64,000 nt of DNA from Mycobacteriales bacterium (GCA_040902655.1 JBBDWV010000005.1:1-64000), one strand, 5' to 3'. Counted from the stretch's first letter, positions 1 through 64,000 are shown. The notes: generated by a model from the letters alone, not told the origin. Made by a program: numbers and translations.

Positions 1-56
1 CCTTGCCAGCAAAGGAAACAGCCGCCGAACGCCGCCGCCCAACTCGTAACTTCGGG

Positions 57-1424
57 CTAGCGGACGACCTCGTCCAGGCCCTGCAGCGCCTCCTCGAGGT
101 AGCCGAGCAGCCGCTGCAGGTGCGGAACCGTCCGCCGGCAGCCGGTCAGGCCGACGTGCACCTGACCGGCGTAGCTGGTCAGCGTGATGTTCAGGGCCTG
201 CCCGTCGAGGGGGATGGACAGCGGGTAGAGCCCCTGCAGCCGCGCGCCGTTCCAGTACAACGGCTCACGCGGACCCGGCACGTTGGAGATGATCAGGTTG
301 AACGGCGGCGGGGCCACCTTGTGCAGCGCCAGTACCGAGTTGAGCAGCAGCGGCGCCATCACCAGCCCGGAGAGGGCGGTGACCTGCGTCGGGTTCAGCC
401 GCGCCAGCGTCGCCTTGCCCTGCTGCATCGAGGCGCGTACGGCGACCAGCCGGGCGCCGGGGTGCGCGAGGTCGGTGCCCAGGTTGCACAGGATGGTGCC
501 CACCGCGTTGCTCGTCTCCGGGCTGTCCTCGGTCCGCAACGACACCGGCGTCATCGCGACCAGCGGACTCGCCGGCAGGGCGTCCAGCTCGAGCAGGTAG
601 GCCCGCAGCGCACCCGAGCACATGGCCAGGACGACGTCGTTGAGCGTGGCGTCGCCGGCCGTGGCGATCCTGCGGAGGCGCTCGATCGGCCAGGACTGCG
701 CCGCGAACCGCCGGCTGCCGCTGATGCCGACGTTGAGCATCGTGCGGGGCGCCTGCAGCGGCAGCGCGGCGGCCTGATGCCTCAGCGCGTCGTTGGCCAG
801 CGACGTCAGCGTCGGGACCAGCCCGACGACGTCGCCGATCAACTGCAGCGCCGCCCTCGGCAGCGCGAGCCGCGAGGAGGGCTTCTCCTCGCGCGGGGGG
901 CCGGTCGGGGCGCGGCGCGCCCACGGGACGGGGACGTCGCGCGCGTCGGGGTCGGGCGACAGCGTCCGCTGCAGCAGCCGCAGGGCCGAGACGCCGTCCA
1001 TCAACGCGTGGTGGAGCTTGGTGTAGACCGCGAAGCGGTCGCCCTCCAGGCCCTCGACGAGGTGCGCCTCCCACAGCGGACGCCTGCGGTCGAGCAACGT
1101 GCCGTGCAGCCGGGAGGTCAGGGCCAGCAGCTCGCGTACCCGGCCCGGCTCGGGCAGCGCGGAGTGCCGGACGTGGTGCTCGAGGTCGATCGCCTCGTCC
1201 TCACGCCATACCCACTGGCCAAGGGTCAGCGGGGAGCGGTGTGGCCGTCTGGTGAACAGCGGCGCGACGTCCTGCACCTGGATGCAGTCGCGGTAGAGCT
1301 CACCGAGGTAGTCCTTGCCGGCACCCGCCGGCAGGTCGAACAGCTGCAGGCCACCGACGTGCATCGGCTGCTCGCGCGATTCGGGAAGCAGGAAGACCGC
1401 GTCGGTGACGGGCATCAGGGCCAC
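57..1424 (-). CDS. Wax ester synthase / diacylglycerol acyltransferase (WS/DGAT)
   Basis: Predicted bifunctional acyltransferase that esterifies diacylglycerol or a long-chain alcohol with acyl-CoA to make storage lipid at the membrane or lipid-body surface. The active-site motif HHALMDG lies at about residues 138-144 of 455, the PLWE block at about 116-119, and the C-terminal half has the conserved SNVPGP segment; length fits the family. I start at GTG 1424 because AGAGG sits 8 bases upstream; ATG 1415, three codons in, is the alternative. It follows accA1 on the same strand after a 46-base gap and may share its transcript. The family is clear; the preferred acyl acceptor cannot be read from sequence. 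Confidence 0.9.
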   Translation of the reverse strand: MALMPVTDAVFLLPESREQPMHVGGLQLFDLPAGAGKDYLGELYRDCIQVQDVAPLFTRRPHRSPLTLGQWVWREDEAIDLEHHVRHSALPEPGRVRELLALTSRLHGTLLDRRRPLWEAHLVEGLEGDRFAVYTKLHHALMDGVSALRLLQRTLSPDPDARDVPVPWARRAPTGPPREEKPSSRLALPRAALQLIGDVVGLVPTLTSLANDALRHQAAALPLQAPRTMLNVGISGSRRFAAQSWPIERLRRIATAGDATLNDVVLAMCSGALRAYLLELDALPASPLVAMTPVSLRTEDSPETSNAVGTILCNLGTDLAHPGARLVAVRASMQQGKATLARLNPTQVTALSGLVMAPLLLNSVLALHKVAPPPFNLIISNVPGPREPLYWNGARLQGLYPLSIPLDGQALNITLTSYAGQVHVGLTGCRRTVPHLQRLLGYLEEALQGLDEVVR

Positions 1425-1470
1425 GCTTCCCACCTCTTCCTGTCCAAACCGGGAGCCTAGACGCGGCAGC

Positions 1471-3453
1471 TCAGCCAGCCCCGCCGGGCGCCGACACCGT
1501 CGCGAGCAACTGCCCGACGGCGACCTGGTCACCTACGCGGACCGGCAGCGCCTCCAGCACCCCGTCGAAGGGAGCACCCAGCGCGTGCTCCATCTTCATC
1601 GCCTCGACGACCAGCAGCACGTCCCCCTTCCCGACGGTGTCGCCGACCTCGGCCCCGACCGCGATGACGGCTCCCGGCATCGGGCTGCGGACCTCCCCGT
1701 CGTGCGTCCCCGCACCCGCGCCCACCCGTTCCGGCGGCACCTCGTGCAGGGCGTACGTCGCGCCGTCCAGGTGCAGCCAGGTCGTCGCTCCATGGACGGT
1801 CAGCAGGACGCGTCCGGTCCGGCCGTCCACCGTCAGCAGCAGGCCGTCCGGCAGTGCTGTGCCGGCAGCCTGCAGCGGCTCGCCGGCACCGACCCGGACG
1901 GTCGCGGCGTCGGTCGTCCCTGTGGCGGTGATGCGCAGCGGCAAGCCGTCCGGCCCGGCGACGGTCCAGCTGCTGGGCGCGGTGCCGGACAGCCGCCAGC
2001 CGCCGACGGCCTCCCACGGGTCCCCACCCGGCCGCTGCTGCAGGCGGCAGAGTGCGAACGCGGCGTATGCCGCCGGCGGGACCGCTGCGCCGACCAGCCC
2101 GGCGAGCTCCCGCTCGACCAGGCCGGTGTCCAGCCGGCCGGCCCGGACCTCGGGGTGCCCGAGCAGCGCCCGCAGGAAATCGGTGTTGGTGCCGACGCCG
2201 AGCACGACGTTGGCGGCCAGGGCGCGGTCCAGCCGGGCCAGTGCGGTGGCCCGGTCCGGTCCCCACGCGATCACCTTGCTGAGCATCGGGTCGTAGGTCG
2301 TACCGACCTCGGCGCCCTCGAGCAGCGAGCTGTCGACCCGCACGCCCTGCTCTGCCGGCTCACGGACGAGCAGCGCCGGGCCGCCGGTCGGCAGGAAGCC
2401 GCCAGCGGGATCCTCGGCATAGATGCGCGCCTCCACTGCGTGCCCCGTGAGCCGGACGTCGTCCTGGGTGAAGGCCAGCCGCTCGCCGGCGGCGACCCGC
2501 AGCTGCTGCTCGACCAGGTCGAGGCCGGTGACGAGTTCGGTGACCGGATGCTCGACCTGCAGCCGGGTGTTCATCTCCATGAAGAAGAACTCGTCGGGCG
2601 CGTCGGCCGAGACGATGAACTCGACCGTTCCGGCGCCCGTGTAGCCGATCGACCGGGCGGTGTCGACGGCCGCCGCGCCGATCCGCGTCCGGCCGGCCTG
2701 GTCGAGCAGCACCGACGGAGCCTCCTCGATGATCTTCTGGTGCCGGCGCTGCAGGCTGCACTCGCGCTCGCCGAGGTGCACGACCGAGCCGTGCGTGTCG
2801 GCCAGCACCTGCACCTCGAGGTGCCGGGGCAGCCGGACGAAGCGTTCGAGGAACAGCGTGTCGTCCCCGAAGCTGGACGCGGCCTCGCGGCGGGCACTGA
2901 CCAGAGCCGCTGGCAGCTCGGCCTTCTCGCGTACCAGACGCATCCCCTTGCCACCGCCGCCGGCGGACGGCTTCACCAGGACGGGGTAGCCGACCTCGTC
3001 CGCTGCCGCGTGCAGGTCGGCGTCGGTCATCCCCGGATCGGTGCGGCCGGGGACGACCGGCACACCGGCCGCGCGCACCGTCTGCTTCGCGCGGATCTTG
3101 TCGCCCATGACCTCGACGGCTCCCGCCGGCGGGCCGACGAAGGCCAGTCCGGCGTCGGCGCAGGCGCGCGCGAAGGCGGAGTTCTCGGCGAGGAAGCCGT
3201 AGCCGGGGTGCACCGCCTGCGCCCCGGTCCGGGCGGCCGCCTCCAGCAGCCGTTCCACACTCAGGTAGGACTCCCGGGCCGGCGCCGGACCCAGCCGCAC
3301 GGCGACGTCGGCCTCCCGCACGTGCCGCGCCCCGGCGTCCGCGTCGGAGTAGACGGCGACGGCCCGGATGCCGAGGCGGCGCAGCGTCCGGGTGATGCGG
3401 ACGGCGATCTCGCCGCGGTTGGCGACCAGAACGGTGTCGAACATGTGGGTCAC
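1471..3453 (-). CDS. accA1: Acyl-CoA carboxylase alpha chain: biotin carboxylase plus biotin carrier
   Basis: Biotin carboxylase/biotin carrier subunit of a two-component acyl-CoA carboxylase; uses ATP and bicarbonate to carboxylate its own biotin. The 660-residue protein begins with the ANRGEIAVR nucleotide-fold motif, has the glycine-rich ATP-grasp loop at about 161-171, and ends in a biotinyl domain with AMKM, the biotinylated lysine being about K620. Start is GTG 3453, overlapping the end of accD1 by 4 bases (GTGA), so the two are translationally coupled. Pairing with an MCC-type beta chain and the length match mycobacterial AccA1 (leucine breakdown), but propionyl- or acetyl-CoA use is not excluded. 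Confidence 0.9.
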
Positions 3454-5054
3454 ATCCGGAAGACGCCGTAGGAGACCGGAGCCAGCGGCGCGTTCGCGCA
3501 GGTGGACAGGGCCAGACCGACCGCGGTGCGCGTGTCGAGCGGGTCGATCACACCATCGTCCCAGAGCCGCGCGGTCGAGTAGTAGGGGTTCCCCTGCTCC
3601 TCGTACTGCTCGCGGATCGGCGCCTTGAACGCCTCTTCCTCCGCTGCGCTCCAGCCGTCGCCGAGCTGGTCACGGCGGACGGTGGCAAGCACGGAGGCGG
3701 CCTGGTCCCCGCCCATCACCGAGATCCGCGCGTTGGGCCACATCCACAGGAAGCGCGGCGAGTAGGCCCGGCCGCACATCGAGTAGTTGCCGGCGCCGAA
3801 GGACCCGCCGATGACGACGGTCAGCTTCGGGACCCGGGCGCAGGCGACGGCGGTGACCATCTTCGCGCCGTGCTTGGCGATGCCGCCCGCCTCGTACTCG
3901 CGCCCGACCATGAAGCCGGTGATGTTCTGCAGGAACAGCAGGGGGATCGAGCGCTTGTCGCACAGCTCGACGAAGTGCGCGCCCTTGAGGGCGCTCTCGC
4001 CGAACAGCACGCCGTTGTTGGCGACGATGCCGACCGGGTGCCCATGCACGTGCGCGAATCCGGTGACGAGGGTGGCGCCGTACTCTGCCTTGAACTCCGC
4101 GAAACGGCTGCCGTCCACCAGCCGCGCGACGACCTCGCGCACGTCGTACGGCGTCCTCGGGTCCGCGGGGACGACGCCGTAGAGTTCGGCGGGATCGACG
4201 GCCGGCTCCTCCGGATCGCGGGTCTCCCAAGGCTTCGCGGCGCGCGGCCCGAGAGTGGAGACGATCCGGCGGACGATGCGCAGCGCGTGCCGGTCGTCGT
4301 CGGCCAGGTGGTCGGTCACCCCGGAGGTCCGGCTGTGCAGCAGGCCGCCACCGAGGTCCTCGACAGTGACGACCTCACCGGTCGCGGCCTTCACCAGCGG
4401 GGGTCCACCGAGGAAGATGGTCCCCTGGTCCCGCACGATGACGGCCTCGTCGGCCATCGCCGGGACGTACGCGCCGCCGGCGGTGCAGCTGCCGAGCACG
4501 GCGGCGATCTGCGCGATGCCCTGGGCGCTCATCGTCGCCTGGTTGAAGAAGATCCGGCCGAAGTGCTCGCGGTCGGGGAACACCTCGTCCTGACGGGGGA
4601 GAAAGGCACCGCCGGAGTCGACGAGATAGACGCAGGGCAGCCGGTTGTGCAGAGCCACCTCCTGCGCCCGCAGGTGCTTCTTCACCGTCATCGGGTAGTA
4701 GGTGCCGCCCTTGACGGTCGCGTCGTTGGCCACGACCACGCACTCGCGGCCGGAGACCCGCCCGATCCCGGTGATCAGCCCGGCGCCCGGCGCCTCGTCG
4801 TCGTACATCCCGTCGGCCGCCAGCGCCGACAGCTCCAGGAAGGGGCTGCCCGGGTCGAGCAGCGTGTCGACCCGCTCGCGCGGGAGCAGCTTGCCCCTCG
4901 CGGTGTGCCGCTCCCGGCTCCTGGGCGGACCGCCGAGCCGCGCCTGCTCGACCCGGCTGCGCAGGTCGTCGGCGAGCCGTCGCAGGGTGTCGGCGTTCTG
5001 CGCGAAGCCGGCGCTGCCGGGATCCGCACAGCTCTGGAGCCTGGCCTCGTCCAC
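3450..5054 (-). CDS. accD1: Acyl-CoA carboxylase beta chain (methylcrotonyl-CoA carboxylase type)
   Basis: Carboxyltransferase subunit that moves CO2 from carboxybiotin to an acyl-CoA. The 534-residue protein has both crotonase-like halves; blocks such as [16 protein letters not shown] and [10 protein letters not shown], and the glycine-rich SCTAGGAY oxyanion region, are typical of the methylcrotonyl-CoA carboxylase beta family and unlike short AccD of fatty-acid synthesis. With accA1 it would form the enzyme that carboxylates 3-methylcrotonyl-CoA in leucine degradation. It is first in the accD1-accA1 pair. No other leucine-pathway gene is in view, so the substrate is a family-level inference. 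Confidence 0.88.
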
Positions 5055-5128
5055 GGGCGAAGGTTAGCCGTCAGGCAGCGCCGGAGGGCCGGACCGGACG
5101 TGCGGGTCGGGCGGCCGCGTCCCCGGTC

Positions 5129-6568
5129 CTACACCGGCGGCTCGGCGCTCTTCGACAGGTCACCGTAGGACGACGGCGCCCGGCGCTCGACGGTCACCGA
5201 GCGCTGGCCGAGGCCGCCGACGGTGATGTCGTCGACGGCCAGCAACGCGCCCACCTCGTCGAAGTGCAGGACCGACATCTGCAGCGGCAGCGCCTCGCCC
5301 TCGTCGAGCGTGCGCAGCCCGGCCCCACCGGAGGATCCCTGGGTCAGCTCGAGGGTTCCGGCTCCCGTGCGGTGCCGCCGCTCGTGCGTGTGGCCGTCCA
5401 GGATCAGCGGCACCCTGCCGAAGAGCGGCTCGGCCACCTTCGGGTTGTGCACCAGGACGACGTCGACCGGAGCCGGGTCGTCATCGATCGCCGCCAGCAG
5501 CCGCTCCCCCGCAGCGAGCAGCTTTGCCTCGTTGGCCTCCGCGTCACCCTTCTGTGCCTTGTTCGGCCGGAACAGCGGGTCGCCGATGCCGGCGAAACGG
5601 ATCCCCGCCACCTCGACCACCTCACCGGCCTCGAGCGCGCGGGCGTTCGGCTGCTTCTCGATGAAGGCCTGCGTGACGATGCGCGAGTCGTGGTTGCCCC
5701 GGGCGTAGAGGTAGGGCACACCGAAGGTGCCGATGCGACTCAGCAGGCGGTTCTCGACCTCGCTGCCCACGTCGACGATGTCGCCGGTGTCGACGATCGC
5801 CGAGACGTCGAACTGCTCGAGAAGCTGGCTCATGACCGTGAAGCTCTGTGGATTGTTGTGGATGTCGGACACCCACAGCACCCGGGTGCTGTCCGCGGGC
5901 GGCGCGGCCGGCAGGGTCGCCAGACTGCCGTAGACCCCGGCGACGTTGGCCGTCAACTGCGCGAGGCGCTCGCTGTAGGCGTCGAAGTCCTGCACCCGGC
6001 CGATCAGCGCAGGCGCCTGGATGAGCAGACCGTCGAAGGTCGGCTCGTTCAGCGCCTCCGTGCGCAGCGTCGTGGCGGCGACGGTCGCCGACGCAGCGAG
6101 TGCGAGCGCGGCCATCGCCGTGCCGCCGAGGACGGCTCGGCGGCGACGGAACACCACCGCACAGGTGAGGGCCGCCGCGGCCAGGGCCACCAGCAGCGAG
6201 CGCGCCGCGGCGGCGGCCAGCGCGTCCTGGGAGTCCGCGGTGACTTGTGCCGTCACGGTGCGGCCGGGGTTGCTGGCCCCCAGCAGCGCGCGTGCCCGCG
6301 CCGGGTCGATGCCGGTGACGGTCGCACTGACCTGCAGCGGCCCCGCGTGTGTCGGCAGCTCCAGCCGCCCCAGCGGCGGCACACCGACCGTGATCCCGCC
6401 GGACAGCGAGGGTACGAGCGACAGCCGCGTCTCGAGCGGCCCGATGTCGTGCGAGATGGTTCCCCACGCGGTCATCGCCGCGGCCGCAGACAGCAGCCCG
6501 ACCGCGGTGACCGCCGCCCGACCCTCCAGCCACGGCCTCAGGCGCGATCGGCACCCGCGCTCCTCCAC
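5129..6568 (-). CDS. Membrane-anchored calcineurin-like metallophosphoesterase
   Basis: Two-part protein of 479 residues. The N-terminal part has hydrophobic segments at about 17-38, 118-140 and 146-166, flanking a beta-rich stretch outside the phosphoesterase family. The C-terminal part has all dinuclear-metal motifs of calcineurin-like phosphoesterases: DIH at about 235-237, GD at 262-263, GNHD at 291-294, a VHNPK block and GHTH at about 390. It probably hydrolyses a phosphoester or pyrophosphate at the membrane; the substrate is unknown. Start is GTG 6568 with no strong ribosome binding site, so the N-terminus is uncertain. It follows fabI after 25 bases on the same strand. Confidence 0.82.
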   Translation of the reverse strand: MEERGCRSRLRPWLEGRAAVTAVGLLSAAAAMTAWGTISHDIGPLETRLSLVPSLSGGITVGVPPLGRLELPTHAGPLQVSATVTGIDPARARALLGASNPGRTVTAQVTADSQDALAAAAARSLLVALAAAALTCAVVFRRRRAVLGGTAMAALALAASATVAATTLRTEALNEPTFDGLLIQAPALIGRVQDFDAYSERLAQLTANVAGVYGSLATLPAAPPADSTRVLWVSDIHNNPQSFTVMSQLLEQFDVSAIVDTGDIVDVGSEVENRLLSRIGTFGVPYLYARGNHDSRIVTQAFIEKQPNARALEAGEVVEVAGIRFAGIGDPLFRPNKAQKGDAEANEAKLLAAGERLLAAIDDDPAPVDVVLVHNPKVAEPLFGRVPLILDGHTHERRHRTGAGTLELTQGSSGGAGLRTLDEGEALPLQMSVLHFDEVGALLAVDDITVGGLGQRSVTVERRAPSSYGDLSKSAEPPV

Positions 6569-6593
6569 GGCGTCACAGTAGCCGCGGTGGTGA

Positions 6594-7364
6594 TCAGACG
6601 CCGACGGCGCTGAAGCCCCCGTCGACGTAGACGACGGTGCCGGTGGTGGCCGGGAACCAGTCGGACAGCAGGGCCACGCAGGTGCGCGCGACAGGCTCCG
6701 GGTCGCGTACGTCCCAGCCCAGTGGGGCGCGCTCGGCCCAGGCCTGCTCGAACTTCTCGAAGCCGGGGATGCTCTTGGCCGCCATCGTCTTCAGCGGCCC
6801 GGCCGCGACGAGGTTGGCCCGCACACCGTGCGGGCCCAGGTCCCGGGCGAGGTAGCGGTTCGCCGACTCCAGGCCGGCCTTGGCCACACCCATCCAGTCG
6901 TACGCCGGCCAGGCCACCCGCGCGTCGAAGTCCAGGCCGACGTACGACCCGCCGCGGGTGAGCATCGGCAGGCAGGCGCCGGCCAGGGCGGGGTAGGACC
7001 AGGTCGACACGTGCAGCGCGGTACCGACGTCGGCCCAGTCGGTCTGCAGCACACCCGAGCCGAGCGCCCCCGCCGGCGCGAAGCCGATCGCGTGCAGCAC
7101 ACCGTCCAGCCCGTCGACGTGCTCACCGACGCGCTTCGGCAGCATCTGCAGGTCGTCCGGCGAGGTGACGTCCAGCTCGACGACCGGCGGCTCACCGGGC
7201 AGCCGGCGGGCGATCCGGGTGGTCAGCGACATCGCCCGGCCGAAGCCGGTGAGCACGACGGTGGCGCCCTGCTCCGCAGCGGTACGCGCCACGGAGAAGG
7301 CGATGGACTGCTCGGTCAGCACACCGGTGACCAGCAGCCGTTTGCCCTCGAGCAGCCCGGTCAT
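6594..7364 (-). CDS. fabI: Enoyl-ACP reductase, InhA/FabI type
   Basis: NADH-dependent enoyl-acyl-carrier-protein reductase, the last step of each fatty-acid elongation cycle in the cytoplasm. The 256-residue short-chain dehydrogenase fold has the atypical FabI/InhA nucleotide loop, the HAIGFAP block at about 91-97, and a catalytic tyrosine-lysine pair at about Y155 and K162 in a PAYDWMGVAK context very close to mycobacterial InhA. It overlaps the upstream desaturase stop by 4 bases (ATGA) and is the last gene of the fatty-acid operon, so coupling with the FAS II genes upstream is likely. Resistance to InhA/FabI inhibitors cannot be judged. Confidence 0.92.
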   Translation of the reverse strand: MTGLLEGKRLLVTGVLTEQSIAFSVARTAAEQGATVVLTGFGRAMSLTTRIARRLPGEPPVVELDVTSPDDLQMLPKRVGEHVDGLDGVLHAIGFAPAGALGSGVLQTDWADVGTALHVSTWSYPALAGACLPMLTRGGSYVGLDFDARVAWPAYDWMGVAKAGLESANRYLARDLGPHGVRANLVAAGPLKTMAAKSIPGFEKFEQAWAERAPLGWDVRDPEPVARTCVALLSDWFPATTGTVVYVDGGFSAVGV

Positions 7365-8251
7365 GCGGAGACCCGCTCACGGCGCGACAGCAGCCGTTCC
7401 ACCCGGGAGTCCAGCTCGGCCAGCACCAGGGAGAGGTCCCCGCGCGCCTCCTCCGCCTCCGCCGGCAGCCCCTCGAGCTCGAAGATGTCCCAGTAGCGCA
7501 GCAGCGGTGCGACGACGTCGTCCCGGTGCACCTGCAGGTCATAGATGCCGGCCTTGGCCACGACAGCGGCCCGGCGGGTGAAGCCCGGGATGCCGGTGCC
7601 GGGCATCGTGAAGCCGGCCACCTCCTGGACGATCGCGCGCAGCGCCGCAGCCGGCTCGGCCTCGAGCGCCGCCTGCATCAGGTCGCGGTAGAGCACCATG
7701 TGCAGGTTCTCGTCCGTCGCCACCCGGGCCAGCAGCCGGTCGAGGCCGGGGTCGTCGGAGAGCCGGCCGGTGTTGCGGTGCGAGACCCGCGTGGCCAGCT
7801 CCTGGAAGGCGACGTACGCGATCGTGCGCAGCAGGTCCTTGTCCGGCGCGCGGAAGCCGCCGGAGACGGTCGCCATCCGGTCGACCTCGAGTGCGACCGG
7901 GTCGACGGCCCGAGTGACGACGAGGTAGTCGCGCAGCACGATGCCGTGCCGGCCCTCCTCGGCGGTCCACCGATCGAGCCAGGCCCGCCACGGCTCGGAA
8001 TCGCCGTAGATGCGTACCAGCTCGCCGTGGTAGCCGGGCAGGTTGTCCTCGGTCAGCAGGTTGAGCGCGACGGCGGCGCGTACGGGTGCGGTCAGCCGGC
8101 TCTGCGTCTGCTCCCACGGCAGCTCGGCGTAGTCGCTGCCCTGCTCCCAGGGCACGTACTCGTGCGGGAGCCAGTCCTGGGCGATCGACAGGTGCCGGTC
8201 CATCGCCTGCTCGAGGCGGTCGGTGAGGTGCTCGGACAGCGTGCCATTCAT
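7361..8251 (-). CDS. Soluble acyl-ACP desaturase (DesA-like)
   Basis: Di-iron stearoyl-ACP-type desaturase that inserts a double bond into an ACP-bound fatty acid using O2 and ferredoxin. The 296-residue protein shows the expected ligand set: E68, the ExxH pair E99/H102, E151, and the second ExxH E181/H184. Start is ATG 8251, set by GGAGG six bases upstream and by a 4-base ATGA overlap with the hydrolase before it; the same frame stays open for another 190 codons upstream but shows no family similarity. Its place in the FAS operon, directly before fabI, suggests unsaturation is coordinated with chain synthesis. Confidence 0.88.
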   Translation of the reverse strand: MNGTLSEHLTDRLEQAMDRHLSIAQDWLPHEYVPWEQGSDYAELPWEQTQSRLTAPVRAAVALNLLTEDNLPGYHGELVRIYGDSEPWRAWLDRWTAEEGRHGIVLRDYLVVTRAVDPVALEVDRMATVSGGFRAPDKDLLRTIAYVAFQELATRVSHRNTGRLSDDPGLDRLLARVATDENLHMVLYRDLMQAALEAEPAAALRAIVQEVAGFTMPGTGIPGFTRRAAVVAKAGIYDLQVHRDDVVAPLLRYWDIFELEGLPAEAEEARGDLSLVLAELDSRVERLLSRRERVSA

Positions 8252-9036
8252 GAGGCCTCCGAAAAATGTCGGGCCAGGGCGTCGGCGGCGTGCGCCGGCG
8301 CCGTCCAGAAGACGCCGCCGGCGGGGAGGGTGACCAGGGCGGCGTCGGGGAGTGCGGCGGTGAGCTCGACGGCGAGCTCGAGGGCGTGCAGCGGATCCTC
8401 CTCCTGCGCCACGACGAGGGCGGGCGCTCTGACGGTGGCCAGCACGGCCCGGTCGTGCACCGGCCGGTCCGGCCGGCGTGGCCGGGGGGCCGGCCGGGTG
8501 ACCAGCCCGGCCGCACGGCGGCGCAGCAGCAAGGCCACTCCGCGCCGGGAGCGGACGTCGGGCGGCAGCTCGGCGAGCAGCAGCTCGGTGACGGCGTCGA
8601 TGTCCTGATCGTCGATCGCCTGGCCCAGCCGGCGGATCGCCAGGGTGGCACCGTCGTCGCGGCCCTCGTCGATCGCCGCCGGCATCACCATCGCGATCCG
8701 CTCGAACCGCTTCGGGTCCCGGGACAGCACCCGCAGCAGCGCGCCGGAGCCGACGGACAGCCCGACAGCCTGGGTGGCGCCGCTGGCGTCGGCGACCGAG
8801 AGCAGATCCTCGGCGAGCAGGTCGTAGTCCCAACCGTCCTCCAGTGCGTCGCTCGCGCCGTGGCCGCGGAAGTCGAGCAGCACCCGGGTGCCGGGGACGC
8901 GTGCGGACAGCGGTCGCGTCTCGGCCGACGACCCGCCCAGCCCGTGCGCGAAGACGGTGACCGGGCCGCCGCTGCCGTGGACGGTGTAGGCGACGCCGCC
9001 GAGTGTGCCGGTGGTCGGGAGCAGGGTGGAGCTCAC
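8248..9036 (-). CDS. Alpha/beta-hydrolase in the fatty-acid operon
   Basis: Alpha/beta-hydrolase fold protein of 262 residues with an HGLGGSS oxyanion loop at about 31-37, a DFRGHG block, a nucleophile elbow GLSVGSG with S94, and a likely acidic residue in EEDPLH near residue 210. The usual catalytic histidine context (GH or PHL near the C-terminus) is replaced by GGVFW; a histidine follows a few residues later in APAHA. Start is GTG 9036, 67 bases below fabF; ribosome binding site is weak. It overlaps the desaturase by 4 bases. It might release or edit acyl chains (thioesterase-like), which is inferred from position only. Confidence 0.75.
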   Translation of the reverse strand: MSSTLLPTTGTLGGVAYTVHGSGGPVTVFAHGLGGSSAETRPLSARVPGTRVLLDFRGHGASDALEDGWDYDLLAEDLLSVADASGATQAVGLSVGSGALLRVLSRDPKRFERIAMVMPAAIDEGRDDGATLAIRRLGQAIDDQDIDAVTELLLAELPPDVRSRRGVALLLRRRAAGLVTRPAPRPRRPDRPVHDRAVLATVRAPALVVAQEEDPLHALELAVELTAALPDAALVTLPAGGVFWTAPAHAADALARHFSEAS

Positions 9037-9103
9037 AGCGACGGGGGCCGGTGGTCGTTCCGGTGCCGGTTCTGCTGCCCGCCCGGCACCTCGTCGCGGC
9101 TGG

Positions 9104-10327
9104 TCATCGGGTGAGCACCAGCGAGACGTCGTGGCCCCCGAAACCGAAGGACGTGCTGAGCGCGACCTCGTGGGGGTGCCGGCGTCCGACGGTGCGGACG
9201 GCGTCCACGTCGGCAGCGTCGTCCAGGTCGTCGAGGTTGCGGATCGCCGGGACGACACCGGACTTCAGGGCCAGGACGGCGGCGATCGCCTCGACGGCGC
9301 CGGCTGCCCCGAGCAGATGCCCGGTGCAGGACTTCGGCGCGGTGACGGGCGGGCGGTGCGCGCCGAGGGCGATGTTGAGTGCCCGCGCCTCGGCCAGGTC
9401 GCCGAGCGGGGTGGAGGTGGCGTGCGCGTCGATGTGGCCGACCTCGTCCGGACCGACACCGGCGTCGCGCAGGGCGGCGGTGATGCTCCGGGCCGCGCCC
9501 GCCCCACTCGGATCCGGGGCGGTCACGTGGTGGGCGTCGCTGGCCAGGCCGGCGCCGGCCAGCCGGCCGTGCACGGTGGCTCCACGGGCCGCGGCGTGCG
9601 CCTCGGTCTCGAGCACCAGCACGCCGGCGCCCTCCCCGAGCACGAAGCCGTCGCGCCCCTTGTCGTACGGCCGGCTGGCGGCCTCGGGAGCGTCGTGCCG
9701 GGTGGACAGCGCGCGCATCTGCGCGAAGCCCGCCAGCGGCAGGGGGTGGACGCACGCCTCGGCGCCACCGGTCACGACGACGTCGGCACGACCCGAGCGC
9801 AGCAGCTCGAGCGCCACCGCGAGCGCCTCGGCGCCGGAGGCACAGGCACTCACCGGGCAGTGCACACCGCCGCGGGCGCCGATCTCGAGGCCGACCGTCG
9901 CCGCCGGTCCGTTGGGCATGAGCATCGGCACGAGGTGCGGGCTGACCCGGCGGGGGCCCTTCTCGCGAAGCACCTCGTTCTGTCCGAGGATCGTCAGCGC
10001 CCCGCCGATGCCGGATCCGATCACGACGGCGAGCCGCTCGGGAGCGACCTCGGGCGCGCCGGCGTCGGACCACGCCTCACGCGCCGCGACCAGCGCGACC
10101 TGCTGGACCCGGTCGAGCGTGCGCGCCTCGACCCGGTCGAGCCGGTCGGTCAGGTCGACGGTGGCAGCCAGCCGCGCCGGCAGATCAGCGAACTCCGGCC
10201 CGTCGAGCAGCCGCACCCCGGAGCGCCCGCTGAGCAGGCCCTCCTCGAGCGCATCGACGTCGGGACCGAGCGGCGTGAGCGCGCCCAGGCCCGTGATGGC
10301 GACCCCGCGGGTCGGTGTTGAGGTCAC
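9104..10327 (-). CDS. fabF: 3-oxoacyl-ACP synthase II
   Basis: Condensing enzyme that elongates acyl-ACP with malonyl-ACP. The 407-residue thiolase-fold protein has the Cys-His-His set: C162 in the SACASG block, H302 in DAHATSTPLGD, and H337 in the KSCTGHLLGA block with K332 just before it. Start is GTG 10327 and overlaps the acpP stop by 4 bases (GTGA). It follows fabD-fabH-acpP in the order known from streptomycete FAS II loci. Nothing suggests a polyketide role: there is no partner chain-length factor or further PKS gene. Confidence 0.93.
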   Translation of the reverse strand: MTSTPTRGVAITGLGALTPLGPDVDALEEGLLSGRSGVRLLDGPEFADLPARLAATVDLTDRLDRVEARTLDRVQQVALVAAREAWSDAGAPEVAPERLAVVIGSGIGGALTILGQNEVLREKGPRRVSPHLVPMLMPNGPAATVGLEIGARGGVHCPVSACASGAEALAVALELLRSGRADVVVTGGAEACVHPLPLAGFAQMRALSTRHDAPEAASRPYDKGRDGFVLGEGAGVLVLETEAHAAARGATVHGRLAGAGLASDAHHVTAPDPSGAGAARSITAALRDAGVGPDEVGHIDAHATSTPLGDLAEARALNIALGAHRPPVTAPKSCTGHLLGAAGAVEAIAAVLALKSGVVPAIRNLDDLDDAADVDAVRTVGRRHPHEVALSTSFGFGGHDVSLVLTR

Positions 10328-10584
10328 TTGTCCGCCCCGGAGATGTGGTCGACGGCGTCGCCGACGGTGCGCAGACCCTCGAGGGCCTCGTCCGGGATCC
10401 GGACCTCGAAGCGCTCCTCACAGGCCACGACGACCTCGACCATGGTGAGTGAGTCGATGTCGAGGTCGCCGTCGAAGGTGGCCGTCGGGACGACCTTGTC
10501 GGCCGGTGTGCCGGCGACCTCCTCGAGTACCTCGGCGAGTCCGGCGAGCAGCTCGGCCTTGGACATGGTGGAAGCGGTGGTCAT
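10324..10584 (-). CDS. acpP: Acyl carrier protein
   Basis: Small acidic 86-residue carrier for growing acyl chains. The phosphopantetheine attachment serine is S45 in the DIDSLTMVEV motif, and the flanking helices match actinobacterial FAS ACPs. ATG 10584 is chosen because AAGGAG lies six bases upstream; a second ATG six codons in would also give a complete ACP fold. It sits between fabH and fabF, 39 bases after fabH and overlapping fabF by 4 bases. Confidence 0.94.
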   Translation of the reverse strand: MTTASTMSKAELLAGLAEVLEEVAGTPADKVVPTATFDGDLDIDSLTMVEVVVACEERFEVRIPDEALEGLRTVGDAVDHISGADK

Positions 10585-10623
10585 GAGATCTCCTTGGTGT
10601 ATGTGGGGTTCAGGGACATGTGT

Positions 10624-11565
10624 TCAGGGACAGTGGACGACGGAGCCGGCAGCGGTGAGCCCGGCGCCGAACCCGAGCAGCAGGACGGGGTCGCCGCGGC
10701 GCACCGCCCCCTCCTCGACGAGGCGGGTGAGGGCGAGCGGGATGGAGGCGGCGCTGGTGTTGCCGCTGTCCACCACGTCGCGGGCGACCACGACCGACGG
10801 CGGCAGGCCCAGGCTCTTGACGACCGACTCGGTGATACGCAGGTTGGCCTGGTGCGGGACGAAGGCCGCCAGCTCGGCCGGCTCGATGCCGACCTGCGCG
10901 CAGGCCCGGCGGGCCAGGCCGGGCAGGGCGGTGGTCGCCCAGCGGTAGATCGCCCGCCCGTCCATGCGCATCAGCAGTGGTGAGCCGTCGATGACCAGCC
11001 GGTCGGCCTGTCCCCCGTCGTTGGCCCACACGACCCGGCCGATGCCGTCCTGCTGCGTCGGCCCGACGACGGCCGCGCCGGCCCCGTCCCCGAACAGGAA
11101 GGCCGTCCCGCGGTCGTCGGGGTCGACCAGCGGGAGCAGCTTCTCGGAGCCGATGACGAGCACGTGGTCGGCGGTACCCACCCGTACCGCATCCGCCGCC
11201 AGGGCCAGGGCATAGGTGAAACCTGCACAGCCGGCGCCGATGTCGGAGCCGCCGGCGTGGTGGGCGCCCAGCCGGTAGGCGATCTCGGGGCTGCCGCCGG
11301 GCAGCGGCCCGGGCATCGAGCAGGTCGCGAGCAGGACCAGGTCGACGTCGGCCCCGGTCACACCGGCGGCGGCCAGTGCCTTGCCGCCGGCGGTGACGGC
11401 CATGTCGACCACCGACTCGTCCTCGCCCGCGACGCCGCGCGTGACGATGCCACTGCGCTCGCGGATCCACGCGTCGCTGGAGTCGATCCGCTCGGCGATG
11501 AGCACGTTGTCGACCCGCAGCGCCGGTCGGTGCGCCCCGACGCCGAGCAGACCGACGCCTCTCAC
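10624..11565 (-). CDS. fabH: 3-oxoacyl-ACP synthase III (initiation)
   Basis: Starts fatty-acid synthesis by condensing an acyl-CoA primer with malonyl-ACP. The 313-residue protein has the complete Cys-His-Asn triad: C113 in GAGCAGF, H238 in PHQANLRI and N269 in SGNTSAAS. Start is GTG 11565, overlapping the fabD stop by 4 bases (GTGA); the frame is open further upstream but that part lies inside fabD. Actinobacterial FabH enzymes often accept branched primers from leucine, valine or isoleucine; that would be expected here but is not visible in the residues I can judge. Confidence 0.92.
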   Translation of the reverse strand: MRGVGLLGVGAHRPALRVDNVLIAERIDSSDAWIRERSGIVTRGVAGEDESVVDMAVTAGGKALAAAGVTGADVDLVLLATCSMPGPLPGGSPEIAYRLGAHHAGGSDIGAGCAGFTYALALAADAVRVGTADHVLVIGSEKLLPLVDPDDRGTAFLFGDGAGAAVVGPTQQDGIGRVVWANDGGQADRLVIDGSPLLMRMDGRAIYRWATTALPGLARRACAQVGIEPAELAAFVPHQANLRITESVVKSLGLPPSVVVARDVVDSGNTSAASIPLALTRLVEEGAVRRGDPVLLLGFGAGLTAAGSVVHCP

Positions 11566-12428
11566 GCCGTCACCAACAGGTCCTCGGGCGTACGCAGCGC
11601 GGTCACGGTCAGGTCCGGCCGGCCCCGCTTGACCAGCCCGGCGAGAACTCCGGCCGGGGCGAGCTCGACGGCCGGCCCGGTCGCCGCGGCCAGGCAGAGG
11701 TCGAAGCGGACCGGGCGGGTCAGCTGGCCCACCAACCGGTCGAGCAGCGCCCGCCCGTCCCGCAGCGCTGCGCCGTCGGCATTGGCCAGGACGTCGCACT
11801 GCGCCTCTCGCGGGTCAAGCTGGGCGACGAGGGCGGCGAAGTCGGGCACCGCCGGCGCCATGGCGGTGGTGTGGAAGGCGCCGGCGACGTCCAGGCGGCG
11901 CACCCGTGCGCCGCTGGGCGGCCTCCAGGCGTCGAGCGCCTCGACCGGACCCCCGACCACCAGCTGACCCGCGACGTTGACGGTGGCCAACTCGAGCCCG
12001 GCCTCGGCCAGCGCATCCTCGTCGAGCGAGCCACCGAGCACAGCCGCCATGCCGGTGGGCCGTGCCGCCGCGGCCTGGGCCATCAGCCGGCCACGACCGG
12101 CTGCCAGCACGACCGCCTCGTCGTCGGTCAGCACGCCGGCCAGCGCCAGCGCCGACAGCTCGCCGACGCTGTGGCCGCAGACCTGCGTGGGACGGTTCCC
12201 GCCGAGCAGCGCCCGGCCGCTCAGCAGGGCGAGGGCCGTCAGCAGCGGCTGGGCCACCTCGGTGCGGCGGACGACGTCGGCCGGCGCGGCGGTGCCGAGC
12301 TGGAGCAGGTCGAGGTCGCTGAGTTCGGACCAGCGACCGATCGAGGCGGCGGCATCGGGGAACTCGAGCCAGGCGCGCAGCATTCCGCTGGACTGGGCGC
12401 CCTGACCGGGCGAGAGAAGGAGAGGCAC
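11562..12428 (-). CDS. fabD: Malonyl-CoA:ACP acyltransferase
   Basis: Loads malonyl groups from CoA onto ACP. The 288-residue protein begins with the SPGQGAQ motif and carries the nucleophile S87 in GHSVGE and a catalytic histidine in the AGAFHTTAM block near residue 190. Start is GTG 12428. It is the first structural gene of the FAS operon and is separated from fasR by 78 bases, where its own promoter probably lies. Confidence 0.93.
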   Translation of the reverse strand: MPLLLSPGQGAQSSGMLRAWLEFPDAAASIGRWSELSDLDLLQLGTAAPADVVRRTEVAQPLLTALALLSGRALLGGNRPTQVCGHSVGELSALALAGVLTDDEAVVLAAGRGRLMAQAAAARPTGMAAVLGGSLDEDALAEAGLELATVNVAGQLVVGGPVEALDAWRPPSGARVRRLDVAGAFHTTAMAPAVPDFAALVAQLDPREAQCDVLANADGAALRDGRALLDRLVGQLTRPVRFDLCLAAATGPAVELAPAGVLAGLVKRGRPDLTVTALRTPEDLLVTA

Positions 12429-12506
12429 CCCTACAGACTGCCCGCCGTACGGCCGGAGGAACGCAGCCGGCCCAGACGGAGAACCGCGCCAGGGATTGTC
12501 CGTAAC
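12429..12506 (-). promoter_or_regulatory. fasR-fabD intergenic region, likely fabD promoter
   Basis: The 78 bases between fasR and fabD hold a perfect 10-base palindrome, GCCGTACGGC, at 12444-12453, 15 bases above the fabD start, and an A/T-richer patch near 12496-12506. In Streptomyces FasR activates the fab operon from this interval, so a FasR site and promoter are expected here. I cannot assign -10/-35 boxes with confidence. Confidence 0.35.
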
Positions 12507-13637
12507 CTACAACGCCCGGACACGCCCGAGGAGCAGTGCGAGCCTGACGACCAGCCCGTCACGGGGAGTCGTGATGTCGTGACCGGTCACCTCGGCCAGC
12601 TTCCTGAGCCGGTAACGGACAGTGTTCGGGTGCAGGAAGAGCGTGCGCCCGGCGCCCTCGACCGAGCCCCCGCCCTCGAGGTAGGCGGCCGCGGTGGCCA
12701 GCAGGTCGCCGCCCGCACGTTCGAGTGGCCTGTAGACCTCCTCCAGCAGCCGGCGGCGGGCCGCCTCCTCGCCCAGAACGGCCCGCTCGGCCAGCAGCAG
12801 GTCCGAGGCGACGGGCCGGGGGGCCTGCGGCCAGGCCCGGACAGCCGCCAGGCCGGCCAGCGCCTCCTGCACCGACGGCGACGCGGTGGCGAGCTCGGAC
12901 GCGAGCGGGCCCACGACGACCGGGTCCGCCGGGAGCGCCGCGGCGAGCTGCGCCACCGCGGACTCCACCGAGGTGGTACCGCCGACGACGAGCACCAGCG
13001 CCGCGGCGACCTCACCCGTCAGCAGGGACAGCCCGCTGTGCCGGGCGCCGGCCCGCAGCTGGGGCAGGTCGAGGTCGGGTGGCGCCGGCGCAGCGAGGGC
13101 GACCACCCAGTCCACCCGGCTCCAGCCGAGGGACGTCGCCCGCGAGAGGGTCAGCTCGCCGGCGTGGCCACGCACCAGCGCATCGACGATGCCGGCCTCG
13201 ACCCGCGAGTCCCAGGCGCCGCGCGACTCGGCCGCCGCGGCGTAGACGTCGGCCGCGGCGAAGGCGATCTCGCGGGAGTAGCGGAGCACCGCCTCCGACA
13301 GGACCGCCTCGTCACCGGGAGCAGCCAGCGACGGCACCGCCTGCTCCACGACACCGACGACCACCCTGATCAGCTGGACGGTCTGCTTCAGGTTGACCGA
13401 GCGCGCGAGCTCGCGGGGTGCGGCGGCGAACACCTCCGGCCCGACCGGCAGCGGCTGGCCCGGCCGGCGCAACCACTGGGCAAAGGCCGACAACCCGGCC
13501 TGCACGACCAGCCCCACGTACGACCGCTGTTCGGCCGGCAGTGCCCCGAACCACGGCAGGTCCTCCATCGCCCGGACACAGGTGCTGCTGAGCGCGGACG
13601 ACGAGCGCTGTACGCGCTGCCAGGTCGCCTGCGCCAC
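12507..13637 (-). CDS. fasR: PucR-family transcriptional regulator of fatty-acid synthesis
   Basis: Regulator of 376 residues with a C-terminal PucR-type helix-turn-helix at about 325-360 (recognition-helix block LHPNTVRYRLRKL) and a GGDEF-like central region rich in Ala/Val; the N-terminal part resembles the FasR family. Its position immediately upstream of fabD-fabH-acpP-fabF is the same as that of streptomycete FasR, a known activator of these genes, which is the main basis for the name. Start is GTG 13637 with AGGAGG five bases upstream. Confidence 0.85.
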   Translation of the reverse strand: MAQATWQRVQRSSSALSSTCVRAMEDLPWFGALPAEQRSYVGLVVQAGLSAFAQWLRRPGQPLPVGPEVFAAAPRELARSVNLKQTVQLIRVVVGVVEQAVPSLAAPGDEAVLSEAVLRYSREIAFAAADVYAAAAESRGAWDSRVEAGIVDALVRGHAGELTLSRATSLGWSRVDWVVALAAPAPPDLDLPQLRAGARHSGLSLLTGEVAAALVLVVGGTTSVESAVAQLAAALPADPVVVGPLASELATASPSVQEALAGLAAVRAWPQAPRPVASDLLLAERAVLGEEAARRRLLEEVYRPLERAGGDLLATAAAYLEGGGSVEGAGRTLFLHPNTVRYRLRKLAEVTGHDITTPRDGLVVRLALLLGRVRAL

Positions 13638-13684
13638 GCCACCTCCTGATCGGTTCCGGTCGTGCCAGGACTGTGCCAGAGGCG

Positions 13685-13699
13685 CGGACGGAGCGTCCG
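13685..13699 (-). terminator. Candidate terminator after the GH65 gene
   Basis: Perfect 6-base stem CGGACG/CGTCCG with a 3-base loop, 11 bases below the GH65 stop codon. No U-run follows, as is usual in high-GC actinobacteria. Confidence 0.4.
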
Positions 13700-13710
13700 G
13701 TCAGCTGCAA

Positions 13711-16074
13711 TCAGGTGGTCCGGCGGCGGGCCGGGGTGCGTCCGGTGGGCTGGGCCGGCGGCGTCTCGCCGTTGGTCCGGTGCTCCAGTGGCCGGGTCAC
13801 CGGGTCACCGGCCTTCAGCTCGAGCTCTTCGTCCAGGTGCCGGACGACCAGCAGCTCCTCGCCACGTAGCAGCTCGTAGCGGACCGACTGGGGCAGGACC
13901 TCGACGTGCAGCACGCCCGTGCCGCGGACCAGCCGGAACGCGAGCCGGTCCAGACCCTCCGGCAGGCCGGGATCGAAGAACAACATCCCTGCCTCGTCGC
14001 GCATCCCGCCGAAGCCGGCGACGAGCGCGGTCCAGCCGCCGGCGAGGGAGGCCATGTGCAGGCCGCCTGCCGTGTTGGCATGCAGGTCCCGCAGGTCCAT
14101 AAGCAGCGCCTCGGCGGCGTAGTCGTAGGCCAGGCCGAGATAGCCCACCTCGGCGGCGAGCACCGCCTGCGTGCCCGACGAGAGCGAGGAGTCCCGCACC
14201 GTGAGGGGCTCGTAGTAGTCGACGTTGCGCCGCTTCTGCTCGGGGGTGAAGGCGTCCCCGCACAGCTGCATCGCGAGCACGAGGTCGGCCTGCTTGACGA
14301 CCTGCTTGCGGTAGAGCTGGAAGTACGGGTGGTGCAGCATCAGCGGGTACTCCTGCGCGGTGGTCGCCGCGAAGTCCCACCGGGCGTGCGCGGTGAAGCC
14401 CTCCGACTGCGGGTGCACGCCCAGCACCTCGTCGTACGGCACATGCATCGCGGCCGCGGCGTCCCGCCAGGCCGCGACCTCCTCGGCGCCGACGCTCAGC
14501 AGCGCGGCGAGGTCGGGATGGCGGGCCGCGACGTCGGCGGCGGCGCGCAGGTTGCGGGCCGCCATGAGATTGGTGAACACGTTGTTGTCGGCGACCGCGC
14601 TGTACTCGTCCGGGCCCGTGACGCCGTCGATCCGGAACGCCCCGCTCATCGTCCGGTGGCCCAGCGACAGCCACAGCCGTGCGGTCTGCACGAGCAGGTC
14701 GACGCCGATCTCGCGTTCCAGCGCGATGTCTCCCGTTGCCGCGACGTGCCGGGCGAGCGCGACGGCGATGTCGGCATTCACATGGAAGGCCGCAGTGCCG
14801 GCCGGCCAGTAGCCCGAGCACTCCTCGCCGTTGATGGTGCGCCACGGGAAAGCAGCCCCGCGCAGCCCCAGCACGGCCGCCCGTTCGATCGCCAGGGGCA
14901 TTGTCGAGTGCCGCCAGCGCAGGACGTCGGCAGCCGCACCGGGGGTGGTGTGGGTGAGCACCGGCAGCACGAACGTCTCGGTGTCCCAGAAGGCATGTCC
15001 GTCGTAGCCGGGACCGGTGAGGCCCTTGGCCGAGATGGGCCGGCGCTCGCCGCGCGCCCCTGCCTGAAGGACGTGGAAGAGTCCGAAACGGACCGCCTGC
15101 TGCAGCTCGGGGTCGCCGTCGACCTCGACGTCGGCGCGATCCCAGAAGGCATCGAGATACTCCCGCTGATCGGCCACCAGCGCGTCCCATCCGGTGGCGC
15201 AGGCAGCCGTCAACGCAGCAGCGACCTGGTCCCGGACCGCGGGCAGTGAGCGGTGCCCTGACCAGCCGTAGGTCACCAGTTTGATCACCCGGAGCCGCTG
15301 GCCGGGCTGGAGCCGGGCGGTGATGCTGGTCCGGGCCCAGTCCTCGACCGCGTCGGCGCCGATGTCGACCACCACCCCGTCGGGTGCCTGCACGACGTGC
15401 TCCATCGCCGCGGCCACGCGGATGCCACTCGACCGGGTGCGGTGCACGAGGTGCCCGCTGGTGCCGGCCGCCGAGAACTCCTCGGAGATCAGCGGGTGGG
15501 CCAGGGCGGCTGCCGCTCGAGGGTCGCCCTTGGCCAGCTCGACCAGCTCCTCGTCGGCCACCAGCTCCGACTGGATGACCACGCGCGCGGGGGCGCCGAC
15601 CGGCTCGACCTCATAGCAGAGCGCGACCACGGCCCGCTGGGTCAGCGACACCATCCGGCGTGACCGGACGAGGACCTTTTGGCCCGCGGGTGAACTCCAC
15701 TCCACCTGTCGGTCCAGCAGGCCGGCCCGGAAGTCCAGGCAGCGCTCGTGCCGGCGCAACTCGCCGTACCGCACGTCGAACGGCTCGTCGTCGACGAGCA
15801 GCCGGACCAGCTTGCCGTTGGTGACGTTGATGACCGCCTGACCCGACTCCGGGTAGCCGTAGCCGCCCTCGGCGTGCGGCAGCGGGCGGTGCTCCCAGAC
15901 CGAGTTGAGATAGGTGCCCGGCAGCACATGCGGATCGCCTTCGTCGAGGTTGCCGCGCAGCCCCACGTGGCCGTTGGAGACGGTGAACAGCGACTCGGTG
16001 CGGGCGAGCCGTTCGAGGTCGAGCTGCGGCTCGCGCAGGCACCATGGCTCGACCGGGAAGCCTTGCCGGTTCAT
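13711..16074 (-). CDS. Glycoside hydrolase family 65 disaccharide phosphorylase
   Basis: Inverting phosphorylase that splits a glucose disaccharide (maltose, trehalose or kojibiose) with phosphate into glucose and beta-glucose 1-phosphate. The 787-residue protein has the N-terminal beta-sandwich, the (alpha/alpha)6 barrel with the AFWDTETF block at about 361-368 and the catalytic acid E490 in GVTGPDEYS, and a C-terminal beta domain followed by a proline/arginine-rich tail of about 20 residues. Overlap by 4 bases with the upstream beta-phosphoglucomutase gene supports the phosphorylase reading, because that enzyme turns the product into glucose 6-phosphate. The exact disaccharide is not decided. 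Confidence 0.85.
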
Positions 16075-16829
16075 GCAACCTCCAGCAGCTCGTCGAGCTC
16101 GCGCACGACGCGGTGGGCGCCGGCGCGACGCAGCGCCTCCGCCTGGCCTGCGCGGTCCACGCCGACGACGTACGCGAATCCTCCCGCAGCGCCGGCCTGC
16201 ACGCCGGCAAGCGCATCTTCGAAGACCGCCGCGTCGTGCGGCCCACCGCCGAGGCCGGCCGCTGCGGCCAGGAAGGTGTCCGGCGCCGGTTTGCCGGCCA
16301 GGCCCTGCTCGCGCGCGACCAGCGCATCCATGCGCAGGTCCAGCAGCGGGGCCAGACCGGTCACCTCCAGCACCTGCCCGGTGTTCGCGCTGGAGGAGAC
16401 GACCGCCGTGCGCAGGCCGGCGGCGCGTACCGCCTCGAGGTAGCGGACCGAAGGCGCGAAGACCTCCACTCCGTCCCGGTCGATCAGCGCGAGCACCAGC
16501 TCGTTCTTGCGGGCACCGAGCCCGTGCACCGTCTCCCGGTGCGGGCCGTCGTCCGGGTGGCCGTCCGGCAGCGCGATGTCCCGCGACTGCAGGAAGGACC
16601 GGACGCCGTCGGCCCGCGGCTTCCCGTCCACATACCGCGTGTAGTCGCTGCCGGGATCGAAGGGGACGAAGGCCGGCCCGTCACGCTCCTGCAGGTAGGC
16701 GTCGAACATCGACGCCCACGCGACGGTGTGCACGGCGGCGGTGTCGGTGAGCACCCCGTCGAGGTCGAACAGGCACAGGCGCACACCCTGGGGAAGCCCC
16801 AGCTGGCGGAGGGGTTCTGTCGTCGGCAC
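16071..16829 (-). CDS. pgmB: Beta-phosphoglucomutase (HAD family)
   Basis: Converts beta-glucose 1-phosphate to glucose 6-phosphate. The 252-residue HAD protein has the nucleophile and acid/base aspartates D22 and D24 in [10 protein letters not shown], the VSSSAN motif II serine, and the [12 protein letters not shown] motif IV near the C-terminus. I start at GTG 16829, where GAGGAG is about five bases upstream; the open frame continues upward through a low-complexity G/C repeat tract that is not protein-like. It is the first gene of a two-gene operon with the GH65 phosphorylase. Confidence 0.85.
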
Positions 16830-17032
16830 AACTCTCCTCGGTTCGGCAGGGTCTCCTCGGTTCGGTCGGGTCGACGCGGTCCGGTCAGGTGGGCCCGATG
16901 CGGTGGCGTCGGCTCGGTCCGGTCGAGCTCCCCGACTCGCTGGCGGCACTGCCCCGCCCTCCCCTCTATATGGCATCCGACACCAGACGCGGCACGGAGT
17001 CGCCGGAGTGCAGGTGGGGCAGGCTGCGGGAC
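16830..17032. promoter_or_regulatory. Divergent intergenic region pgmB / AI-2E family gene
   Basis: The 203 bases between the divergent genes hold a 14-base direct repeat TCTCCTCGGTTCGG at 16833-16846 and 16852-16865 (19-base period); the repeat includes the ribosome binding site of pgmB, so the site is present twice. It is followed by a run of degenerate CGGT(C/T)CGG elements to about 16925. A TATAT patch near 16973 is the most AT-rich spot and may belong to a promoter for the rightward gene. Confidence 0.4.
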
Positions 17033-18349
17033 GTGAGCACTGACGACCAGACCGGGAACGATGTCATGCGCAGCGGCGCCGGGTCCGCACCGGCCGTCGC
17101 GTGCCCGTCCGGTGAAGGGAGCGAGACCTCCCTCCCACGCGAGGCGACCTCCCGCCCACGCGAGGCGACCTCCCACGCACGCGAGGCGGCCGCAGGTGCG
17201 GCATTCGCCCGGGCGGCGACCGCCAGCGGACGCTTCCTGCTCGTCGTGCTCGCGGTCCTCGTGCTCGGTTACCTGGCCGGCAAGCTCTGGGTCGTCCTGC
17301 TGCCCGTCCTGCTCGGGCTGCTGCTCGCCACCGTCCTGTGGCCCCCCGTACGCTTCCTGCGCCGACACCGAGTTCCCGCGGCCCTGTCGGCGCTCAGCGT
17401 CCTGCTCGCCGCGCTGCTGCTGCTCACGGGAGTGGTGGGCGGGCTCGCGCCACAGGTCACCGGGCAGGCGCAGGAGTTGGCAGATCAGGTGGCGGCCGGC
17501 CTGGGCGAGCTGCAGAAGGGACTGACAGGGCCGCCGTTCAACCTGGGTGAGGAGCAGATCGGCTCGACCGTCGACAACGTCATCCGGGAACTGCAGGCCA
17601 ACGCCCGCAACATCGCCACCCGCATCCTGACCGGCGCGGCCGCGGCCGGTTCGGCGGTGCTGACCGGGCTGCTCGCCGTGGTGCTCTGTTTCTTCTATCT
17701 GAAGGACGGGCCGAAGTTCCTGCCCTGGCTGGGCACGCTGGTCGGCTCCCGCGCGGCGCCGCACGTCTGCGCAGTCGCCGAGCGCTCATGGGCCACGCTG
17801 TCCGGCTTCATCAAGGCACAGGCGGCGGTCGGCCTGGTCGACGCGGTCTTCATCGGGATAGGGCTCGTCGTGCTCGGGGTGCCGCTCGCGCTGCCGCTGG
17901 CGGTGCTGGTCTTCTTCGGCGCCTTCATCCCCATCATCGGGGCTGTGGTCAGCGGTGCCCTGGCGGCGCTGGTCGCCCTCGTCACCAACGGCCCGACCAG
18001 CGCGCTGATCGTGGTTGTCCTGGTGCTCGTCGTCCAGCAACTGGAAGGCAACGTCCTGCAGCCGATCCTGGTCGGACGAACCCTTGACCTACATCCGGCG
18101 GTCGTCATCCTGGCCGTCACCGCAGGTGCCACGCTGGCCGGCATCACCGGCGCCTTCCTGTCCGTGCCGGTCGTTGCGGTGGCCGCTGTAGGCATCCGTT
18201 ACGCGCGCCAGCAGTTCGCGGAGGTGGAGCCCGGAGCCCCTCCGCCGCCGACTCCGTCCGCCCAGCCGGAGCCCGACGGGGCTGAGGAGATCACCACCGC
18301 AACCGGGCCGTCCTCGCATACTCGGCCTCAGCCGGGGCAGGAGAGGTGA
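17033..18349 (+). CDS. AI-2E family (UPF0118) membrane transporter
   Basis: Integral membrane protein of 438 residues. After a charged cytoplasmic N-terminus it has paired hydrophobic helices at about 65-110 and a periplasmic-loop-like coiled segment. A second set of helices follows, including the conserved GAFIPIIG block and the [16 protein letters not shown] motif typical of the AI-2E exporter family; the C-terminus is proline-rich and disordered. Family members export small molecules or Na+ for H+; the substrate is not predictable. The N-terminus contains a 7-residue tandem repeat (PREATSR-like, about residues 35-52). Start GTG 17033 is tentative; ATG 17066 is an alternative. Confidence 0.8.
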
Positions 18350-18375
18350 ACGCTTTCCCGAAAAGGAGCATATTC

Positions 18376-18624
18376 GTGACCAGGCCAGGAACTGCAGGAG
18401 AGAGCACCGACAAGTCGGCCGCCGAGAAGTCGGCCGAAGCCAGCACGTCGCCGCCGCCGAACAAGCCGGGAGCAGTCGACGCGGCACCGGCACGGAGCAC
18501 GACCGACAAGGACACCGGCACGAAGGCCCGCACCGTCAGGTCCGGGGAGGACGAGCCTCCGGACGGGAACCCGCCGGTGAGAGGACGCAACCCCGAGAAC
18601 GCGAAGAACTCCCCGCTGGGCTAG
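18376..18624 (+). CDS. Small hydrophilic, probably disordered protein
   Basis: 82-residue protein rich in Lys, Glu, Pro, Ser and Thr, without hydrophobic core, cysteine or recognisable domain. GTG 18376 is chosen because AAGGAG lies 7 bases upstream; another GTG at 18346 overlaps the stop of the preceding membrane-protein gene. It probably shares that gene's transcript. I do not recognise a family. Confidence 0.55.
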   Translation: MTRPGTAGESTDKSAAEKSAEASTSPPPNKPGAVDAAPARSTTDKDTGTKARTVRSGEDEPPDGNPPVRGRNPENAKNSPLG

Positions 18625-18701
18625 CAGCGACCGCATGCCACTCGGCCCGCTGCTCGGGTCGGAGGGCGGCTTCTGTCCCCCGACGTGCTGCAACGCCCGA
18701 G

Positions 18702-18733
18702 AGCCGCCGGCCTGTGTGACCAGGGCGGCGGCT
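18702..18733. terminator. Candidate convergent terminator
   Basis: AGCCGCC at 18702-18708 can pair with GGCGGCT at 18727-18733 around an 18-base loop, between two convergent genes; the right arm reaches the stop codon of the leftward gene. Weak because of the long loop. Confidence 0.25.
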
Positions 18734-19526
18734 ACCCGGGCTTGTGCGGGACGCGGCGCTGCTCGCCGCGCAGGCGCAGGCCGTCCCAGTTGCCGAACTC
18801 GCTCTCCGGAAGCCACTGGCTGGCCCAGTAGAGAGCACCGTAACGCTTCTGCATCCCCGCGGCCCAGTCGCTGTCGAGCATCCGCGCCGCGTCCTGCGGT
18901 GTCCGCCAGACGCAGAGCAGGTAGCACGCCCCGCCGCTACCCAGCCCCACGACGCTGCGCAACAGCGCCGGGTCGGCGAACAGGCGCCGCCGGTACCGGG
19001 CGATGCGCAGCCAGGCGGCCGGGAACCGCCGCCGCGGCGTCTGCACGCTGAAAACGGCACCGCCGACGCCCTTCATCTGCTCACGTGCCCGCCGCGCCTC
19101 CGGTGACGAGTCGAAGCTGATCACGCCATCCGGACCGACGATCTCGCTCAGCACAGGGGGCAGCAGGTGACCGGCCGGTGGTGTCGGTGAGGGGGCCTGC
19201 GGGGCGAAGCTGACGCCGGCCCAGGTGCCGACCTCGTGGGCCGTCGGCCGCCAGCGGACCAGCCACAGCGAGCTGAGCAGCCGGGAGAAGCCCCACATGA
19301 TGTCGCCGTGCGCGTCCGAGCGCATGAACTCCTGCATCTCGTGGCGGCTGCGCCAGGCCGTGATGGTCCAGAACTCCGTGGGGCTGGACACGACGCTCGC
19401 CCAGCGCACCACGCCCTCCGTGTGGCCCAGCTGCCGACGCACCCGCCGCGTCGCGATCATCATCGGCGGAAAGGAGAAGATGCTCCGCAGCCGCGATCGG
19501 GTGGTCACAATCAGCAGCTCGGTCAC
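18732..19526 (-). CDS. Hypothetical protein, dimeric alpha-beta-barrel-like (monooxygenase-like)
   Basis: 264-residue protein with no signal peptide or membrane segment. Two halves each contain a tryptophan-arginine strand followed by a helix (TITAWRSRHEM near 53-63 and LLCVWRTPQD near 204-213), a layout seen in antibiotic-biosynthesis-monooxygenase or spheroidene-monooxygenase-like ferredoxin folds that can bind haem. I do not recognise an exact family. GTG 19526 has AAGG at a usable distance. It stands alone, upstream of nothing on its strand except the convergent gene. Confidence 0.55.
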   Translation of the reverse strand: MTELLIVTTRSRLRSIFSFPPMMIATRRVRRQLGHTEGVVRWASVVSSPTEFWTITAWRSRHEMQEFMRSDAHGDIMWGFSRLLSSLWLVRWRPTAHEVGTWAGVSFAPQAPSPTPPAGHLLPPVLSEIVGPDGVISFDSSPEARRAREQMKGVGGAVFSVQTPRRRFPAAWLRIARYRRRLFADPALLRSVVGLGSGGACYLLCVWRTPQDAARMLDSDWAAGMQKRYGALYWASQWLPESEFGNWDGLRLRGEQRRVPHKPG

Positions 19527-19618
19527 TCGCCGACCTTAAGCGCGTCGGCCCTGGCGCGAAAGCCGAAGCCAGCACGGCCGTCCCGCCGGTCGGTGCGGAC
19601 TCAGGTCCCGGCAGCGGC

Positions 19619-20272
19619 CTAATCGGCCTGCGTCAGGTCGGGAGCGACGGTGAACGCTGCACCGGTGCTGTCCCGGACGTCCTGCAGCCGCACGCCGGGT
19701 GCCGTCTCACGCAGGACGAGGCCGTCCTCCGTCACGTCCAGGACACAGAGATCGGTGATGATCCGCTGCACCACGCGCCGGCCGGTGTAGGGCAGGGAGC
19801 ATTCCTCGACGACCTTGGGCGCGCCGTCCTTGGCGACGTGCTCCATGAGGACGATGACCCGCTTCGCGCCGTGCACCAGGTCCATTGCTCCGCCCATGCC
19901 CTTGACCAGCTTGCCGGGCACCATCCAGTTCGCCAGGTCACCCCGCGCCGAGACCTGCATCGCCCCGAGCACGGCCGCGTCGATGTGCCCCCCGCGGATC
20001 ATCGCGAAGGACGTCGGCGAGTCGAAGAAGGACGCTCCCGGCTGCGTCGTCACCGTCTCCTTGCCGGCATTGACGAGGTCGGGGTCGACCTCGTCCTCGT
20101 ACGGGTAGCGGCCGGTGCCGAGGATGCCGTTCTCGCTCTGCAGGACGACGTGGACGTCCGGCGGCAGGTGGTTCGGGATGAGCGTCGGCAGCCCGATGCC
20201 CAGATTGACGTACTCCCCGTCGCGCAGCTCGCGCGCGGCCCGGGCGGCCATGTCGTCGCGTGTCCAGGCCAT
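19619..20272 (-). CDS. pcaJ: 3-oxoadipate (or 3-oxoacid) CoA-transferase, beta subunit
   Basis: Second subunit of the family I CoA-transferase that activates 3-oxoadipate with succinyl-CoA. The 217-residue protein has the catalytic glutamate E47 in the SENG motif and the GGAMDLV block. The frame is open for another 720 codons upstream, but those run through pcaI and pcaL in the wrong frame; ATG 20272 shares one base with the pcaI stop (TGATG), marking tight coupling. It is last in pcaHGBLIJ. An acetoacetate-active SCOT would look alike; the operon favours 3-oxoadipate. Confidence 0.88.
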
Positions 20273-21084
20273 CAGGACCCGAGCTCCTCTCCGGCGCCGG
20301 CGGCCGGTGCGTCCGGCCGGACGCTGGTCGTCCGCTTCTCGATCCGCTTGTCGTCCGCCTGCTCCGGCGTCAACGCGACCACCCGCTGTACGAACACGCC
20401 CGGCAGGTGCACCTCGTCCGGCGGGATCTCCCCCGGCTCGACGATCCGCTCGGCCTCCAGCACCGTGAGCCGTCCCGCCATGGCGGCGGCGGGATTGAAG
20501 TTGCGGGCAGCGGCATGGAAGACGGCGTTGCCGTGCCGGTCGGCCACGGCCGCCCGGGCGAGGGCGACGTCGGTGACGATGCCCTCCTCGAGGACGTACT
20601 CGCGGCGGCGCCCGCCCAGCGAGAACTCCCGCACCTCCTTGGGCGGGGAGGACATGGCCACGCCGCCGTCCGGGTCGTACCTCCACGGCAGCCCGCCGTC
20701 CGCGACCATGGTCCCGACGCCCGTCGGTGTGAAGAAGGCGGCGATGCCGGCTCCCCCGGCCCGCATGCGTTCGGCGAGGGTCCCCTGCGGCGTCAGCTCG
20801 ACCTGCAACTCGCCGCCGAGGAACTGCCGCGCGAATTCCTTGTTCTCGCCGATGTAGGAGGCGATGACGCGGTCGATACGTCCCTGGGCCAACAGCACCC
20901 CCAGACCGGCGCCGTCGACGCCGCAGTTGTTGGAGACGATGGTCAGCCGACTCGCGCCCTGCTCGAGCAGGGCCGCGATGAGCACCCATGGAATCCCGGA
21001 GAGCCCGAAGCCGCCGACCGCGATGCTCGCGCCGTGCGGGATGTCGGCCACCGCCTCGGCGGCGTTCGTGACGAGCTTGTCCAA
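20272..21084 (-). CDS. pcaI: 3-oxoadipate (or 3-oxoacid) CoA-transferase, alpha subunit
   Basis: First subunit of the family I CoA-transferase, 270 residues, with the GGFGLSGIP CoA-binding glycine loop near 24-32 and the SNNCG block near 51-55. The start appears to be TTG 21084: AGGAGG lies 8 bases upstream inside the end of pcaL, three bases separate the pcaL stop from the TTG, and no ATG or GTG is nearby. Works with pcaJ to make 3-oxoadipyl-CoA. The thiolase (pcaF) that would finish the pathway is not in the window. Confidence 0.87.
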
Positions 21085-21087
21085 CGC

Positions 21088-22269
21088 TCAGTCCTCCTGT
21101 GGGGGGACGGCGGTAGCCGGGTCCGGGGCGAGCTGGCCGAGCACCTCCTGCGCGGCGGCGAAGGCGCTGTTGGCGGCTGGGACCCCTGCGTAGACGGCGC
21201 TGTGCAACAGCACCTCGGTGATCTCGGCCGGCGTCACCCCGTTGATGAGGGCGGCGCGGACGTGCATCGCCAGTTCGCGCTCGTGTCCGAGAGCGGTGAG
21301 CAGCGCAAGGGTGAGCAGACTGCGGGTCCGACGGTCGAGTCCCGGCCGGGACCACACGTCGCCCCAGGCGTGCCGCGTGATGAGGTCCTGGAAGGCCGCG
21401 GTGAAGCCCGTCGTACGCGCCACGGCGGCATCGACGTGCGCGTCCCCGAGGACGGCCCGTCGTACCCGCATGCCCGCGGCGTGCCGGCCGGCATCGGTCG
21501 CGCCTCCCGGAAGATGCGTGAGCAGAACGGCGTTCACCGCGACCGCCTGCTCCCAGCTGGCCAGGTGTGCGGCCTTCGGCAGCACGACGAGCCGACCGTC
21601 GGCGACGCCGTCGGCGACCGCTGCGAGGTGTTCCGGCGGAGTGGCCGGGTCGTCGGCACCGGCGAGCGCAAGGGTGGGGGCGCTGACGCGGGCGAGGTCG
21701 GTCCGCAGGTCCATCGTGGCGATCGCCTCGCAGCAGCCGGCATAGCCCTCCGCCGGCGTGCCGGCCACCATCTGCTCCATCCTGATGACGGTGGCCGCGT
21801 CCCGGGCGCGCAGGTCGTCGGTGAACCAGCGAGTCACGACCGTGGCGGCGACCGTGGACGTTCCCTCTGCGCGGACCAGCGCAGCCCGGTCGGTCCAGCT
21901 CTGGGCGGGCCCCAGTAGAGCCGAGCTGCACAGCACCGCGAGGCGGTCGACCCGGTGCGGCTCCCGGGCGGCCAGCCGCAGCGCGGTCATCCCGCCGAGC
22001 GACAGCCCGACCACACAGGCACTCTCGATCCCGAGCCGGTCCAGCAGCGCGACAGCGTCGTCGACCAGGTCGTCGAGCGAGTACGGGCCGGCTGGCACCG
22101 GCGAGCGGCCGTGCCCGCGCGCGTCGTACCGCACGACGCGGAAGCGTTCGGCCAGCGCAGCCACCTGTGGGTCCCACATCTCGAGCGTGCTGCCGAGCGA
22201 GCCGATCAGCAGCACGGCCGGAGCGTCGGCCGGCCCCTCCACGACGGCGTGCACGGCGACGGCGGTCAT
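21088..22269 (-). CDS. pcaL: 3-oxoadipate enol-lactonase / 4-carboxymuconolactone decarboxylase fusion
   Basis: Fusion of PcaD and PcaC, common in actinobacteria, performing two consecutive steps: decarboxylation of 4-carboxymuconolactone and hydrolysis of the enol-lactone to 3-oxoadipate. Residues 1 to about 260 are an alpha/beta-hydrolase with nucleophile S90 in GLSLGG and a histidine in KAAHLAS near 244; residues about 265-393 are an AhpD-like carboxymuconolactone decarboxylase domain. Start ATG 22269 has GAGGAG upstream and overlaps the pcaB stop by 4 bases. Confidence 0.93.
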
Positions 22270-23633
22270 GGGCTGCTCCTCGGGGTCGGTGCGGCGAGCG
22301 CGGCCAGGGCAAGGTCGACGAGCCGCTGTGCCTCGCCGACGTGCTGCGCCGGGTCGAGCAGCGCGTCCAGCTGTGCCGCGTCGAGCCGGCCGCGGACTGC
22401 CGGGTCGGCGAGCAGCACGTCGCGCAGCGGCAGTGCCTGCGCCCGGGCACGGCTCACGGCCGCCGAGACCACGTCGTGGGCCCGGCTGCGCCCGAGGACC
22501 GGGTTGAGCGTGTCGGCGACCGCCTCGGCGGCGAGCTCGGCACCGGTGGCGTCGAGGTTCGCCCACATCCGGGCGGGGTTGACGACCAGGTGCTCGAGGC
22601 TGTCGCGCAGCCAGGCCGCGGCGCTGCCCGCGCAACGCAGCAGGTCCGACAGCGGCTCCCACTCGCTCTGCCACGTCCCGGCGCCGCGCTCGTGCTCCTG
22701 CTCCATCGCCGCGAGCAGCGTCGCCACGAGGGCAGGGGCACGGCGGGCGGCGGCCCGGGCCGACAGCGCCGCGACCGGGTTGCGCTTGTGGGGCATGGCC
22801 GAGGATCCTCCGCGGCCGGGCGTGCCCTCCGCCACCTCCGCGACCTCGGTCTGGGCCAGCAGGACGACATCGAGCGCGACCTTCGTCGTCACGCCCGCGC
22901 CCGTCCCCAGTGCACCGGCGAGGTCGGCGATCGGCAGCCGCGCGGTGTGCCACGGCAGGACCGGCGTCGCGAGCCCGAGCTCCCCGGCGAGTGCGGCCAG
23001 CACCTGGCCGCCCGCTCCGCCAAGTGCGGCGAGGGTGCCGGCAGCGCCCCCGAGCTGGGCCGGGAGACCTGCCTCGACGGCGGCCAGCCGCCGCTCCGCC
23101 CCGTGCAGGGCCAGCGCCCAGCCGGCGGCCTTCAGCCCGAACGTCGTGGGCACGGCCTGCTGCAGCAGGGTGCGACCGACCATCACGGTGTCGCCGTGCC
23201 GGCGCGCGAGCTCCGCCGCGGCCTCGGCGGCGGCCCGCAGGTCGGCGCGCAGCGGCTGCAACGCCCGCCGAGCCACGAGCATCGAGGCGGTGTCGAGGAT
23301 GTCCTGACTGGTCGCACCCTGGTGCACGTGCGCCCCGGCCTCACCGGCGAGCCGTTCGATCGCACGCACCAGCGGGACCACGGGATTGGCGGCGTCCGCC
23401 GCCTGCCGGCCGAGGTCGGCGACGTCGTAGCGCTCCGCGTCGGCGCACGCGACGGTGATCGCCTGGGCGACGTCGACCGGGAACAGTCGGGCCTGCGCGC
23501 CGGCGCGGGCGAGGGCGGCCTCGGTGTCGAGCAACGCCCGCAGCCAGCCGGCGTCGCTCACCTCGGCCGCGGCACCGCCCCGGCCGAAGATGCCGCCGAA
23601 CAGGCTTTCAGAGGGCGAAGAAGACGGACTCAT
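22266..23633 (-). CDS. pcaB: 3-carboxy-cis,cis-muconate cycloisomerase
   Basis: Lactonises 3-carboxy-cis,cis-muconate to 4-carboxymuconolactone. The 455-residue fumarase/aspartase-superfamily protein carries the signature [11 protein letters not shown] near residues 270-285 and the HQGATSQD block near 105. ATG 23633, with GGGGAG six bases upstream, lies 26 bases inside the end of pcaG, a larger overlap than elsewhere in the operon. Third gene of pcaHGBLIJ. Confidence 0.92.
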
Positions 23634-24168
23634 CGCTCCCCTGCAACACGATGTCGAGGCGGTAGCCGTCACCGCAGGGCTGAGCGAGCAGGGTGTTGCG
23701 GGCGGCGTCGTCCGGCAGCCCGGCGAGCACCTGGTCGCGCGCGTTGGCCTCCGGTTCGTCCGCAAAGTAGAGCCTGGTCACGAGCCGGTCGAGCAGCCCG
23801 CGGGCGAACACCGACACGTCGACGTGCGGCGCCTGCAGGCCGCCGGCGGCGTCCGGCACCTGGCCGGGCTTGACCGTCAGGACGGCGTACTCCCCGTCGA
23901 GGGTCTCGGATCGCCCGAAGCCGCAAAAGCCGCTCCCACTGGCTCCACGCGGGTCGTCGGGGTGGTCGAACCGCCCCGCCGGATCGGCCTGCCACGTCTC
24001 CACCAGCGCATCCGGGACGACGTCACCGTTGCCGTCGAGGACACGCCCGCGCAGCCAGACCGCGCCCGGCGTCCCTGGCGCGACGACGTACGGCCCGTCC
24101 TCCCAGCGCAGGCCGATCGACAGGTAGGGGCCGACCGTCTGCGACGGCGTCAGCGGGAGCGGGCTCAT
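23608..24168 (-). CDS. pcaG: Protocatechuate 3,4-dioxygenase, alpha subunit
   Basis: Structural subunit of intradiol protocatechuate 3,4-dioxygenase, 186 residues, with the TPSQTVGPY N-terminal block and the intradiol beta-sandwich; as usual for the alpha chain it lacks the full Tyr/Tyr/His/His iron set carried by the beta chain. Start ATG 24168 overlaps the pcaH stop by 4 bases. Together with PcaH it opens protocatechuate to 3-carboxy-cis,cis-muconate. Confidence 0.92.
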   Translation of the reverse strand: MSPLPLTPSQTVGPYLSIGLRWEDGPYVVAPGTPGAVWLRGRVLDGNGDVVPDALVETWQADPAGRFDHPDDPRGASGSGFCGFGRSETLDGEYAVLTVKPGQVPDAAGGLQAPHVDVSVFARGLLDRLVTRLYFADEPEANARDQVLAGLPDDAARNTLLAQPCGDGYRLDIVLQGSDESVFFAL

Positions 24169-24914
24169 GACTCATGCTCCTCGGCGGTCTCCCACGGAGT
24201 GGCCTCCGGACCGCGCAGGACGATGTCGAACCGGTAGCCCAGCGCCCACTGGGGCTGCGTGATGCCGTGATCGTAGGCGCTCACCAGCCGGCGCCGCGCC
24301 TGAGCGGGCACCGCATCCAGGATGGGGTCGATCTCGAGCAGCGGGTCGTCGGGGAAGTACATCTGCGTGACGAGCCGCTGCGTGAACGCGCGGCCGAACA
24401 GCGAGAAGTGGATGTGCGCCGGGCGCCACGCATTCTCATGGTTGCCCCAGGGGTAGGCACCCGGTCGCACCGTGACGAAGCGGTAGGCCCCGTCGTCGTC
24501 GGTGAGGGCGCGGCCGAGCCCGGTGAAGTTCGGGTCGAGCGCACCGGGCCAGCGGTCCCCGGCGTGCACGTAGCGGCCCGAGGCATTCGCCTGCCAGATC
24601 TCCACCAAGGTGCGCGGCACCGGCCGGCCGGCACCGTCCAGCACGCGGCCCTGGACGAGAATCCGCTGCCCGACCGGTTCGCCGTCGTGCTGTCGGGTCA
24701 GGTCGTGGTCGAACTCGCCGAGCCGGTCCTCCCCGAGCAGCGGCCCCGTCAGTTCGGTCAGGCCCTGCGGGAGCGGCACGGGCGGCCGCAGCGGTGCCCG
24801 GGTGCGGGTCGAGCCGTAACCGGCATGCAGCAGCGGGGGGTGCACCTCCGGCGGCGGCGCGGCGTAGCCGGCGAGCAGGGCCGACCTGTCGGTGTGGCGC
24901 ACGACCTGCTTCAT
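24165..24914 (-). CDS. pcaH: Protocatechuate 3,4-dioxygenase, beta subunit
   Basis: Catalytic chain with the ferric iron. In the 249-residue protein the four iron ligands are visible: Y115 in GRYVHAGD, Y154 in PGAYPWGN, and H167 and H169 in RPAHIHFSLFG. I start at ATG 24914 because GGAGGT lies a few bases upstream; GTG 24920 two codons earlier is possible. It is the first gene of the pca operon and diverges from a small cupin gene; the 200-base gap holds a candidate IclR-type operator. Confidence 0.94.
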   Translation of the reverse strand: MKQVVRHTDRSALLAGYAAPPPEVHPPLLHAGYGSTRTRAPLRPPVPLPQGLTELTGPLLGEDRLGEFDHDLTRQHDGEPVGQRILVQGRVLDGAGRPVPRTLVEIWQANASGRYVHAGDRWPGALDPNFTGLGRALTDDDGAYRFVTVRPGAYPWGNHENAWRPAHIHFSLFGRAFTQRLVTQMYFPDDPLLEIDPILDAVPAQARRRLVSAYDHGITQPQWALGYRFDIVLRGPEATPWETAEEHES

Positions 24915-25114
24915 GGACACCTCCGCGATCGGGACGCTCCCCGGGGAGCGCCGGCTCCACCGTAGAGCGGACGGCCGGCACGGCCTATGCGGCTCTTCCG
25001 CTGAGCGGAAGCAGCGGCGGATTGCCCTCCGACTGCCGGAGCCCGGCGAGATATTTCAGTGATATGAGCACCTGTACCATCGCCGAACCTTTTCCAGCGC
25101 CAAGGAGTGAGCAG
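24915..25114. promoter_or_regulatory. Divergent pcaH / cupin control region
   Basis: Two exact symmetric elements are visible: a 14-base palindrome GCTCCCCGGGGAGC at 24936-24949, within the pcaH leader, and the 17-base inverted repeat at 24995-25011 listed separately. An AT-rich patch near 25050-25066 (ATATTTCAGTGATAT) may belong to the cupin promoter. Confidence 0.5.
24995..25011. promoter_or_regulatory. Candidate IclR-type operator for the pca operon
   Basis: Perfect inverted repeat CTTCCGC-TGA-GCGGAAG, 81 bases above the pcaH start and 104 above the cupin start. The TTCCGC-N3-GCGGAA layout resembles sites of IclR-family regulators, a family that often controls pca genes. An IclR gene lies at 39823, but I see no copy of the site in front of that gene, so the regulator is unassigned. 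Confidence 0.5.
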
Positions 25115-25462
25115 ATGAAGGTGTGGGCGAGCGCAGACGCCACCTGGTTCCATCCGCCCGGCCACTACGGCGAGCTGCAAGTCTCCAACGTCGTCGACTG
25201 GGCGACCGGTCGCAACGTGCAGGTCCAGTGCAGCCAGCTGCCGCCCGGCAGCGGCAAGGAGCTGCACACGCACGAGGACGCGGCTCAGCTCTACGTCGTG
25301 CTCGCCGGCGAGTTCCGCTTCGACACCGGCGCGGAGCCGCTGCGCCTGCAGCCGCTGCAGGCGGTCCTGTTCGAGCCAGGCGATCCGCACGCCATCTGCA
25401 ACGACGGTACCGAGCCGGGCACGGTCCTCGTCACGACCATCCGCTACGGACCCGCTGCGTGA
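25115..25462 (+). CDS. Small single-domain cupin protein
   Basis: 115-residue cupin with the first metal-binding motif visible as HTH near residues 51-53 followed by a glutamine where glutamate is usual, and a second motif around GDPHAICN near 91-98. ATG 25115 is chosen because AAGGAG is 7 bases upstream; an ATG at 25064 is in frame but lacks such a site. It is transcribed divergently from pcaH, so it may be co-regulated with protocatechuate breakdown. The reaction, if any, is unknown. Confidence 0.75.
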   Translation: MKVWASADATWFHPPGHYGELQVSNVVDWATGRNVQVQCSQLPPGSGKELHTHEDAAQLYVVLAGEFRFDTGAEPLRLQPLQAVLFEPGDPHAICNDGTEPGTVLVTTIRYGPAA

Positions 25463-25469
25463 ACCTCGC

Positions 25470-25513
25470 CCGCCGGTGACCCCCGGCGGAGGCCGGAATC
25501 CACCGCCTCCGCC
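25470..25513. terminator. Two overlapping hairpins between convergent genes
   Basis: CCGCCGG (25470-25476) pairs with CCGGCGG (25483-25489), and GGCGGAGGC (25485-25493) pairs perfectly with GCCTCCGCC (25505-25513). The two stems share bases 25485-25489, so they exclude each other. They lie between the ends of the cupin gene and the leftward gamma-subunit gene and probably end transcription from both sides. Confidence 0.6.
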
Positions 25514-25519
25514 CGCGGG

Positions 25520-25825
25520 TCACTGCGGGGTGGCGCCCGCCGAGCCGGCCAGCCATTCCGCGTGGTTGCCCGGGACGACCTCGGTGTGCAGGGCGGTGTA
25601 GCAGCCCGGACAGTAGAACTGCCGGAAGACCACCGGTGCATCGATGTAGACCTGGGCGTCTGCGAAGACGTGCGGCCCGACGTCGGCGACCGGCCCCTCG
25701 TACCACGGCAGCCGCGTCAGATAGTCGCTCGCCGTACCCTCGAGCTGCTGCTGGCAGTGCGCGCAGGACAGCCTCTCGCCGGACCGGGCGACGTTGGCGT
25801 TGACGCGGGGTGAGGCACTGGTCAT
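25520..25825 (-). CDS. Acetone-carboxylase-gamma-like small zinc subunit (module 1)
   Basis: 101-residue protein with two CxxC pairs, C21/C24 and C72/C75, a likely structural zinc site, matching the gamma subunit of acetone carboxylase-type enzymes, though clearly shorter than characterised gamma chains (about 165 residues). ATG 25825 overlaps the HyuB-like stop by 4 bases. Last gene of the ALDH-ADH-HyuA-HyuB-gamma group. Its presence is what separates this module from plain hydantoinases. Confidence 0.7.
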   Translation of the reverse strand: MTSASPRVNANVARSGERLSCAHCQQQLEGTASDYLTRLPWYEGPVADVGPHVFADAQVYIDAPVVFRQFYCPGCYTALHTEVVPGNHAEWLAGSAGATPQ

Positions 25826-27807
25826 CGGGCTACCGCCTTCCGGGCTCGGTCACGCCGGATCTGCTTCATCTCCGCACGCAGCTGGTCGGTGGCGGCCGGG
25901 TCCGGCTGGCCGCTGGCGCCGTCGAGGGCCACCCCGTAGATCGCCCCGGCGGCCTCCGGACTGACCCGGAACTCCGCGACGTCGTGCGCAACGCGGTCCG
26001 GGTCCCGCAGCAGCGGGTCGCCATAGCCGCCGCCGGACTGCCACGACATGTAGTGCACGTCCCCCGGCGACAGCAGGGCCTCGTCCTCACAGGCCAGGAT
26101 CTGTACGTCGCCGTCGATCTGCTCGAGCGAGGACGGGATGACGCCGGAGGAGAACAGCGCGTCGACGTTGGCCGCCCGGACAGCGATGTCGACCTGGGTA
26201 CTCCCGGGGTAGCCGCCGGCCAGACCGACGTTCTGCGAGACGGCCTTCCCCGCGCCGGAGATGACCTGCATCATCGGCGCAGGCGTGTCGTGCGGGACGA
26301 AGCACAGCGACCCGGTCACGCCGCCGCGGAACTGTCCGGGGCCGCCGGTGTCGATCTCCTCGCGTCGCCACAGGTAGAGCATCGGGAGCATGAACTCGTT
26401 CATCTCCACGTCGGGCATCTTGCCCATCGGGATGAGCTGCAGCCCCCCGGTGTCGACGCCGTCATGATCGATGCCGGCGCCGAAGCCGCCACCCATCGAG
26501 TCGGTCAACATGGTCGCGAAGGGCTGCTCCCGCTGGTCCAGCCCGGCCATGACGCACAGCTGCCAGGTGCCGCAGCAGACCGACATCACCTGGTCCTTGA
26601 GCTCGACCGAGGTGTCCAGCATCTTCGACAGGCACTCCGTCGCGGCGTTCATGGTGGCCCAGGCCGAGGCGACGGAACCCTTGCCGACCGCGGCCGGGAA
26701 GGTCGCGTCGTTCAGGGTGCCCGGCTCGCTCTTCAGCGTGATGCACCGACGCAGACCACCTGCGGCCCAGGGGATGTCGCCGCACAGGATCGGCAGCACG
26801 GCCGACAGCACCCCGCCGTACAGGCCACTGAACGTGCAGTTGATCATGCCGGACTGCGGACCGGTTCCGGTGAAGTCGAACAGCAGCTCGCTGCCGGTCT
26901 TGGTGAGGGTGCAGACGATCGGGTGCAGGCCCCGGTCGTCCTTCATCGACTGCTCCTGGTAGTTGATCGCGGTCCAGGAGCCGTCCTCGATCTTCTCCAG
27001 CTTGACGCGCAGGCGGGACTCGGCGTCGTCGAGTTGCTTGGACATCGCCGCCTTGACGACGTCGGCGGTGTACTTCTCCACCAGCTCTCGGATCCGCTCG
27101 TGGCCCACAGCGTTCGCGCCGATCTTCGCGCGCAGGTCCAGCGCCACCATCTTGGGCACGCGGGAGCGGCGCAGGTAGACGTCCTCGACGTCCCGGCGGA
27201 TCTCGCCGTTCTCCACGATCTTGACCGGCGGTGTCGGCAAGGACTCCCAGAAGATGTCCTCCGCACGCGGCGTCCAGCTGCCCGGCGAGACGCCGCCGAG
27301 GTCCGCCTGGTGCGCGACGGCGGCGGTCCAGGCGAAGAGCTTGCCGTCGTGGAAGAGCGGCGCCAGGACCGCCACGTCGTTCTGGTGCAGTCCACCACCG
27401 ACCCAGGGGTCGTTGGTGAGGAACATGTCGCCTTCGCGGATGCCCGGGTTGACCGCCCGGTTCTCCAGGATCCACTTGATGGCCAGGTCGGTCGACGCGG
27501 CAAGCTCGGTGTTGTAGGGACCGACCTGGACGATGTCACCGAACTCGTCGGTGATCGCGACGTCGAAGTCGTTGCAGTCGGTGACCACCAGTGAGCCCGA
27601 CATCCGCTTCATGGCCTGACCCATGAGGTCCGTGATGGCCCACAGCCGGTGCCGGATCACCTCGTAGGACAGCGCGTCGATGCTGTCCACGGACTCCACC
27701 GTGGCCTCGTGCATGGACAGGGTCTTCGGGATGCCCTGGGCGAGCTGCTCCCGGGTGCGGATCCGGCTCGAGAAGACCTCGGAGCCGGCGACCGGCATGA
27801 ACGGCAT
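25822..27807 (-). CDS. HyuB / acetone-carboxylase alpha-like subunit (module 1)
   Basis: 661-residue hydantoinase-B family protein. A candidate metal site is visible as H141, D144 and H166 in GGGLHQND and AVAHQAD, in the positions of the metal-binding His/Asp/His of acetone carboxylase. In that family this chain performs the carboxylation (or ring hydrolysis in hydantoinases). ATG 27807 has TAGGAG upstream and follows the HyuA stop by 8 bases. With HyuA and gamma it probably forms one ATP-dependent enzyme acting on a ketone or a cyclic amide; the gamma subunit favours a carboxylase. Confidence 0.8.
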   Translation of the reverse strand: MPFMPVAGSEVFSSRIRTREQLAQGIPKTLSMHEATVESVDSIDALSYEVIRHRLWAITDLMGQAMKRMSGSLVVTDCNDFDVAITDEFGDIVQVGPYNTELAASTDLAIKWILENRAVNPGIREGDMFLTNDPWVGGGLHQNDVAVLAPLFHDGKLFAWTAAVAHQADLGGVSPGSWTPRAEDIFWESLPTPPVKIVENGEIRRDVEDVYLRRSRVPKMVALDLRAKIGANAVGHERIRELVEKYTADVVKAAMSKQLDDAESRLRVKLEKIEDGSWTAINYQEQSMKDDRGLHPIVCTLTKTGSELLFDFTGTGPQSGMINCTFSGLYGGVLSAVLPILCGDIPWAAGGLRRCITLKSEPGTLNDATFPAAVGKGSVASAWATMNAATECLSKMLDTSVELKDQVMSVCCGTWQLCVMAGLDQREQPFATMLTDSMGGGFGAGIDHDGVDTGGLQLIPMGKMPDVEMNEFMLPMLYLWRREEIDTGGPGQFRGGVTGSLCFVPHDTPAPMMQVISGAGKAVSQNVGLAGGYPGSTQVDIAVRAANVDALFSSGVIPSSLEQIDGDVQILACEDEALLSPGDVHYMSWQSGGGYGDPLLRDPDRVAHDVAEFRVSPEAAGAIYGVALDGASGQPDPAATDQLRAEMKQIRRDRARKAVAR

Positions 27808-27815
27808 GTGAGCTC

Positions 27816-29915
27816 CTACTGGTAGCGGAGGACGAGGTTGCCGAGGGAGTCGACGGCGGCCGAGGTCCCGGGCGGGACGACCACGGTCGTGGTGGGCGCT
27901 TCGACGATGGCCGGGCCGGTCAAGGTGCTGCCGCGTGTCAGGACCCGGTAGTCGTAGGCCGGCACGTCCTGCCATCCGACGCGCACGTCCAGCATCGCCC
28001 GGCGACGCTCCTTGACCGGTGGCTCACCCGGAGCACCGCTGTCGGGCATGCTCGGCAGGTCGGGCTTGAAGGGCAGCCGCCCGGTGCCGAACACCCGATA
28101 CGTGATGACCTGCAGGCCGGCCTCACGAAAGCCGGTGCCCTTTCCGAACAAGCCCGCGTAGCGCTCCTCGAAGTCGTCGGCCAGCTTCGCGACAGCCGCG
28201 TCGTCGACAGGTCCGTCGGTGACAGGCGTGGCGACCTCGAAGATCTGCATCGTGTAGCGGACGTCGGCCTCGCGGACGATCGAGATGTCGTTGTACTCGA
28301 CCCCCTGCGCCGCCAGGCGGCGCCGGACCTCCTCCTCGAGCTGTTGGAAGTTGGCCTGGACGGTCTCGGCCGCCAGCGGGAAGTTCGCCGGGTCCGACAG
28401 CTCCACCGACAGCACGACATCGGAGGTGGCAAGCCCGTAGGCAGAGAACACCGCCGCAGTCTGTCCGAGCGGGACGAGGATCTCCTTGACGCCCAGGTCC
28501 GCGCCGTACGCTGCACAGTGCACCGGCCCGGCGCCACCGAAGGCGTACATGACGAAGTCGCGCGGGTCGTGCCCGGCGCCAACGACAACGGTACGGACGA
28601 GGTCCGCGGTCTGCGAGTTCTGGATGGCATAGACGGCCGCGGCCGCCTCCTCCGCCGTGAGCCCGAGTGGGTCCCCGATCCTGGTCTGCAGGGCTTGCCT
28701 GGCGTGCTCGATGTCGAGCTTCTTGTCGCCGCCGAGAAAGAAGTCGGGGTTGAGGATGCCGAGCAGCAGGTTGGCGTCGGACACGGTGGGCTCGGTGCCG
28801 CCGAGGCCGTAGCAGGCCGGCCCGGGAAGCGCTCCGGCGCTGCGCGGCCCGACCCGCAGGTTGCCACCGTCGTCCAGCCAGGCGATCGCGCCACCGCCAC
28901 TGCCGATCGTGGCAACCTTCATCATCGGGACGTTGAGCTGGTACTGGTTCAGCGTCGTCGTCGAGCTGAATACCGGCTCTCCGTCGACGATCAGCCCGAC
29001 GAGGAACGTCGTGCCGCCGACGTCGGTAGAGATGATGTTGTCGTGTCCGAGCTGCCGGCCGAGCGTGCGGGCGCCGATGACACCCCCGGTGAGGACCGAG
29101 CCGATCGTCGTGATGCCGTAGGCAGGGGCCTCGGCAGCCGACACGGTGCCGCCGGAGCCCTGCATCACGAGCAGCGGCCCGCGCAGGCCGCGTTCGGTCA
29201 GGTCCTTCGACAGCGGCTCCAGGTAGTCCCGCAGTGGCGGCCCGATCTGTGTGCTCATCACCGTCGTCGCGCTGCGCGGGTACTCGCGGATGCGCGGGCT
29301 GATCTCACTGGACAGGCCGACGTACAGGTCCGGGGCGATCTCGTGCACCAGCTCCCGGACCCGCTGCTCGTGCTGCGGGTAGCGGAACGACCAGAGCAGC
29401 GACACGGCGACTGCCTCGACGCCGTCGGCGAGCAGCTCCTCGATGGCGCGTCGCGTCCCGGACTCGTCCAGTGGGACGATCACCGAGCCCTTGTAGTCGA
29501 CCCGCTCGGCGACCTCCTTGACGCGCCGCTTCGGGATGAGCGGCGTCGGCTTGCGGGTCGCCGTGATGTTCTGGATCTCCTCGGGGCCCAGGCCGGCGTA
29601 GCGTCCCTCCAGGTTCATGATGTAGATCGAGTCGCGGTGACCCTGCGTGGTGATGAAGCCGACCTCGGCGACGTCGCCGGTGACCAGGGCGTTCAGCGCC
29701 GACGTCGTCCCGTGGCAGATGTAGGCGGTGTCACGGAGCAGGTCCGACACCTGGACGCCGACGTTCTCGGCGAGAGCGTCCAGGGAGCCGAGCACACCTC
29801 GCGAGAAGTCCGGCGGGCTCGACGGGACTTTCGCGGAGAAGATCTGGCCGTTGTCGTCGGCGGCGAACGCGTCGGTGAAGGTCCCTCCGACGTCGATTCC
29901 GATCACGTAGGACAC
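27816..29915 (-). CDS. HyuA / acetone-carboxylase beta-like ATPase subunit (module 1)
   Basis: 699-residue ASKHA-fold ATP-dependent subunit of the hydantoinase-A family, which activates substrate by phosphorylation. The first phosphate loop is GIDVGGTFTDAF near residues 6-17, the second STDVGGTTF near 292-300, and GSGGGAIAW and FGGAGPVH blocks follow in the expected order. GTG 29915 is preceded by GAGGAG. The second phosphate loop has TTF where the two paralogues at 50453 and 55124 have TS(F/L)D, a difference that may matter for nucleotide or partner binding. Confidence 0.82.
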   Translation of the reverse strand: MSYVIGIDVGGTFTDAFAADDNGQIFSAKVPSSPPDFSRGVLGSLDALAENVGVQVSDLLRDTAYICHGTTSALNALVTGDVAEVGFITTQGHRDSIYIMNLEGRYAGLGPEEIQNITATRKPTPLIPKRRVKEVAERVDYKGSVIVPLDESGTRRAIEELLADGVEAVAVSLLWSFRYPQHEQRVRELVHEIAPDLYVGLSSEISPRIREYPRSATTVMSTQIGPPLRDYLEPLSKDLTERGLRGPLLVMQGSGGTVSAAEAPAYGITTIGSVLTGGVIGARTLGRQLGHDNIISTDVGGTTFLVGLIVDGEPVFSSTTTLNQYQLNVPMMKVATIGSGGGAIAWLDDGGNLRVGPRSAGALPGPACYGLGGTEPTVSDANLLLGILNPDFFLGGDKKLDIEHARQALQTRIGDPLGLTAEEAAAAVYAIQNSQTADLVRTVVVGAGHDPRDFVMYAFGGAGPVHCAAYGADLGVKEILVPLGQTAAVFSAYGLATSDVVLSVELSDPANFPLAAETVQANFQQLEEEVRRRLAAQGVEYNDISIVREADVRYTMQIFEVATPVTDGPVDDAAVAKLADDFEERYAGLFGKGTGFREAGLQVITYRVFGTGRLPFKPDLPSMPDSGAPGEPPVKERRRAMLDVRVGWQDVPAYDYRVLTRGSTLTGPAIVEAPTTTVVVPPGTSAAVDSLGNLVLRYQ

Positions 29916-29962
29916 GGGGTACTCCTCTGTCGGCGTGGATGATCAGATGCAGGACTGGCGGT

Positions 29963-29979
29963 GACACCGGACCGGTGTC
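29963..29979. promoter_or_regulatory. 17-base palindrome between the ADH and HyuA genes
   Basis: Perfect inverted repeat GACACCGG-A-CCGGTGTC, 47 bases above the HyuA start and 24 below the ADH stop. As DNA it is operator-like; as RNA it would give a 6-base stem with a 5-base loop and could act as an attenuator or processing site that separates the dehydrogenase genes from the carboxylase genes. Confidence 0.45.
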
Positions 29980-30003
29980 GGGGGAGTCGGCGCCGCGCGG
30001 GGC

Positions 30004-31113
30004 TCAGGGCAGGATCACGGGCTTCATCTCGCGCGAGGACTCCATGGCGCCGAGGGCGTCCCCGACCTGATCGAGTGAATAGCGGGAGCCGAGCAGGTCC
30101 GCGAAGGAGAACCGGTCCTGGTGGTCGTGCAGGAAGCTCAGCGCGCGGTAGTAGTGCGAGACGTCTCCGCTCATCGTCCCGGCGACGGTGAGCTGTCGCA
30201 GGTTGAAGTAGGTGGGATGCACCGGGACGGGGCTCGGTTCCGAGGCGCCGATGACGAGGTAGCGGCCGCCGCGCCGGAGCATGTCCAGGCCCTCGGTGAA
30301 GGCGACGCCGGCCCCGCTGCACTCGACGACCAGATCGGCTCCGCGGCCCTCGGTGAGATCCAGGATCTGCTCGCGCCGGCCGACGACGTTGCTGTTCTGG
30401 ACGTCGAACAGGACATCGGCTCCCCACTTCTTCGCGATGTCCAACCGGGCTGTGGGGGCACCCACCATGATGGTCTGCCGGGCACCGGACTGGATCGCGT
30501 AGGCCAGGGCATAGAGCCCGACAGGGCCGCTGCCCTGGATGACCACCGTGTCCGTTGTCTCGATCCGGCCGATCTTCTCGTAGCCGTGGATGATGGTGCG
30601 GAAGGCGCAGGTGGCCGAGGCCGCCACGGCCGGGTCGAGTCCCTCAGGAATCTTGACGATGCTGCACTGCGGCATGATGTAGGCATATTCGGAGTAGCCG
30701 CCGGTGATGTACGGCGGCTGGTCGGCCGGACCCCACCCGTACATCCGGGCGTTCTCGCACGCGGTCGGCTGCTTGGCGATCGTGCACCAGTAGCAGGTGC
30801 CGCACCAGGCGTAGGCCCAGGCGACCAGGTCGCCCTCGGCCAGCGGCCGGTTCAGGGCATCGACCTTGCGGTCCGAGCCGAGCGCGACGACCCGCCCGAC
30901 GATCTCGTGACCGGGCACGAGCGGCAGCTTGGACAGGCCGGCCTTGGCGTAGTCCCCGTGGAAGATGTGCACGTCGGTACCGCACATCGTGCTCGCCGCG
31001 ACCCGCACCAGCGCGGCCTTCGGCTCGAGGTCAGGGATCGGGAGCGTCCGGACCTCGAGCGGCTTGTCGTAGTCGACCAGGACGGCCGCACAGGTCTCCG
31101 CCGGCATGCTCAT
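30004..31113 (-). CDS. Zinc-dependent medium-chain alcohol dehydrogenase
   Basis: 369-residue MDR-family dehydrogenase, NAD(P)-dependent. Catalytic-zinc residues are C44 in STMCGTDVH and the PGHE block near 67-70; the structural-zinc cysteines cluster in WCGTCYWC and the PTAC that follows. The nucleotide loop is GSGPVG near 193-198. ATG 31113 has GGAGG six bases upstream. It follows the aldehyde dehydrogenase and precedes the HyuA/HyuB/gamma genes, so a natural role is oxidising a secondary alcohol to the ketone the carboxylase would use; this is inference. Confidence 0.85.
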   Translation of the reverse strand: MSMPAETCAAVLVDYDKPLEVRTLPIPDLEPKAALVRVAASTMCGTDVHIFHGDYAKAGLSKLPLVPGHEIVGRVVALGSDRKVDALNRPLAEGDLVAWAYAWCGTCYWCTIAKQPTACENARMYGWGPADQPPYITGGYSEYAYIMPQCSIVKIPEGLDPAVAASATCAFRTIIHGYEKIGRIETTDTVVIQGSGPVGLYALAYAIQSGARQTIMVGAPTARLDIAKKWGADVLFDVQNSNVVGRREQILDLTEGRGADLVVECSGAGVAFTEGLDMLRRGGRYLVIGASEPSPVPVHPTYFNLRQLTVAGTMSGDVSHYYRALSFLHDHQDRFSFADLLGSRYSLDQVGDALGAMESSREMKPVILP

Positions 31114-31150
31114 GCCTGGCCTCCAGTCGTCGCTTGGGAAGGGATCCGGA

Positions 31151-32644
31151 TCAGCGGACGGTGATGTTCACCGTCTTGAGCTGGGTGTAGCTCTCCAGCT
31201 CCTGGATGCCTTCCTCGGAGTCGGTTCCGCTGTTCTTGTGACCCGAGAACGGCGCACCGAGGAAGTGGCTGCCCGAGCCGTTGACCCACACGTAGCCGGT
31301 GTCCAGCCGATCGGCCACCGTCAGTGCCGTCTCGATGTCCTTCGTCCACACCGATCCGGTCAACCCGAAGGGCAGGCAGTTGGCCTGCTCGATGACGTCG
31401 TCCAGGTCGCGCCACCGCAGCACCGACAGCACCGGACCGAAGATCTCCTCGCAGGCGATCCGCATGCTCATGTCGACGTCGGCGAAGACGGTCGGCTCGA
31501 CGAAGAAGCCCTCCTGCAGTGCCGGATCCGCGGGTCGCCCGCCGCCGGTGACGAGCCGGGCGCCGTCCTGTCTGCCCGCCTCGATGTAGTGCATCACCTT
31601 GTCGAACTGCGCCTGTGAGACCAGGCAACCCATCTCGGTCGACGGCTCGAGGGGGTGACCGATCCTGATCTCGTGGAGTCGGGCGACCAAGCGGTCGAGG
31701 ACCTCGTCGTGCACGTCCTCGTGCAGGAAGAGGCGGGTCGTGGAGCCGCAGGATTGCCCCTGGCACCAGTGGCAGTTCATCCCGAACGCCGCCCCTTCGA
31801 CGACCGCGTCGAGATCGGCATCCGGACAGATGATCATCGGGTTCTTGCCGCCGAGCTCGAGACTGACGTGCTTGACGGCGACCTCGGCGGCCGCCTGCTG
31901 GATCCGCTGCCCGGTGGGGACGCTGCCGATGAGCGCGATGCGTTTGACGTCGGGGTGGCGGACCAGGGCATCGCCGGTGACGGCGCCGGTCCCGGTCACG
32001 ATGTTGACGACGCCCGGGGGGAAGGCCTCCTGCACGAGATCAGCCATGTACAGCCCGGAAAGGGGGGCCTGGTCCGGCAGCTTCAGGACGAGCGTGTTCC
32101 CCATGACGACGGGGGCGCCGACCTTGCCGGCCGCGAACAGGATCGGGTGGTTGTAGGCGACGATGCGGCCGACGACTCCGTAGGGGTCGCGACGCGTCAT
32201 CAACCAGCTGCGGCTCATCGACGGCAGCGTGGAGCCCTTCACCTCGAAGGCCACACCCGCCTGGTAGTCCAGCCAGCCGGCTGCCAGGGCGATGTCGCCG
32301 ATCATCGCCGTCACCGGGTTGCCGACGTCGGCCGCGTCCAGCAGGCCGAGGGTCGGGGCGTGCTCGCGCAGCAGCGTCGCGAAGCGGCGCACCGCGGCCA
32401 CACGCTGCGTCAGCGGCGTGTCGCGCCAGGCAGGGAAGGCCGCCTGCGCCGCCTGTACCGCTACGTCGACGTCCGCCGCTCCGGCCGACGGTACCTCGGC
32501 CAGCAGCTTCCCGTCGTAGGGCGAGTGGGTCTGCATCGTCTGGCCGTCGGCCGCCTCGACGAACTTCCCGCCGATCAGCATCCGCCAGTCGCGGGTGAGC
32601 AGCTTGTCCAGGTCCTCTGTGTAGCTGGCGAGCGAAGGTGCCAA
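31151..32644 (-). CDS. NAD(P)-dependent aldehyde dehydrogenase
   Basis: 497-residue ALDH-superfamily enzyme with catalytic cysteine in CQGQSCGSTTR near residue 299, general-base glutamate in LELGGKNP near 266, and the YNHPILFA block near 171-178 reminiscent of betaine-aldehyde-type enzymes. The start seems to be TTG 32644 with a G-run upstream; the first ATG, 21 codons in, would cut into the expected N-terminal strand. First gene of the ALDH-ADH-HyuA-HyuB-gamma group, divergent from nadC. Substrate not predictable. Confidence 0.85.
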   Translation of the reverse strand: MAPSLASYTEDLDKLLTRDWRMLIGGKFVEAADGQTMQTHSPYDGKLLAEVPSAGAADVDVAVQAAQAAFPAWRDTPLTQRVAAVRRFATLLREHAPTLGLLDAADVGNPVTAMIGDIALAAGWLDYQAGVAFEVKGSTLPSMSRSWLMTRRDPYGVVGRIVAYNHPILFAAGKVGAPVVMGNTLVLKLPDQAPLSGLYMADLVQEAFPPGVVNIVTGTGAVTGDALVRHPDVKRIALIGSVPTGQRIQQAAAEVAVKHVSLELGGKNPMIICPDADLDAVVEGAAFGMNCHWCQGQSCGSTTRLFLHEDVHDEVLDRLVARLHEIRIGHPLEPSTEMGCLVSQAQFDKVMHYIEAGRQDGARLVTGGGRPADPALQEGFFVEPTVFADVDMSMRIACEEIFGPVLSVLRWRDLDDVIEQANCLPFGLTGSVWTKDIETALTVADRLDTGYVWVNGSGSHFLGAPFSGHKNSGTDSEEGIQELESYTQLKTVNITVR

Positions 32645-32933
32645 CGGAACCCCCCGGGTGCCTGCGTCCTCGGACTGATGTGGCGCAGGTTACAACTTTA
32701 GCGCTGGACTGTCCACGGCTAAAAGTAGTGTCGGGGAGCCTGGACCACGCTGGGGCGGCCGCCTCGGCGGGGTGTCGTTGGTCCCCGGCACGATCGGAAG
32801 ACGTGGAGTCGTTCGCCCGGCCTCGCCACAGCCTCCGACCCGGCACGAGCGGTGGGCTAGATTTTGCCTGCCTACCGGCTCCCCGAACCGCTCGACACGA
32901 ACGCGGAGCATGACGCGAGAGGAACACCAGGGC
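32645..32933. promoter_or_regulatory. Divergent ALDH / nadC control region with nested inverted repeats
   Basis: The 289-base gap has one AT-rich island at about 32691-32726. There TTTAGC (32697-32702) and GCTAAA (32718-32723) form an inverted repeat around a 15-base centre that itself contains TGGAC-T-GTCCA. The segment GACTGTCCAC recurs as GATTGTCCAC at 48273 and GACTGTCCAT at 60733, in front of other genes of the island. A TAGATTTT patch near 32858 could be part of the nadC promoter. Confidence 0.5.
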
Positions 32934-33845
32934 ATGACCCCTCGAGAGCGGGTGGCGGAGTTCTTCTCGCGCGAGATCGTCCTGGACCCGGCACTGGTCG
33001 GCGAACGCGTCCGTCAGGCGTTGCAGGAAGACATCGGCTCGGGCGACCTGGCGACGGACACCCTGTTGCCCGTCGGCGTCGCCGGTGAGGCGGTCGTCGT
33101 GGCGAAGTCCCAGGGTGTCGTGGCCGGGCTGGACGTCGCAGCCGCGTGCTTCCACCACCAGGACGGCGACCTGTCCGTCAGCCTGCCGCGTGCCGAGGGA
33201 TCCGCCGTGGCGCGTGGCGACCAGGTGCTGCGCGTGCGGGGCGACCTCCGCGCGATCCTGCAGGCAGAGCGCACGGCGCTCAACTTCCTGCGCCGAATGT
33301 CCGGCACCGCGACGGTGACCCGGGCAGTGGTGGACGAGGTCGCTCACACCGGGACCCGCGTGCTCGACACGCGCAAGACGACGCCGACGCTTCGGATGTT
33401 CGACAAGTCGGCCGTGCGCGCCGGAGGAGGCTGGTCCCACCGCACGGGGCTGCACGACATGTGCCTGGTCAAGGAGAACCACATCGCCGCGGCCGGTGGG
33501 CTGCCGGCCGCCCTGACGGTGCTGATGGGCGTGCTCGAGCGGCAGCTCGTGGAGGTCGAGGTCTCGACGGTCGAGGATGCCTTGGCGACCGCGCAGGCGG
33601 GCATCCCACTGATCCTGCTCGACAACATGTCCCTCGAGCAGATGCGCGAGGCGGCCACTGGGATCTCGCAGATGCCGGAGCAACGACGCCCTGCACTGGA
33701 GGCGAGCGGAAACATCACCTGGGAGAACGCGCAGGCCGTCGCCGACACCGGCGTCGACTACTTCTCCATGGGCGGGCTGACCCACTCCGTCCCGGACCTC
33801 GACCTGTCGCTGCTCGTGTCGCTCGAGAACGACCCGCAGGGCTGA
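32934..33845 (+). CDS. nadC: Nicotinate-nucleotide pyrophosphorylase (quinolinate phosphoribosyltransferase) paralogue
   Basis: Type II phosphoribosyltransferase of 303 residues that would convert quinolinate and PRPP to nicotinate mononucleotide and CO2. Quinolinate-binding residues look intact: the ERTALNFLRRMSG block, DTRKTTPTLR with its Arg/Lys pair, the His-Arg of SHRTGL, and the lysine of VKENH. ATG 32934 has GAGAGGA 10 bases upstream; ATG 32910 is an alternative. There is no nadA or nadB beside it; instead it is followed after 5 bases by an isochorismatase-fold hydrolase, inside an aromatic catabolic island, so it may be a second, catabolic copy. Confidence 0.88.
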   Translation: MTPRERVAEFFSREIVLDPALVGERVRQALQEDIGSGDLATDTLLPVGVAGEAVVVAKSQGVVAGLDVAAACFHHQDGDLSVSLPRAEGSAVARGDQVLRVRGDLRAILQAERTALNFLRRMSGTATVTRAVVDEVAHTGTRVLDTRKTTPTLRMFDKSAVRAGGGWSHRTGLHDMCLVKENHIAAAGGLPAALTVLMGVLERQLVEVEVSTVEDALATAQAGIPLILLDNMSLEQMREAATGISQMPEQRRPALEASGNITWENAQAVADTGVDYFSMGGLTHSVPDLDLSLLVSLENDPQG

Positions 33846-33850
33846 ACCCG

Positions 33851-34588
33851 ATGGGAGAACCGCTCGATCCCTTCGAGGACCACTACTGGCGCGACATCGT
33901 CCCGCAGGAGACGCTGGACGTCTACCGCGTCTACCGCCGCGAGACGCACCTGGGGGCGGGACCGGTCGCGTTGCTCGCCGTCGACCTGTTCCGCGGCGTG
34001 TTCCCCGATGGTCCGACGCCTCTTGCCGAGGCCGTCCGCAGCAACCCGCGCTCCTGTGGCATCCACGCCTGGCGGGCCAAGCCCGTGCTGCGGGACCTGT
34101 TCGCGCTGCTGCGTGCGCACGGAAGCGACATCATCTACAGCACCCAAGCCACCGCCGACGCCGGAACGGCGGCGGCGGCGACACACCGGCCCGCCAGCGA
34201 GCGCGATGCGGGCGACGTCGCGCTCCACCCCGACTTCGCCCCCTCCTCCGAGGATCTCATCGTCCACAAGAGCCGCGCGAGCGTGTTCTTCGAGACGTCG
34301 CTGGCCGCGCACCTGCACGACAGGGGCATCGGCACCCTCGTGATCTGCGGCGAGACGACCAGCGGCTGCGTGCGCGCGACGGCCGTCGACGCGTTCTCGC
34401 ACGGTTTCCATGTCGTCGTCGTCGAGGACGCGGTCTTCGACCGCAGCCCGCTGAGCCACGCGATGAGCCTGTTCGACCTGCACCACAAGTATGCCGATGT
34501 CATGCCACTCGCGGAGCTGGCGGCGAAGCTGCCGGGCGCACCCCTCGAGGCGACGCGCAGCCTGCGTACCGGCCTGTCGACAGGCTGA
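33851..34588 (+). CDS. Isochorismatase-family amidohydrolase
   Basis: 245-residue cysteine hydrolase with a complete Asp-Lys-Cys triad: D45 in LLAVDLFRG, K140 in IVHKSRASVF and C173 in TTSGCVRATA, preceded by the usual cis-peptide glycine-glutamate region. Family members with similar length and spacing include N-carbamoylsarcosine amidase, maleamate amidase (NicF) and nicotinamidase. Coupled to nadC (5-base gap), so pyridine-ring or NAD-related amide hydrolysis is plausible; the sequence alone does not choose between these. Its stop lies three bases from that of the convergent dehydrogenase gene. Confidence 0.8.
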   Translation: MGEPLDPFEDHYWRDIVPQETLDVYRVYRRETHLGAGPVALLAVDLFRGVFPDGPTPLAEAVRSNPRSCGIHAWRAKPVLRDLFALLRAHGSDIIYSTQATADAGTAAAATHRPASERDAGDVALHPDFAPSSEDLIVHKSRASVFFETSLAAHLHDRGIGTLVICGETTSGCVRATAVDAFSHGFHVVVVEDAVFDRSPLSHAMSLFDLHHKYADVMPLAELAAKLPGAPLEATRSLRTGLSTG

Positions 34589-34597
34589 GGGTCAGCC
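34572..34597. terminator. Overlapping palindromes spanning two convergent stop codons
   Basis: GCCTGTCGACAGGC (34572-34585) and GGCTGA-GGG-TCAGCC (34583-34597) are both perfect. The second contains both stop codons, TGA of the amidohydrolase and TGA of the leftward dehydrogenase gene. Probably a compact bidirectional terminator. Confidence 0.5.
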
Positions 34598-36037
34598 GGC
34601 CTGGTCGATGGCCATGACCACCGCCTTCGGCTCGGTGAAGAACTCCCGGCTGAAGTTGCCGCCCTCGCGGCCGATGCCCGAGTCGCCGACGCCGCCGAAG
34701 GGCGCCCGCAGGTCGCGGACGAAGAAACAGTTGGTCCACACGGTGCCGGCCTCGAGCGCAGCAGAGACCCGGTGTGCCCGGGAGAGGTTCTCGGTGAACA
34801 GCATGGCGTTCAGGCCGTACGGCGTGTCGTTGGCCGCCGCGACGGCTTCGGCCTCGGTGTCGAACGGCTGCACCACGACAACTGGGCCGAAGACCTCCTC
34901 GCGGCAGACGCGGGCGGTCGTCGGGGCGTCGGCGACGATGGTCGGCCGGACCACCCATCCGTCGTCGAGCCCGCCGGCGACGATGCGGCCGCCGTCGGCC
35001 TCGATCCCGTCGACGTAGGAGCGCACCTTCTTGTAGTGCTCCTCCGACGCCAGCGGCCCGAGCTGGGTCGCCGGGTCCTTCGGGTCACCGAGGCGCAGCG
35101 CGCCGGCTGCCGTGACGAACCGCTCCAGGAACTCGTCGTAGACCCCGCGCTGCACGTAGAGCCGGCTGCCGGCCAGGCACACCTGGCCGGCGTTGGAGAA
35201 GATGGCCGCGACCGACCAGCGCACCGCGGTCTCGAGGTCGGCGTCAGCGAAGACCAGATTCGCGCCCTTGCCGCCCAGCTCCAGGCTGACCGGAGTCAGG
35301 TTCGCGGCCGCGGCTCGCGCGATGATCCGGCCGGTGCCGGACTCCCCGGTGAACGTGATCCGGTCGACCCGTGGGTCCTCCGTCAGCGCCTGGCCGGCCG
35401 AGTCCGGACCGAAGCCGTGCACAACGTTGAGCACGCCTGGCGGCATGCCCGCCTCGAGGGCCAGCCGGGCGAGCAGCGTGGCCGATGCCGGTGTGTCCTC
35501 TGCGGGCTTCAGCACCACGGTGTTGCCCCACGCCAGCGCCGGCGCGATCTTCCAGGTCTCCAGCATCAGCGGGAAGTTCCAGGGGGCGATCGCGGCCACG
35601 ACCCCGGCCGCCTCGAACCGGGTGTAGGCGTGGTGGCCGCTGTCCATCGGCAGCGCCTCGCCCGCCGCGAGCCGGGCGTGGTCGGCGAAGAAGCGGAAGT
35701 TCATCGCCGAGCGCTGCACGTCCTTGCCGCGACTGTCGCTGATCGGCTTGCCCATGTCACGGGTGTCGGCCATGCCCAGCTCGTCGGCGTGCTCCACGAT
35801 CAGGTCGGCAAGCCGGTGCAGCACGGCGCCGCGCCCGGCGTAGCCCATCCTCGGCCAGGGCCCCTCGTCGAAGGCACGCCGGGCCGCTGACACCGCCACT
35901 GCAGCCTCCTCGGCCCCGCCCAGGGCGACCTGCGCCCAGGCCTCACGCGTCCACGGGTCCACGGAGTCGAAGCGGGCGCCGCTCGCCGACTCGACGTCCT
36001 GCCCGTCGATGACGTGCGGGAGGAACGGCATGCTCAT
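34592..36037 (-). CDS. dmpC: 2-hydroxymuconic semialdehyde dehydrogenase
   Basis: 481-residue aldehyde dehydrogenase that oxidises the meta-cleavage product 2-hydroxymuconic semialdehyde (or its 2-amino analogue) to the dicarboxylate. Catalytic cysteine in GQVCLAGS near residue 287 and glutamate in LELGGKGAN near 253; the C-terminal RDLRAPFGGVGDSG block is characteristic of this subgroup. ATG 36037 overlaps the tautomerase stop by 4 bases. It is last in the six-gene lower meta operon. Assignment among close ALDH subfamilies leans on this context. Confidence 0.87.
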   Translation of the reverse strand: MSMPFLPHVIDGQDVESASGARFDSVDPWTREAWAQVALGGAEEAAVAVSAARRAFDEGPWPRMGYAGRGAVLHRLADLIVEHADELGMADTRDMGKPISDSRGKDVQRSAMNFRFFADHARLAAGEALPMDSGHHAYTRFEAAGVVAAIAPWNFPLMLETWKIAPALAWGNTVVLKPAEDTPASATLLARLALEAGMPPGVLNVVHGFGPDSAGQALTEDPRVDRITFTGESGTGRIIARAAAANLTPVSLELGGKGANLVFADADLETAVRWSVAAIFSNAGQVCLAGSRLYVQRGVYDEFLERFVTAAGALRLGDPKDPATQLGPLASEEHYKKVRSYVDGIEADGGRIVAGGLDDGWVVRPTIVADAPTTARVCREEVFGPVVVVQPFDTEAEAVAAANDTPYGLNAMLFTENLSRAHRVSAALEAGTVWTNCFFVRDLRAPFGGVGDSGIGREGGNFSREFFTEPKAVVMAIDQAG

Positions 36038-36228
36038 CGCTTCCTGCGCTCGGCGATCGTGACGTCTCCCGCGGCCCAGTGCGTTGCCGGGACCTCGCGG
36101 AGCACCACCCGCACGCTCTCCCGCCCGGCATCGAGGGAGGACTCGACGGCGTCGGTGAGCCTCGAGATCAGCGTGCGCAGCTGGTCGGGCGATCGGCCCT
36201 CGACCAGAGTGACTTCGACGAGTGGCAC
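36034..36228 (-). CDS. dmpI: 4-oxalocrotonate tautomerase
   Basis: Very small enzyme (64 residues with the initiator) that interconverts enol and keto forms of 4-oxalocrotonate. After removal of the initiator, Pro1 is the catalytic base; Arg11 and Arg39 are in the canonical positions, and Trp50 replaces the usual Phe50. Start is GTG 36228 with GGAGG seven bases upstream, two bases after the decarboxylase stop. It lies between dmpH and dmpC, as expected for the dehydrogenative meta branch. Confidence 0.88.
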   Translation of the reverse strand: MPLVEVTLVEGRSPDQLRTLISRLTDAVESSLDAGRESVRVVLREVPATHWAAGDVTIAERRKR

Positions 36229-36230
36229 GG

Positions 36231-37013
36231 TCAGCCTCCGTTGACGACGAGCGAGCCGAGATGGGTGAAGTGGACGGCCACCCGGCAGCCCGGCTGCACG
36301 GGGACGGCGTCGGTCATGCCGCCGGTGAGGACGATCCAGCCGGGCTCGAGGGCCAGGCCGCGCACGGCCAGCGAGTTGGCCGCCAGCGCCAACGCCTCGG
36401 CCGGGTGACCCTGCACTGCTGCCCCCGTCGCGGAGTCGACGACGCGGCCGTCCACCTCCACCAGGCATCCCTCGAGCGAGAGGTCCAGGCCCTGCGGCGA
36501 CACGCCGACGGGACCCGTGAGATAGCCGCCGGAGGAGGCGTTGTCGGCAACGACGTCCGGCAGCGTGAAGCGGAAGTCGGTGTACCGCGAGTCGATGATC
36601 TCGATGCCGCCGTAGACCGACTCCACCGCGCGCATCGCGGAGGCGGCCGTCACGCCCGGCCCGCTCAGCCGCTCCCCCAGCACGAAGACGATCTCGGGCT
36701 CGGCCCGTGGGTGGATCAGGCGGGACCTCGGTACCGGCGCGCCGGCCGGCAGCACCATCGCGTCGGTGAGCCACGCCGTCAGCGGCGAGGCGACGCCCAT
36801 CCGCTCCTGCTTGGCCCGCGAGGTCAGGCCCAGCTTGACGCCGACCAGGGTTTCGCCCCGGGCGAGCCGGCGCGCGAGCGTCTCGTCCTGTATCCGGTAG
36901 GCGGTGGCCAGGTCGAGCTCCGGCCAGTCGTCCGTGATCGGCTCGCGTTCGGTGTGGGTGTCCTCCGCCTCGAGCAGTGCGCTCGCCGCCCGCGCGATGT
37001 CCCAGCCGCTCAC
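36231..37013 (-). CDS. dmpH: 4-oxalocrotonate decarboxylase
   Basis: 260-residue member of the hydratase/decarboxylase family that decarboxylates 4-oxalocrotonate to 2-hydroxypenta-2,4-dienoate using a divalent metal. The [17 protein letters not shown] segment and [10 protein letters not shown] are typical of decarboxylases, and the metal-binding EPEIVF and EIIDSR blocks are present. GTG 37013 overlaps the aldolase stop by 4 bases (GTGA). Its paralogue at 38967 has the hydratase-type sequence instead. Confidence 0.87.
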
Positions 37014-38074
37014 CGTGCGCCCGCCGCGGCCGGCTGCCGCTCCTTCTCCTGGGCCAGCTGCAGCGCGATGTCGATGATCATGTCCTCCTGGCCGCCGACG
37101 TAGCCGGCCTCGCCCACCCGCTGCAGGATCTCGTGCGCCGGCACGCCGTAGCGTGCGGAGGCGCGCTCGGCGTGCAGCAGGAAGCTGGAGTAGACCCCGG
37201 CGTAGCCCTGCACGATCGACGCCCGGTCCATCCACGGCAGCCGTGGGATGTAGGGACGCACCACGTCCTCCGCCGCCGCCGCCGCTGCCTGCGCGTCCAC
37301 GCCGGTGGCGACGCCGAGCCGGTCGAACACGGCAGCCAGCACCTCCGTCGGGGAGTTGCCGGCTCCGGCACCGAGGGCACACAGCGCGCCGTCGATCTGC
37401 TTGGCACCGGTCTCGTAGGCGAGCACGGAGTTGGCAATCCCGAGCGAGAGGTTCTGGTGCCCGTGGAAGCCGACCTGCACCTCGTCGCCGAGCTCGCGCA
37501 CCAGCGCGGCGACCCGCGCCTGTGCGTCGCCCAGGACCAGGGCGCCGGCGGAGTCGACGACGTAGACGCACTGTGCCCCGGCGTCAGCCATGATCCGGGC
37601 CTGCCGCGCAAGGCTCTCGGGCGGGGTCCGGTGCGCCAGCATCAGGAAGCCGACCGTCTCCATGCCGAGCTCACGGGCGGCCGCGAAGTGCTGGATCGAG
37701 ACATCGGCCTCGGTGCAGTGCGTCGCGACACGGGCGACCGAGGCACCCACTCCATGAGCCTGCTTCAGGTCCTCCACCGTGCCGAGCCCCGGAAGCAGCA
37801 GGACCGCGATACGCGCCTGCCGAGCCTCGTCCACCGCAGCGGCGATGAGCTCGATCTCGCTCTGCCGAGAGAAGCCGTAATTGAAGGACGAACCGCCGAG
37901 GCCGTCCCCGTGGGAGACCTCGACGACCTGCACCCCTGCGCCGTCGAGCGCGGCGACGGTCGCCCGCACCTGCTCCTCGGTGAACTGGTGGGCCATGGCG
38001 TGCGACCCGTCGCGCAGCGTGGAGTCGGTGATCCGCACGTCCGGCAGGACACCCTCCGTGCTGGCGGCGGTCAT
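37010..38074 (-). CDS. dmpG: 4-hydroxy-2-oxovalerate aldolase
   Basis: Class II pyruvate aldolase splitting 4-hydroxy-2-oxovalerate into pyruvate and acetaldehyde. The 354-residue HMGL-like barrel starts with [15 protein letters not shown] (metal Asp and catalytic His/Arg region near 17-31) and has the metal histidines in GFHGHQN near residues 203-209. It forms a channelling complex with acetaldehyde dehydrogenase, whose gene overlaps it by 4 bases upstream. Confidence 0.93.
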
Positions 38075-38970
38075 GCGCGCACCAGCTTCGCCTGGGCCAG
38101 CTGCTCACCGACGCGAGCGGCGGCGGCGGTCATGATGTCGAGGTTGCCGGCGTACTCCGGCAGGTAGTCGCCGTTGCCGCGCACCTCGAGGAAGACCGCG
38201 ACCCGCGCGCGGTTGCCCCAGCTCTCGCGCGGCTCGTCGTACTGCGGTTCCGCCCGCAGCGAGTAGCCCGGGACGTACTGCTGCACGGACTCGACCATCT
38301 TCACGATCGAGGCGGTGACGGCGTCGTGGTCGGCATCGGCCGGAATGGCGCAGAAGACGGTGTCCCGCATGATCATCGGCGGCTCCACCGGGTTGAGGAT
38401 GATGACCGCCTTGCCGCGCTCAGCCCCGCCGACCACCTCGATCGCGTGCGACGTGGTGTCGGTGAACTCGTCGATGTTGGCGCGGGTGCCCGGTCCGGCC
38501 GACCGCGAGGCGATGGACGCCACGATCTCGGCGTAGGAGACAGGCACCACGCGGGAGACGGCGTGCACGATCGGGATGGTCGCCTGGCCACCGCAGGTGA
38601 TCATGTTGACGTTCGGTGCGTCCAGGTGCTCCTCGAGGTTGACCGGGGGGCAGACCAGCGGACCGATCATCGCGGGCGTGAGGTCGACGGCCTGGAGACC
38701 GGCCTCGGCGTATCGCGGCGCGTTGGCCAGGTGCGCCTTGGCGCTCGTGGCCTCGAAGACGATCTGCGGCAGGTCCGGGCGCGACAGCAGCCAGTCCACG
38801 CCGCCGGCCGACGCCTCGACGCCTTTTGCGCGGGCCTTCTCCAAGCCGTCCGAGGCCGGGTCGACACCGACCATGTAGGCCACCTCGACCCGCTCGGACC
38901 GCTGCAGCTTCGCCAGCAGATCGGTCCCGATGTTGCCTGGGCCGACGATCGCCGCCAAGACCTTGCTCAT
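38071..38970 (-). CDS. dmpF: Acetaldehyde dehydrogenase (acylating)
   Basis: Converts acetaldehyde, NAD+ and CoA to acetyl-CoA in complex with the aldolase. The 299-residue protein has the Rossmann loop VGPGNIGTD near 9-17 and the catalytic C126 in [14 protein letters not shown] 38970 overlaps the hydratase stop by 4 bases. Second gene of the operon. Confidence 0.94.
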
Positions 38971-39761
38971 GCCGTGTTCCTCTCGAATCGTGCGGTCACC
39001 GTTCCGACGCCGCCGAAGGTTGCCGTCCAGGTGTCGCCCGCCGCCACCGGCTCGGCCGCCGTGACCGAGCCGGGCAGGACGACCTGCCCGGCCCGCAGGG
39101 ACACGCCGTGCGCCCCGACGGTGTTCGCCAGCCAGGCCAGCGAGACCAGCGGCGAACCGAGTACCGCACCACCCGCACCGGTGGCGGCGAGGTCCCCGTT
39201 GCCGAACAGGTTGCAGCCGGCCAGTCTCAGGTCCACGTCACCGAGGCGCACGGGCCGGCTGCCGAGCACGAGCCCCCCGGAGGAGGCGTTGTCGGCGATC
39301 GTGTCGCCGATGCTGATGCGCCAGTCACGGATCCGCGAATCGATGATCTCGAGTGCCGGGAGCACGAAATCCACCGCGGCCGCGGCTGCGGCCAACGTCA
39401 CACCAGGACCGGACAGGTCACGACGCAGGACGAAGGCGATCTCGGGCTCGACCCGCGGTGCAACGAACGCGGCCAGGTCGATCGGCGCGTGCTCGACGTA
39501 GAACATGTCGTCGCGCAGCACCCCGTAGTCGGGCTGGTCGACCTGCATCTGGCGCTGCATCGCCGCCGAGGTCAGGCCGACCTTGTGGCCCTGGAGCACC
39601 CGCCCGGCAGCGGTCCAGGCATCGACCTGCAGCTGCTGGATGGCGTAGGCGTCCTCGAGATCGAGCGCTGGGTAGGTCTCCGTCAGCGGCGGGACAGGCT
39701 GCCGGCTGCCGTAGACGGCGAGCAGCAGCTCGGCCGCGTCGTGGCGGTCCTGCACATCCAT
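38967..39761 (-). CDS. dmpE: 2-oxopent-4-enoate (2-hydroxypentadienoate) hydratase
   Basis: Adds water to 2-hydroxypenta-2,4-dienoate to give 4-hydroxy-2-oxovalerate. The 264-residue protein shares the EPEIAF and EIIDSR metal blocks with its decarboxylase paralogue but has [16 protein letters not shown] and YGVLRDDM, typical of hydratases. ATG 39761 is chosen for GGGGAG upstream; the frame is open 24 codons further. First gene of the lower meta operon, divergent from the IclR gene. Confidence 0.9.
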
Positions 39762-39822
39762 GAACACTCCCCGCTGGTTCGGAGGTTGCATGCTGGCACG
39801 GGTTGACCGAGGATGACGCACG
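39762..39822. promoter_or_regulatory. Divergent meta-operon / iclR control region
   Basis: Only 61 bases separate the two starts, so operon and regulator promoters must overlap here or lie inside coding sequence. TGCATGC with flanking GGTTG...GGGTTG is the only visible symmetric or repeated element; no TTCCGC-type site is present. Confidence 0.4.
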
Positions 39823-40608
39823 ATGCGTTCCATTCAGCGAGACGACGGGGAAAACTCGGTTCTCGGCCGGGCGCTGTCGCTGCTGCACGCCTTCACCCCG
39901 CACGATGCCGACCTGAGTCTGGCCGAGCTGTCCCGGCGCACCGGCATCCCCAAGGCGACGGTGCATCGCCTGGTCGGCGAGCTGGGTCGGTGGGGCATGG
40001 TCGAGCCGGGTCCTGCCGGGGTGCATCTGGGTATGCGGCTGTTCGAGCTGGGCCAGCTCGCGCCGCGTCAGCGCAGCCTGCGCGAGGCGGCGCTGCCGTA
40101 CCTGAACGACCTGCACGAGGCCACCCACGAGACGGTGCATCTGGCAGTGCTGGAGGAGGTGGATGCACCCGAGGTCGTCTACCTGGAAAAGCTCACCGGC
40201 AAGGGTGGACCGGCCCTGCCGTCCCGGGTGGGTGGGCGGATGCCGACCTACTGCACCGCGGTGGGCAAGGCGCTGCTGGCGTTCTCACCTGTGTCCACGG
40301 TCGAGGCGGTGCTGTCCGGCGGGCTGACCCGCCTGACCCCGTACACCATCGCGCTGCCGGCGCTGCTGCACCGCGAGCTCGGCGACATCCGGCGCAGCGG
40401 TGTCGCCTTCGAGCGCGAGGAGTCGACGCCGGGGGTGGTGTGCGTCGCCTGCCCGGTGGTCGCGGCCGACGGAAGCGCACTCGCCGCTGTGTCGATCGCC
40501 GGCTGGTCGAACCGGCTCGACACCGGCCGGGTCGCCTCTGCCGTGCGGACCGCGAGTCTGGCGATCTCACGACAGCTGCGGGCACGTGGGAGCGGACCGG
40601 TCAGCTGA
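39823..40608 (+). CDS. IclR-family transcriptional regulator
   Basis: 261-residue regulator with an N-terminal winged helix-turn-helix (LSLAELSRRTGIPKATVHR near 30-49) and the C-terminal IclR effector domain, including the GRMPTYCTAVGKALLA block and a conserved cysteine pair in VCVACPVV. ATG 39823 has GAGGA about 9 bases upstream. Its divergent position suggests it controls the dmpE-F-G-H-I-C operon in response to an aromatic acid or pathway intermediate; control of pcaHGBLIJ is also possible. Confidence 0.88.
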   Translation: MRSIQRDDGENSVLGRALSLLHAFTPHDADLSLAELSRRTGIPKATVHRLVGELGRWGMVEPGPAGVHLGMRLFELGQLAPRQRSLREAALPYLNDLHEATHETVHLAVLEEVDAPEVVYLEKLTGKGGPALPSRVGGRMPTYCTAVGKALLAFSPVSTVEAVLSGGLTRLTPYTIALPALLHRELGDIRRSGVAFEREESTPGVVCVACPVVAADGSALAAVSIAGWSNRLDTGRVASAVRTASLAISRQLRARGSGPVS

Positions 40609-40629
40609 GGCAGCAGGAACCGGCCGCAG

Positions 40630-41628
40630 CTACAGGTCGAGGACGAGCCGCGAGGACTTCGAGCGGCCCACGCAGATCATCATCGTGTTGCCCTTCTCCT
40701 GCTCCTTCGGGGTCAGGATCGAGTCGTGGTGCTCCGGCACCCCCTCCAGCACCTTGGTCTCGCAGCTGCCGCAGAAGCCGTCCTCGCAGGAGAACAGCAC
40801 GTCGGGCACCGCCTCGCGCACGACGTCCAGCAGCGTGCGGTCCGGCGGGACCGGCAGGACGGCCCCCGTACGCCGCAGCTCGACCTCGAACCCGCCGCTG
40901 ACCGGCTCCGCGGGTCCGGCCGCCGCCGTCCTGGCCGTGCTCTTCGGCGCGCCGAACCGCTCGATCCGCAGGGCTCCGGCCGGCAGCAGTGCTGTGCAGT
41001 GCTCCTCGGCTGCGCGGATCATGCCCTCGGGGCCGCAGCAGTAGACGGCCGTGTCCTGTGGCGTGTCACGCAGGACCGCCTGGAGGTCAAGCAGTCCCTT
41101 CTCCTCCTGCGGCACCAGCTCGACGTTGCCGCCGCCGATGGCCTGCAGCTCATGCACGAAGGCCATCGAGGAGCGGTTGCGCCCGCCGTACACCAGCCGC
41201 CACGGCACCTCACGGCGGCTGACCTCACGCACCATCGCCAGGATCGGCGTGATGCCGATGCCGCCGGCGAGAAACAGGTAGCGCGGCGCGTCCTCCAGCG
41301 CGAAGTGGTTGCGCGGCCCGCGCACCCGGATCGTCCGGCCGACGAGCACGCTGTTGTGCAGCTCCCGCGACCCTCCCCGGCCCGGCTCGGCGAGCAGCAC
41401 AGCGACGCTGTAGCTGCTGCGGTCCCTGGCGTCGCCGAACAGCGAGTACTGGCGCACCAGGCCGGAAGGCGTCTTCACGTTGAGGTGCGCGCCCGGACGC
41501 CAGGGGGGCAGATCGGCGCCACTGGGATCCACCAGCCGCAGCGAGATGACGTTGTGTGCCTCCCAACTCACCTGCTGGACCAGCAGGGTGAGTGCCTGGC
41601 CGAGCGGGTGCTCCACCGGATCCGTCAC
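40630..41628 (-). CDS. Oxygenase reductase with FMN/NAD domains and C-terminal 2Fe-2S ferredoxin
   Basis: 332-residue phthalate-dioxygenase-reductase (class IA) type protein passing electrons from NAD(P)H to the Rieske oxygenase. Order: flavin domain with RQYSLFG near 58-64, nucleotide domain with LAGGIGITPIL near 120-130 and CCGPEGM near 197-203, and a plant-type ferredoxin with cysteines in CEDGFCGSC and ICVGR near the C-terminus. GTG 41628 has GAGG upstream and follows the Gfo/Idh/MocA stop by 4 bases. Last gene of the upper operon that also encodes the Rieske oxygenase. Confidence 0.9.
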   Translation of the reverse strand: MTDPVEHPLGQALTLLVQQVSWEAHNVISLRLVDPSGADLPPWRPGAHLNVKTPSGLVRQYSLFGDARDRSSYSVAVLLAEPGRGGSRELHNSVLVGRTIRVRGPRNHFALEDAPRYLFLAGGIGITPILAMVREVSRREVPWRLVYGGRNRSSMAFVHELQAIGGGNVELVPQEEKGLLDLQAVLRDTPQDTAVYCCGPEGMIRAAEEHCTALLPAGALRIERFGAPKSTARTAAAGPAEPVSGGFEVELRRTGAVLPVPPDRTLLDVVREAVPDVLFSCEDGFCGSCETKVLEGVPEHHDSILTPKEQEKGNTMMICVGRSKSSRLVLDL

Positions 41629-41632
41629 CGCG

Positions 41633-42904
41633 TCATCCTCTCTCTGGGATGGTGGGGGTCAGCGGTCGTGCGCCCGCCGCACGTGCGGCGTGCGCCACGA
41701 CCTGTGGAAGCTCGGGCTGCGGCGGGAGGGGGACCTGGAGGGTCAGCGCGACCTCCTGCCGCTTCGCCGAGGAGGTGAGCAGCGCCTCGCAGACCTCGAG
41801 GTTCGCCAGCCCCCAGGCACCGTCGTGCGTCGCCGGAGCCGTACCGCGGACGGCGTCGACGAGTTCGGTGAGCAGCGCGTGCCGGCCGACCGGCAGGTCC
41901 GTGAGCGGGATCTGTTCGCGGCTGGCGTCGCCGTACACCAGGAGCCCGTCGGGTGCGACCCGCAGGTCCCCGCGCTCGCAGCTGACCAGGACGAGCCCGA
42001 AGAACGGCTGGTGCTCGCCACCGGACAGGATCTCGGCCTGGCGGCTGGCGCCACCGGCTCCCCGCTTGAGCGCGAGCTCCCCGTCGGCGTCGAGGCCGTC
42101 CAGACGCCGGCGCGCCACCGCGTACTCCGTTCCCATCGGCTGGCCGGTCTCGCCGAGGCCGAAGGTCAACTCGTGGCTCGGGAAGTGGTCGTAGCCGCTG
42201 TAGACGGCGGTGGCCGGGGTGCCGTCCTCGAACTCGAGATAGGCCGTGTAGGCGCCGTCCGCGCGACGGGACCGGTCCCAGCACCCGGTCCGACCGCGCA
42301 GGCCGACCAGCATTCCGCCGCCGAGATAGCGGACGATGTCCATGTGGTGGGCAGCCTGCCGGAAGGGCACCCCGCCGCCCTTGGACATGTCCAGCTCGTC
42401 CGGATGCCGGGGGCGGTACATCCAGTCGGTGAAGTACCAGCAGTTGATGCTGGTCAGCGCACCGAGGACACCTGACTCGACGACGGCGCGGATGGCGCGC
42501 ACCGGCGCCTCGAAGCTCTGCGAGTGGCCGACGAGGATCAGCCGGTCGGCCTCCCTCGCCTGGTTCACCATCGCCTCGGCAGCCGCCAACGAGGGCGCCA
42601 TCGGCTTCTCGACGACGACGTGCTTGCCGCCGGTCAGCGCCAGCCGGACGTGCTCGGGATGCAGCTCGGTCGGACTTGCAACGTAGACGGCCTCCACGTC
42701 CGGACACCGCACGAGTTCGTCGACAGTGCCGAACGCCGCTGGTCCGGTGCTGGCGAAGCGGGAGCGGGCCGCGGCATCCGGGTCGGCGCCCGCGACGATC
42801 ACGATCTCGGGGTGCCGCTCCGCGAACGGCAGCACGGCCGCACCTGCCGCGCCGAGCCCGACGACGCCGAGCCTGACCGGCTGGCGTGCGGAAGCGGTCG
42901 TCAC
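41633..42904 (-). CDS. Gfo/Idh/MocA-family dehydrogenase, possible aromatic cis-dihydrodiol dehydrogenase
   Basis: 423-residue NAD(P)-dependent oxidoreductase with the Rossmann loop GVVGLGAAG near 13-21 and the EKPMAPS motif with its catalytic lysine near residue 99; an HHMD-like block (AAHHMDIV) supplies the usual downstream histidine. Phthalate 4,5-cis-dihydrodiol dehydrogenase (Pht4) belongs to this family, and the position between a Rieske oxygenase and its reductase suggests the same job: re-aromatising the dihydrodiol. Most ring-hydroxylation clusters use a short-chain dehydrogenase here. GTG 42904 is tentative. Confidence 0.75.
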   Translation of the reverse strand: MTTASARQPVRLGVVGLGAAGAAVLPFAERHPEIVIVAGADPDAAARSRFASTGPAAFGTVDELVRCPDVEAVYVASPTELHPEHVRLALTGGKHVVVEKPMAPSLAAAEAMVNQAREADRLILVGHSQSFEAPVRAIRAVVESGVLGALTSINCWYFTDWMYRPRHPDELDMSKGGGVPFRQAAHHMDIVRYLGGGMLVGLRGRTGCWDRSRRADGAYTAYLEFEDGTPATAVYSGYDHFPSHELTFGLGETGQPMGTEYAVARRRLDGLDADGELALKRGAGGASRQAEILSGGEHQPFFGLVLVSCERGDLRVAPDGLLVYGDASREQIPLTDLPVGRHALLTELVDAVRGTAPATHDGAWGLANLEVCEALLTSSAKRQEVALTLQVPLPPQPELPQVVAHAARAAGARPLTPTIPERG

Positions 42905-42929
42905 GCCCGCGCCACCCGTCCAGCCCGCA

Positions 42930-43154
42930 CTAGTGGGCCGGCTCGTGCGTCGTCACGCGCTCGGTCGCCTCGATGTCGAAGACGTGCCCGCAGTCGTCGC
43001 ACCAGACGTGGAAGCGGCGCGCGTCTGCCGTCCAGTACTCCTGTACGAAGGCCTGCACGTCCAGCGGCGCACCGCAGTACGGGCAGAAGCGGACCGGCGA
43101 GGTGTCGGCCTCGTCGGCCGTCGACGCCCGGGCCGCGCCGGATCCATCAGTCAT
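42930..43154 (-). CDS. 74-residue zinc-ribbon protein of unknown function
   Basis: Small protein with two CxxC knuckles, C24/C27 (CPYC) and C52/C55 (CDDC), about 27 residues apart, followed by an acidic C-terminus; probably one structural zinc. ATG 43154 with AGAGGA upstream makes it a real gene. It sits between the Rieske oxygenase (26-base gap) and the dehydrogenase (25-base gap). It is not a Rieske ferredoxin (no His pair) and not a typical 2Fe-2S ferredoxin. It could be a small accessory or chaperone subunit. Confidence 0.7.
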   Translation of the reverse strand: MTDGSGAARASTADEADTSPVRFCPYCGAPLDVQAFVQEYWTADARRFHVWCDDCGHVFDIEATERVTTHEPAH

Positions 43155-43180
43155 GGCCTGTCCTCTGCCCGCGCTGCCGG

Positions 43181-44464
43181 TCAGACCGGTGCCGCATCCT
43201 GATCCGGGGCCGCCTCCGGCTGCTGGCTCTTCTCGGCCCGGTCGAACAGCGCGAAGACGTCCTCGATGATCGGGCTGTACCGGGCCTGACCCATCGTGAG
43301 GAACTCGTAACGGAAGCCCGCGCCGGTGCCGAACTTCTTCTTCTCCTGCGGCAGGGTGATGCAGACGTTCTCTGCCTCGTCCCGAACCGTGCCCAGCGGG
43401 TCCTGGCCCTCCTCGACCTTGTCCAGCTGCTCCTGGAACAGCCGGCGCAGCATGATGACACCGAGGTCGGAACGGCCCAGGTGTTCATTCGAGCGATCGG
43501 CGATGGAGCCCTGGCTGGCCCAGGCCATCACGTCCTGCCCGTCGACGAAGTCCACGAGGTGGTTGCCCTGTTCGTCGTACAGCGGCACCTCGAACAGCGG
43601 GATCGACTCCTGGGGCGACACGGTGTACTCGCCGTCCGGCTTGTAGACGTCGTACCAGAAGTGTGAGGTGGTGGTGTCGTCCACCGGGACACGGATCTGG
43701 AACTGGTAGTGCCCGCCGCCGCCGACACGCAGCGTCGCCGGGAAGACCAGCGGGTGGCCGATCTTCCAGTCGTCGTCCTCCTCGGTCATGCCCTCGAGGA
43801 CGCGGCGCTTGATGATGCCGTAGTCGAAGACGTCGAAGGCGATCTTCTCGTGCTTGCGGGCCAGCACCTCGGCCTTCGCCTCGCCGCTGATGCCCCGGAC
43901 GAAGTTCATGTAGTGACCGTGCAGCCACTCGACGTGGTGCGGGTCGACGGAGTTCTCCATGACCTGCAGCCAGTTCATCGGAAGCGTGGCGTGGCCGATG
44001 TCGCGCAGGCAGTTGTCCCAGACGAACAGGTCGAAGTGGGGCAGCAGCGGCGCCGGGTCGGGGCCCATGTAGATGAAGATGAGCCCGCCGAGCTCCTCCG
44101 CCCGGTAGGTGACGGCCTTGATGCGGTCCCTGAACGAGGTGTTGTCCGGCTCGGCCGGCTGCTCGAGGCACTGGCCGTCGGTTCCGTACAGCCAACCGTG
44201 GTAACCGCAGCGGATCCCGTCCGGCTCGACGATGGCGTAGCGCAGCGAGGCCCGGCGGTGCGGGCACTGCGCCTCGATGCAGGCCAGCTCACCGTTGCCG
44301 GTGCGGTAGATGACGATGTTCTCGCCCAGCAGTCGCCGCTGGATCGGCACCTGACCCAGCTCCGAACTCGCCGCGATGGGGTACCAGTACCGGCGCAGCA
44401 GCGTGCCCATCGGCGTACCGGGGCCGACTCGGGTGAGCCGCTCGTTCAACTCGCGTGTCAGCAT
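43181..44464 (-). CDS. Rieske non-haem iron oxygenase, alpha subunit (phthalate-dioxygenase type)
   Basis: 427-residue oxygenase component. Rieske cluster ligands C67, H69, C86 and H89 (CPHR and CGYHGW), then the mononuclear-iron region D174-x2-H177-x4-H182 in a DPHHVEWLH context. The start MLTRELNERL and the early PMGTLLRRYWYP block place it near phthalate 4,5-dioxygenase-like oxygenases, which have no beta subunit; none is found here. ATG 44464. With the one-component reductase two genes below it makes a two-component system. It could dihydroxylate a ring acid or demethylate an aryl ether. Confidence 0.85.
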   Translation of the reverse strand: MLTRELNERLTRVGPGTPMGTLLRRYWYPIAASSELGQVPIQRRLLGENIVIYRTGNGELACIEAQCPHRRASLRYAIVEPDGIRCGYHGWLYGTDGQCLEQPAEPDNTSFRDRIKAVTYRAEELGGLIFIYMGPDPAPLLPHFDLFVWDNCLRDIGHATLPMNWLQVMENSVDPHHVEWLHGHYMNFVRGISGEAKAEVLARKHEKIAFDVFDYGIIKRRVLEGMTEEDDDWKIGHPLVFPATLRVGGGGHYQFQIRVPVDDTTTSHFWYDVYKPDGEYTVSPQESIPLFEVPLYDEQGNHLVDFVDGQDVMAWASQGSIADRSNEHLGRSDLGVIMLRRLFQEQLDKVEEGQDPLGTVRDEAENVCITLPQEKKKFGTGAGFRYEFLTMGQARYSPIIEDVFALFDRAEKSQQPEAAPDQDAAPV

Positions 44465-44511
44465 CTGCTGGCCTCTTTTCTGTGAATTCCGGTGTTCCCC
44501 CACCGAGGGGA

Positions 44512-45363
44512 TCACGCTGCGAAGAAACCGTCTACCTGCCGCTGGAAGTCCTGTGCCCGCTCGATCTGCGTCCAGTGCCCGCATCCCGAGAAAATCACCA
44601 GATCTGCTGTCGGCAGGAGCTTCAGCAGCCGCAGGCTGGTCACCTCGAGCGGGATGATCTGGTCGTCCCGACCGTGCACGAGCAGCGTCGGCGCATGGAT
44701 CTGCGCCAGCTCGACCTCCGACAGCGCCATCGCGTCCAGGTGCCGCTGACGCGGAGCCGCGAACGCTTCCGCGTAGCGCTGCTGCACGTCGGGAACGGCA
44801 CTGGCTTCGTACCGCAGAGTGATGAGCTCCTCGGTGATCAGCCCCTGATCGTAGGCGAACAGGCGCATGATCTCGCGCATGTTGTCGGGCGAGGGTGTGT
44901 AGCCCCACACCCGGTCCAATCCCGGCGTGATGGGGAAGCCGATGCCGACGCTGCCCATGAGCACCATCCGACGGACCCGCTCGGGGTGCCGCGATGCCAG
45001 GGCGAGCGCCAACGCGCCGCCCATCGAGTTGCCGATGACGTCGACGGTGTCCAGACCGGCGGCGTCCAGGAACCCCAGCAGGTGGCGCACCCGGTTCTCG
45101 TGCGAGAGCGCTGTCCCGGCGACCGCACGCGTGTCGCCGAAACCCAGCACGTCCGGCGCGACGAGCCGGTTCCGGTCGCGTACCGGCGAGCGCATCAGCC
45201 CCTGCCAGTTTGCTCGACCGGAGACACCCGGTCCCGAGCCGTGGATCAGCAGGACCGGTCGACCCGTGCCGGATTCCAGGTAGTGGGTGTCGAACCCGTC
45301 GTGCGCGATCCGGCCGGACGCGAGGTCGTCCGGCACCGGCGCCACGGCGGTGCTCTGCGTCAC
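44512..45363 (-). CDS. Meta-cleavage-product hydrolase (alpha/beta-hydrolase)
   Basis: C-C bond hydrolase of 283 residues in the BphD/MhpC/DmpD group, releasing a carboxylic acid and 2-hydroxypenta-2,4-dienoate from a ring-cleavage product. HGSGPGVS oxyanion loop near 41-48, nucleophile S113 in GNSMGG, acid in HGRDDQ and base in GCGHWTQ. GTG 45363 overlaps the LigB-type dioxygenase stop by 4 bases (GTGA), pairing ring cleavage with hydrolysis. Its product enters the dmpE-G-F route encoded at 37-39.8 kb. Confidence 0.87.
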   Translation of the reverse strand: MTQSTAVAPVPDDLASGRIAHDGFDTHYLESGTGRPVLLIHGSGPGVSGRANWQGLMRSPVRDRNRLVAPDVLGFGDTRAVAGTALSHENRVRHLLGFLDAAGLDTVDVIGNSMGGALALALASRHPERVRRMVLMGSVGIGFPITPGLDRVWGYTPSPDNMREIMRLFAYDQGLITEELITLRYEASAVPDVQQRYAEAFAAPRQRHLDAMALSEVELAQIHAPTLLVHGRDDQIIPLEVTSLRLLKLLPTADLVIFSGCGHWTQIERAQDFQRQVDGFFAA

Positions 45364-46433
45364 GAGCCCGCCTGATAGGTGGCGAACACCTTGTTGGAGT
45401 TGAAGATGCCGGTCTCGATGAACTCCGTCCACGTCGGCACCGGCCGGCCGAGCGCCTCCATGGCGCCCAGCAGCGGGAACCAGTTCAGCAGCTCCTGCTG
45501 CCCGGCCGACTCGACCTCCTCGAGCGGGGTCCGGCGCCACTGGTCCACATCGCCGCACGCCATCGCGTCGTAGAGCCGGCGGTCGCTGGGGGTGTCCGGG
45601 CGCAGCCGCCAGGTCTTGTCGCAGATGAAGGCGTGCGACCAGCTGGACGAGGACACCAGCGCGACCCGCCAGGGCGAGGCGGCGAGCACCTCTGCGACGG
45701 CGGCACCGACGTCCATGAGCCGGGCGGGGGTGGGCGACGGCGGGTCGAGCTCGCGCACATCGTCGAAGGGCGCCATGAATCCTTGGTAACTGATGACCCT
45801 GCGGCCGTAGCAGTTGATCGGAAACGGCAGGACCGGGTAGGGGAAGCCGGTGCGGTGGTAGTCGAGGTACAGCACCGCGTTGAGGAATGCGTGCGGCAGG
45901 CTCGGGTGGTGCAGCCGCTCGTACGCGTAGGCCACGTCCACACCCCGCTCGAGCAGCCCGCTCACCAGATGCTTGCCGATGTCGCGACGACCACGGATGG
46001 TGAAGCTCGTCTCCGCCGTCTCACCCCACACGTTCGGGCGGCCCTTCATGTCCGAGGAGTCCGCGGCGTGGGCCCACGGGCGCACCTCGATGTCCTCGTA
46101 GGCCAGGACGGCGTACGGCGGGATGATGTCCTCGCGGAAGTTTTCGTACTGATCGTCGCCCCAGATGAGCACGACGTCCGGGGCGAAGGCGTCGATCTCC
46201 TCGCGCGCACGCTCGAAGCCCTTGATCAGCGCGGCCCGGTGGCCGGCCGCGGCGGCGACACCCTCGTCGTCGGCCCACTCCCGGCGCGCGATCTCCGGCC
46301 AGTTCACCGGGTCCTTCTCGGCGGCCGGGATGGCCGGGTCGGCGAGGATCCGACGCATGATCCCGGCCATGTCGGCGTCCAGCCCGCTGAACGGCGGGTA
46401 GTGGGACAGCCCTACCCCGAGCACCTCGGCCAT
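45360..46433 (-). CDS. Class III extradiol ring-cleavage dioxygenase (LigB family)
   Basis: 357-residue LigB-fold Fe(II) dioxygenase. H11 in GLSHYPP is the expected first iron ligand; a histidine-rich RLHHPSLPHAF block and WSHAF supply further candidates for the second iron histidine and the catalytic histidine. It is longer than 2,3-dihydroxyphenylpropionate dioxygenase (about 314). ATG 46433 has GGAGGAGG upstream. It is the first gene of the dioxygenase-hydrolase-Rieske-zinc ribbon-dehydrogenase-reductase operon and is divergent from a MarR gene. The catechol it cleaves is unknown. Confidence 0.85.
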   Translation of the reverse strand: MAEVLGVGLSHYPPFSGLDADMAGIMRRILADPAIPAAEKDPVNWPEIARREWADDEGVAAAAGHRAALIKGFERAREEIDAFAPDVVLIWGDDQYENFREDIIPPYAVLAYEDIEVRPWAHAADSSDMKGRPNVWGETAETSFTIRGRRDIGKHLVSGLLERGVDVAYAYERLHHPSLPHAFLNAVLYLDYHRTGFPYPVLPFPINCYGRRVISYQGFMAPFDDVRELDPPSPTPARLMDVGAAVAEVLAASPWRVALVSSSSWSHAFICDKTWRLRPDTPSDRRLYDAMACGDVDQWRRTPLEEVESAGQQELLNWFPLLGAMEALGRPVPTWTEFIETGIFNSNKVFATYQAGS

Positions 46434-46591
46434 TCGTCCTCCTCCAGCGGCGGCAACAGCCCAAGACTAGGTTTGGTACTGAACTTTCGTCAAGCATGAA
46501 TGTTTCGCTTCCCCTGGCCGTGGCCTACGCTCCAGGTGCGGTGCACGGTCGGAACCGCCGACGGCAGCACGCGCGGCGAGAGGACGGCGGA
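46434..46591. promoter_or_regulatory. Divergent ligB-type / marR control region with candidate MarR operator
   Basis: The 158-base gap contains an AT-rich stretch at about 46463-46506. Within it AAGCAT (46492-46497) and ATGTTT (46500-46505) form a near-perfect inverted repeat with a 2-base centre, a spacing compatible with a MarR dimer. TAGGTTTGGTACT just to the left could hold a leftward promoter. Confidence 0.45.
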
Positions 46592-47176
46592 GTGGCGACT
46601 GACGCGAAAGTGCGCAACGGCACCGGAAGGGTCCGGAGCCAGGGCAGCCGGAAGCCGGACGAGACAAGCGTGCCGTGGCAGGTCTCGCGGGCCGCCGAGC
46701 AGCACGGCGCGGAGTTCGACCCGAGCCTGCTGGCCCTGACCCTGACGCTCTACCGCACCATGTGGGCCTTCGACAGGGTGAGCGCCGCGGAGCTTGCCCC
46801 GCACGGCTTCACCGTGAGCCAGTTCCACATCCTCGCCGTCCTGCACCGGGCCGAACACCCCCTCACCATGGGGGAGCTGGGGCGGGCGGTCTCGGTACGA
46901 CCCGCCAACCTGACCGGGGTGGTCGACGCCCTCACCCGACGGTCGCTGATCGAACGCCAGGTGAACCCCACCGACCGTCGTTCCTTCCTGATCGCGAACA
47001 CCGCAGCAGGCGAAGACTTCCTGGCGCAGTTCTTTCCCGGGCACTGGCGCTACCTGGAGACGATGATGTCCGGCTTGAGCCGCAAGGAGCGCGTGCAGCT
47101 GACGGAGCTGCTCGGACGCCTGCACACCTCCGTCGAGGCGGCCGGACTGGAGCCGCCCGGCGAACTCGAAGAGTGA
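46592..47176 (+). CDS. MarR-family transcriptional regulator
   Basis: 194-residue regulator with a central winged helix-turn-helix (MGELGRAVSVRPANLTGVVDAL near 91-112, wing with TDRRS near 127-131) and flanking dimerisation helices. I prefer GTG 46592, with GAGAGGA eight bases upstream, over ATG 46496, which would add 32 arginine-rich residues and lies in the operator region. Divergent from the upper-pathway operon and coupled by a 4-base overlap (GTGA) to the ACMSD-like gene, so both are probable targets, with a phenolic or aromatic acid as likely ligand. Confidence 0.85.
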   Translation: MATDAKVRNGTGRVRSQGSRKPDETSVPWQVSRAAEQHGAEFDPSLLALTLTLYRTMWAFDRVSAAELAPHGFTVSQFHILAVLHRAEHPLTMGELGRAVSVRPANLTGVVDALTRRSLIERQVNPTDRRSFLIANTAAGEDFLAQFFPGHWRYLETMMSGLSRKERVQLTELLGRLHTSVEAAGLEPPGELEE

Positions 47177-48195
47177 GTCCGGCACAGCCAACGAGCGGGG
47201 CTACTCCGTCGGGTCGGATCGACATCCACACGCACGTCGTCCCGCCGACGCTGCCGCGGCTCGCCGAGCGCTTCGCGGGGCAGGCCTGGCCCGAGCTCGT
47301 CGCCACCGGCGCCTGCAGCGCAGACCTCACTCTCGGCGGCACGTTCTTCCGAACGCTGGACGACCGGTGCTGGAATCCGGAGCGCCGGATCGAGGAGATG
47401 GACGCCGAGGGCGTGGCCCTGCAGGTCGTCTCCCCGATCCCGGTCACCTTCAGCTATGCGCTCCCCGCGGCGGGTGTGGCCGAGTTGGCCCTGGCGCAGA
47501 ACGAGTGGATCGCCGACCTGGTCCGCCGGCACCCCAGCCGGTTCGCCGGGCTGGGCACCCTTCCCCTGCAGGATCCCGACGTCGCAGCGCTGCTGGTCGT
47601 CGAAGCGGTACGCGACCTGGGACTCCAGGGCCTGGAGATCGGCACCAACGTCGACGGGCGCGCCCTCGACGACCCGTCGCTGGAAGCGGTCTACGCCGCC
47701 TGCGAGGAGGTCGACGCGCTGCTGTTCGTGCATCCGTGGCAGGTGCTGGGGGAGGACCGGCTGGGACAGCACGGGCTGCTCTACTCCGTCGGCATGCCGG
47801 CGGAGACCGCGGCGGCTGCTGCCACGCTGGTGCTGGGTGGGGTCCTGGACCGGCACCCCCGGCTCCGGGTCGTTCTCGCCCACGGCGGTGGCGCGCTCCT
47901 CCCGATGCTGCCGCGGATCGAGCGCTGCATCACGATGCTGCCGGGCCTGACTCCGCCGGACCGTCCGGTCCGCGACTACCTGCGCCGGTTCTGGTACGAC
48001 TCGCTGGTCTACGACGCCGGGACGCTGCGCTCGCTCGTGCTCGCGGTGGGCGCGGACCGCGTCATGGTCGGAACTGACTATCCGTTCCCGATCGCCGAGC
48101 GTCCGGCCGGCGCGGCGGTGCTCGCGGCGGGCCTCGACGCGCGGGACGTCGATGCCGTTCTGAGCGGGACGGCCGAGGCCCTGCTCCGGCGCTGA
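47173..48195 (+). CDS. ACMSD-like amidohydrolase/decarboxylase
   Basis: 340-residue amidohydrolase-2 family protein related to 2-amino-3-carboxymuconate-6-semialdehyde decarboxylase and other metal-dependent non-oxidative decarboxylases. HxH in DIHTHVV near 17-23, histidine in VHPW near 188-191, LAHGGG near 235 and aspartate in GTDYPF near 298 give a full metal site. GTG 47173 overlaps the marR stop by 4 bases. It may decarboxylate the ring acid or the ring-cleavage product of the neighbouring dioxygenase. Confidence 0.8.
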   Translation: MSPAQPTSGATPSGRIDIHTHVVPPTLPRLAERFAGQAWPELVATGACSADLTLGGTFFRTLDDRCWNPERRIEEMDAEGVALQVVSPIPVTFSYALPAAGVAELALAQNEWIADLVRRHPSRFAGLGTLPLQDPDVAALLVVEAVRDLGLQGLEIGTNVDGRALDDPSLEAVYAACEEVDALLFVHPWQVLGEDRLGQHGLLYSVGMPAETAAAAATLVLGGVLDRHPRLRVVLAHGGGALLPMLPRIERCITMLPGLTPPDRPVRDYLRRFWYDSLVYDAGTLRSLVLAVGADRVMVGTDYPFPIAERPAGAAVLAAGLDARDVDAVLSGTAEALLRR

Positions 48196-48200
48196 GCGCC
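48188..48200 (+). terminator. Hairpin over the stop codon of the ACMSD-like gene
   Basis: Perfect 13-base palindrome GGCGCTGAGCGCC whose centre is the TGA stop codon (stem GGCGC/GCGCC, loop TGA). Candidate terminator for the marR transcript. Confidence 0.4.
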
Positions 48201-48383
48201 ATCGCGCGCTGTCCCGGTACCGCCGAGGATGTCGTCGACCTACAGACCTCCGCTTCGTTGGTTGCTCGTCACGATTGTCCACCTCTAGAATTTTTTGAGA
48301 GCGACTGTTAATTTCCTCCCATGGTGAGCGGCCTGTGCCCGCGCCGCTCGCTCAGCTACTGACCTGAGAGCCGCTCGAACGCC
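48196..48383 (+). promoter_or_regulatory. Promoter region of the CoA-transferase gene
   Basis: 188 bases with an AT-rich island at about 48274-48315. GATTGTCCAC at 48273-48282 followed by CTCTAGAATTTTTTGAG resembles the segments in the control regions at 32707 and 60733. A 13-codon reading frame at 48320 lacks a ribosome binding site and is not called. Confidence 0.45.
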
Positions 48384-49568
48384 ATGCCCGTCGACGCTGA
48401 CAGCACACCTGCGCGGGGCCCGCTCGCGGGCATCCGGGTCGTGGAGATCGCCAGCTTCATCGCCGGCCCCTATGCCGGGCAGCTGTTGGCCGATCTGGGC
48501 GCGGAGGTCGTCAAGGTGGAGTCCCCGTCGGGGGGTGACCCGTTCCGCAGCTTCGCCGGAGGCAGCTACGCGCCGCACTTCCTGGCCTACAACAGGAACA
48601 AGCGCAGCGTCGCGGTGGACCTGCGCAGCGAGCACGGCGCAGCGGTCGGCCGCGGGCTGGTGGAGCGGGCGGACGTCCTGCTGGAGAACTCCCGCCCCGG
48701 CGTCATGGACCGGCTCGGTCTGGGCTACGAGACGGTGCGCGGCTGGAATCCCCGCCTCGTCTACTGCTCGGTCTCCGGCTTCGGCCAGGAGGGCCCGGCG
48801 GCCGATCGGCCGGTCTACGACACCGTGGCGCAGGCTCTGGGCGGGATGCTCAGCCAGACGCTCGACCCGGACAAGCCGCGGATCACCGGCCCGGCGATGT
48901 CCGACGGCATCGCCGGACTCACCGCGGCCTACGCCGTTCTGGCCGCCCTCACGGCACGCGGCGCGGACGGGCCGGGGCAGCACGTCGACGTGTCGATGTT
49001 CGCCGCGACGGCGGCGTTCCTCACCTCGGAGGCGGCCATCTGGCACGCGACCGGCGACCGCGGGGGGCCGCACCGGCGGCCCAGCCTGAGCCAGTCGTAT
49101 GCCTTCACGTGCAGCGACGACCGGGTCATCACGGTGCATCTGTCGTCGCCGGCGAAGTTCTGGACCTCCTTCGTCGCGGCCGTCGAGCGCGCCGACCTGC
49201 TCACCGATCCCCGCTTCGCCACCCGCGAAGCCCGGGTGGAGCACTTCGAGGACCTGCATGTCGAGCTGGCTCCGGTCTTCCGCAGGCGGCCGGTCGAGGC
49301 GTGGCGGGAGGCCTTCCTGCACCACGACGTGCCGCACGCGCAGGTCAACTCGATCGAGGACGTCTTCGCCGAGCCGCAGGCGCAGCACTGGGGGCTCGAG
49401 CTCCGCCTGCAGCACCCCACGCAGGGGGAGGTGGTCGGCGTCGCCCCGCCGGTGCGCTTCTCGCAGACGCCGTGCCAGCAGCTGGCGGCGCCACCGACGC
49501 TCGGCCAGGACACCGCGGCGGTCCTCGCCGAGCTGGGGCTGCCGGCGGCTCCGCCAGAGCCGGCCTGA
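48384..49568 (+). CDS. Family III CoA-transferase (CaiB/BaiF)
   Basis: 394-residue CoA-transferase that moves CoA between carboxylates through an aspartyl intermediate; the catalytic aspartate is in the VYDTVAQALGGM block near residue 149. The N-terminal VVEIASFIAGPYA and LLADLGAEVVKVE segments are the family signature. It stands alone on the + strand, convergent with the second carboxylase operon, and could activate that operon's oxo-acid product (for example a 3-oxo acid) to its CoA ester. Substrate not predictable. The ribosome binding site at ATG 48384 is weak. Confidence 0.87.
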   Translation: MPVDADSTPARGPLAGIRVVEIASFIAGPYAGQLLADLGAEVVKVESPSGGDPFRSFAGGSYAPHFLAYNRNKRSVAVDLRSEHGAAVGRGLVERADVLLENSRPGVMDRLGLGYETVRGWNPRLVYCSVSGFGQEGPAADRPVYDTVAQALGGMLSQTLDPDKPRITGPAMSDGIAGLTAAYAVLAALTARGADGPGQHVDVSMFAATAAFLTSEAAIWHATGDRGGPHRRPSLSQSYAFTCSDDRVITVHLSSPAKFWTSFVAAVERADLLTDPRFATREARVEHFEDLHVELAPVFRRRPVEAWREAFLHHDVPHAQVNSIEDVFAEPQAQHWGLELRLQHPTQGEVVGVAPPVRFSQTPCQQLAAPPTLGQDTAAVLAELGLPAAPPEPA

Positions 49569-49579
49569 GGGCCTGACGA

Positions 49580-49603
49580 TCGCGCGGAGACCGGGGCGCG
49601 CGA
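49580..49603. terminator. Convergent terminator hairpin
   Basis: TCGCGCG (49580-49586) pairs perfectly with CGCGCGA (49597-49603) around a 10-base loop, in the 40-base gap between the CoA-transferase and the leftward amidohydrolase stop codons. Confidence 0.5.
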
Positions 49604-49608
49604 CCCGC

Positions 49609-50463
49609 TCAGATGCCGAACAGCCGGCGCGCGTTCTCGAGCAGCACCTTCGGCCGCACCTCGTCCTTGATCGGGAGCTCGGCGAACTCCGCCAGCCAGC
49701 GCTCCGGGGTGATGACCGGCCAGTCGGAGCCGAAGAGCACCCGGTCCTGCAGCATCGTGTTGACGTGCTGCACCAGCTGCGGCGGGAAGTACTTCGGAGC
49801 CCAGCCGGACAGGTCGAGGTAGACGTTGCCCTTGTGCCGGGCCATTGCCAGCTGCTCGTCCTGCCACGGCCATCCCGGGTGCGCCGAGATGATCGTGAGT
49901 CCCGGGTGGTCGGCGGCGATGTCGTCGAGGTAGGGAATGGGGGCGGTGTACTTCAGCTTGAAGCCCAGGCCGCCCCGCTGCCCCGCCCCGTTCCCCATCA
50001 TGCCGGTGTGGAACAGGCAGATCAGGCCCAACTCGGCTGCCAGCTCCCACAGCGGCGCGAACCGCGGCGCGTTGGCCTCGAAATGCTGGCGACCCGGGTT
50101 GAACTTCAGGCCCCGCAGGCCGAGACCCTTGATCCGCCGGACTTCCTCGAGCGCCAGCCTGCCCATCCAGGGATCGACACCACCGAAGCCCAGGAACACG
50201 TCCGGGTGGTCACGGACCGCCCGTGCGACGTGGTCGTTCGGGACCGGCGGCAGGCCCGAGCTGGTGGAGTCGTCAGAGGCCAGCAGCACGCACATCATCC
50301 GCCGGCGCCGGTAATCCTCGGCAAGCGTGTCCAACGACACGGGGTCCATCTGCTTGCCGAAGTACGTCGACATGGCCTCGCGACGGCCGCCGCCCATCGA
50401 GGCGAGCGAGACGTCGTCCCACGGGTGGACGTGGCAGTCGATCGCGGTCAGGTCAGCCAGCAT
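49609..50463 (-). CDS. Amidohydrolase-2 family metal-dependent hydrolase/decarboxylase
   Basis: 284-residue TIM-barrel protein with DCHVHPW (HxH) near residues 9-15, FHTG near 150, SAHPGW near 192 and GSDWP near 246, a full amidohydrolase-2 metal set. Homologues include hydrolases of lactones and aromatic acid decarboxylases. ATG 50463 lies 11 bases inside the end of the second HyuA gene, so it is part of the same transcript, and it is the last gene of the TRAP-carboxylase operon. It may process the product of the carboxylase. Confidence 0.8.
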   Translation of the reverse strand: MLADLTAIDCHVHPWDDVSLASMGGGRREAMSTYFGKQMDPVSLDTLAEDYRRRRMMCVLLASDDSTSSGLPPVPNDHVARAVRDHPDVFLGFGGVDPWMGRLALEEVRRIKGLGLRGLKFNPGRQHFEANAPRFAPLWELAAELGLICLFHTGMMGNGAGQRGGLGFKLKYTAPIPYLDDIAADHPGLTIISAHPGWPWQDEQLAMARHKGNVYLDLSGWAPKYFPPQLVQHVNTMLQDRVLFGSDWPVITPERWLAEFAELPIKDEVRPKVLLENARRLFGI

Positions 50464-52252
50464 CCGGCAGCGTCCTCTCCATGACGATGTTGCCCCACTC
50501 GTCGATCCGTGCGCCCCAGCCGTCGTTCACGGCATAGGAGCTGTCTGCCGCCTCGATGATGGCCGGCCCGTCGAGCTCCGCCCCGCGCGCGAGTTCGGCC
50601 AGCTGGAACACCGGTGTCGGGACCGCCTCGACCGAGTCCTCCCAACGCACCGCACGCCGTTCCTTCGGCTCCGGCCGGGACGGCTCGACGGACGCGGCGA
50701 CCGGCAGCCAGTGCGGGGTGGGCGCCCAGGCGCTCAGCGTGGCCCGCCCGTCGCGGGTGCCCGCCTCATAGCGGATGTCCGAGGCGGGAAAGCCCTCACC
50801 GCGCATGTCGACCTCGGCCTGGCGGCGGAGCGCGCCCGGGTCCTTGCCGGCGTACTCGTGCCGGACGTCTGCGGTGGACGACCCGAAGGCGCTGAACACC
50901 GAACCGAAGGGGAAGCCGACCACGCGCCGGATCCCGATCAGATCGGCCAGGCCACAGCCGTGCAAGGGGCCGCCGCCCCCGAAGGCGAACAGGGTGAAGC
51001 TGCCGGGGTCGTCCAGCCGGCTGCCGATCAGCCCGGCCATGCCCTCGTTCACCCGACTCCTGATGGCCATCGCGAGATCCTCGGTGGAGCCTTCCAGCTG
51101 CCGCCCGACGCGTCGGGCGATCGCCTGCTCGGCGCGGTCTCGGTTGAGCGCCATCCGCCCGCCGAGGAACCTGTCGGGGTCGATCAGGCCCAGGACGAGG
51201 TTCGCGTCGGTCACCGTCGGCTCGACACCGCCCTTGTCGTAGCAGGCGGGACCAGGTGCCGAGCCGGCGCTCTGCGGCCCGACCTGCAGCTGCCCGTCGA
51301 CGACCTTGGCGATGCTGCCGCCCCCGGCACCCAGCGACTCGGTCTCGATCATGGGCACCGACAGGTGCAGGCCGGCCATCCACGGGTCGTCCACCACCGC
51401 AGGGCGGGCGCCCTGCAGGACGGCGACGTCGAGGCTGGTGCCCCCCATGTCGGCGGTGACGACGTTCTGCTCGCCGAGGAGCTCGGCCAGGGCCGCGACG
51501 CCGTTCACGGCCACGGCCGGCCCGCTGCTCAACGTCTGTACCGCGACCGTCTTGGCCACCCGCGCGCAGCCGCCGCTGGCGTGCACGACGAGCAGCGGCC
51601 GGGTCAGACCGTTGTCGCGGACGAGGTCGTCGGCCCGGAACAGCCCCCGCGCGAGCTCGCCGTGCAGGTAGGCGTTCAGCGCCACGGTGTTGGTCCGGGT
51701 GTGGGCATCGCTCGAGTAGCTGACCTCGTGGCTGAGCTGGAGGGGGATCGAGCGCAGGTAGTGGACCGGATAGCGCTCGAGCACGACCGCCCGCAGCGCC
51801 TGTTCGGCCTGGGCATCCCGCAGGCTGACCGCGATCATCCGGGCACCGAGGTTGACCAGTGTCCTGGCGGCCAGCAGCACCTCCTCGTCCTCGGGTGCCG
51901 AGCTGATGCCCACGACCATTCCGGGACGCAGGAAAAGGTCGCCGGCGGGAGCGGGTCCGTCCCCGTACAGGTCCTGCTCGTGGCCCCTCTCCACGATGAG
52001 GCCGAGGGTCGGGCCGCGGCGCTGGAGCAGCGTGTTGGTGCCGAGTGTCGTCGACAGACGTACGACGAGGCAGTCGCGCAGGAAGTCGCGCAAGGGCACG
52101 CCGAAGCGGGACGCGCCTTCGGACAGGCAGTTCAGGAAGCACTCGGTGAGGTCGTGCGGGGTGGTGAGCACCTTCCCTGTCCGGCTCTCGGCCCCGTCGG
52201 TGAAGAAGCCGTCCGTGAAGGTCCCGCCCACGTCCAGGTCCGCGGTGTACAT
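50453..52252 (-). CDS. Second HyuA-like ATPase subunit, short form (module 2)
   Basis: 599-residue hydantoinase-A family protein, about 100-130 residues shorter than the other HyuA proteins here, the loss being mainly in the middle and C-terminus. Both phosphate loops are present: DVGGTFTDGF near 7-16 and ADMGGTSLD near 269-277, with GAGGGSIAK and FGGGGPLHG blocks after them. ATG 52252 shares one base with the stop of the URO-D-like gene (TGATG). In acetophenone carboxylase two different HyuA-type chains occur in one complex; this could be the second such chain. Confidence 0.82.
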   Translation of the reverse strand: MYTADLDVGGTFTDGFFTDGAESRTGKVLTTPHDLTECFLNCLSEGASRFGVPLRDFLRDCLVVRLSTTLGTNTLLQRRGPTLGLIVERGHEQDLYGDGPAPAGDLFLRPGMVVGISSAPEDEEVLLAARTLVNLGARMIAVSLRDAQAEQALRAVVLERYPVHYLRSIPLQLSHEVSYSSDAHTRTNTVALNAYLHGELARGLFRADDLVRDNGLTRPLLVVHASGGCARVAKTVAVQTLSSGPAVAVNGVAALAELLGEQNVVTADMGGTSLDVAVLQGARPAVVDDPWMAGLHLSVPMIETESLGAGGGSIAKVVDGQLQVGPQSAGSAPGPACYDKGGVEPTVTDANLVLGLIDPDRFLGGRMALNRDRAEQAIARRVGRQLEGSTEDLAMAIRSRVNEGMAGLIGSRLDDPGSFTLFAFGGGGPLHGCGLADLIGIRRVVGFPFGSVFSAFGSSTADVRHEYAGKDPGALRRQAEVDMRGEGFPASDIRYEAGTRDGRATLSAWAPTPHWLPVAASVEPSRPEPKERRAVRWEDSVEAVPTPVFQLAELARGAELDGPAIIEAADSSYAVNDGWGARIDEWGNIVMERTLPDAG

Positions 52253-52986
52253 CAGCTCAACTCCTTCAGCCACGCAGAGAGGTGCTCGGCCGGCAGGTCC
52301 TGCGGCACCTCTCCGTCGGTCACGACAGGCCTTCCACGCCAGCTGCGGTTCGGCTCCCGAGCCAGCTCGTCCAGGGGCAGCACCTGATCGCGGGGCAGCT
52401 CGTCCAGCACGATGACCTGTGCCCCGAAGTAGCCGGCCACGTTGAGCAGCGGGTTCAGGGAGACGTCCTGCTGCGATCCCACCCCCAGCACCGGGTCCTC
52501 CGCGACGATGAGCAGCCGGGCCCCGCGCTCGAGATAGGCCCGGGCGAGCACCGCGTACAGCTGGGTCAGCTCGGCGGCGTCCACCGGCAGCACGGACTGC
52601 AGGCTGCGAGGTCCCGACAGCACCCCGGCGACGGCCACGTCGTCCCGGAACTCGGTGCTCAGTCGCGCCGTCACCTCGAGTACCTGGGCCAGCGGCGTCG
52701 CGTCCAGCAGGTCCTGTCCGGCCGGGAGGGGAGCGGTCGCGGTCCCGCTCCCGGTGATGCTGCCCGTGGAGTCCCGCTCGACCCGCGCCCCGCACGCCTC
52801 ACCCTCCACGCCGAGGCGGAAGTGCGAGACGACGACCGGCAGGCCGAACAGCTGCTGGGCGCTGCGCAGTGCGAAGGTCGACGAGGTCACGTCGTCGCTG
52901 AGCTCCTCCCAGGTGAGCTGCTCCAGCCGTCCCGCGAGGCGGTAGACGATGGGCAGGAAGCCGATGTCGTGAGGAGGCGCCGTCAT
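52252..52986 (-). CDS. Short URO-D/methyltransferase-like protein in the carboxylase operon
   Basis: 244-residue protein resembling the URO-D superfamily (uroporphyrinogen decarboxylase, MtaA-type methyltransferases) in pattern. Visible are an N-terminal FLPIVYRLAGRLEQL segment, an AQQLFGLPVVVSHFRLGVEGEACG stretch in place of the usual elfG...D..veaeAlG, VAGVLSGPRSL where the family has a GP(F/L)T strand, and YLERGARLLIVAED. It is about 100 residues shorter than true URO-D and lacks the N-terminal arginine motif of haem synthesis. ATG 52986 overlaps the HyuB stop by 4 bases. Its tight insertion between HyuB and HyuA genes suggests a subunit or helper of that enzyme. Confidence 0.65.
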   Translation of the reverse strand: MTAPPHDIGFLPIVYRLAGRLEQLTWEELSDDVTSSTFALRSAQQLFGLPVVVSHFRLGVEGEACGARVERDSTGSITGSGTATAPLPAGQDLLDATPLAQVLEVTARLSTEFRDDVAVAGVLSGPRSLQSVLPVDAAELTQLYAVLARAYLERGARLLIVAEDPVLGVGSQQDVSLNPLLNVAGYFGAQVIVLDELPRDQVLPLDELAREPNRSWRGRPVVTDGEVPQDLPAEHLSAWLKELS

Positions 52987-55115
52987 TCGTACTGGCCCCA
53001 GTACGGCTTGTCGTAGCTCTCCAACCTCGGTTCGGGCCAGTTGCCGTAGTAGGTCAGCATGTCCTCGCGCGGACGCTGGGACAGCCACCCCTGGATGAAC
53101 TCCCCGAACGGCTTGCCCCGCTCCCGGCGCTCGTCGCGCTCGGCGGCACGGGCTGCGGTGGTCGCCTGCTGATCCACCTGATCGGTGTGCGGGTCGACGA
53201 CGACGTGGTAGACGTCCCGCGCGGTCTCGGCGGACAGCACCTCGGCCCGGACGTCCTCCAGTACGGCCTCCGGCTCGCGCTCGAGCACATCGCCGTAGCC
53301 CCCACCGGCACTGATGCTGTAGACGAAGATGTCACCGGCCTGGAAGTCCTCGGTCGCCGCCGAGGACGTCGCGAAGATGTACTCGCCCTCGATGGCCTGC
53401 TCCTTGGCCAGTGCGTACTGGCTGAACTTCAGGCGTGGGTCGCTGTCGGCCAACATCTCGAGCGCGTTGGTCCCGCGGATGACGAAGCGTGGGTTCGGCG
53501 GCCCGGCGTAGCCGCCGAACAGACCCGAGTTGTGACTGACCCGATCCGACCCGCCGCGGGAGGTCATCTGGCAGCCCCCCTGCGGCGCCATCGACACCTC
53601 CATCAGTGGCGTGCCACCACGGAACTTCCCGAAGCCGTGGAAGTCCTTGTCGATCATCCTGGCCAGCGTCACCGTCGGCAGTCGCATGTCCGACTCCTCG
53701 ACCTCACCCGCGTCGGTGAAGGACGCCCAGTAGAAGCCGGCGGCGTGCTCGCCATCCAGGTCGAAGCGGGCCCCCTGGCCGGCCGCGTTCGCCGCGCCGG
53801 AGAAGTTGGCGGTGCGGTAGCCGTAGCTGTTCGTGCCCGCCTGGATGTAGAGGGTGACGTTGCGGGCGAAGGGCGCCGATACGCCGAGCCGATGCTCGCT
53901 GCCGAAGAGCATCTTCGAGCCCATGACATGGACGTTCTGCACCAGCATCGCCGAGATGGTGGTGCCTTCCCCGTGCGCGACATCGGCCGAGCAGTTCGCG
54001 ATCGAGGGACCTTCCACGAGCACCTCGATGGGATCGAACAGACCCATGTTGGCCGGCAGTCCCCGGAAGAAGTAGGTGAACAGGTAGACCCCCATCGAGG
54101 CCTTCATCAGGTGCCAGGTCGAGTGCTGCGGACCCCTGTTGTTCTCCGGTGAGACGCCCTGGACGAGCACGGTGAGGGAGTCACCCTCCTTGATGACCGT
54201 GGTCGGCACGCGGACCAGCCCGGAGTCGTTGCCGACCCCGTCGTTGAACATCACGTTGCGGTAGATGCCGTCGTTCAGCTGCAGCAGGCGCTGGCGGGCC
54301 AGGTCCGCTGTCACCGACAGGATCTTGCGCAGCCCACCCGCCACCTGCTCCTTGCCACGCCGCTCGGCCTCCCGTATCACGCGGTCGCGGATGCGCTGGA
54401 CGGTCGCCACCCGCGCCTTGAGGTCGGAGGCGAAGACGAAAGGGTTGCGCACGGAGTTGAGGAAGAAGTCCAGGATGTCACGGCGGAGCTCCCAGTTGTC
54501 CGCGATCCGCAGCGCGTGGACGTGCAGGCCCTCCTCCCAGCGGGTCGTGGCGGTCGGGCTGAACCCGCCCGGCGAGATCGAGCCGCACTCACCCTGGTGG
54601 CCGCCGACTTCGGCCCAGCCGATCAGTTCGCCCTCGAAGAAGATGGGCGCGAAGACAAACATGTCGAAGGTGTGGACGCCACCGCAGGTGGGGTCGTTGA
54701 AGAAGTAGACGTCGCCGTCCCGCAGGCCGACGGTCGGGTCGTCGCGGTAGTACTCCAGGACGTACTTGATCGGCCCGTAGTTGAGCAGGCTGTGGAAGAA
54801 GATGCCGGTGGCCACCACCGCGGGGTCGCCCTCGGGCGTGAAGACCGTGGCGTTCATGTCACCGGTGATGATCCCCTCGGAGATCGACAACGACATGTAG
54901 ACGTCCCGGGCCTCCTCGACGATGGAGTTCATCTTGTGGCGGAAGACCTCCAGGTCGACCATCGAGATCGACTCCATCCCCGCGAGCTCGAGCGGCGACG
55001 GGGGCTCCGTCGACCGGATCAGCAACTCCGGGTCCCGCCCGGGCGCCTTGCCGTAGGCGTGCCGGTCGTAGATCAGGCCGTCGTGCAGTCGGATGCTGTC
55101 GCGCAGGCGTCCCAT
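52983..55115 (-). CDS. HyuB / carboxylase alpha-like subunit (module 2)
   Basis: 710-residue hydantoinase-B family protein with a candidate metal site H148, D151 and H173 (GGVHTFD and GGHQGE), equivalent to the site in module 1 and in acetone carboxylase. Compared with module 1 it has extra residues at the N-terminus and a long C-terminal extension ending in aromatic residues. Start ATG 55115, 8 bases after the HyuA stop. Predicted to carry the carboxylating centre of an ATP-dependent enzyme with the adjacent subunits. Confidence 0.82.
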   Translation of the reverse strand: MGRLRDSIRLHDGLIYDRHAYGKAPGRDPELLIRSTEPPSPLELAGMESISMVDLEVFRHKMNSIVEEARDVYMSLSISEGIITGDMNATVFTPEGDPAVVATGIFFHSLLNYGPIKYVLEYYRDDPTVGLRDGDVYFFNDPTCGGVHTFDMFVFAPIFFEGELIGWAEVGGHQGECGSISPGGFSPTATTRWEEGLHVHALRIADNWELRRDILDFFLNSVRNPFVFASDLKARVATVQRIRDRVIREAERRGKEQVAGGLRKILSVTADLARQRLLQLNDGIYRNVMFNDGVGNDSGLVRVPTTVIKEGDSLTVLVQGVSPENNRGPQHSTWHLMKASMGVYLFTYFFRGLPANMGLFDPIEVLVEGPSIANCSADVAHGEGTTISAMLVQNVHVMGSKMLFGSEHRLGVSAPFARNVTLYIQAGTNSYGYRTANFSGAANAAGQGARFDLDGEHAAGFYWASFTDAGEVEESDMRLPTVTLARMIDKDFHGFGKFRGGTPLMEVSMAPQGGCQMTSRGGSDRVSHNSGLFGGYAGPPNPRFVIRGTNALEMLADSDPRLKFSQYALAKEQAIEGEYIFATSSAATEDFQAGDIFVYSISAGGGYGDVLEREPEAVLEDVRAEVLSAETARDVYHVVVDPHTDQVDQQATTAARAAERDERRERGKPFGEFIQGWLSQRPREDMLTYYGNWPEPRLESYDKPYWGQYE

Positions 55116-55123
55116 GAGAATCC

Positions 55124-57325
55124 CTAGCCTCGAGAGGAGATGGTGCGAGCGTTGGTGTCGGCGTCGCTGCTCTGCGACACGGCGTGCAGGGCGGCGCCGG
55201 CCGGCTGTCGGTGCATCCAGCCGGTGCGGTTCTCGTCCAGCCGGAAGGTCCAGTCAGGGGGGACGACGCCCACCGAGTCGTCCGAGTCGATGAGCGCGGG
55301 ACCGGCAAACGCCGTGCCGGGGGCGAGGCTCTCCCACAGGTAGACGGGGGTCTGCAACGGGCCGTGTTCCGGCCCCCAGAAGGCGAGTCTCTCCCCGCGT
55401 TGCTCCGTCTGCGTCACGCTGCCACGATTGGCCGACAGGGGTGGGCTGGGTAGCGGTGCGCTGGCGTTCAGTCGCAGGCCGAGAATCTCGACACCGGCCT
55501 CGATGTAGACCGACCCTGGACCGTAGGCCTCCGCGTAGGCGGTGGCGAACTGCGAGACCAGCCGCTCCACGTCGCTGACGTCCTCCAGCTGGAGCTTGTC
55601 GGCATCCACGGGCAGGCTGTGGCGCTGCTGGCCGAAACGCAGAAGCACCTCGAGCGAGTAGCTGATCCCCTCCGCTTGGAAGCCCTCCTCGTCGATGTCC
55701 CGGTGCGCTTCCGCGAGCAACTCCTGGACCGCAGTGTTGAACGGGCCGATGACGTCCTCGGCGTAGCGCTGGGTCGTCGAGGAGTAGAGGATCGCCGAAT
55801 GCGTCCGCTCGTAGGACTGCAGGACATCCAGGTGCAGCGTGCCGAACGCTCCCGCAACGCTGCCGAAGGCGAACATCGCTACGGTCGACACGTCGGCTGC
55901 GGCGGCGTAACCGGAGGCGTGCACCGGCCCGGCGCCGCCGAAGGCGAAGACGGTGAAGTCCCGGGGGTCGAGGCCGGAGGTGAGGGCCGCGATCCGGTAG
56001 ATCTCCTGGCCCATCATGCCGTCGACCATCTGCTTGATGCTCCAGGCGGCGGTGTGTAGATCCATCCCCAGCGGCTCGGCGACGTGTTCGCGAACCGCAG
56101 CCCGCGCGCGCTCCGCGTCCAGCCTTATGCGCCCGCCGAGGAAGTAGTCGGGATCGATGTAGCCGAGGACGACGTCGGCGTCGGTGACGGTGGGGCGATC
56201 GCCGCCGCGGCCGTAGCAGGCGGGGCCGGGCAGCGCCTTGGCGCTCTGCGGGCCGACCCGGAGGATGCCCTCCTCCACTCGGGCGAGGCTGCCGCCCCCG
56301 GCGCCGATGGACCAGTGCGCGACCAGGGGCACCTGCACCCGCCACCGGTCGATGACCGGGTCGAAGTCGTGGATCCGCTCCCGGCCCTCGACGATGAGCC
56401 CGAGGTCGAAGCTCGTGCCGCCCATGTCGGTCATCAGGACGTTCTTCACCCCGTAGCTGCGGCCCACCTCGGCTGCGCCGACGATGCCGGCCACCGGGCC
56501 GCTGCCGAACATGTGGATGGGGCGGGTGCGGGACAGGGACGACGCACCGCCGGTGCACTTGGCGATGAGGAAGGGCTGCTCGTAACCCTTGTCGCGGCAA
56601 TCGTCGGTGAGGCCGAGCAGGTGACTCTCCGCCTCGATCCGCAGGAACGCGTCGAGGACGCACGTCGTGGTCCGCCGGTACTCCCCCATCTGGGGGGACA
56701 CGTCGCTGGACAGGAAGACCGGCATGTGACCGAGGTAGGACTCCGGGTACTGCTGCCGGATGAGTTCACGCACCCGCTGCTCGTGCTCTGGGTTGACGTA
56801 GGAGTAGAGAAAGACCACCACGAAGCCACGAACGCCCTGGTCGACCAGGTGCTGCACCTGCGCCAGGACGTCCTCGTCCTGGATCGGCATGAGCACATTG
56901 CCCTGGTTGTCCATGCGCTGCCGCACGCCACGGATGAGGTGCGGCGGGATGAGCGGCTCCGGTCGCTGCGCCCGCGCGCGGTCGTAGCGGGACTCGATCG
57001 GCAGCCCGTCCGCCCAGCTGCGGCCCCGGCCGATGAGCATCGTGTCCTCGTAACCCATCGTCGTGATGAGACCGAGCTTGGGCCCGCGGTGTTCGATGAG
57101 TGCATTCGTGCCGACCGTCGTGGAGTAGACGATTGATTCCGTCTCCGCAAGCAGCTCGTCGAGGGTCAACCCGAACTGCTCGCCGGCTGTCCTTACCGAG
57201 TTGAAGAATCCGACCCGCAGGTCGTACGCCGTCGAATCCGCCTTGGCTCGCGCTGCCTCACCGTCGCGCACCACGTACACGTCGGTGAAGGTCCCGCCGA
57301 CGTCCACCCCGATGCGGGCCGTCAC
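55124..57325 (-). CDS. HyuA / carboxylase beta-like ATPase subunit, long form (module 2)
   Basis: 733-residue hydantoinase-A family ATPase. Phosphate loops GVDVGGTFTDVY near 6-17 and TDMGGTSFDLG near 302-312, then GAGGGSLAR and FGGAGPVHA. GTG 57325 overlaps the gamma stop by 4 bases (GTGA). The frame is open about 120 codons further upstream, but that part lies in the gamma gene. It probably phosphorylates the enol(ate) substrate or bicarbonate for the HyuB chain. Confidence 0.83.
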   Translation of the reverse strand: MTARIGVDVGGTFTDVYVVRDGEAARAKADSTAYDLRVGFFNSVRTAGEQFGLTLDELLAETESIVYSTTVGTNALIEHRGPKLGLITTMGYEDTMLIGRGRSWADGLPIESRYDRARAQRPEPLIPPHLIRGVRQRMDNQGNVLMPIQDEDVLAQVQHLVDQGVRGFVVVFLYSYVNPEHEQRVRELIRQQYPESYLGHMPVFLSSDVSPQMGEYRRTTTCVLDAFLRIEAESHLLGLTDDCRDKGYEQPFLIAKCTGGASSLSRTRPIHMFGSGPVAGIVGAAEVGRSYGVKNVLMTDMGGTSFDLGLIVEGRERIHDFDPVIDRWRVQVPLVAHWSIGAGGGSLARVEEGILRVGPQSAKALPGPACYGRGGDRPTVTDADVVLGYIDPDYFLGGRIRLDAERARAAVREHVAEPLGMDLHTAAWSIKQMVDGMMGQEIYRIAALTSGLDPRDFTVFAFGGAGPVHASGYAAAADVSTVAMFAFGSVAGAFGTLHLDVLQSYERTHSAILYSSTTQRYAEDVIGPFNTAVQELLAEAHRDIDEEGFQAEGISYSLEVLLRFGQQRHSLPVDADKLQLEDVSDVERLVSQFATAYAEAYGPGSVYIEAGVEILGLRLNASAPLPSPPLSANRGSVTQTEQRGERLAFWGPEHGPLQTPVYLWESLAPGTAFAGPALIDSDDSVGVVPPDWTFRLDENRTGWMHRQPAGAALHAVSQSSDADTNARTISSRG

Positions 57326-57684
57326 GCCGAGCCGCCCGTCTCGGCGACGGCGCCCGCCGCGTACCGGCGCGCGAGGTCGTCGAGATCCAGCTCGATGTCC
57401 CAGGTCAAGGGGTGGCCCGGCGGCAGGTACTCGTTCTCGATCAGAGTCGAGCAGCCCGGACAGTAGAACTCGATCAGGCGGACCCACGCCGGGTCGAACG
57501 AGAAGTTGTACTCCTTGTGCGGCGCCAGCACCGGGTGGACGTCCTGGGGGTTGCGGTCGGCGACCAGGCATCCCTCCTTGTAGGGCCGGTCGGCCGGGCC
57601 GATGTCGTGACCGCACCGGTTGCAGTACCAGTGGCGGTCGTCGAGCTCGATGTCCAGGTACTCGGTGATGCGGATCCGTGGCAT
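57322..57684 (-). CDS. Acetone/acetophenone-carboxylase-gamma-like zinc subunit (module 2)
   Basis: 120-residue small subunit with cysteines in CNRC near 21-24, a further C39 and CPGC near 74-77, a likely zinc site. Length is close to the 15-kDa class subunit of acetophenone carboxylase and longer than the module 1 gamma. ATG 57684; ribosome binding site weak. First enzyme gene after the TRAP transporter, 79 bases below its last gene; a 12-base palindrome CAGCCAAGGCTG at 57734-57745 lies in that gap. Confidence 0.75.
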   Translation of the reverse strand: MPRIRITEYLDIELDDRHWYCNRCGHDIGPADRPYKEGCLVADRNPQDVHPVLAPHKEYNFSFDPAWVRLIEFYCPGCSTLIENEYLPPGHPLTWDIELDLDDLARRYAAGAVAETGGSA

Positions 57685-57763
57685 GGCGTCTCACTTCTCG
57701 ACGAGTCGGGATCGGTCGCGCCCATAGCTGCTCCAGCCAAGGCTGCTCATGGTGGTCAGGCGC

Positions 57764-59086
57764 TCATGTGGCGCCCAGGAGGAGGTCCGGCAGGACCAGG
57801 ACGATCGCGGGGAAGGCCATCATCAGCGCGATGGCCGCGAGGTCGACGCCGATGAACGGGACGGCTGCCCGGCACACGTCGGCGAAGCTGAAGGACTCCG
57901 GGGCAGCGCCTTTCACCGCGAACAACCCCAGGCCGAGTGGTGGCGTCAGGTTCGCCATGTCCATCGTGATGAGCATGAGAATCCCGAACCAGACCGGGTC
58001 GTAGCCCAGCGCGACGACGACCGGCACGAACACCGGCAGGGTGATGAGCAGGATTGAAACCTGCTCCATGGGCGAGCCCATCAAAACCACGATCAGCACC
58101 ATCGCGGCGATCACGACCAGCGGGTGCACCGGGAGATCCGTCACCAGCGCCAGCAGGTCCCGGGTGGCTCCGGAGAAGGCCAGCAGCTGACTGTAGGCGG
58201 CGGCCCCGCCCATGATCAGCAAAATCATCCCACTGAGCCGGACAGTCCCGAGAAGCGAGCGGACCACAGCATCCCGGCTGGCGGTCCCGTAACCGACCAT
58301 GAGGATGGCGGCAGCGAGCACGCCGAAGGCCGCCGCCTCGGTCGGTGTCGCAATGCCCCGCACGATGAGGCCGAGGATCACCAGCACGACCAGCCCCAAC
58401 GGGAGGATGTCGCGCACGACGATGACCAGGCGCTCACGGGTGCTGATCCGCGGCGACTCGTAGTTCGGCGCCTGGCTGGGGTCGCGCCAGCACCGCACGA
58501 CGATGTAGGTGACCGACAACGTGGCGAGCAGCAGGCCGGGCAGGATGCCCGCGACGAGCAGCCGGCCGATGGAGATGTTCCCGATCGTCCCGACCAGGAC
58601 TGCCATGGCGCTGGGCGGAACGATCATGGCGAGGCCGCCGGCAGCCAGAATGGGCCCGGCGGACATGCTCTTGCTGTAACCGCGGTCGAGCATCTCGGGG
58701 ATCAGCGTCCGGCTGAGCATGGAGGTGGTGGCCACGGCCGAGCCGCTCAGGGTGCCGAGGGCGGTGCCGCCGGCCATCGTGATCACGCCGAGCCGTCCGG
58801 GAACACGTCCCACGATCTTGGCCACGGCGTCCAGCGTCCGGGTCGCCACCTGCGCCTGGAAGAGAAGCTCGCCCATGAGCACGAACATCGGGATCGGGAG
58901 CAGCGCGTAGTTGCCGATGAAGCTCGGGATGCTGGTGACCATCCGGTCGACGCCGGTCTCGAAGCCGAACAGCAGGGTGCTGGCCAGGATGCTGGTCGTC
59001 AGGAAGGCGAAGGCCACCGGAATGCCCGTGAACATCAGGACCAGCAGACAGCTGAGAAAGGCCAGCAGCACGATCTCCCAGCTCAC
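57764..59086 (-). CDS. dctM: TRAP transporter large permease
   Basis: 440-residue membrane protein with 12 or so hydrophobic helices and the DctM/GntP-like blocks (IPMFVLMGELLF, GTLSGSAVATTSML, PTEAAAFGV). Couples solute import to the sodium gradient together with DctP and DctQ. GTG 59086 overlaps the dctQ stop by 4 bases. Placed directly upstream of the module 2 genes, so it probably imports the substrate of that enzyme, expected to be a carboxylate or other anion. Confidence 0.9.
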   Translation of the reverse strand: MSWEIVLLAFLSCLLVLMFTGIPVAFAFLTTSILASTLLFGFETGVDRMVTSIPSFIGNYALLPIPMFVLMGELLFQAQVATRTLDAVAKIVGRVPGRLGVITMAGGTALGTLSGSAVATTSMLSRTLIPEMLDRGYSKSMSAGPILAAGGLAMIVPPSAMAVLVGTIGNISIGRLLVAGILPGLLLATLSVTYIVVRCWRDPSQAPNYESPRISTRERLVIVVRDILPLGLVVLVILGLIVRGIATPTEAAAFGVLAAAILMVGYGTASRDAVVRSLLGTVRLSGMILLIMGGAAAYSQLLAFSGATRDLLALVTDLPVHPLVVIAAMVLIVVLMGSPMEQVSILLITLPVFVPVVVALGYDPVWFGILMLITMDMANLTPPLGLGLFAVKGAAPESFSFADVCRAAVPFIGVDLAAIALMMAFPAIVLVLPDLLLGAT

Positions 59087-59625
59087 GGGACGCCTTTCCT
59101 CGGCATCGCCCGCAGCAGGCCCCGCACGAGTTCGGCGGAGAGCAGGAAGAACCCGATCGGAATGGCGGCCCGGGTGAGCCAGCGCGGGACGGACAGCCCT
59201 CCGCTGGTCAGCACCACCGCCCGCTGGTAGTCGTCGAGCACCAGGCTCAGGGAGTACCAGCCGGCGATGCCACAGGCAGCGAGGGCCACCCCGGCCGTGG
59301 CCAGAGCGAGCAGGCGGGCCCGGTGCGGACCGATTCTGCTGCCCAGGAAGTCGACCGCGACGTGCCCGTTCTGCCGCAGGATCCAGGCGGCCGGCAGGAA
59401 CGTCAGGCAGATGACGTAGTACTCCGCGAGCGGCACCGTCCAGGGCGCCGAGTCGATCCCGATCTGCCGCGCCAACACGTCGTAGACGATGACGAGGATC
59501 AGGGCGAGCAGCATGGCCCCGACCAGGGCGGCCAGCCCGTCCTCGACCCGGTCCAGGCCCCGCGACAGCAGCCCCGACGCCGAACGCGGCCTGCGGTCCG
59601 CGCCGGGTTCGGCCGCCGGGCTCAC
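59083..59625 (-). CDS. dctQ: TRAP transporter small permease
   Basis: 180-residue protein with four hydrophobic helices (about 33-52, 68-85, 107-130, 148-168) and the NGHVAVDF block typical of DctQ. Overlaps dctP by 4 bases and dctM by 4 bases. Needed with DctM for transport. Confidence 0.88.
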   Translation of the reverse strand: MSPAAEPGADRRPRSASGLLSRGLDRVEDGLAALVGAMLLALILVIVYDVLARQIGIDSAPWTVPLAEYYVICLTFLPAAWILRQNGHVAVDFLGSRIGPHRARLLALATAGVALAACGIAGWYSLSLVLDDYQRAVVLTSGGLSVPRWLTRAAIPIGFFLLSAELVRGLLRAMPRKGVP

Positions 59626-60665
59626 GTGAAGAACTTGTCAATCAGGGTGTCGGCGTCGGTGCGGACGTTCTTCTGGACCCAGCTCTTCGCGGAGTCCCTG
59701 GACAGCTCCAGGTATTTCTCTGCCTCGCCGCCCTCGAACTCCACCTGCTTCACCCCGGCAGCCTCGAGCGTCTTCAGCTCCTCTGCCCGGAGCTGCTCGT
59801 AGGCCTCGCCGGTCCTGCCCTCGACATTGATGGCCGCCTGGGTGAGCACCTCCTGCTGCGCCTCGGACAGCCCCTCCCAGATGTCGAGGTTGACCAGCTC
59901 GACGATGTCGGTCTGCCAGTACGTCGGCAGCACCTGGTAGCGGGCGACCTCGTGGAGCTGGATGGCCGAGATGCCGACGAAGGGCCAGGTGAACCCGTTG
60001 ATGACGCCCCGCTCGAGGGACGTGAAGATCTCGCCCGGCGGCAGGGTCACCGCCTCGGCGCCCAGGGCCTCCACGAACGGCACATACACCGGGGAGACCC
60101 GCAGCCGCATGCCGGCCAGGTCAGCGACGGCCGCCACAGGCTTGGTCGTGTACATGCTGTACGTCGACCCGACCGAGCCGCGGCCGAGCAGGTGGGCGTT
60201 CATCCGTTCGTGGTGGATGTCGCTCAGATACTCGAAGGCACCGGATTCCCGCTCCTCCTCCGCCGTCAGCTGCGAGTAGTCCAGCACGGAGGCTTCGGGC
60301 AGCGCGGGGAGGTAGTAGGCGGCGGAGAGCCAGGCCATGTCGATCGCGCCGGACCGCACCGCGTCGGCGAGGTCGAAGGGGGCGATGGACTCCGGCCCGC
60401 CGACCACCTCGATCGACATCTTGCCGTCGCTGAGCTTGTCGACCTCCTCCTGGAGCATGCCGAGGCCGACGTTCTGGTAGGGGTCGTTCTCCGGCCAGGC
60501 CGCGACCAGCCGCAAGGTGGCCGACCCGACGGAGCCGTCGCCGCCCGAGGATGTATCGGTGTCGGCTGCGCCGCCACCGCAGGCGGCCAGCGCGACGGCG
60601 CCGGCCAGGACCAGGCCTAGCCGACGGAAGATCTTTCGGGTGTGGGGAGATCCGGACCTGATCAA
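59622..60665 (-). CDS. dctP: TRAP transporter substrate-binding lipoprotein
   Basis: 347-residue extracytoplasmic binding protein with a lipoprotein signal: arginine/lysine-containing N-terminus, hydrophobic stretch and LAAC lipobox with the lipidated cysteine near residue 29, then a Ser/Gly/Thr linker. The DctP fold is recognisable; the ligand-carboxylate arginine is probably in the MRLRVSP segment near 186-192. ATG or GTG start at 60665. First gene of an operon of about 11 kb reaching 49609. Confidence 0.88.
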   Translation of the reverse strand: MIRSGSPHTRKIFRRLGLVLAGAVALAACGGGAADTDTSSGGDGSVGSATLRLVAAWPENDPYQNVGLGMLQEEVDKLSDGKMSIEVVGGPESIAPFDLADAVRSGAIDMAWLSAAYYLPALPEASVLDYSQLTAEEERESGAFEYLSDIHHERMNAHLLGRGSVGSTYSMYTTKPVAAVADLAGMRLRVSPVYVPFVEALGAEAVTLPPGEIFTSLERGVINGFTWPFVGISAIQLHEVARYQVLPTYWQTDIVELVNLDIWEGLSEAQQEVLTQAAINVEGRTGEAYEQLRAEELKTLEAAGVKQVEFEGGEAEKYLELSRDSAKSWVQKNVRTDADTLIDKFFT

Positions 60666-60788
60666 CGTCGTGTCCTCTCGTGGCTGCAGCTCGACGAAGG
60701 AGCCTTGCCCGGACGTTATTGTGCGGTTGGATGACTGTCCATACCCAAACAGTTTTTGGGCCTAGCAGCATGCACCCGGGGGAGCGCG
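60666..60788. promoter_or_regulatory. Divergent dctP / MFS control region
   Basis: Contains the perfect inverted repeat CCCAAA-CAGTT-TTTGGG at 60744-60760 and, immediately before it, GACTGTCCAT at 60733-60742, which matches segments at 32707 and 48273. AT content is much higher than around it, as expected for promoter and operator. Confidence 0.5.
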
Positions 60789-61979
60789 ATGGAACGGTCG
60801 ACGTTCCCGCGGCGGCCCACCCTGTCGCCGCTGGCCCTCGGCCTGCTCGTCGGACTGGTGGCAGCCAACCTCCGGCCGCTGCTGGCCAGCGTGGGCCCGA
60901 TGCTGCCGGACCTGCGCGCCGATCTTGCACTGTCCGGAACCGCGGTCGCCGTCATGGCAGGGCTCGGCGTCCTGTGCCTGGGACTTCTCGCACCGGTGGC
61001 CCCGCGGCCGGCCCGCCGCTGGGGCATCAACCGTGTCCTCACCGGCTCGCTGGTCGCCCTGGTCGTCGGACTGCTGGTCCGAGCGACCGGTGGCGCCGTC
61101 GCCCTCTTCGCCGGGACGGTCCTGGCCTGCGCCGGCGTGGCCGTCGCCAACGTGCTGCTGCCAGCGGTCATCAAGCGCGACTTCCCGTCCCACCCCGGTC
61201 CGGCGATGGGTGTCTACACGATGGCGTTGAGCGGCTCTGCCGCGGTGGCAGCGGCGAGCACCGCTCCGCTGGCGGCGCTGCTCGGTCTGGGCTGGCGCGG
61301 GGGGCTGGGCGTCTGGGCCGTGCCTGCTACCGTCGCGCTCGCCGCCTGGGTCTTCGGGACCCGCGGCGGCGGCAATGTACCGATCCAGCCCCCGCCGAGA
61401 GGCTCGGTGCTGCGGGACGCGCTGGCCTGGCAGGTCACGGCCTTCTTCGGCCTGGTCGGGCTCGGCTTCCACGCCCTGCTGGTGTGGCTGCCCTCGATCT
61501 ACCGGGCGCAGGGGCTCGGCGCACAGGAGGCGGGACTGCTGCTCAGCGTGCTGGTGCTCGTCCAGGCCCCGGTTGCCCTCGTCGTCCCGCGCTTCGCAGT
61601 ACGCGCCCGGAACCAGCAGCGGCAGGTGGTCCTCGCGACGGCGCTGACCGGGATCGGACTGGCCGGTCTCCTGCTGGCCCCGCTGGTCGCGCCGTACCTC
61701 TGGGTGCTCGTCCTCGGCCTCGGACAGGGGGCCAACTTCTCGCTGTCGCTCACCATGTTCGTCCTGCGTACGCGCAGCAGCGGCGACACCGCCCGGGTGT
61801 CGGCGCTGGCCCAGACGGTCGGCTACCTCATCGCCGCGCTGGGCCCTCTGCTGCTGGGAGCCCTGAACGACATCACGGGCTCGTGGACGCCCGCCCTGCT
61901 GCTCCTGCTCGCCGTGCTGGTACCGCAGCTCGCGGCCGGCCTGTTCGCGGGCCGCGACCGTCACGTGCAGACGTCCTGA
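60789..61979 (+). CDS. MFS transporter, CynX/NimT-like
   Basis: 396-residue major-facilitator protein with about 12 hydrophobic helices, the NLRP segment near 27-30 and the GVAVANVLLPAVIKRDFP block characteristic of the CynX/NimT group. ATG 60789 has GGGGGAG upstream. Divergent from the TRAP-carboxylase operon, sharing a small intergenic operator-like region, so it may move a related compound or export an intermediate. Ligand unknown. Confidence 0.85.
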   Translation: MERSTFPRRPTLSPLALGLLVGLVAANLRPLLASVGPMLPDLRADLALSGTAVAVMAGLGVLCLGLLAPVAPRPARRWGINRVLTGSLVALVVGLLVRATGGAVALFAGTVLACAGVAVANVLLPAVIKRDFPSHPGPAMGVYTMALSGSAAVAAASTAPLAALLGLGWRGGLGVWAVPATVALAAWVFGTRGGGNVPIQPPPRGSVLRDALAWQVTAFFGLVGLGFHALLVWLPSIYRAQGLGAQEAGLLLSVLVLVQAPVALVVPRFAVRARNQQRQVVLATALTGIGLAGLLLAPLVAPYLWVLVLGLGQGANFSLSLTMFVLRTRSSGDTARVSALAQTVGYLIAALGPLLLGALNDITGSWTPALLLLLAVLVPQLAAGLFAGRDRHVQTS

Positions 61980-62006
61980 CGCGGGCCCACCCTGCCGGGG
62001 ATCCGG

Positions 62007-62999
62007 TCACACCTTCGCGTCGGTCAACGTCGACGGTACGAACAGGTCGTCGGGATCGAGCAGCCGCGCGGTGAAGCCCTGGTCATGGGCATAGCGCAGC
62101 AGCGTCGTGAGGGTCGCCCGGTTGGCATCGACCCCGTAGGCGAACACGTCGCCGAGCAGCTGGGCCTCCTGCTCGGCATAGGCCGTCTCCCAGATCAGCG
62201 AGGAGAAGGACACTGCGGAGTCGCGCAGTGCGGGAGCGGCCTGCGCCCGCGCCAGTTCGAAGCCGTGCCGCAGGTTGTTGGCCAGCCACGGGTGTTCCTC
62301 GACGAGAGTCCGTTTGACCACCACGACGTGCATCAGGGGCACGACCCCCGTCCGGCGGAAGAACTCCTGCTCCTCGTTCCGGTAGTCCGGGAAGAGCCGC
62401 CGGATCCGCGGGTCCGCCTTCAGGAACGCGGCCGGTGGCCGGGCGCTGATCAGGGCGTCGATACCGCCGCTCAGCAGCTGGTCGCTGAGGGTTTGGCCGG
62501 CGCCCAGCGGCTCGACCGTGAACTGGTCCGGGGGGGTGACCCGTGACTTCTCCTGCCGGCCCGGCTCCTCCAGCCCACCGGTCCGCCAGCGGACACCGGC
62601 AAGATCCAGCCCGTAGTGCTCGCCGAGGATGCCCCGCATCCACAGCGACGCGGTCATGCTCCACTCCGGCGTACCGATCGATCGGCCGGCCAGGTCGGCG
62701 GCGTCGGTGATCGGCGAGTCGGCCCGCACGTAGACCGCGGAGTGCCGGAAGGCCCGCGACGGGAAGACCGGGATCGCGCACAGCGGACGGTCGGCCTGTT
62801 CCACCGCCGCGATGTAGGCGCCGAAGGAGAACTCGGCGGCATCGAATTCGTTGTACCTGCCCTGCCGCCAGAACAGGTCCTCGATCCCGGTCTCGAGGTA
62901 GCGTAGGTCCACCCCCTCGATGTGCACGGAGCCGTCGTAAAGCCCTCGCGTGCGGTCGTAGACCACGCCGGCGTAGGTGAGCGGGACAGCATGCGACAC
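62007..62999 (-). CDS. 4,5-dihydroxyphthalate-decarboxylase-like protein
   Basis: 330-residue protein of the Pht5-like group inside the periplasmic-binding-protein-like fold. The block FDAAEFSFGAYIAA near residues 52-65 and the AIPVFPSRAFRHS segment near 75-87 are typical of Pht5. No signal peptide, so it is cytoplasmic, as needed for a decarboxylase. GTG 62999 has AGGAGG five bases upstream. It would convert 4,5-dihydroxyphthalate to protocatechuate, linking the Rieske system to pcaGH, but some homologues act on other compounds. Confidence 0.75.
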   Translation of the reverse strand: MSHAVPLTYAGVVYDRTRGLYDGSVHIEGVDLRYLETGIEDLFWRQGRYNEFDAAEFSFGAYIAAVEQADRPLCAIPVFPSRAFRHSAVYVRADSPITDAADLAGRSIGTPEWSMTASLWMRGILGEHYGLDLAGVRWRTGGLEEPGRQEKSRVTPPDQFTVEPLGAGQTLSDQLLSGGIDALISARPPAAFLKADPRIRRLFPDYRNEEQEFFRRTGVVPLMHVVVVKRTLVEEHPWLANNLRHGFELARAQAAPALRDSAVSFSSLIWETAYAEQEAQLLGDVFAYGVDANRATLTTLLRYAHDQGFTARLLDPDDLFVPSTLTDAKV

Positions 63000-63019
63000 G
63001 TTTCCTCCTGGAGCGGACG

Positions 63020-63985
63020 CTAGGTGAGCAGCAGGCCGGCGACACCGCCGAGGATGAGCAGGCCGCCCACGACCGTCCGGCCGGTCACCGCTTCACGGTT
63101 GTGCAGGAACAGCACACTCACGGGGATGACGATGACCGGCAGGGCGGCCGCCACCACGACGGCGACAGCGATCGGGATGTAGCGGGTGGAGGCGATGAGC
63201 GCGATCTGCGCCGAGATGGTCAGGACCCCCGACAGGCCCCACAGGTAGACCCCCAGTCGATCGGCCTCGCGCACGCGCACGACCAGCGAGCGCACCTGGG
63301 TGTGCAGCAGGAGATAGGCGAGGGTGCCGGCGACCGCGCCGACGAAGCCACCGAGGACCGGCTCGTTCCACTCCCGGACGCCGGTGCTGCGGATCACGTT
63401 GCCCACCGCGTAGGAGAAGGCACCGGTGAGGGCCAGCGCGATCTCGCGGGTCGGCAGGGCGCCGAACTTCTTGCCCGGCAGGCGGACGTGCCGGTCCTCG
63501 ACGGCGACCGGTTGATGGGGTGTGTCCCCGCTGGCGACGGCCACCGGAGTCGGCCGCTCGGCGCGTATCCGGGTCGTCAGGTAGAGCCCGAGGATCACGG
63601 CGAGGATGAAGCCGATGGCATCCACGCCGAGCCGTTCGCCAAGAAAGATCCAGCTGATGATCCCGGCGAAGACCGGATTGGTGATCTGCAGCGACGTCGC
63701 GCGCGATGGCCCGATCGCGTGGACCGAGAGGAAGAACAGCCGGCGCCCGAGGTAGCTGGTGAACAGCCCGCCGACAGCGAACATTGCAAAGGCGTCCCAC
63801 TGCACCACGAACGGGCCCGACGCAACGACACGCTGGAGCAGCACAACAAGCCCGGAGAAGACGACGTTGGCCCCGAGCGCCAACAGAAAGCCGATCTCCT
63901 GCCCGAGCCGTGGGGACACGACGCTGACCAACAGCGCATTCGCGCTGAACAGCAGCAGCGCGAGCAGCGCGAGGGCTTCACCCAC
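63020..63985 (-). CDS. EamA/DMT-family transporter
   Basis: At least 321 residues with ten hydrophobic helices in two repeated halves, typical of drug/metabolite transporters. The first helix follows directly after GTG 63985, which fits a normal start, but the frame remains open to the window edge, so the true start may lie beyond it. Ends 20 bases before the Pht5-like gene on the same strand, probably one transcript. Confidence 0.8.
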   Translation of the reverse strand: MGEALALLALLLFSANALLVSVVSPRLGQEIGFLLALGANVVFSGLVVLLQRVVASGPFVVQWDAFAMFAVGGLFTSYLGRRLFFLSVHAIGPSRATSLQITNPVFAGIISWIFLGERLGVDAIGFILAVILGLYLTTRIRAERPTPVAVASGDTPHQPVAVEDRHVRLPGKKFGALPTREIALALTGAFSYAVGNVIRSTGVREWNEPVLGGFVGAVAGTLAYLLLHTQVRSLVVRVREADRLGVYLWGLSGVLTISAQIALIASTRYIPIAVAVVVAAALPVIVIPVSVLFLHNREAVTGRTVVGGLLILGGVAGLLLT

Positions 63986-64000
63986 GTGCAGGCCCGACCT

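Follow-up and report, generated by a model that had tools for sequence, protein, structure and literature searches.

An acetophenone-carboxylase-type operon with a URO-D-related epsilon subunit and a rearranged gene order: a probable ketone carboxylase of a new branch

The window analysed here, a stretch of 64,000 nucleotides from a Mycobacteriales bacterium, carries six minus-strand open reading frames which an ORF check recovered where the original prediction had placed them; their order, lengths and tight spacing are as described, and third-position GC and Pfam searches support them as genes (Table 1). Neighbouring genes are joined by a 4-base overlap (gamma/HyuA1), an 8-base gap (HyuA1–HyuB), a 4-base overlap (HyuB/epsilon), a 1-base overlap (epsilon/HyuA2) and an 11-base overlap (HyuA2/amidohydrolase). 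Third-position GC of 0.90–0.94 in all six genes, in a genome of 71% GC, confirms that translation runs in the annotated frames. Pfam domains were matched at levels well outside chance by gamma (PF08882, E=5e-29), by HyuB (PF02538, E=7e-77) and by the two HyuA chains (PF01968, E=3e-71 and 3e-68). A complete TRAP transporter (DctP, DctQ, DctM) precedes gamma in the same orientation, with 79 bases between the two, and no terminator-like hairpin was found in the DctM–gamma gap.

Table 1. Genes of the operon and of its flanks (positions counted from the first nucleotide of the window)
Feature	Coordinates	Strand	Remarks
CaiB-type (class III) CoA-transferase, convergent neighbour	48384..49568	+	PF02515 E=1e-112
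Amidohydro_2-family amidohydrolase, final gene of run	49609..50463	-	284 aa; PF04909 E=3e-51
alpha' subunit (ApcA-like HyuA, HyuA2)	50453..52252	-	599 aa, shortened; predicted bicarbonate kinase
epsilon subunit (ApcE-like, URO-D fold)	52252..52986	-	244 aa, shortened
beta subunit (ApcD-like HyuB)	52983..55115	-	710 aa; H148-D151-H173 metal-site motif
alpha subunit (ApcC-like HyuA, HyuA1)	55124..57325	-	733 aa, GTG start; predicted ketone kinase
gamma subunit (ApcB-like)	57322..57684	-	120 aa; CxxC...CxxC zinc ribbon
TRAP transporter DctM	57764 to about 59086	-	PF06808
TRAP transporter DctQ	59083-59625	-	PF04290
TRAP transporter DctP	59622-60665	-	PF03480

An acetophenone carboxylase (Apc)-type system is recognised by alpha, alpha', beta, gamma and usually epsilon genes in one cluster, and by a carboxylation that converts two ATP to two ADP and depends on epsilon (PMC5214803); in the window, the five genes lie together. 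When each core chain was searched against all PDB chains, gamma matched the Apc small subunit (5l9w_C) with E=2.7e-41, compared to 8e-4 for the gamma of acetone carboxylase (Acx). It is short (120 aa), without the Acx N-terminal extension, and its four cysteines align with Cys22/25/75/78 of Apc gamma, the features by which an Apc-type gamma is told apart. Alpha scored 549 bits against Apc alpha (5l9w_B, E=2.4e-163), compared to 342 for Acx, 329 for N-methylhydantoinase and 314 for caprolactamase, and beta scored 369 bits against Apc beta (5l9w_A, E=4.2e-109), compared to 145 for Acx and 116 for caprolactamase beta. The best match of alpha' is Apc alpha' (5l9w_b, E=2.7e-99, 337 bits), with Apc alpha near behind (319 bits); its AlphaFold model, of moderate quality (pLDDT 77, six sequences), also finds 5l9w_b as top Foldseek match. 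This chain is short by about 55–60 residues in its alpha+beta domain.

An HMM comparison of the chains, suggested as a check in the original prediction, gave as first NCBIfam match of all five, epsilon included, their own acetophenone-carboxylase subunit, although every chain missed by far the equivalog cut-off of its model (NF042960, NF042974–NF042977). Specifically, the bits obtained and required were 585/1500 for alpha, 393/1500 for beta, 147/250 for gamma (E=3e-43 against NF042974), 396/1250 for alpha' and 33/450 for epsilon. Judged from their sequences, the five chains are members of the Apc family but, by the equivalog yardstick, not the same enzyme, and the label of acetophenone carboxylase proper should not be given to this operon.

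When 84,980 species genomes were scanned with gamma, 308 relatives were obtained, 80 of which were kept; the 71 full-core loci counted below, in which alpha, alpha', beta and gamma are all present, include the window and the Actinomycetota operons found through epsilon, with known duplicates removed. In a HyuA tree of 71 rows, Apc alpha, Apc alpha' and Acx are each separated from the rest by a branch (support 75, 100 and 100, respectively). One HyuA chain of the window falls into the Apc alpha group and the other into the Apc alpha' group, and both the acetone carboxylases and the other HyuA genes of the genome lie outside the Apc clades. The beta tree agrees, with Acx in a separate 100% clade. 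The predicted resemblance to acetophenone carboxylase is thus supported, and more strongly than had been supposed, each core chain best matching its own Apc subunit and the two HyuA chains belonging to two clades. A grouping with hydantoinases or 5-oxoprolinases, which would have spoken against it, was looked for with HyuA and HyuB and not seen: both chains group with Apc, while Acx stands apart from them, as does a Hyd outgroup that consists of only three uncharacterised gene pairs from the studied genomes.

These data bear on the possibility that the operon encodes an ATP-dependent cyclic-amide hydrolase of the hydantoinase, 5-oxoprolinase or lactamase type, which acquired extra subunits and whose hydrolysis is continued by the amidohydrolase. 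Alpha and beta are indeed homologous to hydantoinase subunits, and an amidohydrolase gene closes the run. However, the Apc scores of both chains exceed those obtained with hydantoinase or caprolactamase chains by 200–250 bits, and gamma, alpha' and epsilon are absent from hydantoinases (PMC5214803). In addition, CoA-transferase, thiolase and ChsH2-like genes accompany the relatives of the operon, whereas the amidohydrolase is not conserved beside the closest of them, so that we consider a hydrolase very unlikely. The HyuAB and CapAB enzymes (hydantoinase, 5-oxoprolinase, caprolactamase; 7hk5, 6yra) share the alpha/beta superfamily with the window chains, but they have two subunits only, match with much lower scores and perform hydrolysis; the window operon includes a gamma and lies outside the Hyd branch. 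Acetone carboxylase (AcxABC) resembles it in the homology of alpha, beta and gamma, in the zinc ribbon of gamma and in the H-D-H spacing of the Mn type, but has neither alpha' nor epsilon, is ordered alpha-beta-gamma and forms its separate 100% clade, so that the operon does not qualify as an acetone carboxylase.

The URO-D-like protein encoded between beta and alpha' had been regarded as the one exception to the Apc inventory. Used as a single sequence, it gave no Pfam match and only chance-level best matches among PDB sequences; it matched nothing in a scan of genome contigs and retrieved only the window itself from 100 related genomes. As these single-sequence searches came up empty, profile methods were needed. 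The protein matches the NCBIfam ApcE model NF042977 with E=4.5e-8, compared to 0.001 for MtaA, and a search of Actinomycetota with NF042977 led to epsilon genes within whole Apc-like operons. With a six-member epsilon profile, E-values of 2.8e-25 and 5e-15 were obtained for the solved Apc epsilon (9fou) and for MtaA, respectively; with 50 members, the values were 3.6e-61 for 9fou_A, 1.7e-17 for MtaA and 1.6e-3 for uroporphyrinogen decarboxylase, and 23 of the 50 members matched Pfam URO-D. The AlphaFold model of epsilon (pLDDT 91.8), compared by Foldseek with 350,542 PDB chains, has 9fou chains at ranks 1–3 (TM 0.72–0.75 on the query), with MtaA and URO-D below them. On the basis of family profile and fold, we conclude that the window protein and Apc epsilon are one family inside the URO-D superfamily. 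The idea of a URO-D-like protein foreign to Apc was rejected, since the 50-member profile and Foldseek both lead to 9fou; the supposed exception was an error and, because Apc epsilon belongs to the same URO-D-related family, the inventory matches completely. No paper stating the URO-D link of Apc epsilon was found in a literature search. The 9fou entry was released on 2025-12-24, and the fold is presumably familiar to its depositors.

When compared with genuine MtaA/URO-D-type proteins from the loci studied, epsilon lacks the H-x-C motif and the later Cys. In MtaA-type enzymes these residues are the zinc ligands, and epsilon is therefore probably not a methyltransferase: it shares the fold of the MtaA methylcobamide:CoM methyltransferase and of uroporphyrinogen decarboxylase, but without the His-x-Cys and second Cys ligands methyl-transfer chemistry would not be expected. 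The window epsilon is intact at both ends, and about 60 residues are missing before the conserved C-terminal motif.

An iterated profile, whose members were accepted by adjacency, detects epsilon in 61 of the 71 full-core loci, which span Bacteria and haloarchaea; the six-member starting profile by itself gave 51 matches, 48 of them adjacent. No epsilon match was found genome-wide in two SAR202 drafts or in the genomes of L064, L093 and L102, several of these being incomplete MAGs. The order A-B-C-D-E, typical of apcABCD(E), occurs in about 40 of the 71 loci. The window instead shows B-C-D-E-A, as do L024 (a Blastococcus MAG), L026 (an actinomycete MAG), L027 (Rubrobacter marinus) and ten Acidimicrobiia loci, and two SAR202/Chloroflexi loci show B-C-D-A without epsilon. 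Other arrangements are A-B-E-C-D, A-E-B-C-D (haloarchaea) and E-A-B-C-D. As five-gene clusters vary to this extent, gene order is typical of Apc-type operons but does not define them.

All B-C-D-(E)-A loci, which belong to Actinomycetota and SAR202, form a single clade in the beta tree (SH-aLRT 100), in agreement with the alpha tree, and the order is therefore a trait of this clade. The epsilon-less pair is nested inside it (support 99), which is most simply read as a loss of epsilon within the clade. Along the clade, epsilon measures about 310 aa in Rubrobacter marinus and 244 aa in the window, and is absent in SAR202.

The shortening could mean that alpha' or epsilon, or both, are impaired in the window, and in a stronger form that the operon is decaying, its complex being partly or wholly inactive. 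Both chains are shorter than in the nearest relatives and the alpha' frame is broken in Rubrobacter marinus; moreover, the operon was not found in the 100 related genomes searched with epsilon or in the 60 searched with gamma, where G009 carries a different, ABCDE-type operon. On the other hand, no frame is interrupted and codon composition is normal, the coupled junctions are kept, the ATP motifs are intact, the shortened epsilon still models at pLDDT 91.8, and the SAR202 relatives that do without epsilon retain an intact core. Decay of the operon is thus highly improbable.

The catalytic residues were then compared with those of the known carboxylases. Alpha (three motifs) and alpha' (DVGGTFTD, DMGGTSLD and GSAPGP) retain all their ASKHA ATP motifs, giving the two distinct ATP-motif-bearing kinase chains that mark an Apc. 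In beta, H148, D151 and H173 are kept, as read by eye from the segments, with a spacing equal to that of the Mn ligands of acetone carboxylase, His150, Asp153 and His175 (PMC5543143). The alpha fingerprint R/KERiDsxG is partly kept, reading VRQRMDNQG in the window and VRERMDSKG in the nearest relative. Seven residues have been named in the ketone pocket of Apc alpha (PMC5214803). Mapped by pairwise and multiple alignment with Apc alpha numbering, rather than on a structure of this enzyme, three of the seven are as in Apc (F281, P285, I333) and four are changed (L81T, N282G, Q344A, T345H). All ten examined members of the gamma-alpha-beta-(epsilon)-alpha' clade carry Gly282 and Ala344, whereas among 21 other alphas position 282 is Asn in 18 and His in three, and position 344 is varied and mostly polar.

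The genes around the operon were compared as well. In L024, L026, L027, L032 and L037, alpha' is immediately followed by CaiB, and the window CaiB scores 373–620 bits against these five proteins, compared to 192–250 for CaiB proteins near other Apc loci. On the flanks of the operon, L027, L032, L037 and all ten Acidimicrobiia loci carry a thiolase and a ChsH2-like partner. No thiolase lies beside the window operon; a search of the genome placed the nearest match on another contig, at 43% identity. The acetophenone pathway proceeds by carboxylation to a beta-keto acid, thioester formation by a CoA ligase and thiolytic cleavage (PMC5214803), and by analogy the neighbours fit a route of carboxylation, CoA transfer and thiolysis.

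A true acetophenone carboxylase, acting on acetophenone or on a simple ring-substituted acetophenone, would account for the complete subunit match and for the abundance of aromatic-degradation genes in the window. It appears unlikely, given the clade-invariant Gly282 and Ala344 at positions where other alphas mostly carry Asn and polar residues, the missed equivalog cut-offs, a TRAP transporter that a neutral diffusible ketone would not need, and the fact that hydroxylated acetophenones are processed by the biotin-dependent Hpe/Xcc enzymes (PMC9618137).

All together, homology, clades, motifs, the epsilon fold and the neighbouring genes indicate that the operon very probably encodes an Apc-type, biotin-independent, ATP-dependent ketone carboxylase made of alpha, alpha', beta, gamma and epsilon, whose substrate is probably not acetophenone; the assembly, the chemistry and the pathway are inferred from these observations. 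The original prediction had proposed a new ATP-dependent carboxylase or hydrolase. Our data lean clearly towards the carboxylase and away from the hydrolase, and it is a well-supported conclusion that the operon represents a new branch within the Apc-type ketone carboxylases and does not amount to a new kind of system. In the mechanism proposed from homology to acetophenone carboxylase, alpha would phosphorylate the enol form of the ketone and alpha' would convert bicarbonate to carboxyphosphate. The two activated pieces would join in or close to the metal site of beta, where the C–C bond would be formed or its formation assisted, yielding a beta-keto acid. Gamma would be a structural zinc chain wrapped on beta, and epsilon, with its URO-D fold deprived of the zinc ligands of its relatives, may be a loosely bound assembly, gating or bridging subunit. 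The CaiB-type transferase would then probably turn the beta-keto acid into a CoA thioester, to be cleaved by a thiolase whose gene lies elsewhere. More speculatively, the substrate, probably a ketone other than acetophenone, may carry an acid group and be imported by the TRAP transporter.

The Apc of Aromatoleum aromaticum EbN1 (ApcABCDE; 5l9w core, 9fou epsilon) has all five subunits in common with the window operon, each being the best match of its counterpart, and shares with it two ASKHA kinase chains, a zinc gamma, the H-D-H site of beta and a URO-D-related epsilon. The window operon differs in its gene order (B-C-D-E-A compared to A-B-C-D-E), in its ketone-pocket residues, in its shortened alpha' and epsilon and in its beta of 710 aa. 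It has a CaiB-type CoA-transferase beside it, whereas the EbN1 operon includes a benzoylacetate-CoA ligase, and, unlike the latter, it is preceded by a TRAP transporter.

As of 2017, only one Apc enzyme had been characterised biochemically, and close epsilon orthologues had been seen in only two other gene clusters (PMC5214803); here, epsilon is extended to 61 of 71 full-core loci and tied to the URO-D superfamily. One well-supported clade holds long, short and absent epsilons, natural material for testing the role of this subunit, and, as far as sequences can tell, it points to a biotin-independent enzyme that forms C–C bonds, probably with a new ketone as substrate. We give roughly even chances to the broader proposal that the clade is a subfamily of ketone carboxylases with a function of its own and a different, possibly carboxylated, ketone as substrate, in which epsilon is being worn down so that four subunits suffice; if this were true, a four-subunit enzyme would perform the full reaction and the clade would reveal the purpose of epsilon.

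Some features of the locus had not been foreseen, namely the rearranged order, the shortened epsilon and alpha', the different predicted pocket and the CoA-transferase/thiolase context. A second HyuAB pair of the window (25822–29915) was considered as an acetone carboxylase and rejected, as no gamma match turned up next to it. The rest of the window is an aromatic-catabolism region, which includes genes for a protocatechuate 3,4-dioxygenase-like protein, for a meta-cleavage aldolase and aldehyde dehydrogenase, and for LigB-like and Rieske oxygenases.

The genome G009 belongs to the same family as that of the window, and its acetophenone carboxylase (Apc)-like operon is of another subfamily and a different operon, ordered ABCDE rather than B-C-D-E-A. 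Therefore, these data suggest that the operons of the two genomes were gained separately by horizontal transfer.

A five-gene Apc-like operon, epsilon included, is also present in haloarchaea (L073 and L097; Halopenitus, Halobellus), in which alpha' and epsilon come first, followed by the remaining subunits. In Rubrobacter marinus, a frame change within the DMGGTS motif splits the alpha' gene, reflecting either a sequencing error or a decayed gene.

Two MAG contigs with Apc-like operons, L050 and L055, are filed as Klebsiella pneumoniae. These operons are similar to those of gammaproteobacterial MAGs, and the label is probably wrong. L054 and L057 (labelled Nitrospina and Desulfobacteraceae) seem to be one sequence under two names, because their gene coordinates and scores are identical.

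The second HyuA/HyuB pair of the window falls outside both the Apc and the acetone carboxylase (Acx) groups. It is preceded by alcohol and aldehyde dehydrogenase genes and followed by a 101-aa ORF with no Pfam matches. Aromatic-catabolism genes are densely packed in two segments of the window.

Coordinates of the features discussed (a, within window 22266-24920 / 37010-46433)
Feature	Location	Strand
Second pair, HyuA (699 aa) with HyuB (717 aa), and 101-aa ORF	window 25520-29915	minus
ABCDE-ordered Apc-like operon, G009	L153 5744-13833	
alpha' gene, Rubrobacter marinus	L017 (= L027) 6327-8326	
Protocatechuate 3,4-dioxygenase-like pair	a	
CMLE-type lyase	a	
DmpG-type aldolase	a	
Acylating aldehyde dehydrogenase	a	
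FAH-type hydratase	a	
LigXa-like Rieske oxygenase and reductase	a	
LigB-like protein	a
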